This document shows positions 1 through 64,000 of a DNA stretch of 64,000 nucleotides, piece by piece; the first letter of the stretch is position 1; each line of letters opens with the position of its first letter. This DNA is from Hemileia vastatrix (Eukaryota > Basidiomycota > Pucciniomycetes > Pucciniales > Zaghouaniaceae): contig JASXTE010000002.1 in the NCBI GenBank assembly GCA_030280995.1, positions 38,995,183 through 39,059,182 on the forward strand. Reading direction: 5' to 3'. The translations under genes and the position numbers were made by a program. Below the pieces are notes generated by a model that did no database searches, was not told where the DNA came from, and saw nothing but the letters and a program-made list of their open reading frames with translations.

Positions 1-926
1 TCCATTAAATCCAAACATTCTTCATTAGTGACATAAACATCATTACCAACAGAAACAAATTTTACCACAACATCTTTGTCTTCTACAAAAATATCTTTAA
101 ATGGAGTAAGATCTTCAGGAATAAAAAAATACAAAATTTCAACACAAGCTACCTCTTCTTTACCAACTAAGAATTCTTCCACAACAGTATTATCAAGTTG
201 GAAATTTTCTTCAGGAATATCAGAATTCAAAATATCAGTAGTAACTTCATCTTCTACTCTATCATTTTTTACCTCTTGATTCAACAAAGTGCCTCCTTCA
301 GGTTCCATATTAGCATTATCAAGGGAATCCAGATAATCCAAAACAGCCTTCTTTACCAACTCCATAGATGGTATCCTACTTTCTCCAGCTCTACTATTCT
401 TCATCAAATTATCATTTATAAGATATTCCCAAACAACCTCTTTAACCATATTCCCCATAGCATTCCAAAGCACAGTATTCACTTTTTCTTTGTGATATAT
501 AATATCACAATACAACAGATATTCCATAACCACCTGAAATTTGACCATAAACTGATAATAGTGACCAAGAGTATTGACACCACCTTTAGATTCTTATCTA
601 CTAGAAATTCCTTTGAGATTCTCATATGAATAATTCTTTGACAACCTCATAATCATCTCCATCTTTAGCTTCTCCCAAACCTGAGAGTTATACCCATCCA
701 TCTAAATAACCTCTTTTTACATATCTCTTTCACCCATAATAAACCTAATCTGCTTCACCATATCCAAAGGTAAAGCTCCATCCAAACCAGAAGAAGTTTC
801 ATACCTATTTAAAACTTCATCCAAATTATCACCAGAAAACTTGGATCCATCCAATGAGACAATCCTTACTTATTCCCTAGCAGGTACATTAGCAGCCAAA
901 ACAACAGATCTGATAACAGAAGACAT
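1..926 (-). pseudogene. Decayed gag-like frame, partial at window edge
   Basis: Reading the minus strand from an ATG at 926-924 (an in-frame TGA lies just upstream) gives one frame that runs to the window edge with four nonsense codons, at codons 19, 70, 75 and 111. All are TAA or TAG. After codon 111 it is open for about 197 codons. The visible product is acidic and hydrophilic with no metal-binding or catalytic motif. A possible LTR edge with a primer site just upstream suggests a retrotransposon gag, but I do not recognise the family. Short plus-strand ORFs here are shadows. The 3' part lies outside the window. Confidence 0.55.
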
Positions 927-1032
927 CCCAAAGACCAAATATCAACCATAAAAAAAATGAATCCAATAAGCGCCTCTTTCAGGCCAAGTGAGTCAAAGTA
1001 CAAAGTAAGAACAATTATAAGCCAGAGAATTC

Positions 1033-1056
1033 AAACCCCATGTTGGAAACCGCCAA
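1033..1056 (-). other. Candidate retrotransposon primer-binding site
   Basis: On the minus strand, CTACA (a possible LTR end) is followed by TTGGCGGTTTCC about 130 bp upstream of the decayed gag-like ATG. A TGG start directly after a CA terminus is the usual layout of a tRNA primer site. I cannot name the tRNA, and the far LTR edge was not found. Confidence 0.25.
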
Positions 1057-1973
1057 TGTAGAAAGACTCTTACAGTCACCTTACTGTAAGCAGAATTCAA
1101 GGGAATTGAATAAACAAACAAAAACCCTGTCCCTTTGAGTAAAATAAGAGTTCACAATTTACTAAGCTTAAACTTCTACTTGATATTTAATGACTAGCTG
1201 AAAAATTGATTTAATTTTTTTAGATGATGAATTGGTGTTCTTTATGAAGAGGAAAAGAAATACAACAGTGAAGTTTAATTTAGAAAAATTATATAAATGA
1301 TTGAATTATATGCTTCTATGTAGCTTATATTTTAGTGAAAAGATATTAAAATTGAGTCCCTGAAGTTGAGACATTTACAATGATACCCTATAAGTATATA
1401 TTTATGAGTCCTGTAATAAGATTTATAATGTGTTATATAAAAGTGTTATTTTTTATAAGAGTACTACAAAAATATAAAATTTTATGTATATGAAGATGGT
1501 AGTTGTTGTTTTTATACATTTAGTTAGATTATTTTTTTCCTATAATTTTTCTAATTTTGAGTCAACAGGCTTTATATGCATATTTAAATTATGTGCACTA
1601 CTTTTCTTGCCAGAGCATCCCAGAGTTTTCACGGAGATTGTACAGACTTCTGGACTCAATTAGAACCTTAAAACTTTAATAAAAAGTCTACAGAAATTCA
1701 ATTTGCTAGATCTACATCTCCTTTATGCTCCCAACTAATTTTTACTATCCATGCAGCCCTATTCATCTAATTAAAGATCATCAGAGTTAATTAAACTGTG
1801 AAAAATCAAAATTAATAAAAAAATTATTTAAAATATAAGAAAAATAACAAAAATTCCCAAAAAATTTCCAAACTCCCTTGAGAATCCTAGCTTTTGTTTA
1901 TATTCACTTTTATTTTTATACTTACATTTCTTGGCCATTAAATAATTGCTTCATTTTAACTCATATAATTGAC
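1057..1973. other. AT-rich non-coding stretch, possible LTR remnant
   Basis: No supported gene. If the primer site on its left is real, part of this stretch is the LTR of the 1-926 element, but I could not define its other end. Otherwise it holds only A/T tracts. Confidence 0.3.
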
Positions 1974-2283
1974 TGTTTGGACTTAAGAAGGTGGATTACT
2001 ACTAGTGCTTAGGCTAACCTGGGATGTGACTGACTATTTTACTAAGCAGTCAGACTAACTAGACTGAAAATTTTGGGGTTACCAACAGTGAGGCAGGAAT
2101 GGCTATGCTGATACAGCAGAGAGACTAAGAAGTAACTGGATTACTATATAAGTTGTCCAATGAGGAGGGCTCCACAGTGCTTTCCCCATATAACCCCCTT
2201 ATTCAATACCAGCTCTTCTTCCTCTTTATAATGCATAGCCCCCATAGCTCTTCTCCTTCTCACTTATCAAACAAATCCTAACA
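1974..2283 (-). repeat. 3' LTR of Ty3/gypsy element A
   Basis: This 310-bp segment aligns along its length with 52383-52700, the LTR of element C. It runs TG...CA on both strands, and its minus-strand start (TGTTAGGATTTG) directly follows a purine tract, as a 3' LTR should. A promoter-like ATTGG followed by TATATAG lies at about 2144-2162 on the minus strand. The matching 5' LTR is not in the window, because element A is cut off near 8300. Confidence 0.75.
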
Positions 2284-2301
2284 TTACCCCCTCTTTTACC
2301 C
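2284..2301 (-). other. Polypurine tract of element A
   Basis: Minus-strand GGGGTAAAAGAGGGGG followed by TAA sits between the pol stop and the LTR start. This is where the plus-strand primer of Ty3/gypsy elements is found. Confidence 0.5.
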
Positions 2302-2590
2302 CTACTTCTCCCTGCACTCTTTATCAAAATCTTTAACCTTCCCCTTACCATTGTCCAAGTTCTCCAATGGTTTTCAAGACTTGTCCCCTACTTTATAGCC
2401 TTTCCAGTGCACCAAATACTGAACCTTTCCCCTGTAAACCTGTTTAGCATTAATCTTTTCAACCTCAAACTCCTCTTCATTTCCCACATAGACTGGTGCT
2501 GGTGGCTCTTCTAGGAACCCTGGTATTGTATCTTCTTGGAACCATGTGAGTAATGAAATGTTGAGCACTGGGTGCACTTTTTTCATTGAG
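2302..2590 (-). pseudogene. Ty3/gypsy A integrase tail and chromodomain
   Basis: The frame carries the end of an integrase C-terminal module (KVHPVLNISLL) and then a chromodomain (about residues 35-70: FEVEKI, YLVHWKGY). Chromodomains on such integrases steer insertion to marked chromatin. The next aromatic codon of the domain is a TGA where a Trp is expected, so the chromodomain is broken about 20 residues before the natural TAG at 2304-2302. Its 5' continuation lies 4.6 kb away at 7220, beyond transposon element 1. The frame matches across the junction once the transposon and one copy of its 3-bp duplication are discounted. Confidence 0.8.
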
Positions 2591-2593
2591 ATG

Positions 2594-5500
2594 CACCACG
2601 CAATATTTGGGGGGAACTTGCTAGCAAGTCCTCAACTTGAATTCAGATGGAATTCAGACTGAACTCAGACTGAACTCAGACTGAACTTTACTTTGAACTC
2701 ATCTTGGGCTCTTAACCAAACATGGATGAGTCTGTGCTTGAGTAATAGTGAAAGTTTAATAAATAATTTATAGAAATAATAACAAGGGAAGATTAATAAT
2801 CTGATCCATTCACAGAATTTTTTTCACAAAACTCATTTTCATTTTCATTTTGAATTTCACCTGATCACTTAAAAGACTGAAAATTATACTATTTATTTCA
2901 AAAACATCACTTTTAACCTCTCTAATTATTTTATTCTATTTTTTTTGAAAAAATATAAAATAATATCAGTGGTTCTCTTTAATGATAACTCCTTTTAACC
3001 AAGAATTTGAAGCTTTTATTTTTTAATTTAAACCATATTACCTGATATTTTTTTTTTGTATTTTTATTATTTCTTATTATGCAATATAATTATTTTAAAC
3101 TCAATGGAATTATTTAATAAAAATATTGAACCATAAAAATTCTCAAGTTTCTATTCTAGAATACTGTGAAAAGACTCATAATTAAGAAAAATAAAAGATA
3201 GAAATATGTTTTCATAATTTCTGTTTCAATGAAGTTCTCTAATATCTTCTTTACACTTAGCACTAATAATTGATAAATTGTTTAATTATATGTCTAGAAA
3301 GAAGTATAATTCTTATACAAGTGGATTTTAATCCAGTTTTTTCCATTTTTGTATGCAAGAAGATGATTAAAATTAAAAGGAAATATCTTTTTGCTCTTTT
3401 TTTTTCTATCGAATATTCAACTACTAAGAATTTTCACAATATTAATTTATTCAATGTAATACACATATGATTTTCTGGAACTCTTCATGATGTATTTCAT
3501 CAAAATTCAATGTAAATATGGTTATTTGGTAGAGTAATCTCATGAGTTGAAATAATTAATCACTACTTAGTGAATTTTTCATATGAAAGACTGAAATTCA
3601 AGCTAGATGTAAAAATTTAAAGATAATTAAAACAAAGTAGTATAAATTTATTTAAACTTTAATTTTAGTACTTGATTTTGCTTCAATGCTGTATTGTGGG
3701 ATAATTTCAGTGTCAACCTGGGAATAAGCACCATATAATTTGAAAAGTGATCTCATGTTAAAAAATGTGCTTCAGGTAGATATTTTGATTGTATTATTGT
3801 TCAAGAACTGAATTGAATAGGTAAAAGTGGTAATTTTTCATAATTCTAACAGTTTCAAATTAAAAAACTATTATATGATATTCATTTTGTAAAAAAGACA
3901 CAATAGGTAATTTAGATTATACCCATGTAGAAAAGCAGCTGTAAAGGCAATCATCTTTTTATTAAAAATAATATTATTCCATGTTTTAAATGAAAAGAAA
4001 AAATATTTCAATTCTATGGTTTTGAAAAATAAATTAAATGAAACATTTCAGGTACGCTTTTTTAGTCATTAGAATCAAAGTTTTGATAGGAGTAATTCAC
4101 AACTGAACACTTACACGCAATTGTAAAATTATATATATGGGTTCAAGATTTATCAATGATTTATTAAAATTATGATATTTACGCTGATTGGTAGATCTTA
4201 TATGATGTTTCTATTCAGTTTCTAAGTGTATGAAAAACAATCCCTTTGATATTTTATTTAAACAGAAGAATTTAAAAATTTTCTTGAAATTGGCCTTATC
4301 ACAAAGCAATACTGGAATGGTTATATTGTTATAAAAATTAATTTAAATAGCAATATTTCAAATCTTCATAACAGATTTTAAACTAAACATAAATATTAAA
4401 ATTTGACTTTTTATAAAAATATATATTGATTTAAAAGATATTTACTTATTTTTTTTTTACAAAATGACCAATTTTATCCTGTGAGGCTTCCATTCAACTT
4501 AAATGTGTAAGTCTAAAAAATTAATATGATGCTCTGAATACTCTATATAATGTGTACCTAAGGCAAAAATAATGTTTTTTTGAAGTACTTTAAATCTAAG
4601 CAGAAGAGCTGATATCTTTTTTATTTAATATAGTTGTATAAAATTGATTTTTAGGTAGTTTTGTAATACGTAATATGGAAAGAAATCATATCATAATAAT
4701 ATATAATCAACTTAAAACTTTTTTTAATATAATATTATCTAAAAATAAATCTTAATATGTACTTATTTTTAGAACTTCAAAGTGTTTAATAAAAATATTT
4801 TGATATAAAAATATAATTATTTTTATATTTAAAAGTAATTAATAAAACTTCTAAAAAAGTATAAATTTTTTCATGGCTTAAATTATTATGAACCACACTT
4901 GGAAACAAGATTGCATTAAGAGTTCAATCTAAGTTCCACCAAAAACATGATAAATAATTTTTTTGAAAATGTATATAGTCATTGAAATGAAAAAAATTAG
5001 TAAAAGAAAGGACTCAGATATTTTATTCTGTTACTGAATAGATTATCATAAATATATTGAGGTAGATAACTTATTGAAGTTTTTTAAATTTGCAGTTATT
5101 ACAGTCAATTATCCAGTTATATATAGCAATCACAAAACAAGAAATAAGCCTAAATGGTTATATATGTGGATAAATCTTTTCCTCAACCTTTACCCTAATT
5201 ATTTAATTTAATTCAAAGCTATTTTTAATCTAACCAACATATTTTACTATTACATTTAAAAATAAATACAATAAACTCAAAAAATACATAAGTTCAATAG
5301 TTTAAAATTTCTTTAAATGTTTTATTCTAGTTTTTAACTTTTTGCTACAATTTTCCTATTATATTATTTATTTATATCATGTATAGTTATCAAAAGAATT
5401 CTGTGAATTATTGTGTAAAAAAGCAAAATAGTATTTCATTATCAATTATTTTACTATATTACTTTCTTAGTCTTAAAGTGCATTTTAAATCAAAAATATA

Positions 5501-7216
5501 AAATAAAGACGTATAAACTATAGGTTTAAGTTAAAAAATATCAATAAAAAATAATTATCAATCATTTTCCATATCGGCAGAATAGAGCTGTAGATTGAGG
5601 GGGTGGACTCTGATGTTCGCCCGAAGAACAAAGTTCACACTCCATTTTTGACTACCTCAATGGACAACCTCTCAATCTCTCCACACAAATTTTTCTGCTT
5701 TTTCATTTCTGTTAATTCTATTACCACTCACCACCCTTTTATTGCCCTCCTGATACATTTGCTACACCCTTTAAGCTTCAAAATCTATGTTTAAGCCCTC
5801 CTCACTACTCCCCTCCACTCTATTTTCACTTTTAACACAACTACACCCCTTTTGCAACCTCTCGCTCACCTCCCATTCCCCTCACTCACCCCACTCACCT
5901 CCATTAGCCCTCACCAGCCTTTCTCTCACATTCTAAAACTATTACTCACCTCCCCAGTTTATTGTCCACATCCCCCAGCTCTCGCTTACCTCCCCTAGCC
6001 CTTTCTCACCTTCCCAATCTTTCCAGCCCTTCACTCACCTCTTCCAGCCTCCCCCAGTCCCTTACTTTGGCTGGAGATGTGAGCGAGGTGCTGTAAAGAC
6101 TAAGGAAGGCTGGGAGAAGTGAGTGAGAGGCTTTTATTACCTCCCACAGACTTTCAAAGCCCCTCGCTCACCTCCCCCAGCTTCCCAAGTCCCTTAATTT
6201 GGCTGGAGATGTGAACGAGGTGCTGTAAAGACTAAGTAGGGCTGTGAGTAGTAGGTGAGAGGCTTTTATCAACTCTGCTAGCCCTTTAAGGACCCTTGCT
6301 CACCTTTTCCAGCCTTCCCGAAGTGGGTTAGGGGATTTTATAACCTCTCCCAGCCCTGTAAAGCCCCTCTCTCACCTTCCCCAGCCTTCCCCAGTTCCTT
6401 TATTTTTCTGGGGGAGGTGAGCGATGAGATTGAAGAGGTGAAAAAAGTGTTGGGGAGGCATGCAAGGGCTTGGGAAGTAGCCAACTTTTTATAAACTTGA
6501 GAATAATTAATATGTATAAATTAGAAATAACAAGGAATAAAATTTTGAGGAATTATAACCCATTCCAAGTGGTAAATAATGTAACTAAATACATATTTCA
6601 GAATTTGAGTTGCTTGTGTTTACTAAAAAAATGTGGCCAATCATTGAAAAAGGAAGATTTTTGTAGGGAAGAAACATGAAAAATGAAAAAAATACAAATT
6701 AAAATAAAACTAAATAATGACAGTGGGCTGGGAAAGGTGAGTGAGGGTCTGGGGGAGGTGTGAGAAATGAAGAGAAGAGAAGGGAGAGGGGGGGAAGGAG
6801 AGGAGAGTTGTTTTCTCACTGTGAAGGAAAGGAATAGGGAAAATGGGTAAGTAGATGGCAAGTTTAGAAATGAGATAAGGGGGTAGGATAGGAATTCAGA
6901 TTGAAGATAAGGGAGAATTAGGGGAGGGAGGCATCAGATGGAAGTCCCACTTGTAATTCTACCAGGAATCAATTCAGGAAGCAAAAAAAAGCACTAGACA
7001 TCTAGTGCACACTTTTTTCCTGCTGTGAATATTTTTTGAACTATTAATCAACTGTGGTTCAATGAAGGTTCAAATCAGTTTCAAGGTGTTTTCAAAGTAA
7101 ATTCAATATTTCTTCATGATTGTTTCATCACCACCTCAATGTGTGCTGAAAAAGATATGAATTAGGGTTCAAGGTTGCGGACTTGCTAGCAAGTCCGCCC
7201 CCCATATTGCGTGGTG
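2594..7216 (+). mobile_element. CACCACGC element 1 (CACTA-like, non-coding, 4.6 kb)
   Basis: The ends are inverted repeats: CACCACGCAATAT, a G-run, then a palindrome around ACTTGCTAGCAAGT, then CAACTTGAA-like sequence. The 3-bp target duplication is ATG (2591-2593 and 7217-7219), and it sits inside the integrase frame of element A. Length 4623 bp. I found no transposase frame. Elements 2 (14255-18855), 3 (25297-34782) and 4 (44282-48652) share its sequence. CACC termini with 3-bp duplications resemble the CACTA (En/Spm) superfamily; that placement is inference. The interior is AT-rich, then C/T-rich and G/A-rich from about 5600 to 6930. Confidence 0.85.
6055..6430. repeat. Tandem inverted-repeat units inside element 1
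   Basis: A unit of roughly 130 bp recurs about three times. Each contains a GGCTGGAGATGTGAGCGAGG-like arm and a later GCCCCTCGCTCACCTCCCCC-like arm that are near reverse complements, so each unit can fold as a hairpin. Copies drift. Confidence 0.6.
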
Positions 7217-8300
7217 ATGGTTATCTCCAATTTGTATGTTTATTAAGATACCTTACTTTTGATTTTAAATGGGCCTACTTTCTTGTGATCTAACTTAAAA
7301 CTTGGGCGCAATGTGAAAAGGAAAGATGTGCTTAGCCAAACCTTGTCACCTACCTCTAACACCCAATATTGAGTCTTCCCTTGATCATGGTGGCGCTTCA
7401 TTGAATTTTGGGATAGCCTAAGAGCTACTTCTAACTCCTGATGTATACTCAGTATATTCTGAATTTTTTCTTCAGCTTCTGGAACTTGTAATGTGGACAG
7501 GGTACCAATTGAGATTTTTGGGTGATATCCATAGTTGGCATAGAATGGTGAAATTCCAGTTGCTGCATGTGTCTAGTTTTTATTTGATAATTCTGCAAAT
7601 GGTAGTAGCTGCACACAACCATCTTGCTTATAGTTAATGAAGTGGTGAAAGTATTGTTCAATTGCCTTATTTACTATCTCAGATTGCCCATCAGTCTGTG
7701 GATGCCATGCTGTTGATAAAATGGGCTTATTGTTTAGTTTCTCATACATTTCTTTTAACATTTTAAAGTTAAAAGTACTTTCCTATTCTGATACTATACA
7801 TTCAAGTATTCCATGTAACTTCCAGACATGTGCCACCATTAAGTCTGATATACCCTCTGATTTAGCCTTTGCAGTATTAGGGACAAAGTGCACCATCTTA
7901 GTGCAGTGGTCAACTACTTTGAGGATAGTATTCTTTCCTTGATACTTAGGTAACTCCACTATAATACCATAGGAGAGTTCCTTCCATGGTTTTTTGAAAA
8001 TTTTTACTGGGTTCAGTGGTGTTTCTTTTGGACTAAACCTGTTTCTCTGAAAAGAGTCAAATGCTGTTACATAGCACTGGAAATATGCCTTCATATATTT
8101 CCAGTAAAAGTTTCAATTCAACAGCTCCACAGTTGTCAGTGGTTCTGAGTGTCTTACTATTGGGGAATTATACCTTGATTTGACCAGTTGCATCTTGAGT
8201 TCTTCATCATTTGGCACCACTATCCTCCCATTCTAAAAAATTTCTTCCCCTTCCAGGTGATACTCCTCCAATCCTTACTTTACCAATACCTCCTTTGATA
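7217..8300 (-). pseudogene. Ty3/gypsy A integrase, 5' part
   Basis: Minus-strand frames give, in order: an integrase N-terminal stretch (about 8290-8090), the catalytic core with a strand resembling the first catalytic segment (8094-7783), and HPQTDGQSE (7573-7761), whose Glu is the third member of the D-D-E triad. Frames 7783-8094 and 7573-7761 are in the same phase, separated by a stop. The C-terminal part (KLEITIS) runs into element 1 at 7219 and resumes at 2590. Reverse transcriptase and gag are missing upstream of about 8300, so element A is also 5'-truncated. Confidence 0.8.
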
Positions 8301-9145
8301 CACCAGATCAAAAGAAAGACAACTTGAAGACAAGTGGTTTTTTAGGTATCTTTAAGTAACATGGGAAGTAACCTTTGAAGGAGTTTCAGTGCTTAAATTA
8401 TTTACAAGCTAGAGCAAAACTCTGAGTGTAATTGAACCAAAAAAAAAAGTAGAGAAAGTATATTGCACTGCTTATTGTTGAAGCTTTCTATCTTATGTGA
8501 TCTTGAGTGACTTCTTAAAATTGTGCCTCAATGTTGTATTAGATTTTTTTTCCTGGAAAGAAGTCCTCCATTTAAACTATGCTTACACCATTTATTCAAG
8601 GCCCATGAAATAACTTTAATAATTTTCTTTCTGTAAGTCAGCATCATAGACTTTACCTGGAAAAAAAAATCTTTGAAGGCACATAAAGTTTTTTTTAAAA
8701 AAATAAACAATAGAATGCACTTACTCAGATTATACTCAAACCTCTAATTTTTAAAATTGCATCATAGTTTCAGGAATATAGTCCACCATATTCAAAAAAA
8801 GATTATATGATTTGATCAAGTAAGGTTTTACTTATAGCAATAAACAAAAGGAGTTAGAAAATTTATTACACTGCAGATACAGGTATAAATTGGTGATAAA
8901 ATAAAATATTTTCACTAATCATCAATATTCTATCAAACCCCTTCTAATACTCAATTTAATTTTAGTTCTGTTTTTCAATATTTTTTTAGCTTACAGAAAA
9001 TTTTATAAACTTAAGGAAAGGAAATTTAGAGTATGTGAAAGGAATTAAATTTATCCTGCATTCTATGATTAAAAATAAGTTTAATAATTAGAAAGTTTTT
9101 TTCCAAATACAGTATAGCTTCAGTAAGTTTGAATAAGTAATGCAT
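8301..9145 (-). other. Unassigned stretch with minus-strand coding scraps
   Basis: A 60-residue minus-strand frame (8528-8710) follows a TTTTTTTTTCCAG acceptor-like site. It could be a last exon of pseudogene B. I recognise no domain and see no other supported gene. Confidence 0.25.
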
Positions 9146-11310
9146 TTAATTTTTCTTTAACAATTTAAGTTGTTCTGCATTTAAACTAGCCTGAATTTGA
9201 AAACAGTAAAATTCTATAACAACTGCTAAATCTTCCAAATTGACTTTTGTCTCAGTATCAACAAGGGACTGATCTACACCAGACAACTTATAGTAGTATG
9301 TTTCATCTAAAAAGGATTTTGGAAGATCCCCAGAAAAATTTTCTTCAGAATTATCATCTATAGGGAGACTTCTGGTCCCTGCAAAAGGTTGACCACCTTC
9401 CATTCTTTGGGGTTAAGGGACCTTCAATTTCAATCAAAATTTTTCCTGATTGCTGCCTTGGCTGTTTGAGATTTAGAATTTGGAATGTATTTTGAAATTG
9501 ACCCCCTTTCAAGTCCATTTAAACATTGAACCAAACCTGTACTGCTCCATGCAGTTGGACGTTTAATCTACTCCCATCTTGACTTTCCTCAGTATCAGAG
9601 TGAATACAGATATCTTTGAATAATCTAGCCATTTCAGGGACCAAAAAAGATGAAGCCATGTTTATTTTTCCATCATGCAACTATAAAAATATTATATTTA
9701 GTCTCAATAACTTTTGAAAAGCTATAAAATGAACATTCTTACCTCTCTCTTCTTTTAAACATTTGAACCTGCACTTTTTTCAACTTCATCTTTTCAAGCT
9801 TTTGAGCTTAAGATGGTTTATCTTTTGCAATATCAGCAAATTTTTTAGACTTCCAAGATATCCACATCTCTAGGATGCTGAAAACTGCTTCATCTTTAGC
9901 ACCTTCATCTGAGCCTGAAAAGTCTATCAAATGCTTCCCATGATAGCAGGCCTTCCATCCAAGAACAATATGAGTGATTATGGTAGTGTTCCACTCTCCA
10001 TTCATACTTTATCCCCAAATATAGAAAAAACTTCTTATACAAGTTTGGGCCAATTGTGCTTCAGCTTGAAGTTTCCATTTTTTATTAATCTTCTGGCCAG
10101 GAGGTAAAGCATAGTTGGTAGTTGGAATGGATTTTGGATTTTTGAAGGTTGAAACAAGTTTTTGGGTTTTGGCTTTAATGACTAACTATCATTGAGCTGG
10201 GGTTTATTTTGTATGTGGCTTATCTTGAATTGCTTTAATCATCCTCTCCCCCTCAATTTGGGAAACGTGCCATTGATTGAATATCACATTGGAAGGAGGA
10301 TCATGAATTTTATGAGTAGCTGGGTCAATTTCTAGGAGGAGTCTAGTAAAAGAAAAAATGGAGCAACCCAATTGGAGAGGAGGCAGAAGGAATATGTGAT
10401 TTAGAAGCCAAATTGGAAGTTTTCTTTTTTACAGCAATTTCAGTCTTTCTCTTCTTGGAGGTGTGTTCTTGATGCTTGTGAAGTTGGATATATGACCTAG
10501 GATCCCAGCCAGCTGTACCTGAAATGAGCCATATAAAGATTAAAAAATATATACAAAAATAATGAATTTTTCAAAAATACCACACTCTGAAGAATCATCA
10601 TCACTAGTGAAAAATTCTAAAAACTCTCTTTCATTAACAGGTTTTTCTGTTTCTGAAAAAGATTAAATGTGATTATCTGTACTTTTTCCATAGAAAAAAA
10701 TCAATCAATTAAAAATACTAACCTGTCACCACAAAAATGTTTTCAAAAAGTTATAAGTTTATGTTAATTTCAATTAAAAAATTCAAACATTAATTTTATT
10801 TACTATTAGTATTTTCACTGGGTTCCTTATCACTGGGTCTAGGTTGAGTGTCTGGTACATGGTGAGGATTGGAGGGGGGGGTGATAGACCTGGTTTTTGG
10901 TGGTGGTGGTGGTAGACCTTGTTTTGGTGGTGGTGGAACTGATGTTAGTAGTGGACCTGGTGGTAAAGGTGGTGGTAAAGTTGATTGATAATATGGGGAT
11001 AGAGGAGGAGGAGGAGGAGGAGAAGTTTGAGGGGTGAATGATGATTGTTGGAGTTGTGTTGGTGGTGGTGGATATGAAGAAGCAGTATGTGATGGGCCAG
11101 GGGATTTTTGTGGAAAAGGAGATTCAGATCTAGTAAAAGGTGAATTAATAGGATGATCAAAATAGAATGTAATTAAGAATTATTTTCAGAAGGGTATGTG
11201 TGTTGATAAAGGCTTGTTTTATGACTGTATTGGTGCTGCAGGTGCTCTCTAATTTTGGATTTACATGATTTAGAGTCTAGTGACTCAGGGTCATCCTGAG
11301 AATCAGTCAT
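9146..11310 (-). pseudogene. Gene B: decayed multi-exon gene with proline-rich region
   Basis: The best start is ATG at 11310-11308 (MTDSQDDPES...). After a frameshift comes a proline-rich stretch (about 11150-10800) with runs of four to six Pro and little else. An exon (about 10660-10600, acidic, FTSDDDSSEC) is bounded by a TTTTTCAG acceptor and a GTATTT donor. The next exon follows CATTTCAG at about 10520 and carries a Lys/Arg cluster (SKKRKTE, KKK) that could be a nuclear signal. Further frames at 9808-10005 and 9146-9403 are open, but many are separated by stops and shifts. I recognise no family. It lies tail-to-head behind gene A on the same strand, 0.6 kb away. Confidence 0.5.
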
Positions 11311-11939
11311 AACAGCTTTTTTTCTTTTCAATGTTTGAAAATTAGAAATATAAGAATAAAATTGACATAATTTACCTAATAGATTCCATCTTAAATGTAT
11401 TGGCTTTTTATATAATTAAATTAAATGTGGACAGAAGCTTATAAATGGTGGTTGTTGCAAATAAGATTTAAAGAAGGTGTAACAATTCCAACATTTTATT
11501 TTGAGCAAAAATATTTTTCATGCATTATGCATTATAAGTTTGGTTTCACCAAAATGTTCCACCAAAATATTTGAACTGAAATGTGAGAAAATAGAAAGAC
11601 ACAAATTATTTTATCAATTGTTAGCTATCAAATTCAATATTCACCATAAAAAAAAGTAAGTTTCATATACATTCATACACTTTATAATAACATTTAATAT
11701 TCTTAGTTTTTGTAAAATTTAATTTCTACACCATTATTTGTAAAAATAATCAAAAAACTTCATTAAACACAATGAAAAAGTGAATAAATAATATAGTGAT
11801 AAATTCTTAAAAAAATTTAAAGAAAGTGTATTTTATGCAGCCAACTGAGTCTCATATTTTTGAACAATGGTTTCAATGTTCCAATTGACATAAATTAATT
11901 TCAAGAACAAATTAATAAATCTAATTACAAAGTCAGTTG

Positions 11940-14900
11940 TGGCTTTCTAGATCTTTTAGCAGATGTTTTGATCCATGGTATTTCCCCTTCTCTTTTATCA
12001 ATGAACCATTTCTCTATAAAGTCATGTAAAATAGATTTGGAGGTGTTCTCCAGATAAAGAGAGACTGTAATTTAAAATGGTTTCTGACATAGTGAGTTAA
12101 CTATGGCATCAACAATGAGAGCATGGTTCCTGGGCCATGCAACATGGTGCTGATGTGAACTACTTTCCATCAACAGGTTAGTTACCTCAATCAACTTTCC
12201 AAAAGTGTATTGAGTTTCCCTTTTAGCATCACTTGAGCTTAGGAAGAGTCCCCTAACACCAGCAGCAAAAATGTAAGCAAGGTGGGAAAAAATTACCTTT
12301 GACCTTGAAGTAGAAAGAATAGGTCCTGATCCTGCTCTAGCTGAGCTTTCTTGCACTGTAGAACCAGAAGCTACTTGATCTTGCAGGAAACCTTCACAAT
12401 ATGAATAATTTTTTAAGAGTGTTAGACATTAAACCATGTAAATATTTTTCTATATAAGTTGTCAAGATGATTCACAGAAATAGTCAGTGAGTTATGGTCT
12501 GAAGTTGATCTGATTGCTGATACATTGACCTTTTGCTTATACATCATCTTGTCAATGTCCTGAATGCTTTTGAGAACACTTTCTTTATTCACATTTTATT
12601 TTGATACTTCTCTTCCAGATGAGTCAAGTGCATTTCCAGAAAGTTGATTTGATTCCATGATTAAGCTTCCCAATCACGCTTACTAGATTTGGATTGAAGA
12701 ACAATGGAAGAAAGGTTGACAAATAAGCTGGTAACATTGAAAGACCTCTTCTTCAAAATCTTCATGTAAAAGATGTCCTTTATGTTCGAAAATTCAAATG
12801 CAGATGGTTGGAGGAAAGAAGGGGCTATGGAATTGCTAGGCCAGATCCATAAAATAAAAGTGAAAAATAAGAAAAAAAATTACAAAGTGTAGTGAACTCA
12901 CTGAGCCACTCTCCTACAGTAGAAGAGGATGACTTGAATTTGAGTTTGATATTTCTTAAATCCATTGGAAACTTAGCTTAAAGAGAAGATTGTTGATTGA
13001 GGATTTCATACTAGCAAAATGCCAGGTTTCTCCAAGACTTGTTGGGTAACCTTGCTTCATATAATCTACAAATTTCAGTGATTTTTTCTCTGAATTCTGG
13101 AAAAATAAACTGTTAGATCACTCAAAGGGGGAATGTAGTTGTCACTTTCTTTAGTAGAAGTAGAGGTTGATTCAAGGAAAGGGGGAGCTGGAGAGGGCCT
13201 TAACTGAGTCTGTGAACCTGAGGTTGGTTTGAGTATGGAGGTAGACTGAAAAGGTTGGACTGGAGTAGGACCAGGGGCTAAAGGTGGAGAAGCATCAGGG
13301 ACATAAGTATTGACATAATGGAGAGTTCTGGTGGTAAAAACTAGGGTTTTTGACTTAGAGAGTAGAACAGTGGTATCTTTTACACTTGGAGCCAAGGTTT
13401 ATTTTGGTGGTAGGGATGTGGAAGTAACATTTAAAGGAGCTGAAGTAGATAAATATGGGGCTTGTGAAGTGGTATTAGGGGAAGCAGTTGACAGGGTGGG
13501 CAGATGAGGCTTAGAAAGAGCAGGGGCAGCAGGGATAGGGATGATTTTTTCAGACACAACTTTGGATGTTGAAGGGGCTGACTATGGGGAGGCAGGGTTG
13601 GAGGTTATTTTGGTGAATGATTTCTTTGTCAGTTTATTCTTTTTTGGAGCAGGGTTGAAGGTTTCATCTTCAGAATTAGTATTTATATTATATTTAGAGG
13701 CTGCCACAGCTGATTTTCTCTTTTTATGCCTAGAGGGTTGATAATCAGTGGTGAGGTCAATGATAACCATTTTGTCTTCTGGAGGAAGATGAGACCCAGA
13801 ACTAACAGATGAGGGAAAAAATTAGTTTTAAAAAATTGTAATGAAAAAAGATGAAAAAACTGACCATCTTTCTGCTCTTGGAAAAAATCCAAAATATCCT
13901 GCACCTTCTTCTTAGCTGAATCTGAAAGTAAATTTTCATTTAAGAGTGATTCAACACCACTTTGAAAATTAGTGTACTTTGAGATTAACTCCTCAGAAGA
14001 AATTTTATACACCTCATTTTTCAAGATATGGCCTGTAGACTGTGGTTTACTTTTTTGGGCTTCCTGAGAAAGAGGTAAATCATCTATCAAAAACAATCAG
14101 CTTCATTTTGAAAGAATGATGGAATAGGTTCTGACCCAATGTGTCAGATTCAGAGTTTAATGCATCACCTGACTCCAAAATTTTTAATAATTGTTGAGGA
14201 GCAACAAGTAAAGCTTCTACATCCAAAAAATGTATAAAATAAATTTTTAATAGTCACCATGCAATATGGGGGGGCAGACTTGCTAGAAAGTCTGCAACCT
14301 TGAACCCAGATTCATATTTAATTGAGCACATAATGAGGTAGAGATTAAACACCCAACAATCAAGCTTGGAACCTCTCTGAAATAAACTCAAAGACAATTT
14401 GAATACTTATTGAAGTACAGTTGATCATTATTGAAAAAAGTCTTGTAATCTGACTTACTCTAATTATAAAATGAATATTGATATGAGTGAAGTTCATAAC
14501 ATTAACAGACTTTAAAATGCATAAGATTTCTTAAATAATGTGCCTCTGCTTTATTAATTCATATGTAATAGTAAATTTCTCATGTAAATAAAATCAAAAG
14601 CTTTTTTACATCTTAACATAAGTTTGTGGAGCTATCAATATATGGAGAAGTTACTTAATATCATAATAGGTTTTTTAGGAGAAAATATGTAGTTTAGTGA
14701 TATTTTTATTGGATTTCATCATTAAAAGTTTTGTAAATATATATATTTATTCTAATATTATGATCAGGAATTATCAATTTTTTCAAGCTTTAAAATATTT
14801 TTGAAAGCTAAAAATTTCTTTTAAATATTATTAAAATACATTAATTTAGAGGCATCATTTAAATAATTATTAAATATCATTTTTTAATAAAGTTAAAAAA

Positions 14901-17900
14901 TGATATGGTCACTATTATTTTTAAATAATAAATTTCCTTCTTCTTCAATAAATCAAAATATTAAGGGTGGAATTTTATTAAGATGAACCATATGTCTAAT
15001 AATTATTACACTAGAATATGGGTTTTTTTTAGTTTCAGGATATAGCCCATTCCCGCTCCTTGTTATGTTATATATATATATATATATATATTATTTACTT
15101 TATTTTGAAATTCTTGTTCCATGTTTTTTCCTTCAATTTCTGGACCATATCATGTTCTTCCCCTATTAAGTCTTCCCCCTTATGCTCGTTTTAATTCTCT
15201 ATTACCTTTTATATTTCATCTTCACACTTTTTGGTTGCCTCTCCACACCTCTCCATCCCGCCTCTTTTGAACTTACTCCTTTCACTCCCTTCTCCACCTG
15301 CTTTTACTCCCTTTAGAGTGAAAGAGGTAAGGTAGAAATTAAAAGGGAGCAGTTTGAAAGTGTGGGGGGTGGATTGTATTGAAGAGCAATAGAGTCAGGG
15401 TGAGAAGAAAAGAGATGGGGAAGATAGAAAAAGAGGTGGTGTGAGATAAAAAAGGTTAGAAAAGGGGTGGAAGTGGTAGTGAGTGGGGTATGGTGGTGTG
15501 TACTGGGAGCCCAAAGGGTGTGGTGGGGTAATGTGGCAATCAGAAGGGGTGGGGTGGGGTATAAAGAGGAAAAAAAAGAGTTAGAAGGGTCAAGATTGGA
15601 GATAAAGGGGTGAAATTGGCTGAAAAGTGAAAGGGAAGAGGATGGAGTGTGAGCAAAACAGGTGAGGAAGGGTGAGAAGAGTAAAATTTCAGGTTTGAAG
15701 GTATCAAAATTAAAACAAAGTTAAAAGGATGATGAGAAAAAGGAAAAGGGAGGGAAAAGAAATGAAACAGGTGAAGAGTCAGAGAAGTATGTACAAAGGG
15801 GTCAAGTTAGTATAAAAAATGGTGGTGAAAAACAGAAGATGAAATCTATCTTTCAGCCAAGGGATAGAGTCCACCCTGCAATAATGTGATGTTTTGCTTC
15901 CACTTATAAAAAAAATACTTAAACCTGTTGTATGGCTATTTTAAATCCTTAATCAATTAAAAATACACATATATTGGCTGTTTTTAATAAATACATGTAT
16001 TCAAAGTAGAAGAATTTTAAAAATGTAAAAACTAGCCATAAAGCCCTAGTACATTTTATGGAATAATTGTGATAGTTATACATAAGATAAAAAATGAATT
16101 TTACAGGTTAATTTTAGAAAAAAATTGAAAAATGGAAAAAAGCGCCTATGATATTAAGAATAAAAAACTTATTTTCTATATTATGAGATGAAATTATTTA
16201 TCCTTTAATTTAATATTAAATGCTGTTGTTGAGATGAAAAATAGCTATGGCTTACCTTATAGAGTGAAGATGAGACTTGAAAAAGAAATTAATTGCTATA
16301 TTTTACCTTTTATATTTTTTTGTTTGTTCTATCATTAATTTAAATATCTGAATAATTATAATTAATAAGTAAAAATTTAAGAAAATTAAATAATAAAGAT
16401 GTTCCAATATATTTTATTATATTTATTTGGTAAATTAATAAGCCCATTGAGCCCTTTTCATTGCTTAAATTTTTCACACAAAGAATTATATACAATTTTA
16501 TAAACATAAAAATCTTAGTTGCAATGGGACTTGGATTGAGCTCCCAATGAGATTCTGTTCCTCACCACTGTTTAAGATAAATTAATCTGTGAGAATTTTA
16601 TTCAAAATTTGATTTTAAATTCCTTAATTCATGCCCAGGTTTATCTTTTTATTTAAAAGATTTATACCAAATACTAGGAAATGCTGAACATAAATTAAAT
16701 TTTTGAATTATTCTGATTTTTGTTTTAATAATAAATTTTTTAAGTTTCTTCTTAATTATTATAATGTGAGTTTTCTCATATGATAGATTAAAAAGCTTCT
16801 AAATCTCAATGCTTTTATCTACAATGCACATGAAAAGACAGAAATTTTCCTTTTTTTATTTAAACTAAATTTGAGGAATATTATTTTTGTATTTATTAAA
16901 CATTATTTAGCTCCTTTTGATTATCAAAATCTTTTTTCTTAGATTTTTACTTCAAATTTTATAGAAAACCTCAAGTTATGAATTCAGATAGTTTAAAAAT
17001 GTGAAAAAAAAAATTTCATCAATTTGAGCTTGAAGATGATTTCAACCTACAGCCTTAAATTGTTCTTTTGAAATTAAATTAAAATTTCAAAACCTATTCC
17101 ACTAATATTCATTTTTATAAAAATTAATTTATTTAAATATATATTCTTAATAAGGAGGATAACTTAAAAGATTCATGAATTTTTACTGTTCAATAAAATC
17201 TTAAATTATATTTATTTTGTATATTTGCTAATAAAGAACATATTTTTCTTTTTTTTTGAATATTGGTGTTAAAATCATATTACTAACAAAGAATCAATAA
17301 ATTATTAATCTGTATTTTTCTACTTGAATATAATGTTTGCATTTTGTATTGTAAATTAACATGGTCAATACTCTTGTTCTTGAAAAAAAGAAGGTATTTC
17401 TGCACTACTATACTCAATTTAAAGGACAAAAAGAAAAAATTGAAATATTTCATGCTTCTATTTAAAATATTTTATTAACTTTTAATTAATAAAAATTAAA
17501 TTATTTTAATATTAGCCTTTTCTATGAGTATCACTATAAATATATAATTTTTCTCATTTCAAACTATACTCTCATATATTGATTCTTCTATAAATATAAT
17601 CATGAATTTATACATAAAAATTCACTTTAATACATAATATAGAGTCTGTGAAAAATAGTAGAACTTGATATTTAAATTCAAAAACTGTCATAGTGCATGA
17701 TAGAAATCTGTTTAGTTTGTGCTGTGTAACCCAGGTGAAAAATATTGATATCTTCAATTATTGAATTCAAGAAAAATAAAGCATTCAGCTTACATTTCCA
17801 AAGAATATTTGGTGTTTTATATTAATTTTCCCATTAATATTTTGTATTCCTTTTAATTAAATTATTTTAAGAGCTAAATTTCACTGAGTAGAAGTTAATT

Positions 17901-19059
17901 TTTGTGACTTGATCAAATTAATTTGAATAATGAAAATCAACCTTAAGAATATTTATGGATTTGATAAAAATTTCTTCATAATTATGAAAAGTATTGGATT
18001 TACTAAAAATCTAACATAAAATGCTTTTTATTTTGAGCACATTTTATCCTAAGAAAGACCAAAATTACTTTACTTACTGTTTGTATCATTTTCTTGCATT
18101 TTTGAATTTTATAAAAAAATATTAGACTTTACCACTTGAAGAATTTTTTGTTTGTTTAACATATATAATCCCATTCTTCAATTTTTATTTAGTTAGAGAA
18201 AGGAAAAATGAGGGTACTTCATCATGTCCATCTTTTGAAAATGAAATCTTACTGCATTTAATTTTACATTTTTGTGTCTTTTATACAGAACTTTAGAATA
18301 TAATATGAGATAGGAACTATTGCTTATTTTTTTAGTTATATAATTAATTTTTATAAAAAAAAATTATTGCATAAGCTTAAAATTCAGAAAAAAAAATTTA
18401 GAATAATTCAGTTTACATGGTCTCTATAAAAAAATGAAAGATTTGTATTATGAAAAAATGGATGTTTTCTACATTAAGAAGTCATGAAATATTTTTTTAA
18501 TTTTTTGAAAAACATGTAGTATATTTTTTAGAATGATTAAAATTTATGCTTAATAAAAAAGAATTAAATTTCATGTATTTTTATTCATAAATTTTAATTC
18601 AAAAAGATTGTCTGATTACATTTCTTAAAAAAGTATTTTTATTGAGCAGATTTCAAAAGCTTTTATATTCTTATTTCCATTCAGATTTGAATAGTTTTTC
18701 ATATTGCTTTCAATAAAAAATCACCCTTGTTTTGTGAATATTTCAAGCTTATTTCAGAGAGATTTCAGTGTGAGCTCAGTGTAAGTTCATTCTGAGTTCC
18801 ATCTGACTTCAATTTGAAGACTTGCTAGCAATTTCCCCCCAAATATTGCATGGTGAGTGGCTCTAAATTCTGTTAAAAATTAAATCCACTCACCAGATGT
18901 CACATTCACTTGAAGATCCACATCTTTAGTTGATAACAGAGAATGGTATGAATAATTAGAACTTGATTTTTGCTGAGGTAGCTCTACATCTGGACAAAAG
19001 GGTGAGCTAAGAGGTGCCTGACTAGGGGTAGAGGCTGTCAATGGAGCTAAAGTTGTCAT
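11940..19059 (-). pseudogene. Gene A: decayed multi-exon gene, unknown family
   Basis: Exon 1 is 18894-19059 (ATG at 19059, MTTLAPLTAS...). It ends at a GTGAGT donor; the acceptor GTAG is at 14217, and exon 2 continues in frame (EALLVAPQQLL). The intron is 4677 bp because element 2 sits in it; without the element it would be 73 nt. Exon 2 has a one-base shift near 14090. A probable 63-nt intron (13802-13864) follows. The next exon holds a basic patch (RHKKRK, PAPKKNK) and a long Pro/Ser/Thr-rich stretch with TAG and TAA stops (13570-13130). Later segments (about 13090-12910, 12840-12680, 12356-12072) are open in parts, ending near 11940. Low-complexity and basic regions suggest a nuclear or DNA-binding role, but no domain is recognised. 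Confidence 0.55.
14255..18855 (-). mobile_element. CACCACGC element 2, inside intron 1 of gene A
   Basis: Same family as element 1 in inverted orientation. The left end is CACCATGCAATATGGGG with palindrome arms GCAGACTTGCT / AGAAAGTCTGC. The right end finishes GCATGGTG. The 3-bp duplication is AGT (14252-14254 and 18856-18858). Length 4601 bp. No coding capacity was found. The centre switches from C/T-rich to G/A-rich on the plus strand near 15315, and a (TA)n run lies near 15070. It interrupts an intron without touching its GTGAGT or GTAG borders. Confidence 0.85.
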
Positions 19060-19495
19060 TTATGTTATGTGTTGATGTTAGTTTAAATGAAGTGGCTAAG
19101 AAAAGAAAAGTTTTGTGTATGAATAAAGTTGACATCTCAACTTAAATGAAAAATTTTGATGCAAAAATAATATTGCATATTTTATAGACACAACTAAGTG
19201 AAGGATACATTACATTTATTCAACTCATGTAGAAAAGTGATGCATCATTCCTCCTTAAATGGGCCTAATACATATTCAAGTCCATCATAGCATCTTAATG
19301 CTTTGTTGGAATACTAAGTACATAATTTGTTTTCACAATGTCCTCATGAGATGAGGTAAAAAAATTCCTGATGTCACCAGGACATGGTAAATTTTCATGT
19401 AGATGAGTATTGACACACTGCTTCATCTTTTCTGTGTGGAAAGAATTAAAGTAGATGTGTTAAACTGGTGGAATGACTAATATACTTACTACTTT
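19060..19495. promoter_or_regulatory. Upstream region of gene A
   Basis: Non-coding. It separates the gene A start codon from the palindrome array, so it would include the gene A promoter. No clear TATA box or other motif is assigned. Confidence 0.3.
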
Positions 19496-20910
19496 GCATA
19501 CATGAGGGGAAATTTTGCCTTATTTATGCAGAATTGTAAGTACCTTGTGTTTTATAAGTATTTAATGAACTATTTGTAATATTTATTTTGCATACATGAG
19601 GAGACATATTGCCTCATGTATGTAATTTTTGAGGAATATATCATTGCAATTATATGGTTTCAGTGGTCCAAATTCTTACTTGAGGCAAGAAGTAGCCTCA
19701 AGTATGGATGTGGAAAACTGGGTGTTTGGAAAAACAAATATATACTTTACAAAACTCTTTAATGAAATTGCATACATGAGGCGAAATTTTGCCTCATGTA
19801 TGCAATGTAAAAATAAAATATAAGTTATTTTTTTAATTTTTACATGTGAGCACTGGGCTCACACACATGCATACATGAGGCAACATTTTGCCTCATGTAT
19901 GCTTGTAATTTACCTACTTGCACCCTAAAAGGCAGGGGGTTCACAAGAATGCATATATGAGGCAACATATTGCCGCATATATGCATGCAGATCCACTTCT
20001 TGAGTGCAAAAAATAACATTATCAATGAAAATATACTTCAAAAATGCATACATGAGGCAACATGTTACCTCATGTATGCATGCTTGTATAATTATTTTTG
20101 TGACACTAATTTAATTTTTTTATTGTTTAATATTACTATGTAATACTGAAAAAATAGATATTACACTTTTTTTTCAACCTAAGGACTAGTCTTCACTTGC
20201 AAGCATACATGAGGTGACATGTTGCCTCATGTATGCATGCTTGAAGTTTTAATTATTTATACCTTTTTTATTCCAAATTCGGTGGTGTTTCACTTGCATG
20301 CATACATGTGGAAACATGTTTCCTCATGTATTCATGCAAGCAAAGCCATTGCCAGGCTTTTTTTACAAAAATGAGGTAAGTTTCAATTTAACATTGCATA
20401 TATGAGGGGACATGTTGCCTCATGTATGCAGTATCATTTTTAATCTATTATGTATATATATATTTTTATTTTTCCAATCACTAAGTCACTTACATGCATA
20501 CATGAGGCCACTTGTTACCTCATTTGTGCATGTAAAAAACTGAGTTTTTTAAATTTTATCCTTATTTTAAAAAATAGTTTTCATGCATGAGGCAAAATGT
20601 TACTTCATTTATGCAATTTTAATTGATCATTTCTTCATTGCATACATGAGGTGACATGTCACCTCATGTATGCAATATTTATTTTTCATTTCAAAAAAAC
20701 TTGTTACTGACTTAAGGCTACATGATGCCCCAAGTATTAAATGTAATAATATTCATTTTTAATTTTCATTTTGTTGATGATGTGTCTCACAATTTTTCAT
20801 ACATGAGGCAACATGTTGCCTCATGTATGCATGTAAGTTTTTTACTTGCTTACTGAAAAGAGGAGAAAGCATGCATACATGAGGCAAAATGTTTCACCTT
20901 GTATGAATGC
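19496..20910. repeat. Array of 34-bp palindromes with unrelated spacers
   Basis: The consensus unit is GCATACATGAGGCAACA followed by its own reverse complement. Copies start at 19496, 19590, 19770, 19869, 19951, 20046, 20203, 20300, 20396, 20496, 20581, 20640, 20797 and 20873. Weaker forms sit near 19677 and 20709. Start-to-start distances are mostly 76-100 bp; spacers are about 25-65 bp where no copy is missing, AT-rich and not alike. Several copies extend outward with CATGC. Copies 20640, 19951 and 20300 carry paired changes in both arms that keep self-complementarity. The array lies between divergent decayed genes (A leftward, helicase rightward). Function unknown; candidates are a protein-binding array of a transposon end, a shared promoter, or transcribed hairpins. 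Confidence 0.9.
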
Positions 20911-22154
20911 TTTTGAGCCTATTTATTTTCCAATTGCCTTTAGTTTGCTAATTTTTTCCAACTTTTTGTGATAATTAAATGCAGAATCTTTGCCATCTGC
21001 TTTTTATTACTGCATTTATATTTTATTTATATTTCTTGAATGTGTGATTTGTTAAATTAACATAATTTTTTTTTTGAAAAAGCTCAAGTAACTTATTTAT
21101 AAGAATAGTTGTAAGTAAAACATGATAGTACATGAAAATAATGAAATTAGTCATAATATAGATCTTGAATGATGTGAGTGACATTTTGAAATTCCTGAGT
21201 ATGGCCCAGCACGTTCCTGAAGGGGGCTGTTTAGGGGACCCCTGGACACTATTTTACATATTCACTAGTTGTGCAAGTGTTTTTTCAATATACTAAGCTG
21301 AATTTTTATTTTTACTTTTATGTCTGTACTGGATGAAAAATTTATTGAATTGAAATGTGGTTTCAGTTTTTGCAATGTTTTTGAGAAAAATACATGGTAG
21401 AATTATAACTTTATATTTTTTATAAAAAATTCATTATTTTGATGGATTTAAATGATCTTGTGAACTTTTCAGCACACTTTTGAGTCTATAAAGTATAATT
21501 TGTGGTTTTTATTTATAAGATCCCTCATGGTAAATTACAAGCTCTGTAAAATATCAGATTTTTCATATTCATTGGCTGTGATACACAGATATTTTAACCC
21601 ATTTCTGTGAAGGGTGTGAAAACAGAAACTTTTTAATTAAAGTCATACTTTTAATCTTCATGATCCTTCCTTCTCATTGTCATTCTAGGTAATGGAAGAA
21701 TAAAAAAATACTGGATGTATTTTTGTTTTCATAGACACTTTTTTTCAGTCTAAAAATTTTTTTATCCACTTGAAAAGGTGGAACATTTGGTATTTACTTG
21801 CCTTGTAATTTTTCTCAATCTATCCCTTAAATTTGGGAGATAAACTTCATTTGTATATTTAACAAGTGCAGTTTAAATTATTCATGAATAAAAAAATCTA
21901 TAATTTTTCACATTTTCCATGGCTAATGTGGACCTCTTGGGATTTAAATCTATGTAAAAATTTTAATTCAGCTAATATTACTTGCTGAAATTTTTTCTGG
22001 ACCTACAGAGTTTGACAAAACCTTAATCACCATGGAGAATTTAGTTTTTATTTAGACCATGTGACTACTTAGCCATGAAATTTTTCTATCTTGTATAAAT
22101 AACTACTTCTTCCTGAATTATCTTCTTTTCTCTAAAACTTTATTTCTATCAAAG
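20911..22154. other. AT-rich non-coding stretch before the helicase
   Basis: No supported gene. It lies between the palindrome array and the helicase start, so it would hold the helicase promoter. A short palindrome AGGGGACCCCT is at about 21233. Nothing else stands out. Confidence 0.4.
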
Positions 22155-24410
22155 ATGGAATCATCTTCTACTACTTCTCCCATCTGCATTGGCTTGCTTC
22201 AATCTTACATTTCTGATTTCAATAGCTCCTCAGGTATTATTGAACAGCCAGTATCACTTTATCTCTCTCATAAAAAACATACTATCAGGGTTAAGGCACA
22301 TTCACCTTATCTTACCATTGGTAAACTGTGCCTTAAAAATTCCCAAATACTTTAAGATCTACTTGGTCTAACTGTCTATCAAACTTTAGTGGCTCCTGTT
22401 GGGGGTTCAGCTTCCAGGTAAGGATTCTTCCCCTTTATGGGTTGAAGCTACATTTTTACCCCAACAGTTTACTGACTGTCCCTTAAAAATTAATATTTTG
22501 ATTTTCTGTCTTTCTAATTTCTTAGTCACCATCCCCCAAGCACATGCATCACTCTCCAAAAATAGTTATTCTTCTATCTGAATATAACCCATCAATTTAC
22601 TTGCACTTTCCTGTACAAGATTTATTCAATCAAAAAAATTAACTACCATCTATCTCCCCCAATTCCTTACTTCCTATTGGACCTTATCATCCTATACACA
22701 AAATTAATTCTCAAAATTCAAATACAACACTACTACCACATCAAAAGTGTTCCCTTTCTTTTATTCTCTCTCAAGAATACTACACACAAACTTATCTATG
22801 GCTGCAGACAAGGGAGAATATCTGGGAAAGCTCTTTGAGCAGAAAACTCATCCAGAAGCCTCCTTCAAAATTAGTTCTACTAGCAGATGAAAGGGGTCTA
22901 GGAAAGACAGTGACCATGATTGCATTGGTTTTCAAAAACTTAGACAAAGCCCCTCAATTTTCCTAACTTTTTGATGCACATTCAAGCACTCCAAGGCTAA
23001 ACACAACCTTAATAATTGTCCCTGAAAGCTTAATTCAGCAATGGAAAGACAAACTAATCTGGAATTTATAAGCTGATTTCAATCTCAAAATCACTATCTA
23101 CAATGGGAGAGGACAGAACCAAACTTTCAACAGCTTTCTTTATTCAAATTTAGTTCTTACTAGCTACAATCTGGTGATAAATGACTTGGAAGATATCAAT
23201 GCAAGGAAGGGGTTATGTCATGTTTTCTGGTTTTGTGTTATTCTAGATGAAGCCCACTTAGTTGAAAATTTTCCTATTTTTGGTTTTTCACTGCTAATTA
23301 TAATTTATTTTCAAGCCACATTTGTGAATCAAGAAGCAAGTCCTCAACAGAAGTCCTTTGCTTGAAGACCTCTCAACAGCTGTGCATTACTGGAACACCA
23401 ATTCAAAATAGCTTTCAAGATTTGTATGCAATCTTCAGGTTTCTTTGACTTTCTCCATTCAACACTCCTTCTGAGTTGAATTGGCATGTGGAACAGCATT
23501 CAAAAGAAGAAAATAACACAAAGGTCATAAATTCTATTCAGGATACCCTGGGTGATGTAATGATCAGATGATTCCAGACAATCAGTTGGCCTAGACATGA
23601 TAAATGATCATCTCACTCTATCTATACATGAAAATACAATATTCATCCAGCTTACTGAGGATCTTTTGTGTATTTACTCTGAAAGGCATTCAAAAACATT
23701 TCAATCTCTTGGAATTGGCAGTAGTGACAATCTTCATTCAAATTATCAATCAACTTTAGAAAAATTGACTGGTTTGTGAAAATTTTGTACTCATCCCAAA
23801 ATGCCATATGACTCAGAGATCAAATCTTCTGAGCATATAAATCAGAGGGATAGTCCAAAATTGGTTCACCATCTTAAAACATTTCTAAATTTAATTTCAC
23901 AGGTTTCAAATGTGAACTGCATTATTTTCTCAGAGTGGACAACTTCACTGAAGTTGTAGGTTTTGTGTAAATTAATACCAGATCTCTAAATGCATGTCAT
24001 TTCTGTTAAAACTGATATTTCTTCAAAAAAAATAGGATTTAATTTGCACATGATAATTAAAAAATACATCACATTCAATTTGATGGCATCACCAATGAAA
24101 GTAGACTCAAGAATGTTCTCAAGTCATTTTCACTTATCAAAACTGGTGTAATCCTGAGAAATATCAAAACAGGTAGAGAAGTATTGAATATCACTATAGC
24201 ATCTCATGTGTTCTTAATGTTAAGTCCTTATATTTATAGCAAGAAACTTTATTTGTAAGATTTTTTACTGTAGGAGCCAGCTTGGAATCCAACTTCTGAG
24301 AAGCAGGCAATTGGCCATGTTAATTGCATTGGCCAAGGAAAAGAAGTTTATTTATTCATGTATATAGTTGAATCTACCATTGAGGAAAATATTTCATGTG
24401 TAATCACCAT
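22155..24410 (+). pseudogene. SNF2-family (Rad5/HLTF-like) helicase, decayed
   Basis: SNF2 ATPases remodel nucleosomes or act in DNA repair. The frame starts at ATG 22155. About 600 bp in comes an LLPHQ-type lead-in, then motif I (ADERGLGKT, about 22883-22912), motif Ia (TLIIVP...QQW), motif II (ILDEAH, 23246-23257), motif III region (ITGTPIQNSFQDLYAI, about 23386), an IIFSEWT-like strand of the second lobe (about 23910) and a closing IGQ motif (about 24330) where the usual Arg before Ile is Cys. Several stops and frameshifts separate these parts, so it is not functional. Its size and motif order fit a full-length copy. It points away from the palindrome array. Confidence 0.85.
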
Positions 24411-24774
24411 TTCTTGTACCTTCATTTCCAAGATTCTCTCTCATCAATTATTTTTGATATAGGTAAAAACCATTAAGTTATATGTTTCTAAGTATGTTTC
24501 ATCAACTCTACCATCTCATCACCATAAAACTAAATTTTATTTTTTTACTAGTCTGGCACTTCCTGAATGAAATATTGAAGTTTAACTATTATTTTTTTTG
24601 TTATTTTTGTTATGAACATTTTGATGTCTTCAATGTACTTGACCACTATCAAGCTTGTAGCTTAGCCATGTATGTTTTTATTATTATTACTGTGTCAAGC
24701 ATAAAAAGGAAGTTTTTTATAGAGAAGTCCTTTTTTAATTTTACACAAAGGGATATATTTTAAAAACAATATAT
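24411..24774. other. Intergenic stretch after the helicase
   Basis: A hydrophobic plus-strand frame (24482-24763) is AT-driven and has no recognisable domain. I do not call it a gene. Confidence 0.3.
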
Positions 24775-25296
24775 ATGGAGGTGATTATACCCTTCCATTT
24801 TAATAATGTAGAAACATTTCACATTTATAGATTAAGGGAAAATTACTTTCAAAAATTTGACCAAAATGTAAGTCTCTCATTATTTTTTTTCATAATTTGT
24901 TCACCTCTTGTAGTAGCCTCTACTTTGATTCCTCCCACAGGCTTTAATATAAAACATGCTTTTAGCAAAATTATTTCACAAATTGGTGCTCCAAGCTCTA
25001 AGGCTGCTTCCACCATTTCAGTTATTGACTTCATGAAACTTGTCTTGATGAAAAGTCAAAAGCTGGACAGCTTCCCACCTCCACCAGACACTGCTAAATT
25101 ATCAACTCTTTCAAATGAACTAGTTTCTACTCATTTATCTCCACCCCCTGAAAATATGTACAACCTTCAAGATTTTTCTTCATCACCATCTGGATGCCAA
25201 AAAACTATTCCCCTGATTTTTCACCATACTTTGAATCAAGATGCCATTTATGCTAAGATTTCCCACTTATGCCTCTCATTAAACATGGAGAAGAGT
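24775..25296 (+). pseudogene. ORF cut by element 3, unknown family
   Basis: A plus-strand frame of about 174 codons (ATG at 24775) ends only because element 3 begins at 25297. The first 45 residues are hydrophobic and AT-driven, so the true start may be later. The rest is Ser/Pro-rich with moderate complexity (LIPPTGFN, PPPPDTAKL). No family recognised. It lies in the same orientation 0.4 kb after the helicase. Its continuation is not evident beyond the element, where mariner-like sequence begins. Confidence 0.35.
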
Positions 25297-26470
25297 CACC
25301 ACTAAATATGGGGGCAGACTTGCTAGCAAGTCTGCAACCTTGAACCCTAATCTATATCTAATTGAGCACACGTTGAGACGGTGATGAAACAATCATGAAG
25401 AAATAGTGAATTTATTTTGAGAACACCTTGAAACTAATTATAACCTTCATTGAACCACAGTTGATTAATAGTTCAAAAAATATTTATACTTGAATTAGAG
25501 GATTTGTTGAAGGGATAAAAAAATAAATGAGCCCCATTATCAATCTAGCCTTGTGGCTTCATAAGATTTTGAAAAATCATAAATTTTTATCATTTTTTGA
25601 ATCTAATGAAACTCTCAGATACTTTGAATTATAAGATATTTCACAAAAATTTAAAGGGTACTCATCCTATGAATATATCCACAAAACATCCAATATTCTA
25701 AGAAATAATTCATTAGGAAATATTTATTAAATTTCTATATTTCATTAAATTTTTATCAGTAAAAAATTGAGAAATAAACGCCTTTTCTCATTATATCAAT
25801 GAATATTATTATTTATTTATCAGTTTTCAGAGCATTTGTGGAAGTTGAAACACTCTTCAAAGTAATTTAACATTAAATTTAGTCAATAGAACAATATGCG
25901 AGATTGATTTACATCCCATATTTATATAAGTTAAAACAGGAAATGGGCCCAATTCTATTAAAAATATAACTTATCATGCTCTTCATTATATCATAAGAAT
26001 AAAAGAACAAATTTTTATGAGAATAAAATCTATGGTTAATGAATATTGAAAAATATTTTTGAGTTTTATTTGGGATGTTTCATGCCATTATGATTTCAAA
26101 GTCTCAAAATATTTTATATAATTTTTGTGCTAACATTGTGTCAAAATACTCCTTACAAGTACGTTCCTTCCTCAAATTAAAAATCTCATTCTTCTCCCAT
26201 CTAAAAGTCTCTCCCTGTTACATTTTATTTAATTCTACCAATTACTGTCCCATCCCAAACCCTTATTCCACCTTCTCCACCCTTAATCATCTCATTACAC
26301 CCCTCCTCACTTATTTTTCTCCCCTTAACACCCTATTTATTCCCCTCTTCACCACTTTCCACCCCAAATTTCTTGATATCACTCCTTTTTCTCCCCTTCT
26401 AACCCCTTTTACTCTATATGAAGAAAAGGGGGTGATTTGTAAAGCCATAGGCGTTGGATGAAAATTGAAA

Positions 26471-26503
26471 GGGTGGGGTGGGGTGGGGGGGGGTGGGGTG
26501 GGG
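26471..26503 (+). repeat. G-run cluster, G-quadruplex type
   Basis: GGGTGGGGTGGGGTGGGGGG is continued by further G-runs spaced by single T. More than four runs of three or more G with one-base loops fit a G-quadruplex motif. It sits at the C/T-to-G/A switch of element 3. Confidence 0.7.
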
Positions 26504-28435
26504 AGTTTCTGAGGTGAAGAGTAAAACAATGGGGGTTGAAAGCGAAAGTATTTTAATTAGTTATAAAAGGATTGGGGTGGAGTTGAGAGAAAAATAGATA
26601 GGGTAGGGTAGTGAGAGGAAAGAAAGGAGTGGTGAGGGATAAGGATGGTAGTGAAAGGGGTTGAGTTGTGTTAAAAGTGAAAATCGAGTAGAGGGGAATA
26701 GTGAGGAGGGCTCAAACATGGATTTTGAATCTTAGAGGGTGTAGCAAATGTATCAGGAGGGCAATAAAAGGGTGGGGGGGTGGTAATAGAATTAACATAA
26801 ATGACAAGGTAGAAAAATTTGTGTTGAGAGATTGAAAAGTTGTCAATTTAGGTAGTTAAAAATGGAGAGTGTGCTTTATTCTTTGGGTGAACATAAGAGT
26901 CCACCCCCTCACTCTACAGCTATATTCTTCAAATAAAAAAAATGATTGATAATTATCTTTTATTGATATTTTTGAACTTAAAAATATAGTTTATACATCT
27001 TTATTTAATATATTTTATTTACAATGAACTTTAAGACTAAAAAAGTAATATAATAAAATAATTGGTAACAAAATACTATTTTGCTTTTTAAAACAAGAAT
27101 TGAAAGTATGCTTCTGATAAGTATACATGATATAATAAATAATAAAATAGGAAATTTGTAGCAAAAAGTTGAAAACAAAAACAAAAAATTTAAAGAAATT
27201 TAAACAATTGAACTTATGTATTTAATGAGTTTATTTTCTTTATTTTTATATTTAATATTAAAATATGTTGGTTAGATTAAAACTACCTTTGAATTAAATT
27301 AAATAATTCAAGTAAATCTTGAAGAAAAGATTTATCTACATATATAGCAATTTAGCTTCATTTCTTGTTTTGTGATTACTATATATAACTGGATAGTTGA
27401 CTGTAATAACTGCAAATTTAAGATACTTTAATAATTTATCTGCCTCAATATATTTACAATAATCTATTTTGTAACAGAAAAATATTTCTGAGTCCTTTCT
27501 TTTACTAGTTTTATTCATTGCAATTACTATATACATTTTTTACAAAAATATTCATCATGTTTTTGGTGGAACTTAGATTGAACTCTCAATGCAATCCTGT
27601 TTCTAAGTGTGGTTCAAGCTAAGTTAAGCCATGTAAAAATTAATACTTTTTTAGAATTTTTATTAAGTATTTTTAAGTATAAAAATAATTATATTTTTAT
27701 TAAATACTTTGAATTTGTGAAAACAAGTACAAATTAAGAATCATTTTGATAAAATATGATATTAAACATAGTTTTAATCTGATCATATATTATTATGATA
27801 TAAGTTCTTTCCATATGGAAGATTAAGAAAATAACTTAAAATTAATTTTGTACAACTATATTATATAAAAAAGGTACTAGCTTTTTTGCTTAGATTTGAA
27901 GTACTTCAAAAAAAATTCTTTAGGTACACATCATATAGAGTCTTCAGAGCATCATATTAATTTTTTAGACTTATATTGGTAAGTTGAAGGGAAGCCTCAC
28001 GGGATAAAATTGGCAGTTTTGTAAAAAAAAATAATTTAATATCTTTTATATCAATAGGGGGTATCAATGTTCAGGGATCCACAATTAGGGATCAGGAATT
28101 TTTTTTCCCGGGATCAGACATTATTAATTGCGGAAGATTCTTATCCACTAGCCCCAGGGCTATTGGATAAGAAATCCACAATAATGCATTATCCCGCCTC
28201 TTATACCCCAATTTCCATTCCTAATTCCTGATCCCAAACTCATCTCATCCATGATGGATTTTTAAGAAAGTCACATGACTTATAATTGCTGATGCCATCC
28301 TTAAGTATTTCCTCACTCTATGCTACTTAATTTTGGTGGCGAACACTTAAGTTTTTTTTCTATCTACACACCCCAACTGCACATTTGGCGGTGAATTCCC
28401 ACTTCCCTCATCACTTAACCCTTCCACCGGCAACA

Positions 28436-29695
28436 ATGAAACACCTCTCTACTAGGAAGCTACTTCACTCAACAATGAATGCTATCACTTTTCTTTTAGT
28501 TCTTTACTATAAATCTGACTCTGATTTGGAAGATGCTTTAGCTTATATGTGTTTTCTTTCCAAAAAGCGTTACATCATCACCAGGGGGCCAAATCTTTAT
28601 CATGATCCCCGATATGATCTGGCCTCCATTCTCAACATTCCTCATTTAAACTTCACACAACTTTTTAGAACTTCTCCCGATTCTTTCTTCAAACTTTATC
28701 AACTCATCTCCGATCATCCTATCTTCCATAACAATTCTCATAACAAACAGCGTAATCCTGCCATCCAACTTGCTGTTGCTCTATGTCGCTTTGGCTCAAA
28801 TGGAAATGGTGCTGCCGTAAGACGTTTGGATAATCTCTTTAACATAGGATATGGTACCGTGATATTATACACCAAGCGCTGTATGATTGCTATCCTTTCC
28901 CTCAAGTCTCAAACTCTTGCTTGGCCAACTCCAGAACAGCGACTTGAATCCTCTCAAGTAATGCAAGCTGAAGGTTTCCCTGGCTGTATAGGTTTTGTTG
29001 ATGGCACAACCATCCCTTTGAGTCAAAAGCCTGCTCATGATGGCAACCAATATTTTGATCGCAAAAAAAGGTTTCTTCAAAATCTTCTCCAAGTTCTCAT
29101 CTTTCACAATCTAACTTTTTATCTTCTTTCTAGATACTCTATTGCCGTTCAACTTGTATGTGATGTCAATAAAAAATTTATTGCTTTTCACAGTGGCTGC
29201 CCTGGATCATGTCAAGACTCTTCCGTCTTCCAAAGAATGAGGATTTCTCAATCCCCTGAATCATACTTTGACGAATCTCAGTACCTCCTTGCAGACTCAG
29301 CATATGCAAGTGGAAAGTACATTATACCTGCTTTCCGTGGTGCAACTTCAGAAAATGACCCCAAAACTAAATTTAATTATCACCTTGCACAATCAAGAGT
29401 ACGAATTGAACATGCTATAGGTATTTTAAAGGGACGATTTTCTAGTCTTCGGGAGCTCAGAATCCAATTTCAATAAAAATTGGAGATCAAAACTGCAAAT
29501 CATTGGATCTTGACTTGCGTAATACTCCACAATATTCTAGCTGATTTAAAGGATGAGTGGAATGATCTTTATGAAGAAGAGGATCCTGAACCACCACTGG
29601 CACTCCCCTCCCTTGATTCACAAATCATTCAATCAACCGGCATACGCCCCATTATAATGCCAATTACTCCTCAACATTTCTCTTCACCCTTTTAA
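28436..29695 (+). pseudogene. PIF/Harbinger DDE transposase, one nonsense codon
   Basis: This is the nuclease that cuts and joins the element. The start is ATG 28436; the open frame upstream of it has no ATG. DDE catalytic residues are visible: Asp in GFVDGTT (about 28998), Asp in LLADSAY (about 29293), Glu in RIEHAIGILKG (about 29405). A 63-nt intron (29071-29133) with GTTTCT donor, CTAAC branch site and TTTCTAG acceptor leaves the frame open if unspliced; splicing joins RKKR to YSIAV as in relatives. A TAA at 29474-29476 breaks the frame about 70 codons before the stop; the frame then continues (TANHWILTCVILHNIL) to 29695. Expected product about 398 residues. The stop falls after the catalytic Glu. 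Confidence 0.88.
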
Positions 29696-29995
29696 TTTTT
29701 AATTTTTATGTTTTCATACTTTCCAAATGTCCTCTTTGTGTACTTTAATCACTTGGTTTTGTATTTTGGTTTCTTGCATATTCATTTTTTTTTTGAATTT
29801 ACGGTGAATATCTTTTTTTTGGATTGCTCATTGGTTTTCTTTCACTTCCTCAACATGAAATCGCATATTTTGTCAGTGATTTTTTTTTTCATTCATCACT
29901 CATATCCTTTTCCTATTCTCCTCAAACATCCCTCAAATATTTTGGTTGCATTTATTTTCTCAACTCAACTCACCAGGTAGGTCATTTTTTTTCTT

Positions 29996-30026
29996 TTTTC
30001 ATGGTTTTTTATTTGCTAATCATGAT

Positions 30027-30057
<31 letters not shown>

Positions 30058-30535
30058 TGCTTTTTTTTTGCTTTTTTTTTGGTTTTTTTGTTTTTTTTGT
30101 AAGTGCTTCTATTATTTTTGTTCTACGGTAAACTAATTTTTGTTTTGCTTTTTTCTCTTTTTTATCTTTTTATTTTTTTGTTTTTTTTTCTCTCCTTCAC
30201 CTCTCTTTATGATCCTCAAGGCCCCCCTTTTTCCCTCTCTTTACCTGTCTCTGACCCCCTTTTTACCCCCTTTTTAGCTGCCTCAAATCCCCCTTTCCCC
30301 CCTCTTTAGGTCCCTCATCACCCCCTTTCCCCTCTTTTTAGGTGCTTCAATACTCCCCCCTTCCCCTCTCTTTATGTCCCTCAAACCCCCCCCTTCACCT
30401 CTCTTTTGGCGCCTCAAACCCCCCCCCCTTCACCTCTCTTTACCCACATCAAACCCCCCCTTTCCCTCTCTTTAGGCGCCTCAAACACCCCCCCTTCCCC
30501 CCCTTCTACTCACTTTACCCCCCTACCTAATCATT
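29996..30535. repeat. T-rich and C-rich minisatellite between Harbinger genes
   Basis: 29996-30185 holds repeated T-runs broken by GC. 30190-30530 repeats a unit of about 35-45 bp of the form CCCTCTCTTTAGGCGCCTCAAA plus a C-run, about eight times. Plus-strand ORFs across it are low-complexity artefacts. Confidence 0.75.
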
Positions 30536-30554
30536 ATATCCTCCTTTAAACAGA

Positions 30555-31130
30555 CACCACGCAATATGGGGGGGGGACTTGCTAGCAAGTCCGCAACTTG
30601 AAGTCAGATGGAAATCAGATGGAACTCACACTGAAGTAATACTGAACTTTCACTTGAAGTATCACACAAATAATAATGGATCTATATTGAAAACATTGTG
30701 AAAGTGTGAGGATAACTGAATGGAAGCCAGAAAAAATCATTCCATGAGTCTACTCAATGCAAAGTATTTTTTGAAGCAACTTATTTAAATAATACTTTAT
30801 TAAATTAAGTTTATCAATAAAAATTGATTGACAATATTGCAATTCTTAAATACAATAATTTTATTAAAAAATTTCAGATTAAATATAAAAAAAGTCAGTG
30901 ACTTTTTCTATTACTTACAACTGTTTTTACAGAATTGAAAACTATGTTTCAGCTAATATTTTATGGAAGTGAACTCTGTTCTTCGCCCGAAGAACAGAGT
31001 TCATCCTCCTATTTTCACACTCTGTTTGCACCAATCTCCATCCCTTTCAATTCTATCAACACATGCTTGTCTTCTCTCCCCATGCCTTTCGCTATCCTCC
31101 CAGCCCCATTGTATGTATAATACAGAAAAT
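30555..31130 (+). mobile_element. Truncated CACCACGC copy inside the Harbinger
   Basis: It starts with CACCACGCAATATGGGG and the full palindrome, followed by element 1-like end sequence (AACTTGAAGTCAGATGG). After about 400 bp it holds the family's internal hairpin (16-bp stem TGAACTCTGTTCTTCG / CGAAGAACAGAGTTCA at 30969-31002) and a short C/T-rich part. No right end is found, so it is a one-ended or deleted copy. Confidence 0.7.
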
Positions 31131-31191
31131 AATTGTAAAATTTATGTACAAATAAATATGAACACATGAAGTGTGAAAGAAATAAAAGATA

Positions 31192-32589
31192 CTAGTCAAC
31201 AAAAAATTTTATTAAACGTTCTATTTCTTCAACAGATTTGTTTGCTTTAATGCATTTGATCAAGAAATCTTTCTTTTTAGAACTTTCTTGGAGATCATGC
31301 TTATACTTCATCTGTTCCATTAAGTTTTGATGCTCGAGTGTTTTTTCCTTATTTTTGGATTTTTCAATACTAAGAGTTAACTCAAACTTCTTCTCCTCCA
31401 AATCTTGGGCCCTACCATCCTTCTGTAAAGAGAGCTCAAACTTCTTCTCCTCCAAATCTTGGATCCGATCATCCTTCCGTAAGGAGAGCTCATACTTCCT
31501 CTCTTCCAAATCTTGTACTCTGTCATCCCTCCTTAAAGAGAGCTCGTATTTCTTCTTTTCAAAGCTCAGTGTCTCTTTAGCAATTTCCACTTGTTCTAGA
31601 GTGAGAATAAAAATTAACATAAAGTAGAAGAAAAGCAGAGTAAAGTAATAAGAGGTATGATATCACTTACCAGCATCACGTTTCTCTAAAAACTGTTCCA
31701 TCGAAGAAAAAGGTGTTTGTGATGAAGTATCACTTTTTTGTCTTCTTTGGGAGAGGAAATTTAGACTAGTTGAAGCCCTTCTCTTTTTGTTCAACGTAGC
31801 ATTTTCCTCCTCATCATTGTCACTAGCTTCAGACTCAGTTGATTGAGGATCCTGGGTTTGTTCATCAGCCTTTTAAGAAATAAGAAAAATATAAGTAAAT
31901 AAAAAAATAGAATTGATAAGATAAAAGAAACAGACCTGAGTTAGATTGGGTTGGGTTAAATCGCCAATAGGATCAATAGCAAAGCTATCTAGATTCGTAG
32001 AATTTAGAAGAGGGGAGGCTTGAGTGGAGGAAGAGGATGGGAAAAGATTTGCTTTGACATCATGTTCGGAGATAGGATCTTCTCCATCCAACATGTTTAC
32101 AGGATTAACATCGGCTCGCTCTCCAAAAATTGCATCCATCTCTTTAAAGTAAGGACATAAAGAATCAAGTTTATTGTCTATGGATTTTATACCCTTAGTT
32201 ATATCAATGTCAGTAACCCCAAAACCAGTGGAAGATGAAAGAGCCTTTGCCTTCTTGTATTTTGCTCGATAATGCTTGAAGCGTTCAGACATCTGTTTAG
32301 GCAAAAGATCAATCCTTCCCTTGGTCTTATTGCGTAATTCATTTGCCATTAGAAGATAGCCATTAACTTTTGATGTGGGGGGCCGTCCTACTTTAGTGGC
32401 ATACTCAGTACCAAAACAAGAATCATAGTTAGATTTGGTTTTCAGCCAGTTGATAAGAATGAGATGATCATCTTTTTTTAATTGAACAGTCTTTGATTTC
32501 TTGGCTGAGCGGGGAAAAGAGGAAGTAGTGGGAATTGAAGAACAACTGGGTGATAGCTGCCTTTGAGAAGATCTAGGATGACGAGGCAT
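31192..32589 (-). CDS. Myb/SANT-like DNA-binding partner of the Harbinger transposase
   Basis: In PIF/Harbinger elements this second protein binds DNA and brings the transposase to the nucleus and ends. Start ATG 32589 (MPRHPRSS). Exons 31936-32589, 31671-31869 and 31192-31595, with introns of 66 nt (GTCTGT...AAAAG) and 75 nt (GTAAGT...CTCTAG), give an uninterrupted 418-residue frame. Residues about 30-140 hold the Myb/SANT-like domain (LKKDDHLILINWL, SKVNGYLLMANEL, RFKHYRAKYKKAK). The tail is a predicted coiled coil made of an 18-residue unit repeated about four times (KKxELSLxxDxRxQDLEE). The gene converges on the transposase. Unlike the transposase it has no nonsense codon. Confidence 0.85.
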
Positions 32590-34782
32590 GTTATTATAAA
32601 TGAAGATGAAAAGGAGCAGAAACAAGCAGATGAGATAGCGAGATGAAAAGGAGAAGAATCAAATAGATGAAATGGGGAGAAATTCTGAGCGGATAGAATG
32701 AACAGGATGGGATGAGAATGGAAGTGCGCAGCAAGGTAGAAGGCTGGGATATCCAGAAAGTTGTCCAAGATGTGGTTATGGAAAATTGAGTAAATAAATG
32801 TTGGATAAGAGGTGAACATTGACACGTAAAGTGTCTAATAACCCAATTATTAGCAAAAATAATTGCGGAAGATAATTGGGGTATAAGGATTATTTTCCGC
32901 AATTAATTTAATTGCAGATCGGTCAACATTGATACCCCCTAATATATATTTTTATAAAAATTCAAATTTTAATGTTTATTTACTTTTTTAAATATGTAAT
33001 GAAGATTTGAAATAATTCTATTTAAATTAATTTTTATAACAATATACTCATTCTAGTATTGCTTTGTGATAAGGCCAATTTCAAGAAGATTTATAAATTC
33101 TTTTTTTAAATAAAATATCAAAAGGATTGTTTTCCATACACTTAGAAATTAAATAGAAACATCATATAAGATCTACCAATCAGCATGAATATCATTATTC
33201 AAATAAATCATTGATAGATCCTGAACCCATATATTTAATTTTAGAATTGTGTGTAATTTTTCAGTTGTGAATCACTCCTATCAAAAATTTTATTCTAAAG
33301 ACTAAAAAAGTGTCCCTGAAAAATTTCACTTAATTTACTTTTCAGCACCATAGAATTTAAATGTTTTTTCTATTCATATTAAATATGGAACAATATTATT
33401 TTTAATCAAAATATGATTTCCTTTATAGCTGCTTTACTAAATGGGCATAATATAAAGCTCCTATTGTGTCTTTTTTATAAAATAAATATCATATAATAGC
33501 ATTTCAATTTGAAACTGATAGAACTATGAAGAAGTAAAACTTCTACCTATTTCATTCAGCTCTTGAACAATAATACAATCAAATTTTTTATCTGAAGCAC
33601 ATTTTTTAACATGATAACACTTTTCAAAATATATGGTGCTTATTCCCAAGTTGACACTAAAATTATCCCACAATACAGCATTGAAGAAAAATCAAGCACT
33701 AAAATTAAAGTTTAAATAAATTTTTACTACTGTGTTTTTATTATCTTTAAAGCTTTACATCTAGCTTTAATTTCAGTTTTTCATATGAAAAATTTACTGT
33801 GTAGTGATTTATTATTTCAACTCATGAGATTACTCTACCAAATAATCATATTTGAATGCAATTTTTATGAAATAAATCATGAAAAGTTCCAGAATATCAT
33901 ATTTGTATTACATTGAATAAATGTATATTGCAAAAATTCTTTGTAGTTGAATATTCAATAGAAGAAAAAAAAAGAGCAAAAATATATTTTTTTAATTTTA
34001 ATTATCTTCTTGCATATAAAAATGTAAAAAAAATTGATTAAAATCTACATGTATAGCAATTATACTTCTTTATAAACTTATAAGAAAACAGTTTTTAATT
34101 ATTAGTGCTTAGTGTAAAGAAGATATGAGAGGACTTCATTGAAACAGAAATTTAGAAAACATATTGCTATCTTTTGTTTTTTTAATTATGAGTATTTTCA
34201 CATTATTATAGAATAAAATATTTGAGAATCTTGATGGTTCAATATGTTTGTTAAATAAATCCATTGAACTGAAAATATTTATACGGCATAATCAGAAATG
34301 ATAAAAATACAAAAAAAATCAGGTAATATGGTTTAAATTAAAAAAATGAAAGCTTAAAATTCTTGGTTAAAAGGAGTTATCAATAAAAAGAACCACTGAT
34401 ATTATTGTATATTTTTTCAAAAAAAAAACTAATTAAATCATTAGAGAGGTTAAAGTGATGCTTTTTAAATAAATAGTATAATTTTCAGTATTTTTAATGA
34501 TCAAGTGAAATTCAAATTTAAAATTAATTTGTGTTTTATAAAAAAAATTCTGTGAGAGGGTCAGATTCTTAATCTGCCTTTGTCTTTATTTCTTTAAGTC
34601 ATTCATTAAACTTTCACTACTATTCCAGCACAGAGTCATCCATTATTGGTTAAGAGCTCAAGATGAGTTCAAAGTATAGTTCAGTATCAGTTCATTATTA
34701 GTTCAGTCTGATTTCTATGTGAGTTCCATCTAAGTTTAATTTGAGGACTTAATAGCAAATCCCCCCAAAATATTCCATGGTG

Positions 34783-35600
34783 TACTACTTATTTGCAATG
34801 TGAACAGCACTTAAACTGGATGGTGAGCAATGTGATTTTATAAATAATTTACTTGATGAAGATACCAATTTATATTTCACTAAGATAAAGAATGCTTTGC
34901 TTAAATCTCATGGTGTCAACATAAGTATTTCAGCTTTTCTAGATGAGTTTCACAAAAAATTGAATTTATCCAAAAAAAACAACTAAAAATATCCATCCAG
35001 GCCAAATTCTGCTGAAACATCTCAAATATATTAGCTTAATTTGCTATTTTAAGGGTGAATGTCTATTTTTTACTGGTGAGATTCCATTAAATATATATAT
35101 ATATAAATTTGGTTTTATCATTTCTTTTTTCCACTGAAGATGAAAATGGATTCTTAAAATATACTGTGGCACAAAAATCTGCATGGGCTAGGAAAGGGAA
35201 GCAAAAAAGATATTTCAAATGGAAAGGGGAAAGGCATCATTTTAGTATAATCCTGAAAAAATTCTGAAAGTTTTTCTATCAACAATGATTCAAGAGGAGA
35301 CTGTCACATGCTTTGATTTCAATCATTTCTGGAAAATATTTTGGGAAGCAATATATTTTTTTAAAGAATTAACTTCATATCAATTTATTCTTTTCAGGTT
35401 ACTTCCATGAATCTAATCCCTGTTCCATTAAGTGTTTTTGTAATTGAAAATTCTACAATTTATAGAAATGGTAGAGTAAGGAAAATAGTTGAGAAAGCTG
35501 GTTGTGTTCTTTTATATTTTTTCCCCTTATTCTCCTGATTTTAAAACTATTTATAAAAGTTTTATTATTTTTAAAGTTTAACTAAACTGTCTTAAATATT
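34783..35600 (+). pseudogene. Tc1/mariner-like transposase relic
   Basis: In order: a helix-turn-helix-type part (INNLLDEDTNLYF ... GVNISISAFLDE, about 34829-34950), a basic stretch before the core (ARKGK, about 35180), a FSTEDE-like stretch, then VFVIENSTIYRN (about 35440), where the usual catalytic Asp is Glu, and VEKAGCVLLYF...PLFSPDF (about 35490-35560). Multiple stops and shifts. The first helix and the ends are missing; element 3 abuts the 5' side. No TA-flanked inverted repeats found. Confidence 0.7.
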
Positions 35601-35931
35601 TGACTGGGGGTCCAGAAGATTTCAATGCTGCTCAGTTGTCTATAAATTTAGTTCATACAGCATCTTTATATAAAAAATTATTCTGGGCCAGTGGGTACTT
35701 ACCTTAAAATTTTCTCAAATCTTTTAAAAAAACCATAGTTGTATAAATTTAATTGAAATAAAACACCTATTTTTATTTAAAGAGTATAAAAAAGATCAAA
35801 TATTTGATAGCATACTTTTTTTTTATATAAAAATAGCAAAAATCTGTAACTGTGGACCTCTGAATTTTCTTCATAGTTTCTGTATCATTCATGCAAAGGA
35901 ACATGTTTTTTAAACTTCAAAAATTTTAGGA
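35601..35931. other. AT-rich stretch, no gene
   Basis: Only A/T tracts and scraps that may continue the mariner relic. Nothing else supported. Confidence 0.4.
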
Positions 35932-36730
35932 TGGGCTTTTGGTCTAGAAGGTTTTGATGGAGGTTTAACGGCATTGGTAGGTGGAGTTTGAAGATTTCAA
36001 AGTCAAAGGTATGTGAGGAATTATCTTTTGTTTGATTTACTCAAATTAGAAGGTAAAAAATTTTATAATTATTTTTATAAGTAATGATTTTAGAAATATG
36101 TGGTGTAAATACTAAAACAATGTTTGTAATAATTAATAATATTTGGTTTGTAATTAATAAAATAAATGTGTAAGTAAAGGATGCCTTAAACAACCAGAAA
36201 GGGGAGGCCTTATATAGGCAAAAGAGAGACAAAGCACAGAGTTAAGATCCCATATACAGGGGTATGAGAGAAGAAAAAGAAAATTCCAGAAAAATTTTTA
36301 AATAATGAGATTTTTCTAAAGAGAATGTGTTTAAAGTAGGTATTTACTGTATATGTCAAAATATATTGATTTATTTAAAAATTACTGTAAGTGTCATTTT
36401 TAAATAAGTAATTTGAATTTTTTGTATATATTTATTTTTTTTTATATTAATTTTTATTTCAATATTAATTTTTATTTTATTAATTTTTATTTTAATATTC
36501 CTTTAACCTGTCATTGAGAACAGTGTTAGAAAATAAAATATAAGGGACATTTTAATATTAATTTTAATTATTTACTAAATTTACTTTTTTGTAACTAGTT
36601 AATTTATTACAAGTAATTTAAAATTAAACATATTATAATCAATAATAATATATAAGAAATAAAAATGTGTGGCTTCATTCCAGTAGATAATTAATTATTT
36701 TACTGGTTAAGTCTAGCAGCCTGGCTGACA
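35932..36730 (-). repeat. Solo LTR of the element E family
   Basis: It aligns end to end with the 3' LTR of element E (56662-57462): 799 versus 801 bp. Shared ends include GTCTAGAAG on the left and AGCCTGGCTGACA on the right. Minus-strand TATATAAGG lies at about 36216. No internal retrotransposon sequence adjoins either side. The flanks TAGGA and GAAGA match at only three of five positions, so the duplication is decayed or the left edge is slightly off. Confidence 0.8.
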
Positions 36731-37640
36731 GAAGAGCTGATTATATACATAACTTTCTACTTATAAATATGAAATAAAATTATTTAATCTTTTTTAGTTG
36801 TTATTTTTAATCATTATAAATATTTTTTGCTTGTATATTTTTGAATAGGTTTTTATGGTTTTTTTTCAAAAAAAATTTATATGATGCTTTTTTTCATCAT
36901 GTGTAGCTATAATTTAATAGTCAATAGGCTGTGTTAAAATACCAGAGCCCTAAAATAAACACACAACAATATTAAAATATAAGTTATTCTTCTCCTTTTC
37001 TTGCTTATAGAGTCTTGAAATTCATTAGCTTAGTTTATTTTTGCAAGTGCTGGGCCATCTGGAAGACCAGAATTGATCAAACACTCAGCAAAAAATCCCC
37101 TGATGTATCACCAATGAACCATTTTAATTTTTTCTAATCCTTTCTTAACTTATAGATTGGTATATTCAATGTTTAAAAATTAAAGGAAGTCAAGAACACT
37201 ATACTCATCATCTTAACTGAGAAGAGAAATTATTACTGGGGCTGTGGCTTCCTTTTTTTAAATTTCCTTGTTTTGGCTGTATTTACTTAGGATCTCAGTT
37301 CATCTTCTGATTTTTCTGGAATCCTGTTTACAGGTACAGTAAGACATTGAAGATTTGGTGTGTTTTGGGGGTAAAACAATGTGACTTATTAATTTTTCAT
37401 TTTCTGAAAATGAACAACAATTAAATATAAAGTTATTTCACTAAAGTAAAAAGTTAAAATTGCCTTTCCCTTTTCCCACACACATACCCATTCAGGGGTG
37501 ACCACAAATTACTCTGTTGAATTTTCTTGATTTAAACATAAATTTGATTCACTTGAGTCTGTTAAGTATGTTCAAGGAGTAAAAGAGCACCAAATCATAG
37601 AACTATTATGTTGAAGGTCTGCACCACCAAAAGCTCCTTC
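36731..37640. other. AT-rich stretch, no supported gene
   Basis: Short non-recurring coding-like scraps near 37020-37130 only. I cannot assign them. Confidence 0.3.
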
Positions 37641-37720
37641 AGTTGGGTAAGGGGATTTGGATTGATCACTCTTTCCAGATGGTCAGCTTTTCCTCAGCTG
37701 AAAATAAAACTCATCTCTTT

Positions 37721-38223
37721 TTAAAAAGTGAGAGAGAGAGAAAGGGCAGAGACATAAATAAAGAAAAAAAAGATAATCAAAAAAAAATTACATACTTTCA
37801 AAACTTCTTTGAGGTCTTTCTGCTCCATATGAATTATGATTTTATGATTAGATGGTGTTGCACTTGCAGTCTCAAAAAATTTATTGAAAGCCTCTTTATT
37901 GTATATTAATTTTTTTTGAGAGAAGGGGAATGTTTTTGATTGTTTTATTTTTGCATACCAATAAATCTCTCCATCTTCCAAGAGGTCTTCTATGAATTCC
38001 ACAAGATCTTCCAACTCACAGTTTATGATATTTTAAATAAAATGTTCTTTAAAATTATCTGGGTTTTTGTTTGAGATATTCCAATGAAAAAATAGCTTGT
38101 ATGGTTTGAAACATATTTTTGATAATCAAGGTATACCCTTTTTTCATTGAGAAGCCAAACTCTCTTTTTCATCATTGTAAAAAATGTGGTGAAGAAATTC
38201 CGTGATTTATAAATTGGGTTCAT
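37721..38223 (-). pseudogene. Gene fragment of unknown family
   Basis: Two minus-strand frames (38023-38223 and 37721-38014) are adjacent but out of phase. The second is compositionally protein-like (VEFIEDLLEDGEIYW, FETASATPSNHKIIIHMEQ) and runs into GTATGT, a good splice donor, at about 37799. A TTTTCAG acceptor lies near 37700. The family is not recognised. Short length and a phase break suggest a remnant. Confidence 0.4.
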
Positions 38224-38834
38224 GTTAATGACTATGTTTGGGATATGATGGAATCATTTTCACCATTAATGTTCTCTACTTAAAATAATCTTAATCATTT
38301 TGGGTATTTAAAGGGGCCTAAGATTGGGAGGGTGTGAAGACCTGACTAAAGTTGTCCATTATAAAAACAATTACCCAAAATAAATCAATCAAGGAAAAAA
38401 TATTAGAAATACAAAAGAAAGGATAGAAAACAAATAAAAATTTACAGTGTGGAGAACCAGAAAGAGACAGAGAGATGACCAAGAGCAAGTGAATGAGAAA
38501 AAAGAGATCCAGAAAGAGATGGAAAAAAAGTAGAACCAGTGAGAGATGGAGAAAGGACTTGGTGGAAAGAGATGGAAAAAAAGGAGAGCCAATGGCTAAA
38601 AAATGGGGAGAAAAAAATAAAAATCTAAAATTAGAAAAAGAATTTAAGAAAAAAAATTACAATTAAAAGGAAGTAAATTAATGGGAATAGAAGAACCACA
38701 ATGGCAATGAGAGATTAAGAGAGGGAAAAAAGAAAACAGTCAAGCTGAAAAGGGGGAGAAGCAAGAATAGAAAGGTAATGGTGATATTGGTGCAGGGATG
38801 GGGAGAAACAAGTGGGGCACCCAAATGCATATCC
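38224..38834. other. Purine-rich low-complexity stretch
   Basis: 38395-38830 is rich in GAGA/GGAAAAA-type sequence. The minus-strand ORF 38389-38592 is its low-complexity translation. No gene. Confidence 0.4.
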
Positions 38835-39282
38835 AATAGGGGGTATCAATGTTCAGGGATCCACAATTAGGGATCAGGAATTTGTTTAGCCGGGATCAGA
38901 CATTATTAATGGCAGATGATTCTTATCCACTAGCCCCAGGGCTAGTGGATAAGGATTGTACAATAATGCATTATCCAACCTCTTATACCCCAATTTGTGT
39001 TTCTAATTCCTGATCCAAACTCATCATATCCATGATTAGTTTTTAAGGAAGTCACATGACATATAATTGAGGATACCATCCTTATGTGTCTCTTCACTCT
39101 ATGCTACTTTAATTTGGTAGCAAACACATAACATTTTTTCTCATCCTTATGTGTCTCTTCACTCTATTCTACTTTATTTTGGTGGCAAACACATAAAAAT
39201 TTTTTGATCTACACATCTCACCTGCTCATTTGGTGGTGAATTCCCACTTCCCACTCATCACCTAAACCTTCCACTGGCAATA

Positions 39283-39540
39283 ATGAAGCACAACTCTACT
39301 AGGAAGCAACTTCATTCAGCTATGATTGCTATCACTTTAACTTTAGCTTCTGACTCTGATTCTGACTCAGGTTTGGAAGACACTTTAGCTTATATGTCTT
39401 TTCAATGATCTTTATGAAAAAGAGGATCCCAAAAATGCATTAAATCTCTCCTCCCTTAAATCACAAAACATTCTTTTTACCAGAATACACTCTGTCATTA
39501 TGCCAATAACCCTCCAAAATTTTGAAACACAACTCTTTTA
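39283..39540 (+). pseudogene. Deleted Harbinger transposase (start and tail joined)
   Basis: The first 45 codons match the start of the 28436 gene (MKHNSTRKQLHSAM). At about 39404 the sequence jumps to its last 45 codons (NDLYEKEDP ... MPIT). The whole catalytic core, about 1 kb, is absent. Internal deletion of this kind makes non-autonomous derivatives. Confidence 0.75.
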
Positions 39541-40309
39541 TATTTTTTATACTCTCCAGATTTTCAAATTGTGTGTTTTATTCACTTAGTTTGGTATTTT
39601 TATTTTTTTCATAATCATTTTTATTTTGAATTTACACTGAATGTCTTTTTTTTGGATGTCTCATTTTTTTCATTCACCAGCTCAGCATGAAATTGCATAT
39701 TTTCTGCAATCATATAATTTTTCATGTTTCTTTTTTCATTCATCCCTCATATCATTTCCTCCTCTCCTCAAACATCCCTCAAACAATTTGGTTTTATGTA
39801 TTTTCTCATCTTATCTCTCCAGGTAAGTCATTTTATTCATTTTATTTTGATTTTTAGGTTGCTAATTATAATTGTTTTTTTTCTGTTTTTTTTCCTTTTA
39901 TATATCTAAATTCTTTTTGTAAGTGGTTATTTCTTTGTTTTTATGGTAAAATTAACATTTTATTTTCTCTCCCTATTCTCTTTCTTTTTTAGATCCGTCA
40001 CACTACTCTTCATTCCTCCTTGGTATGTTCATTATCCCTCTTTCATTAATTTTACTTTTTTTTGTTCCATGTCATTAAAACACATACATTGCACATTCTT
40101 TATTCATCTCACTTACTCCATATTCGATTTTCCCCCCAATTCCAACATCAATCATTCTCACTCTATTTATCCTTCTTTTCAATCAAGGTAAGTTTAATCT
40201 CCTTTTTTTCATGACTAGATAATATCTCTTTCCTTCTATGAAAATTTCATACTTAAATATATGCATGACTCTTATCTGTATAACAGTGGACTTATCAAAC
40301 TCTTCTTGT

Positions 40310-41080
40310 TCTCATCTCCATTATCACTTTTCAAGATTTTGTAAAGGTTTGAAAATCTAAGTCAGAATTAGGTTTATATTTATTTGAATCTAATTTACTT
40401 TTAGCTGAAGATTCTTCTAAATACTACCTTTCATCTCCCACAAAAAGATTTGAATTTGGTTCAGTGGTTGCTGAGATATTGAAATTAAAAGTTGAGCTGT
40501 TTTTCCCAATATAAATTTATTTTATTTCATGTTTTTATGTATCAAATTAGGGTTTGGTTCATTTAAATCACATGTCCTTTAACTGAGGATTCTCCTGAAG
40601 CCTTTTTTTATTTCACACAAATGGGTTTGAATTTGGCTCAGTGGTTGCTGAGATCTTGACCTTAAAATTTGAGACTTTTTTTCCAATTTTCATTTAATTT
40701 CATTTATGCTTTTACATTGCATAATTAGATAATAATGCTTCTGAAACTCTTATCTGATTTTTATCTAGGCTTATATCTCCATCTTGTTGGAAATTTCATC
40801 ATCCATTTTCAAGTTTTTGTGCAATTTTGAAAAGCAGAGTCAAAATTAGGGTTAGGTTTATTTCAATCATATGTTCTTTTAGCTGAAGATTCTTCTTAAT
40901 CCCATCTTTCATTTCTCATAAACTGTTTATAATTTGGTTAAGTGGCTGCTTAGATATTGAACTTTAAAGTTTAGCATTTTTTTTCTAAATTTCACTTAAT
41001 TTATTTCATGTTTTTATACTGCATAATTAGAGAATAATACTTATGAAGCACTTATCTGATGATTATCTAGGCTTTTATCT
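40310..41080. repeat. Degenerate tandem repeat, 176-304 bp spacing
   Basis: A block containing TTTGAATTTGGCTCAGTGG and TTGCTGAGAT recurs near 40448, 40624 and 40928. A second block, CTTATCTGATxxTTATCTAGGC, recurs near 40758 and 41056. The copies are diverged. No coding sense found. Confidence 0.6.
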
Positions 41081-42002
41081 CCCAAATCTTAGGATCAATC
41101 AATTATATTTTGGCTAATTTCTTTAAAAAATTATATATTTGTGCATTTCAATCTAATCATAAACTGGCCAACAAATCTGGACTTCCCAGTTGGACAGATA
41201 TAGAATAAGTTGAAATCAGTAATGATTATATCTTTAATTCTAATGTTATAATCAACTATGGATGATTTCATATCCAGAGCAATGTTGAAAAGATTGATTC
41301 TAATATGTTTATGTTTTGGCTTTTCTGTTATGTCAATCTTATTTCTGAAAGACCAATTCCTTCACCTGCTAAAATCAAAGGCCATGGACTATTCTTTCTG
41401 GATCTTACATGTATCATGTAATTTGGATTTTAAATCGGGTTTATGAAAGCAATTTGGAATTCTTCAAGAGATAACCATCAAGCTATAAGGAACCTCCTGG
41501 ATTGGAATACTGTGAAAATTTTTCTCATTTTGGATTTTCTTTTCAGATGAATCAAAGTTTGATAAAGCAGCTAAGTAAGGTAAGGGTTGAAGGGTCAATG
41601 GCTACTAAAAAATTAGGGAGGGGCTCTAATTATGGTAATTAAAGGATTTCCAAATTATTTTTTTTCAAATTTTTAATTTATCAATTAATAAAGATAATCA
41701 ATCAAATTAAGTATTGTACCATCAAGCCCATGTGCTTTATAAAGGTGTTAATTCAATTATATACTATGAATGAGCTCATAATACCATTCTTGTCATATGT
41801 TTTCTTTGAATTTAGCTCATGAAATCATTGACAGATATTTTTTGGGATTCTTTTACTTGGTTTATTATCTTTTTTTTAATTTATTTAATTAATTATTTAT
41901 GAAATAAAATGAAAAATTGGTAATCCTTACCCCCTTCCAGAGTAAATTGAATGGGGTTATTGCCGAATTTTCAAATAAGATGTGTAAATTTTTTGACTTA
42001 AT

Positions 42003-42180
42003 TTGGAATGAAATATGAACCAAAAAAATAAAAAAAACTATTCATAAATAACTTTTATTAAGAAGTCAATTTCCTCAACAGACTTATTAGCTTTAATGCA
42101 TTTTATCAAGAAGACTTTCAAAAAAAATTGGAATGAAATAAGAATGAAAAAAATAAAAAAACTAGTCATCAAACATTTCA
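42003..42180 (-). repeat. Tandem duplication of the Myb-partner 3' end
   Basis: About 125 bp carrying FLIKCIKANKSVEEI, as at the C-terminus of the 31192 gene, occurs at 42003-42128. It is repeated starting at 42128 and resumes at 43685 after the solo LTR. The LTR thus landed in the second copy. Confidence 0.6.
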
Positions 42181-43679
42181 TGTCAGCCTGGATATCCGCA
42201 GGACTGAATAAAAAGTACTTATAAGTTATGTTAAACACATAGACTATACATGGGAGCAATAAATTAGAGTACACAAATAGTATACATAAGTAAAATTATG
42301 ATAATATACAAAGTATGCCATTATAACACCTCATATATATGCATATATCCACCTTTTATAAGTCTTATGTACTTAATAATAAGTTGGAATATGCTAGGGT
42401 AATTTTAAGAACCTTAAATATAAGTCTACATAATTTTTAAGTACACTGAAAGCTGTTGTTTTCATTGTTTTATGTAAAAAACAAGAAATGCACTTTAAAA
42501 CACTTAAAAGTTGATTGATTATATGCACTATAAATTTAATAATATTAAAAATGCGCTGTGACAGATCAATTTGTCTTAATTAGAACTATTTATTTGGCTA
42601 CTCAAATGCATAAAAATAACACTTTTCAAATTTGGTGTTTTTTATGCCAGAAATGGCTTCTGTGTACTGGCCACATACTGCCTGCATTTTTCCCGTGTGA
42701 ATAGCTTCATTTTTAGCAAAGTTAGCTTTTTCACACTATAATTACCCCACATTCTAAGCCCACTGTTGTAAAACACACTAAAATAGGTGACAGGCGCTTA
42801 TTTAGTGTCCTAGCTTAATTATAAATGCATTGACCCTCTTTATATGCACTAATTTCATTAATAACCTCATTCTTGGCGCTTTTATTCACTACCACGCTTA
42901 AATTTGCCTAAATTAGTCAAGGATTTACCCGTAAAAGCGCCTGCCAAGGACTGCATGTAGTTACACCACATCTCACACCCTTTTTTAGGGTTTTTTGGTG
43001 GTTTCTCAGTCAATTTTGGTTATTTTTGAATGGGGATTTCATGTAGTATAATGTCATGATTAGCCCCAACATTTCTAGAGTCAATCACCCTTATTATTTA
43101 GTATTAATTAATCTTAATTTTCCCTTTATGTCCTTTTATATTAATGTATAATACACATATACTCTCTTTTTTGCTTATTCTTTATTTTTGATGGATTATC
43201 CCTATTACTACAGGATTTTGGCAGGTGATATCATTCTAATTATGATACTAGTCACTCTTTTTGGCTCTGAAAATTTCTATTGGCTAGAATGAGGCGTCAT
43301 TAACTGTGTATTGAGCTGGTAAATCATAGGGGTCATTGGGGAAGTAATTGTGTATAAAAGGAGGAGGTTTTTAATCTTATTTTCTTCATTCTTTATCATT
43401 AAAATTAAAACATATAACCAATAAAATTACAATACATATCAATAGTACTTATAAAGTCTTTGAATAGTATCTGAATTGATTAAATCTATTTTTCTACCAA
43501 CTGTAAGATTGTAAGCCATATATAATTAGTGAGATTAAAATTACTGAGACCCTTATATTGAGTTATATTTTAATACTTATTGAATTTGTACTACAGTATT
43601 CATATAGGACCATTAAAATATTCTAGAAAATTGAATATTCAAGCTAGTTCATGTCTTTGTACTTGACCTCAGCCTGACA
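42181..43679 (+). repeat. Solo LTR, 1.5 kb, unrelated to the other LTRs
   Basis: It begins TGTCAGCC and ends AGCCTGACA, the short inverted ends of an LTR. Flanks TTTCA (42176-42180) and TTTCC (43680-43684) agree at four of five bases. A TATAAAAG box at 43353 supports plus orientation. It interrupts a Harbinger-derived repeat whose halves match across it. No coding sequence inside. Confidence 0.7.
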
Positions 43680-43684
43680 TTTCC

Positions 43685-44281
43685 ATTTAGCAGTCAATTT
43701 CCTCAACAGATATATTAGCTTTAATGCATTTTATCAAGAAAAATCTTTCTAAAATTTTTGGAATCAAATATGAACAACATAAAATAAAATTTCTTTTTTG
43801 AAAAATATTCAAGTTGATACCTGAGTTTCATTTTATCCAACAGGAAACTTTACTCAAGAGCCTTCTCCTCTTTCTTTATCTTGAATTTCTTCTCATGCAA
43901 GTTATGTGCTTTCTCATCCCTCTTTGAAGAAAACTCAAATTTCTTCTCCTATGCTAGCTTCAGACTTTCTTGCTTGAGGATCCTTGTTTTTTTCACTAGC
44001 CTTTTTAGAAATAAAAAAGGGATGTGAATAAAAAAAATTAAACAAATAGATAAGAAATAAAAGCTCATTGGAGTGAGATCGGGTTGGTTAATATTTCCAT
44101 GAGAATCTATTGAAAATATATCTTGATTGGTGGAAGTCAAATGTGGAGAGGCTTGAGTAGAAGAGGAAGGAAAAATATTTCTTTTGAAATCATTTTTGGA
44201 GATATCATCTTCTCCATCCAACTTTTTGCAGGATTAACATTGGCTTCCTCTCCAAATATTGAATCCATCTCTTCAGAACTT
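43685..44281 (-). pseudogene. Myb/SANT-partner remnant of Harbinger copy 2
   Basis: Minus-strand 43949-44221 matches the part of the 31192-32589 gene around GEDPISEHD and SSSTQAS, including the intron region. The N-terminal Myb/SANT domain is missing because the element ends at 44281. Coiled-coil remnants are at about 43860-43950. Confidence 0.7.
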
Positions 44282-47200
44282 TTTTCATGAAACACAATTT
44301 TATTTTCATTTTGAATTTCACTTGATCATTAAAAAGACTGAAAATTATACTATTTATTTAAAAAGAGTCATTTTTAACCTCTCTAATAATTCTATTAGTT
44401 GTTTTTAGGAGGAAGTTTATAATAAGATCAGTGGTTCTTTTTATTGATAACTCCTTTTAACCAAGAATTTTAATCTTTCATTTTTATAATTTAAAGTATA
44501 TTACCTGATTTTTTTGTATTTTTATTATTTCTGATTATGCAATATAAATATTTTCAGTTCAATGGATTTATTTAACAAACATATTGAACCATCAAGATTC
44601 TCAAGTATTTTATTCTATAATACTGTGAAAATACTCATAATTAAAAAAACAAAAGATAGCAATATGTTTTCTAAATTTCTGTTTCAATGAAGTCCTCTCA
44701 TAGCTTCTTTACACTAAGAACTAATAATTAATAAATTGTTTTATTATGAGTTTAGAAAGAAGTTTGATTGTTATACCAGTAGATTTTAATCAATTTTTTT
44801 ACATTTTTATATGCAAGAAGATGATCAAAATTAAAATAAAATATATTTTTGCTCTTTTTTCATTCTATTGAATATTTAACTACTAAGAATTTTCGCAATA
44901 TACATTTATTCAATGTAATACAAATATGATATTCTGGAACTTTTCATGATTTATTTAATCAAAATTGCATGTAAATATGTTATTTTGTAGAGTAATCTCC
45001 TGAGTTGAAATAATAAATCACTACGCAGTAAATTTTTCATATAAAAAACTGAAATTCAAGCTAGAGGTAAAACTTTAAAGTTAATAAAAAAAAGTAGTAT
45101 AAATTTATTTAAACTTTAATTTTAGTGCTTGATTTTTCTTCAATGCTGTATTGTGGGATAATTTCAGTTTCAACTTGGGAATAGGCACCATATAATTTGC
45201 AAAGTGTTATCATGTTAAAAAATGTGCTTCAGATAAAAAATTTGATTTTATTATTGTTCAAGAGCTGAATTAAATAGGTAGAAGTGGTACTTCTTCATAA
45301 TTCTATCAGTTTCAAATTGAAACACTATTATATGATATTTATTTGGTAAAAAAGACACAATAGGTACTTTAGATTATGCCCATGTAGCAAAGAAGCTGTA
45401 AATGCAATCATATTTTGACTAAAAATAACATTATTCCATATTTAAAATGAATAGAAAAAATATTTCAATTCTATGGTGCTGAAAAGTAAATTAAGTGAAA
45501 TTTTTCTGGTACAATTTTTTAGTCTTTAAAATAAAAGTTTTGATAGGATTAATTAACAACTGAACAATTACACACAATTATAAATTTAAATATATGGGTT
45601 CAGGATCTATCAATGATTTATTGGAATAATGATATTCATGCTGATTGGTAGATCTTATATGGTTTTTCTATTCAATTTCTAAGTGTATGAAAAACAATCC
45701 CTTTGATATTTTATTTAAACAGAAGAATTTATAAATCTTCTTGAAATTAGCCTTATCACAAAGCAATACTGGAATGATTATATTGTTATAAAAATTAATT
45801 TAAATAGTATTATATCAAATCTTCATTACATATTTAAAACAGAAAATAAATATTAAAATTTGACTTTTTATAGAAATATATATTGATTTAAAAGATATTT
45901 ACTTATTTTTTTTTACAAAACTGCCAATTTTATCCTGTGAGGCTTCCCTTCAACTTACTAATATAAGTGTAAAAAATTAATATGATACTCTGAAGACTCT
46001 ATATCATGTGTACCTAAAGTAAAAAAAGTTTTTTGAAGTACTTTAAATCTAAGCAAAAGAGCTAATACCTTTTTTATATAATATAGTTGTATAAAATTAA
46101 TTATAAGTTTTTTTCTTAATCTTCCATATGGAAAGAACTTATATCATAATAATGTATAATCAACTTTAAACTATTTTTAATATCATATTTTATCAAAATT
46201 ATTCTTAATTTGTACTTATTTTCACAAATTCAAAGTATTCAATAAAAATATAATTATTTTTATACTTAAATACTTAATAAAAATTCTAAAAAAGTATAAA
46301 TTTTTTCATGGCTTAACTTAGCTTGAACCACACTTTGAAACAGGATTGCATTGAGAGTTCAATCTAAGTTCCACCAAAAACATGATGAATATTTTTTTAA
46401 AAAATGTATATAGTAATTGTGATGAATAAATCTAGTAAAAGAAAGGACTCAGAAATTTTTTTCTGCTACTGAATAGATTATTGTAAATATATTGAGGCAG
46501 ATAAATTATTAAATCTTCTTAAATTTGCAGTTATTAAAGTCAACTATCCAGTTATATATATTAATCACAAAACAAGAAATGAAGCTAAATTGTTATATAT
46601 GTAGATAAATCTTTTCTTCAAACTTTACTTGAATTATTTAATTTAATTCAAAGGTAGTTTTACTCTAACCAAAATATTTTACTATTACATTTAAAAATAA
46701 ATACAATAAACTCATTAAATACATAAGTTCAATTGTTTAAAATTTCTTTGAATTTTTTGTTTTAGTTTTCAACTTTTTGCTACAAATTTCCTATTATATT
46801 ATTTATTATATCATGTATACTTATCAGACCCATACTGTCAATTCTTGTGTAAAAAAGCAAAATAGTATTTTGTTACCTATTATTTTATTATATTACTTTT
46901 TTAGTCTTAAAGTGCATTGTAAATAAAATATATTAAATAAAGATGTATAAACTATATTTTTAAGCTCAAAAATATCAATAAAAGATAATTATCAATCATT
47001 TTTCATATTGGAAGAATAGAGCTGTAGAGTGAGGGGGTGGACTCTTATGTTCACCCAAAGAATAAAGTACACTCTCTGTTTTTCACTACCTCAATTGATA
47101 ACCTCTCAATCTCTCCACACAACTTTTTTTACCTTGTCATTTATGTTAATTCTATTACCACCCCCCACCCTTTTATTGCCCTCTTGATACATTTACTACA

Positions 47201-48652
47201 CCCTCTAAGGTTCAAAATCCAAGTTTGATCCCTCCTCACTATTCCCCTCCACTCTATTTTCACTTTTAACACAACTCAACCCCTTTCACTACCATCCTCA
47301 TCCCTCACCACTCCTTTCTTTCCTCTCACTACCCTACCCCACTCCTTTCAACCTTACCCTATCTATTTTTGCCTCAACTCCACCCCAATCCTTTTATAAC
47401 TAATATAAATGTTTTCACTTTCAACCCCCATTTATTTACTCTTCACCTCAGACATTCTCCACCCTACCCCACTCCACCCTTTCAATTTTCATCCAACCCC
47501 TATGGATTTACAAATTACCCCCTTTTCTTCCTATAGAGTAAAAGGGGTTAGAAGGGGAGCAAAAGGAGTGATATCAAGAAATTTGGAATGGAAAGTGGTG
47601 AAGAGGGGAATAAATAGGGTGTTAAGGGGAGAAAAATAAGTGAGGAGGGGTGTAATGAGATGATTAAGGGTGGAGAAGGGGGAATAAGGGTTTGGGATGG
47701 GACAGTTCTTGGTAGACTTAAATAAAATGTAAGAGGGAGAAAATTTTAGATGGAAGAAGAATGAGATTTGAAGTTTGAGGGAGGAAAGTACTTGTAAGGA
47801 ACATTTTGAAACAATGTAAGCACAAAAATTATATAATATATTTTGAGCCTTTAAATCATAATGGTGTGAAACATCTTAAAAAAAACTCAAAAATATTTTT
47901 TAATATTCATTACCCATAAATTTTATTCTGATTAAAATTGGTTCTTTTATTCTTTTGATATAATGAAGATCATGATAAGTTATATTTTAAATAGAGTCAG
48001 GCACAATTCCTGTTTTAAATTATATAAATATGGGATGTAAATCAATCTTAAAAATTATTCTATTAACTTAATTTAATGTTAAATTATTCTAAAGAGTGTT
48101 TCAACTTCCACAAATGTTTTGAAAATTGGTAAATTAATAATAATATTGATTGATATAATGATAAAGGGTGTTTATTTCTCAATTTTTTACTTATTAAATT
48201 TTAATGAAATATAGTAATTCAATAAATATTTCTTAATGAATAATTTCTTAGAATAATGGATGTTTTGTCTATATATTGATAGGGTGTGTAAACTATAAAT
48301 TTTTGTGAAATATCTTATAATTCAAAGTATCTGAGAGTTTCATTAAATTATAAAATTGAAAAAATTGATGATTTTTCAAAATCTTATGAAGCCACAAGGC
48401 TAGATTGATAGTGGGGCTCATTTATTTTTTTATCCCTTCAACAAATCCTCTAATTCAAGTATAAATATTTTTTGAACTATTAATCAACTGTGGTTCAATG
48501 AAGGTTCAAATTAGTTTCAGGGTGTTTTCAAAGTCAATTCACTATTTTTTCATGATTGTTTCATCACTGCCTCAATGTGTGATCAATCAGATACAAATTA
48601 GGGTTTAAGTTTGTGGACTTTCTAGAAAGTCATCTCCCCATATTGTGTTGTA
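44282..48652 (+). mobile_element. CACCACGC element 4, left-truncated
   Basis: The sequence joins the family at the point matching 2815 of element 1 and follows it to a decayed right end (ATATTGTGTTGTA). The subterminal palindrome survives in altered form: GACTTTC and its reverse complement around TCTAGA. C/T-to-G/A switch near 47535. About 4.37 kb; no gene. ORFs at 47037-47228 and 47409-47639 are low-complexity. Confidence 0.8.
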
Positions 48653-48935
48653 AGTGGTTTTGGTGGTGTTTTATCAGATACTGTTAGTATAATGTCATTA
48701 ATTAATATAGCTGGTTCCTATTAATCAGCTTTGTAATATGCTTTATGAATTCAATGTATGTTTTTAGACACAAAAGTTATATCTATTGCCTGTTTCAAAT
48801 TATTCAAATAGCACTATATGGAGAACTCAAATTGGTCCTAATTATTCAACTATGAGCTATGTGTCATAATGAAAAAAATTTCCACCTGTATTCCAACACA
48901 GGTTTTACTCAAATTAATTTTTCTTCCCCCTCCGT
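48653..48935. other. Short spacer between element 4 and retroelement C
   Basis: No recognisable feature. Confidence 0.3.
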
Positions 48936-51250
48936 CCCCATTTTATCAAATCCCCATCTGCCAATTCCACCTAATCTAGGATTACCCCCTCTTTGAGGTC
49001 CCCCCTCAATAACATCTCACCAAAAGTATATATCTGGCCCAGTTCTGGACACAAATCAGGACATCATGACAGTGCATCAGGTTTTCCACTTTTCTTCCCT
49101 GGTAAAAATTTAACAAAATTAATGCTACCTAGAAGTTCTTCCCAGAACACTTTCCTGCAAGTCAACTTTTTAGTGGTCATGAAGTTTTCAAAGTTTATAT
49201 AATCCATGTTTATAATAGCTTGTAACTGGTGAGGCCCTCCTTCTAAATAGTTGTGCCAGGTGTGTACCGCTTCTACTAGTGCCAATAACTCCTTATCATA
49301 TACTTCATAGCTCAATTTGGAAGCTAGAAGTGTTTGTGACAAATATGCTACTGGGTGAAAGAAATTTTCAGAACTGTATTTTGATAGTACTTCACCTAGT
49401 GCAAAATCTGAGCAGTTTCATTGCAGGAAAAATGGCTATAATATGTCTGGGATTGCAAGAATAGGCGCTGTCACAAATTGTCTTTTCAGGTAGTCAAACA
49501 CATTATGTTGGCTACTTTTCCAGATATATTTTGCTTCCTTCCTTGCAAGGTCATTCAATGGTCAGCAAATGTGGGAGTAATTTTCAATAAAAAAGCTATA
49601 AAAATTTGAAGAGCCTAGAAATAACTCAAGCTCCTTTACTGATGTTGCTGTTGGCCATTTTTTTACTTCATTCACTTTCTCCTGTTTTATTTGCACCCTA
49701 TTCTATGAAATGATTGTACCCAGGTAGGGGATTTCACCCACTGAAAAGACACATTTCTCCAGGTTTAACCATACTTGGGCCTCCCTCAAGCGCTGCAAAT
49801 AGTTCTTCTCATGTATCTGGTGTTCCTCCATTGATCTGGAGTAAATCAAGATGTTGTGCAGGTATACAATCACATCTATTCCTATTCTGTCTCTAAATTT
49901 TCTGTTGGTGAATTTTTGGAATGTGGCAGGCACATTACATGGACCAAATGGAATTACCAAGCATACAAAATGACCAAATTTAGTTCAGGATGCCAGTCTG
50001 TGCTCATCACCTTCTTTTAAATGTATGCTGTGGTGACCTGCCCTAAGATATAGAGATGCAAAGATCTCTGTACCTTGAAGACTTTCAATTAGGTCACTAG
50101 TCAAAGGAAGTGGATATCTATTATTTACCGTCAGTGCATTTAACCTTCTGAAATCCATGCAAGGTCTTAGTGAACCATCCTTTTTTCCTGAAAATATCAC
50201 AGGGGCTTCCTGAGGAGATTTTGATTCTCTGATGAAACCATTCTTCAAATTTTCATTAATTATCTCTTTTAGCACTGTTGAATCTAATATTGAAAATGGT
50301 ATAATGTGGCTAAATTTAGGAGTTGCACCTGGAATCAGATCAATGGCAAAGTTTTATGTTGGACGAGGTGGCACTTTTTTGGCTCCTCCACCTTCAAAAA
50401 GTGTTAAGAGCTCCCTATAGGCTTCAGGGATTGTTTCCTTTAGCCTTTTTGTTGGCTTTGAGGACTGGAAATTAGCTGAAATCTTTGCCAATATGCTCCA
50501 TGCTGTTACACCACATTCCAGTTCTTCCTTTTCCTCCAGTGCTCTCTCCAAGTCCTGAAACTTAGCATCAAGAGAAAGTGTTAGCTCTTGCAGAAAGTCT
50601 ACTTATGATAATAAAACACCAGGAGAATTTCTGGGAGGGGCCAAGGAGAAAATTCTTTCCCTTTGTATCCACCTTTCCATCTTCTTCCTTCTCCTCCTTC
50701 TTCTGCCTTTCATCTCATCTTTGGTTCTCTCTGGCACTTCCTGCTGGTTCCCCATCCCCAGTCTGCTGCTTAGAATTAAGAGAAAGCATCAATTCTGGAA
50801 GCAAGTCAACTGATGATAGAAAAACATCATAATACTTTCTAGGATGTGCCCCTGACCCCTGAAGGGGCCCTTGGGCCAATAATTTAGCTCCAGTGTTTCC
50901 TTTAATTCCCATGTTAACCTTATTTTCCTTCCAGTCAATGCATGGTTTGTATCGCTCAAGCCATGTCATAACCAGTACCATGTTGTACTGGTCCTTCAGG
51001 TTTGTTGCATATTCCTTGCATTAAGATTCCCTTCCATCACACCAGAATCTGCACAATGCCTTCTCTTTTACTTCTCCTCCCCACTTGAGGATCCATCAAG
51101 CATAATTAGACACCTAGGGTGGTTCAATTTTTCTGTTTTCTTTTTATTTCTTTGTAAAAGTATGTTAGAAATAAAACAGTCTGTTGCCTCATAGTCCAGT
51201 AGGGCTTGTACATTTTTTGTGGTGTCAAGGGTCATTAAAGGCAAGTTCAT
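48936..51250 (-). pseudogene. Ty3/gypsy C protease, reverse transcriptase and RNase H, decayed
   Basis: In coding order: protease (about 51205, LLDYEATDCFIS, where the D-S/T-G core is changed to D-Y-E), a post-protease MTWLERYKPCIDW stretch (50981-50900), reverse transcriptase (50275-49703, CMDFRRLNALT and VIPFGPCNVPATFQ) with its catalytic Y-x-D-D as YLHN (about 49855), and RNase H (49342-49064, GKKSGKPDALS). A TGA stands where an Arg codon usually follows ALS. RT and RNase H frames are in one phase, broken by stops. No integrase follows; the element ends near 48936. Same LTR family as element A. Confidence 0.8.
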
Positions 51251-51569
51251 TATAATAAGATTATCATTTACTTTAAGTGGCTTACATGCTGATAGCTATT
51301 CTACTGAACTCCCATGAATCATTCCCTCTAATCTGCTCAAGGATGGCACTACCTTCACTCCTGAGTGCTGTCTTTTGCCTGCTTCTTACCTGCATTAAAT
51401 TCTACCTCACTAACCCTAAATTTCCCCCTACACTCCCTTTCTTGATAATCACCACTCCCACATCAGAGGCATAGCCCTCTTCTCATATGCCACTGGTATT
51501 CCTCATAATATAGCCTCCTTTTTCCACTAGTGCTGCGTGTATTTACGGCATCAATGTCCATGGTGTTTG

Positions 51570-52316
51570 AGTCCCTTAAACTGGCCCGCTCAATGAGTCA
51601 TAGTTGCACCACTGCTGAGAACCACTCCAATCATTCATTTTCTGATGTGTAAATCCATTATTGATTTGGATGGCCATTTCCATGAGCTTTTGGAGGGAGG
51701 CTGGACAAAGATGGCTGATTAGGGAATTCCTGATTTTTTGCAAGAGGCCATTTCTAAAGTGAAACATGAGTTCTCCTTCTCCCCATGCTGTAAGATATCT
51801 TGAATGGCCCCAGAGTTCTGACACATACTTGGCAAAAGAGTGTTTCTGTCAAAACTGGTTGAGAGTGTTCTCTGAGGTTGTGGCCACATCAGGGTCATCA
51901 AACACTAATTTAAATTCTTCCATGAACTGAGGGAAATCTTTTTTTAACTTTCCATTTCCAAGGAGTTCCTTTGGATATTGTCTTTCCCAGTGCGCCACCT
52001 CATTTGTGAGGTACAAGATTTCAAAACCAATTTTTGATTGCTCATCTGAAAACTGATGACTGTTGAGCAGGACATAAAGTTTTACCTGAAATGCATACTG
52101 ATCTGCCTGGGGGCCATGTTTTCCATCAAGGATTGATTGGACCACAATCTTTGGGCCAATAAAATGTGGCACTGGTAATTTAGGTGGTGCCTGTGCCTTG
52201 GCTTCATCAGCGTTCAGTTCTGCTTCCGTGGGGCAGCAATATGAAAGCTTTTCCTCAACTAGATGTTCCATGAGCCTGGTGGTTTGTTCTTGTAAGTGTG
52301 CCATTTTCTCTTGCAT
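51570..52316 (-). pseudogene. Ty3/gypsy C gag, decayed
   Basis: ATG 52316 (MQEKMAHLQEQ, a likely coiled coil) starts a capsid-type frame with QADQYAFQVKLYVLL and FMEEFKLVF, which recall retrotransposon gag. It stops at 51849 and continues in the same phase to 51576 (ELMFHFRNGLLQKI). A TGA separates the two. No zinc knuckle is seen. Confidence 0.7.
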
Positions 52317-52382
52317 TTCATAAAGGATTGTTGCCTCAGGTTCAGTTTTCTTCAGTAGTGTGTCAGTTAATATTGGACAAAA

Positions 52383-52700
52383 TGTTAATACCTAAGAAGA
52401 CAGACCACTACTGGAGCTAATGCTAGCCTTAGACGGGAGTGACTATTCTGAGTACAGAAATGAGACCAACTAAGACTGACTATTTTGAGACTATCAACAG
52501 TGAGGGAAGAAAGAACTGAGTATTCTGGATACAGCAGTGAGACTAGAGAGTAATTTGACTACTAGATAAGTTGTCCAATGAGGAGGGCTCTACAGCACTT
52601 TCCACATATAACCCCCTTATGCAATATTTTCTAATCCTTCTCTCAAAATTAATATCTACCTTAGCACGCCTCCTCCTCCTCACTAAACCAAATCCTAAAA
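52383..52700 (-). repeat. 5' LTR of Ty3/gypsy element C
   Basis: 318 bp aligned to 1974-2283. It lies upstream of gag on the minus strand. The terminal CA on the plus side has decayed to AA, and the TATA box is altered (TATCTAG at about 52565). I found no convincing primer site next to it. Confidence 0.7.
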
Positions 52701-53748
52701 ATAAACCTTATATTAAGTAAAATATGTAGTTATATTATGTATATATAGGTCTTTATGTGGGTTTAACCCTCTAAATAGCCTATAAGCTTTATTTTATGTT
52801 TATTTTAGGTCATATGGACGTATTCAATGGACTCACCATGCCTAAAAAAGTATATACACCTTTTTTTCAGGCACATATATCCAGTTTGGACAACTTAATC
52901 TTCTTCCTTTAATGGATTTTCACAGATTTATGGGTTGCAATATGATTATTGGGTTAAAGTGGAGGCTTGAGGATATTATTGGGAGCTTGGAAAATTTTTT
53001 TGGTTCCTTTATATGCTTTGGGTTTTATTTTATTTTCTTTGAATGAGTTATTTTACCTTTTTCCTTATGGCATCTGCTTTTACCTGTTTTCTCTATTTAT
53101 GGTGTGGGCGTATGATATCATTAATTGTGATGAGGGGTCCTTAATGGAGGTGTGGGTGTTTAACCTGCTTGAAGTGGAAGCCATGAGGAATTTATGAGCC
53201 TTCACAGTGCTGTAATTGCTGGTGATATCAGTGAAACCATCTGGATTGAAGGTCTGTGCACTCCAGTGGATTTCAGTATAAGTAAAGGAGGAATTGGTGG
53301 GTTATTGAACACCACTTACTTACTACACATCAATTAAAAAATATTTAAAAATTATTAGCATAAAAAATATATTTTAAAGCCCTTATAAATTGATATTGTC
53401 TTTATATTAGCTATAATCATATTTTATTAGCCAATTTTCCACCACTTGTCTGCACCAATCAAAAAATTGTGAGTTAAAAATTGAGTATAGCAGTTTTATT
53501 AGTCTTTTCCTGAGGTTTAATCTATAAATCATACATTTATGATTAAGTAGTAGAACCATTAATATTTACTATTAAATCATACTTAAGTACTAGCATATAC
53601 TGACAATTTTTGGACAGGTGTCAGTATAGTATAATTTTACCATCTGAAATTCCAAAAGTGTGAGATTTTAGAGTCAAGTAAGGACAAATGGCTTTATAAG
53701 AATCTCATGATATAACTATTTTTGATAAGATTAAAAGTAACTATTAAA
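52701..53748. other. AT-rich stretch, no supported gene
   Basis: A 76-codon plus-strand frame (52967-53197) is hydrophobic and lacks any recognised domain. Nothing else seen. Confidence 0.3.
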
Positions 53749-54203
53749 TCAGGAACCAAAAAGAATATCCATTTCCTCATAGAGAAGACACATGACATTG
53801 AGATTTTTGGAAAAAGTGGTAATTCCATTCTCCAAATCATAATCATCAATACAAAAGCCAGAGGAAGTGGAAGCAAAATGAGAATTTTTATATTTTGATT
53901 GATACCTTTTGAAAATTTCCTTCATTTGCTTAGGATTGATTTCAATTCTCCCTTTTGTTTTCTTTTTTACTTCATTTGCCATTAACAAGAAGCCATTGAC
54001 CTTTGATGAAGATGGACTTTTCACATGCAAAAAATGCATCATAATTTGGTTTAATTTGAGTAAATTGATTATGATGAGATAATCTTCTTTTTTTAGCTGT
54101 CCAGAATTTGATTGCTCAGGTGAGGGGCTTGCATTATGGGAAGACCTATGTGATGAAAATTTTTTTGAGTTACCTTTTGAGTGTTAGACTTTCTTGTAAG
54201 CAT
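53749..54203 (-). pseudogene. Myb/SANT-like Harbinger partner, fragment
   Basis: From ATG 54203 (MLTRKSNTQK), with one shift near 54160, the frame carries QLKKEDYLIIINLL and SKVNGFLLMANEV...MKEIFKRYQSKYK. This is the same domain as the 31192-32589 product but clearly diverged. It stops at 53749 before the region encoding the coiled-coil tail. Confidence 0.75.
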
Positions 54204-54542
54204 TATGAAAATTTTTTTGTTACAAGAAAAAAGATTAAGAGGTTGAAAACATAAAAAAAGAAGGAAAAAAATTCCTGCTTAAGATTTTTGAATATAATGT
54301 TTCAAATCTCGGTGAGGGGTGTGTTCCAAGGATTTATGAGAGGATTTAGGTCTTGGTGGGCAAGGAAGCAATGATGTGACCAACATGTGGTTGTGAAAAA
54401 AAAACAGGAAAAAAGTTCTGATTTGAGGTCATTACTGACACCCATTTTCAAAATAAGTGACTTTTTTGAAAAATTTAAGTGCTGATTTGGTTTGAAATCT
54501 GCACTTAAGTTAAGTGTGAATTTGCCAGAACTGACACCCCTT
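53749..54542 (+). mobile_element. Right end of a Harbinger element, second subfamily
   Basis: The right terminus (AGAACTGACACCCCT) differs from the 28056 element but matches the inverted left end at 55561. It contains a decayed Myb/SANT-like gene. The left boundary is unclear; the rest of the element is gone. Confidence 0.6.
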
Positions 54543-55560
54543 AATATGTATATACAAATATAAAAATTTAAATTCAGGAAAAAAAACAGTAAAATAAGTG
54601 GAATTGAATTGAAGTAATTCATATTGAATCAAATTGTGAGTGAAGAGGTAACCCAGTAAATAGTGAGGAGGCCACTGTATAATTGTCAAAAGGGTGTCAG
54701 ACCAAGATAATTGTGACTTGTGATTATTAGCATGGAAGGAGGATTGATTATTGCAAAGTGGGACTGGTTGGTAGCAAGTGGTATGACCTGTCATCAGGTA
54801 TTGAAAATACTTGTGAGGGATGAATTAAAGATGGACTGGAGGCTTTCATAAATCTCAAAAGGGTTTTCAGTAGGAGTCAAAATCCCACTCAAATCCTGCA
54901 GGTGATGAAATTTCTGCTGAATCCTCCACACCTTGCATGTAGTGTGAGAATTAATGTCAGGTTTGTGGCTTTCTGTTTGTGTTGTGAAATACCTTTTAAA
55001 TAATTACAAATTTTTAACTTTGATACCATCTATTGATTAGATTGATGATTGAAAAGCAAAGTAACATTTTATTCTAGAAAGACCCACCTTTCCAGTGGTC
55101 ATATTTTTTTTCTAAAAAAGAATTATTTCTAATAATTACATTTTTGAATGATCAATTTTGCAAATTGATTTAGTTTTTACAGCTTTCTGTACCCCCCTAA
55201 CATTCTCACAGCCCCTTTTTACAACTTTCCATAACCTTTCTTATTTTTTTGGCCCCACATCACTGCAACATAATGGGAAAGTGACTCCAAACCAGTGATA
55301 ACATTGTCAGATTGTTTCTTAGTGACCTTGGGATGATGCTTAGTATGTTCTTCTAAATCATCAACTATGGAAAATTTTACTTTTTTTGCCTTTTTCTTTT
55401 GCCCCCATGAGGGCTTAAACCCAGGCTCAGTGGGCTTCATAGCACTCTTCAGTTGTGCCATTTTCCAGTAAGCTAATTTGGTTGATACCTACCTCAACAG
55501 ATAATTGCATATCTGAATCCTATTCAATATGGTTAGAGCCTAATTTCAAATGGAGATATT
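54543..55560. other. Region between two Harbinger ends
   Basis: It contains the small ORF at 55219-55461 and a minus-strand coding-like stretch at about 54985-54796 (LSGILTPTENPFEIYESLQ) that ends at a TGA. The two may belong to one decayed gene. No family recognised. Confidence 0.35.
55219..55461 (-). CDS. Small ORF, lysine-rich, unknown
   Basis: ATG 55461 to a stop at 55219, 80 residues: MAQLKSAMKPTEPGFKPSWG, then a cluster GQKKKAKKVKF. Composition is protein-like and basic, with a possible nuclear signal. No homology recognised. It could be an exon of a larger decayed gene that includes 54796-54985. Confidence 0.35.
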   Translation of the reverse strand: MAQLKSAMKPTEPGFKPSWGQKKKAKKVKFSIVDDLEEHTKHHPKVTKKQSDNVITGLESLSHYVAVMWGQKNKKGYGKL

Positions 55561-56661
55561 AGGGGGTGTCAGTTCTGTAAAATCCACACTTAAATTTGAC
55601 AAAATCCACACTTATTTAAGTTCAGATTTCCAAAACACACTAGCCCTAACACTGGCTGATTTCAAAATGAAATTAGTTACTTATTTCACTCAAATCTTCA
55701 CTTTCTCAACCAAAAATGCTGATTTCACCATAACGTCCCATTTCAATGATTTTCAGAATCATCCCATTCATACACAGAACTTTGAAGCATAACACTTCAT
55801 AACTCAAAACATCATACATCATTTACATTTTTATACCATATAAGAGTCATGCCTTCCTCACTCTCAAATTGTGATAAGCTACATCAAGCAAATACTTTAT
55901 AGCTCTTGATCTCCTCTTGGACTCTGATTGCAATTCTGAGTCAGATATTGAAGAATATTTTCTTTTTTTATCAAAAATGGCCAGGAAACTTTACCTTCTT
56001 CCAAGAAAGCCTCAAGTACTTCATAACTTAAGTAGAACATCAAAACACTTCTTAACCTATCTGTACCCAGTTTTAGACAGTTTTTCAGGACCACTCATGA
56101 ATGTTTCTTTAGAATGGTTATTCTTATTTAAATATTGAATTTGCTTTTGAATTTCTTCTTATAGTCTCTTTTTTTCAAGTCTCTTTGTTTTCCTTCATCA
56201 TCTCAACATGAAATCGCATACTTTCTGTGATTGAATAATTTTTCAGTCATTACTTTTTTTCTTTCATCACTTAAATCCATTTCCTCCTCTCCTCTTTCAT
56301 CCCTCAAATAATTTGAAGTCAGTTGTCTTCTCAACTCATCTCTCCAGGTAAGTCATTTTTTTCATTTTTACTTATATATTTTCTAATTAATTTTTTTTGT
56401 TTTTCTTTGTTTTTTGTATCTAATTTTTTAGCAAGTGTTTATTTTTTGATTTTAAAGTAAAATTAACCTTTTTCTTACTTTTTTTTAGCTTCACCATCCT
56501 ACTCTTCATCCCTCCTTGGCTTGGTCATTATCCCCCCTTTATCCTATTTCACATTTTTTTGGTTCCATGTCATTGAAACACATACATTGTACATTCTTTA
56601 AGAACTTAACTTGCTTTATAATCAATTTCCCCCTGATTCCAACTTCACTCTTTCTTTGGAG
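55561..56661 (+). mobile_element. Left end of a Harbinger element, second subfamily
   Basis: It begins AGGGGGTGTCAGTTCTG, preceded by ATT. 56160-56660 matches the transposase 3' region and tail of copies 1 and 2 (CAACATGAAATCGCATA, GTTCCATGTCATT). The transposase core is deleted. It is interrupted at 56662 by the LTR of element E. Confidence 0.65.
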
Positions 56662-57462
56662 TGGTCCTTCAAGTCTAGAAGATTTTTCAAGGAATTTCAA
56701 GGATGGCAACGGTGGATTTTAGAGGACTCAAAATGTGTATGTATTTCTCTTATCTTTTAAAGATTATTTACTCAATAATAAGCGGTAGAGTTTTAATTAT
56801 TATTATAATTAATGATTTAGAACTACAAGATGTTAAGTACCAAAAACAATAATAAATAGTAATAAATTTTTAAATATAGTATTGTTTTAATAATGTAAGT
56901 AAGTAAGTGAGTAATATATGAAAAGTACAAAAAGAGAGGGCCTTTTTATAGGCAAAGATATGAGAAATAAAGACACAGAGTTAACACCACCTGATACAAG
57001 GGTGTGAGAAAAAAGAAACTAAATAAAGAGTGTATGTGAAATAATAAAAGATATACTAAATAGTGCGTAAATAAAAGGTATCATTTTTTTTGAAATAAAA
57101 ATTAGAATCCCTTGGTCCGTCACATTTAGTACAAAAACATTTGATTTAAAATGTTGATTCAACAAAATCTAAATAAAGGAATTTAAAAAGTTTCTTCTTT
57201 TTATTTTTTTTATATTTTTCAATACTATTTTTATTCCCTCTCATCTGTATTATTGAGCACAGTGTTAGGGAGTAAAAATGTATGTGACAATTACTTATTT
57301 TTATTAATTATTTACATTACTTATTGTACTTAGCTAGTTAGTTGTAAGTAATACATAATTAGTTAGTAAATAATTAACTATTAATAAGGATTAAAAGGCG
57401 TGGCTTCATCTCAGTAAGATAATTAATTATTTTACTGGGTAAGTCTAGTAGCCTGGCTGACA
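56662..57462 (-). repeat. 3' LTR of Ty3 chromovirus E
   Basis: 801 bp, TG...CA. The minus-strand start is TGTCAGCCAGGC. It matches the solo LTR at 35932-36730 in full length. Minus-strand TATAAAAAGG at about 56950 is the likely promoter box. It lies downstream of the chromodomain stop of element E and within the decayed Harbinger end. Confidence 0.85.
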
Positions 57463-57480
57463 CTCCCTCACTCTAAAAAA
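57463..57480 (-). other. Polypurine tract of element E
   Basis: Minus-strand TTTTTTAGAGTGAGGGAG lies directly before the LTR start TGTCAG, as expected for plus-strand priming. Confidence 0.7.
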
Positions 57481-57496
57481 AACAATAAAAAAAATG

Positions 57497-60400
57497 CTAT
57501 GATTTTTTCTTTTTATATTTCTTTAGCAGAGTAGAAAGATTAGATATTTCCTTCCTAGGTATCCAAGAATCATATTCAGAAGATTTATTCTTGAATCTCA
57601 ATAAGTATTCTGTACCTTTTTCAGCAGTAACTATTCGGTCATTTAGAATTTTATCAATTTCTGCTGTCTCAGTGATTTCATTAGGGGTCTTTTTTGGTCT
57701 TCCCCTCCTTTTTGGAAACAAATCACTATTGGATGTATAAGGTTTTAAAAGAGATATTGTAAAAACAGGATGTTTTCTGTCATATGGAGAATACAAAATA
57801 ACTTCAACTGCATTATCACCAACCATTCTTCTTACAACAAATGGACCAACAAATGGGTCTTTCAATTTGTTATTACCTTGTAAATTGAAGTGGACTGTAG
57901 AAATCAACACCTCATCACCCTTTTTAAAAGTGTATTCTTTATGGGATTCGTCCAATCTCTTCTTCTCATATTCAAATGATTTTTCAATACATTTTTGAGC
58001 ATGACTTCTGCAAAGTTGTTGTATTTGAAGAAAAGATTTTACACCACGATGTAAATCCAATTTAGGTATTTTATTATTGAGAATTTGGGCAGGAGTATTT
58101 GGAAAATCTCCAAGCCAGAGCTCAAAAGGCTTTCTTTGAGTAACAGAATGAACAGTGCTATTTTAAGCAAATTCCAACCCAGGAAGTAAGGTAACCCAAT
58201 CATGAGTGAATCTGTCATTGTCTTTATACTCAAGGCCAAAATCCCAGTACCTTCTTATCATGTCCTCTAGAGTCTGAATTATTCTTTCAGCTAATCCATC
58301 AGTCTGAGGGTGACGGGCAGTAGATAGTTTCAGATCACAACCACAAACATCCATCAGAGACATCCAAAATTCAGAAGTAAATTTAGGGTCTCTGTCAGAG
58401 ATTATGGCTTTAGGAAAACCAGTAGTATTAAACATATAAGACCACCATAAGAAAGCTAATTCCTTAGTGGAAAAATCCTTGTGAGTAGGGATAAATTTAC
58501 ACATTTTGGTGAATCTGTCCACAATAACACAACAGGAGTTATAACTGTCTTTTCCAGCAATAGGTAATCTTGTTACAAAATCCATGTTTATTATCTGCCA
58601 TGGTGCATCAGGAGGTTCAATATGTTGCATTAACCCAGCTCTTTTACCAGTCAATCTTTTTGATTTTTGGCAAGAATCACAAGATTCAACATATAATTTG
58701 GTGTCTTCAGACATATTAACCCCTCAAGCAGTGTTTTTAATTCTGATCATTGTTTTTTAAAGATCAAAATGTCCAGATAATATTTCATCATGACAAATTT
58801 TCAAGATGATTTCTCTCATAGAAGGAGGAATAACAATGACATTACTCAACTTTCTTCTATAATATAAATATCCTTCATCAATTGAAAATTTACCTTTATA
58901 TAAAGCTTTTTGGTACTTTGGTGGAAGGTTTTTAATTAATTCTTGTATTGAATCATTCTTTGGATCATTTAATATGGTGCATAACTTTTTTAAGTCAGTG
59001 TCCTTATCATATGAATTTAGAATAAGCTGTAATAGCTCTTCCTCCATATCAACCACATATATCTCATGAATATGAATAATTTCATCCTCAGGATCATAAG
59101 CAGGATTAGAGTCATCATTTGGTAAAGGTAACCTTGATAACATATCCACATTTGAGTGAACAGTACCAGCCCTATGAATAATTGTCATTCTCCCTCTGTA
59201 TTCTTGAACAGCTAACTGCCATCTGAACATATGTCTGTTAGGTGTTTTCAAGTTTAAAAGGGATTTAACTGCACTGCAGTCAGTGACAAGTTCAAATTTC
59301 TGGTCATCTAGGTAATAATGTAGCTTTTATAGAGCCCACACTACAGCTAAACATTCCAATTGAGTAGCACCATATTTCAATTCACTATTTCTCAAGGTTC
59401 TTGAAATATAACAAATTACTACTTCTGATAATTTATCATTCATCACTTTTTTTTGATGGAGGGCAGCATCCATACCAATAAAACTGGCATCAGTATATAA
59501 AACAAATGGCTGATTAAAGTCAGGTAAAGCAAGAATAGGTGCTGACATCAAACAGTGTTTCATAGTGTCAAAGGCCCTTTGTCTTTCACTATTCCAGACA
59601 AAAGCAACATCGTTTCTAGTTAATTGGGTAAGGGGTAAAGCTATGACTTGGTAATTTTTAATATACTGTCTATAGTATCCACACATTCCCAAAAAACTCT
59701 TTAGCTATCTAACTTTATTAGGAGCCTTCACCTGTTGTATGGCTGCCACTTTGTTTTGGTCAACACATATCTGTAAGCCTGAAACAACATGACCAAAAAC
59801 TTTTAAAGAATGGAAAGCAAATTTACATTTCTTCAAAGCAAGTGTCATATTTATCTCATCCGTTTTTTGGAACACTTTAAACAGGTGGTTGAGATGGTCC
59901 TCAAATGTTTTTGAGAATATAATGATATAATCAATATAAACCATCAGCCATCCTTCAATTATCTCCTGGTGGAATGTGTTATCCATGACTTTTTGAAAAA
60001 CTGAAGGGGCATTTTTAGGACCAAATGGCATCCTAATATACTTATAAATACCCATATGAGTAGCAACCGTCAGAAAAGTTTGAGAATTTTTCTCAACAGG
60101 TACCTGGTGATATCCTTTATTACCATCCAAACAGCTGATATATTTAGCACCCTGTAAGGTAGCATGTATAGAGCTAATTCTAGGCAAAGGATGGATATCA
60201 TCAACAGTATAAGTACTTAGTGCTCTATAATCACCACATAACCTGGCTTTATCTTTCTCATAAGAAATTAGGACAGGTGAGATAACACAATATTTAGGTG
60301 TTTCAACTACCTTTTCAATAATATTCATTTTTAAAAGGGTAGAGATATTGTCTTCAATATCTTTTCTCTTTGTGGGAGAAGCAGGATAAGGCTTCTTCTT

Positions 60401-61360
60401 TGAACTAGGTGGTATATCAGTTAATGGACAAGACAATGAGAGTTTTATTTCTTCTTTAACTAATCCTAGTTCATGTGACCCATGAGAAAAGGCCATTAGA
60501 AAAGACTTTATCAAGTTAATGATGGAATCTTTATCCTCACCAGAAAGTTGTTCTCCAAAAGAGGCATTGTCAATTTCAGACATAAGGGCATGCATTTCTT
60601 TTTTAGATCTTCCTTTATATTGAACCACAGAATTACATGTGTTCAATTCTGGTTTTAATAATTTTTTGGGGGAGGAAAACTTAAATTTTCTCTTCCCATT
60701 TATCCCCATTGTGAAGCATTGGTTTGAAGGATCTAATTTTATGCCATATTTGGTTAAAATTTCATCTCTTATGATAAACCAACTGCTTAAATTATCATTT
60801 TTCATGACAACAAAATCACAAATAGCTCTTACAAAACCATGGTTATATTTAAAAAATACTATGGCCTTGTATTTACCAATGGGGGACAAAACAGAGCCAT
60901 AACCTCTCCAATTTTCAGAAGTGATAGGCATCAGTTTTGATTTATAGTCTTGATCCACTGAAGCAAGTGCTTTTTCAGATACTACACTTACTCCAGCTCC
61001 AGAATCCAGAACAACTTCCATGCTGGTTCCATTGATCAAGACTGGTGCTTTGAGAGGGGCAATTACAATTGAGCTATCCTCAATGTTCCTTATGATCTCA
61101 GCATCCTCAACTGTAATTAAATAATTATTATCAATATCAATAGTATTTAAATAATGAATATATTCTTGCAGCATCAAGATTTCTTGTTGAGATTCATATG
61201 AAATATTGCTGCCACAATCACTTGAAGTATCATCCAGTTCTATTGTGTCATCAGCCTTCTCCTCAGTTTGTTCAACAAGATTTATCCTCTTGCCACAAAC
61301 ATGTCCTTTCTGCCAAGGCTTTTTGTACTTGAAGCAAGTGTTTGTTGCATTCTTTTTTTG
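57497..61360 (-). pseudogene. Ty3 chromovirus E pol: protease to chromodomain
   Basis: One frame runs from about 61360 to 57497 with five stops (59705, 59327, 58757, 58724, 58163). Order: a knuckle-like CFKYKKPWQKGHVC with the usual second Cys as Tyr; protease with LDSGAGVSVVS (about 61010-60975); reverse transcriptase (60300-59880), whose catalytic Y-x-D-D reads YIDY; RNase H (59692-59130, YTDASFIG); integrase N-terminal H-H motif; core with MDF, SDRDPKF and HPQTDGLAE (58714-58163); a GPF-type module (KLKDPFVGPFVV); and a chromodomain (about 57650-57515). The lost Asp in RT means no activity. All integrase D-D-E residues remain. This is the only pol here with the full domain order. Confidence 0.88.
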
Positions 61361-62056
61361 GTGCAACAGCGGCAGAATGTTTACCAACCTTTTCCAGAGG
61401 TTTCCGTTGGTAAGTGGAGGGTTTCTCCAAAGGGGTCCTAGGAATAAATCTTCTGGCATCATACTTGTTGTTTAGGAGGATCTCATTGCAAGTATTAATA
61501 AAAGAAGAGGTTTCTATGTAGAACTCAGTCCTAGCCACTATTAACTCTCTCAGAGACATTGGTAATTTATAAAGGATCCTGTCCTTCCATAACTCAAACT
61601 CCATATTTGGGTCCATTGCCCTTAAGATTTTTACAAGTTTTATTAAGAACTCAATAGGTTTATCAGTGGAAGAGCTATATCTAGTTTCCTCATACTGCCT
61701 TTGTTGAGCCATTCTGAACTTGGAGCCACCAAATTGTGCTTTAATCAATTTTTTCCAATCTTCCCATGAGTAGTCATTTCTGTCCAGGAGAACAGATTCA
61801 TACCACATTAGTGAAACATTGGTAAACAAAGAAATTAACTTTGACACAATTTCCTCCTCTGGGAGTTTGTAAGAATTTTTTAAGTTATCAATTCTGCAAA
61901 TATATTGCTGCCAATCAGAAGAAGAATCACCATCAAATGTTGGGTACTGGTCAAGTTTTGGCCAATTCTTTTGATTTGAAGGAGTCTCCTTAGTACCAGT
62001 GTGTTTCTAAGTAAGGAGCAGCTGTAAATTCTCTAATTGTGCAGTAATCTCATTGT
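61272..62056 (-). pseudogene. Chromovirus E gag capsid part
   Basis: The frame reads from about 62056, with a TAG near 62010, and is then open to 61272. It carries a retrotransposon gag pattern (LPEEEIVSKLISL, DYSWEDWKKLIKAQFG, YKLPMSLRELI). The ATG-less 61847 start is arbitrary; homology begins earlier. It overlaps pol by about 190 nt in another phase. A run of seven A at about 61355 is the likely shift point, because the knuckle sequence continues in the pol frame. Confidence 0.75.
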
Positions 62057-62920
62057 TTAATCCCACTGTTGAGATCCTGGTGCATCATCAATTTTTGATG
62101 GAAACTCAGGGGTATCAGCATGTATTTCTGGAACTAATTTTCTTTTAGATGAACTAGCCACAGGTAACTTTTGAGAATCCTGTACTATATGTTCCTTTAA
62201 AGAAATCTCAGAATATTTTTGATCATTAAACAATGGGTTCAATTTCTCCTCAATGGTTGTTAGTCTGGTTTTCACTCTTGGAAGACTAGATAAACTCTCA
62301 TTGATTGTTGCAAAAGATAACTGATTCTTATTTTGAAAAGATGAAAAATGTTCATTCAATCTTTTCAGATTCATCTTATCTATCTCCACCTCCTGGAAAA
62401 AGGCAGATACAGTATCTTTTAGTTTAGACAAATCATTTTTTATATTTTGCCATAAAGCAACTTTCTTTTCATGGGTTGCCTTGTAATAAAACAATTCATC
62501 AAAAACTCTTTGTGATTCACTCCTTAATGCTTGATAACCCTGTTCACTTAAAAAACTATTATATTTCTGATTCAGTTGCATTTTGTTCATTATATGATTT
62601 TGTTTAGCAATAATATCCCTCAAATATTCATCATTAATGTTAGCTACATCTGGAGTGTTTTTCAATAAGAAAACAGAGTAACTTTCCAGCATCTCATAAA
62701 ACTCAGGTTCAAGTGTTTCATAAATAATAGCCATATCAGGATTTATCATTGAAGTAGAAATTAGAACTAAAGGATTAGATACATTTGAAATTTGAGCAAT
62801 TTGTCTACTGTTCTCAGCCTCTACAGGTCTCTCAGTCTCATCTCCTCTTCCAGAATTACCTGAGGGAACTGAATTAGTTACAAGAAATGGTACTTGTGAA
62901 TCAATAGAGGGGCTTACCAA
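62057..62920 (-). pseudogene. Chromovirus E gag N-terminal helical part
   Basis: An open frame of about 287 codons without an ATG at its start (it begins TTG in a 20-nt overlap with the next upstream ORF). Mostly charged and helical (KNDLSKLKDTVSAFFQEVE), with no catalytic motif. It ends at a TAA just before the capsid frame, which needs a -1 shift. It is probably the middle of a gag now split across phases. Confidence 0.6.
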
Positions 62921-63527
62921 GGTTTGCTGGGAAGATCATATTGTTTTTTCTTCTTCTTCCTCCTTGATAGGGGTGAGGAGTTGTGGGGTTGACTTGCCTG
63001 TGTCTTGATGGACCTGCTTGGGGCAATTGAGTCTGTTGATTTTGAGACAGGTAATCCCACTGAGTGTTCAGCCAATCCCACTTCCACTTGGATAATTCCA
63101 CTTTTTCTGGCTGCTGGGGAGCCATTTGATGAAGATCCATGGGGGGAGGAGGTCTCCTCTTCTCTTGAAGAAAAGCATCTATCTTTCTTACCTTTTCCTC
63201 TAGAGCATCTACTCTTGACCTCAATCTCAAGTTTTCTGTCCTTAATTCTTTTATGAGTGTTGACAGGTTCTTTACTTGTTGAGGTAGTGGCATCTTTTTT
63301 ATTTTTAAGCCTTTTGGAAGTTCTTTGGGGGGTTTATTACATGTTTCTGTTCCTGATTTGTTTCTACCAAATTTTCCACTTCCTCCATTTCTACATCCTG
63401 ATTGGGGAAATGATTGATTAATTTGAGATAATTCACTAGTTAAATGAGAACTCACAGAAGTAGCCTCATCATAATCAATTAAATCCAATTCCTCTTCACG
63501 TGCAGCAGAGACACCTTGATCAGTCAT
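62901..63527 (-). CDS. First ORF of chromovirus E, coiled-coil protein
   Basis: A true ATG at 63527 begins 208 codons (MTDQGVSAAREEELDLIDY). Residues about 80-125 form a coiled coil (STLIKELRTENLRLRSRVDA). A basic C-terminus (GGRRRKN) could bind RNA. It ends at a TGA in LGKPLY, where the transcript reads CTTGGTAAGC, a splice-donor-like site. It may be the start of gag joined to 62057-62920 by a shift or splice; I cannot tell which. Confidence 0.55.
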   Translation of the reverse strand: MTDQGVSAAREEELDLIDYDEATSVSSHLTSELSQINQSFPQSGCRNGGSGKFGRNKSGTETCNKPPKELPKGLKIKKMPLPQQVKNLSTLIKELRTENLRLRSRVDALEEKVRKIDAFLQEKRRPPPPMDLHQMAPQQPEKVELSKWKWDWLNTQWDYLSQNQQTQLPQAGPSRHRQVNPTTPHPYQGGRRRKNNMIFPANLGKPLY

Positions 63528-64000
63528 TTCTAAATTTTAATGAAATGAGAGAGGGAGACAATAAGATGAATTAGTTTGTATTTTTGCTTTTATTTAAAAG
63601 AAAAATAATAAAATAAAATTTTTCAGGATAAAATCAACTAAAATAATAATCAATTCATTAATTCAAAACAATTTAAAACCAGGATATAATAATCAACTGA
63701 AGAATTAAATTTTAATTTCTTATTAACAATTTTATGATAATTATTATCAGGATTTTAAATCAACTGAGAATTTAATCATTAACAGGACTTAATGTCTACT
63801 GAAATATTAAATATGAATTTTAAAAAATTTTATTGTCAGGACAATTTGTCAACTGGACAAATAAAATTTTAATTTATCAGGACAAAAATCAACTGAAAAT
63901 TGTAATGAATAATTTTTTTTAAATATAATTTATTACTTCTAGGACTAAGAACACAATTTCTCTATCTTTGTCAACTAGGAAAAATAAAATAAATAATAAT
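63528..64000 (-). other. Leader of chromovirus E with repeated motif
   Basis: Very AT-rich. A motif CAGGA, 4-11 bases, then TCAACTGA-like occurs at 63624, 63680, 63748, 63783, 63837 and 63878, with a looser copy near 63940. Spacing is 35-68 bp. The 5' LTR and primer site lie beyond the window. Confidence 0.6.

Follow-up and report, generated by a model that had tools for sequence, protein, structure and literature searches.

The 64,000-nucleotide stretch of Hemileia vastatrix DNA analysed here (hereafter the window) carries, at 19496–20906, an array of 15 copies of a 34-bp palindrome (starts 19496, 19590, 19674, 19770, 19869, 19951, 20046, 20203, 20300, 20396, 20496, 20581, 20640, 20797 and 20873; no strand assigned), flanked by decayed genes that point away from each other, with the orphan gene A on the minus strand and an SNF2 helicase and gene B on the plus strand, all of one transposon. 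This bears out the initial annotation, which had recognized at least fourteen palindromes between divergent decayed genes. Searching in a 42-nt register likewise gave 15 unit copies (between 19494 and 20912), and two further stretches, near 19361 and 20722, match the core only, with 5 mismatches. The description of the units as perfect or near-perfect holds for a minority, that is, one perfect palindrome (20640–20673) and four copies with a single mismatched pair (starts 19770, 19869, 20046 and 20797); the other 10 of the 15 have 2–6 of 17 pairs mismatched, so that the range per copy is 0–6. Start-to-start distances are 59–157 bp rather than the 76–100 bp previously given. Within three mismatches of the quoted 34-mer, the window contains six copies and 100 shuffled versions contain none. 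The spacers are indeed unrelated to one another, as had been claimed: 0 of 11 had a BLAST match to another spacer of the same array and Tandem Repeats Finder returned no entry at 19496–20906, so the array is not a tandem satellite (that is, a head-to-tail unit with alignable spacers). A CRISPR-like array is ruled out as well, given that the host sequence is a eukaryotic transposon and the unit a full palindrome.

The window copy of this transposon is an old, broken member of a coding subfamily (D, below) that was split by insertions; outside the array it is 84–85% identical to two other members, K2 and K3. At the gene A end it begins with a terminal inverted repeat (8301–8339, plus strand; 6 mismatches to the family end), followed by the decayed gene A region (8340–14252, minus strand), whose pieces A1 (near 14156) to A6 (near 9463) are 53–84% identical to a longer copy in L013. 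A stretch of about 4.6 kb without counterpart in K2 (14253–18887), probably a later insertion, precedes the point at which element sequence resumes (18888–19116, 83% to K2). On the other side of the array lie the decayed SNF2 helicase (22065–24255, plus strand; pieces near 22065–23245, 23314–23956 and 24016–24255), in which the open reading frame (ORF) at 22643–22966 scores 22.5 bits against SNF2-rel_dom (below the cut-off of 24.9), and the first part of gene B, an orphan protein (24883–25290, plus strand), cut by a nested insertion. The later nested DNA (25304–48643), with the related inverted sequences TAAATATGGGG and CCCCATATT at its junctions, takes the position of what in the long copy L028 is the remainder of gene B and the larger part of the transposase gene; the core part of the transposase is lost, and of the transposase-side end a 259-bp remnant (48653–48911, plus strand) survives, the terminal repeat itself being lost.

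Several other repeats share the window. One long repeat is present three times (2639–7215, 25310–34726 and 44373–48651), and two of these copies, in opposite orientation, border the nested DNA of the array element. A PIF/Harbinger-like element at 28053–32949, pieces of which are 96–98% identical in the array-bearing copy K7, contains a DDE_Tnp_4 transposase ORF (28331–29476, 75.6 bits) and a Myb/SANT-like ORF (31873–32658, 17 bits, below cut-off). At 57497–62006 on the minus strand, ORFs resemble, by eye, those of a Ty3-type retroelement, and a related stretch occurs in copy K5 (90%).

The array forms the noncoding middle part of a dispersed and abundant CACTA/EnSpm-type transposon. The family was defined from 20 kb around each of ten unit clusters on contig C2; in all ten, the sequence beside the cluster is common to most of the others, and the alignments show common ends. 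These ends are 39-bp inverted repeats (CACCAGG..CCTGGTG; CACCAGGTCAAAAGTTAGACGACTTGCAGTCAAGTGGTT) of the CAC..GTG kind that characterizes CACTA/EnSpm elements, and 3-bp target duplications flank 12 of the 13 copies having both ends, including the first six (AAT, AAT, CAG, GTG, TGC and ATG) and six of seven mini-elements, the seventh of which fits 4 bp. Inverted ends and target duplications together rule out a Helitron. L028 contains a Transposase_21 (tnp2-type) domain (L028:7068–8066; 35.3 bits, cut-off 28.6). In the study by Kojima, EnSpm families of rust fungi have CAC..GTG ends, 3-bp target duplications and an EnSpm-like transposase, a description that our family fits, and C(2)C and H(3–4)H motifs between the catalytic residues are named as a CACTA/EnSpm trait (PMC12730594). 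The main text of that study singles out families for their TET/JBP genes and contains no SNF2 and one, unrelated, mention of a palindrome (PMC12730594).

Across the 747.6-Mb assembly (791 contigs), the unit was found at ≤3 mismatches 4637 times in forward and 4624 times in reverse orientation (control pattern, 0 and 0), these being largely the same sites because the pattern almost equals its reverse complement; the element end was found 534 + 541 times (1,075 matches, ~538 pairs; control, 0). On the basis of 8.9 matches per array in 17 loci, we estimate about 520 arrays, a figure that, like the end-pair count, is rough. Genome-wide scattering, which the initial annotation had named as counting against its reading if free of any association with a gene set, is real but lies inside one transposon family, and the expectation that copies always lie next to the helicase and gene A families failed, many copies being without the genes. 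On C2, a listed unit lies within about 7.3 kb of 14 of the 17 exact ends; of the remaining three, L035 has an array, L036 has a worn remnant and L034 has none in the 4 kb read, which match the part of K1 outside the array. All nine transposase-fragment matches on C2, C19 and C26 (among 150 matches listed) have a unit within 20 kb, the query having come from an array-bearing copy and unit positions on C26 being covered to 3.1 Mb. Because units were recognized by their similarity, worn ones are missing from all these counts.

The array occupies the middle of the 8-kb copies and comes to about 0.5–0.6 kb from the ends only in mini-elements; it is not subterminal (that is, its repeats do not adjoin the terminal repeats). 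No repeated motif or repeat family adjoins the element ends, and no half-site (≤1 mismatch) lies beyond the array neighbourhood in the copies examined, which lends no support to a direct link between array and ends.

In long copies, the array separates gene A from a divergent block that consists of the SNF2 helicase, gene B and transposase. The order SNF2 helicase, orphan gene B and Transposase_21 gene near the element end was read in L028 (the piece taken leaves the array side outside), in which the helicase scores 85.5 and 78.6 bits against SNF2-rel_dom (cut-off 24.9) and 26.1 bits for the helicase C-terminal domain (cut-off 23.5); gene A, also an orphan, runs the opposite way on the other array side in K2 and in the window. 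Pieces of genes A and B have no significant Pfam domain, and Pfam searches of these and of the window ORFs added nothing beyond the SNF2 and transposase domains. Homologues comprised two distant proteins for one transposase exon and one protein 94% identical to a gene A exon, from a 1.2-kb contig; the structure model of this last protein (P0003) is worthless (pLDDT 42.3, pTM 0.25). When K2 and the window were compared for the codon phase of gene A, a third-position excess appeared around L013:3782–4380 only, with flat or mixed values otherwise; protein-level constraint on gene A is thus only weakly indicated, one compared partner being a decayed copy.

The copies can be grouped into subfamilies A (K1, K6 and the mini-elements), B (K0, K4, K5 and K8), C (K7 and K9) and the coding subfamily D (K2, K3, L028 and the window), which outside the array are 74–88% identical where aligned (pairs compared, with alignments touching the array left out; a separate set of alignments agrees closely). 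Through all four the unit stays constant: the 34-letter consensus GCATACATGAGGCGACATGTCGCCTCATGTATGC, a perfect palindrome with two CpGs, is identical in A, B, C and D (63, 40, 19 and 26 units, respectively, taken within 6 mismatches, which leaves out a second unit type of B), and the window's own consensus (13 units) deviates at one CpG position. The core common to the units, ATGAGGNNACATGTNNCCTCAT, is symmetric with variable 2-bp gaps; in subfamily B, the second unit type (CAAAAGATGAGGC..) has this same core within other symmetric outer arms (CAAAAG..CTTTTG). The spacers, by comparison, have been replaced between subfamilies. Spacers of A matched B, C and D in 2, 2 and 0 of 69 cases; those of B matched A, C and D in 3, 3 and 0 of 61 (and the window in 2); those of C matched A, B and D in 4, 2 and 0 of 23; those of D matched A, B and C in 0, 0 and 0 of 22; and those of the window matched A, B, C and D in 1, 1, 0 and 1 of 11. 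Matches to other copies of the same subfamily were found for 68 of 69 spacers in A, 61 of 61 in B, 23 of 23 in C and 18 of 22 in D. Spacer turnover around an unchanged unit is the pattern expected from selection on the unit. Choosing units by similarity favours such a result; however, other unit types are nearly absent (the second one of B excepted), which argues that this choice does not account for everything.

The positions of the unit that change fastest are its CpGs (29% versus 2.8% at other positions, 167 units), which fits decay by cytosine methylation. As elements and window are equally CpG-poor (observed/expected 0.01–0.18 in the elements and 0.11 in the whole window), such decay is not peculiar to the array, and the window value suggests strong methylation-linked decay in this genome. 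Among the 167 units, transitions affect the inner CpG bases (positions 14 and 21) in 31–36% and the outer ones (positions 13 and 22) in 14%.

The array is also retained where the genes are not. With tblastn, no helicase motor, gene B or transposase core was found in subfamilies A, B and C; the final portion of gene A persists in A and in three of the four B copies, and no remnant of it was detected in K5 (a piece without the far end) or in C. All seven mini-elements sampled with both ends (1.75–2.16 kb) keep the array and have lost the genes, being made up of the two ends, the array (6–11 units, accounting for 33–50% of the element) and the flank closest to it; end position or similarity was the sole basis for selecting five of them, and the other two (L032 and L033) were taken because units lay nearby. 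An eighth, in L001, has 11 units, its last few bases being cut off. Given that the deletion points are common to all five mini-elements compared with K1, they go back to a single event that spread, and array retention there counts as a single case. Among the best 40 of 1110 left and 1116 right candidate ends, ten pairs lie 1.75–3.3 kb apart and none closer, and each of the six that were read contains an array. That stripped-down copies keep the array suggests that the element needs the array itself to spread.

We consider it probable that the array serves as a cis-acting internal binding array for a dimeric, element-encoded protein that opens chromatin and/or aids transposition. A DNA-binding protein of the element (the product of gene A or gene B, or the N terminus of the transposase) would bind each palindrome as a dimer, presumably through the half-site ATGAGGNNACAT; many bound dimers would load the array and cooperate with the element's SNF2 motor, and the loaded array would open the chromatin of the element and/or help to build the transposition complex. 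The central CpG pair may render binding sensitive to host methylation. An array acting in cis would explain its retention in copies without genes, and the symmetric core, the free two-base gaps, the constancy of the unit and this retention all fit a dimer site of that kind; with an SNF2 gene in the element, a role in chromatin is plausible. Of the roles that the initial annotation had offered, a transposase- or regulator-binding array is thus the best supported, whereas a pure bidirectional promoter is weakened and hairpin RNA production unsupported.

Among the points that count against a binding array are the lack of a significant Pfam domain in genes A and B and the extension of the symmetry past the core, in excess of what a simple dimer site needs. 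Over 209 cores (≤5 mismatches), the arms mirror each other at positions 12–18 from the centre (z 5.1–11.6) and at positions 19, 20, 23 and 24 (z 3.6–4.9), with mixed values beyond and −4.4 at position 35; z here compares real partners with partners shuffled inside the same element and is inflated by the kinship of copies. Whole arrays can be symmetric too. The unit spacings of K9 read 116, 92, 114, 90, 94, 90, 114, 92 and 116, and the best self-inverted alignments, whose values are raised by the units being palindromes themselves, span 1027 bp at 92% in K9, 994 bp at 90% in K7, 969 bp at 87% in K4, 957 bp at 87% in K8 and 1181 bp at 83% in K1, with just 64–69% identity, often over short lengths, in K3, K2, the window and L029. 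Our guess is that conversion between arms and between halves produced both kinds of symmetry. A bolder version of the binding array, to which we give tentative credence at most, would accommodate them: the array would be a third obligatory cis element besides the two ends, at which methylation-sensitive dimers and the SNF2 motor free the element from silencing and start transposition, its palindromes within palindromes being kept symmetric by copying between arms and halves.

Alternatively, the array could be mainly a bidirectional promoter or enhancer for gene A and the helicase–transposase block, carried in gene-less copies by descent. Its position would suit this: in K2, the helicase starts about 1.2 kb from the array, and on the other side the first piece of gene A is about 0.7 kb away (a 1.17-kb insertion left out). 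Yet subfamilies A, B and C, gene-less and diverging from one another by >20% where compared, retain the same consensus, and the mini-elements kept the array while losing nearly everything else; because the array persists in copies without working genes, a purely promoter-like role seems unlikely. Still less probable, in our view, is that DNA mechanics alone (slippage, inverted duplication and arm-to-arm conversion) homogenize the units without any function. The varying number of units among mini copies (6–11), the mutual relatedness of spacers inside arrays of subfamilies A, B and C (15 of 16 in K0, for example), in which these differ from the window array, the match of arms beyond the core and the whole-array inverted repeats would all follow from such processes, but homogenization should also spread the spacers and let the unit drift, the opposite of what is seen, and in the window non-CpG unit positions are 5.6% off consensus (12 units, chosen by similarity) against about 15% for the flanks compared with K2 and K3. 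That the array yields hairpin or double-stranded RNA, either feeding host small-RNA silencing or serving as its decoy, is very improbable: strong inverted-repeat units, and whole arrays that form inverted repeats of about 1 kb in several copies, would lend themselves to it, but mismatched pairs have no G:T bias (224 G:T versus 252 A:C in 222 units, p = 0.22) and Rfam gave no match.

For a binding array of this kind, the TNPA repeats and VANC motif arrays described below are precedents, and further known systems bear comparison. Baculovirus homologous regions are clusters of imperfect ~30-bp palindromes bound by a dimeric protein; they are similar palindrome clusters but viral, and the exact unit pattern has 0 matches in viral contigs, as it has in bacterial and archaeal contigs. 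VANDAL transposons of Arabidopsis are Mutator-like, whereas the transposase of L028 is Transposase_21, so the array is not a VANC target array in a VANDAL element. VANC motif arrays likewise lie in noncoding parts of the transposon, evolve by repeat formation and are read by an element-encoded anti-silencing protein; however, the VANC motif (YAGTATTAY) is short, non-palindromic and in one orientation, and its targets differ among related elements, whereas the present unit is a 34-bp palindrome that stays constant (PMC5735166). Plant CACTA elements (Spm/En and soybean Tgmt*) share with our family the CACTA type, the 3-bp target duplication and a noncoding repeat cluster, with TNPA repeats being cis-determinants of Spm/En excision bound by an element protein and Tgmt* repeats (2 and 12) being able to form palindromes, as the array units are (PMC2613891). 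Unlike the subterminal TNPA repeats, the array is internal, between divergent genes and kilobases from the ends in long copies, and its units are loopless 34-bp palindromes that lie 59–157 bp apart in the window. Titles and abstract openings of open-licence papers yielded no description of such an array.

If the binding array is as we propose, a CACTA-type transposon can rely on protein sites arrayed in its interior instead of at its ends, and such sites can persist unaltered even as all the sequence between them is exchanged. This family amounts to a natural experiment, with coding copies, gene-less subfamilies and small deletion derivatives that share one unit, beside a sister family without the array in the parts read. 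The cis needs of transposons, and the way in which chromatin factors encoded by a transposon recognize its copies, thereby become directly testable, which is relevant to research on CACTA elements and on how transposons counter silencing.

The sister family (L010:1010–3118; L037, L038 and L039) also belongs to EnSpm and likewise encodes an SNF2 helicase, located upstream of its transposase. The helicase-to-transposase order is the same, at 29–31% identity in the helicase and 40% in a transposase exon. In three copies, the 3.8–6.4 kb read ahead of the helicase showed no palindrome array, so the proposed mechanism would not be general to SNF2-bearing EnSpm elements. All three copies do have one conserved 24–26-bp palindrome, GGGGGTATTGCTAGCAATACCCCT, about 1.4 kb upstream of the helicase, and, speculatively, a lone regulatory palindrome could have been the starting point of the array.
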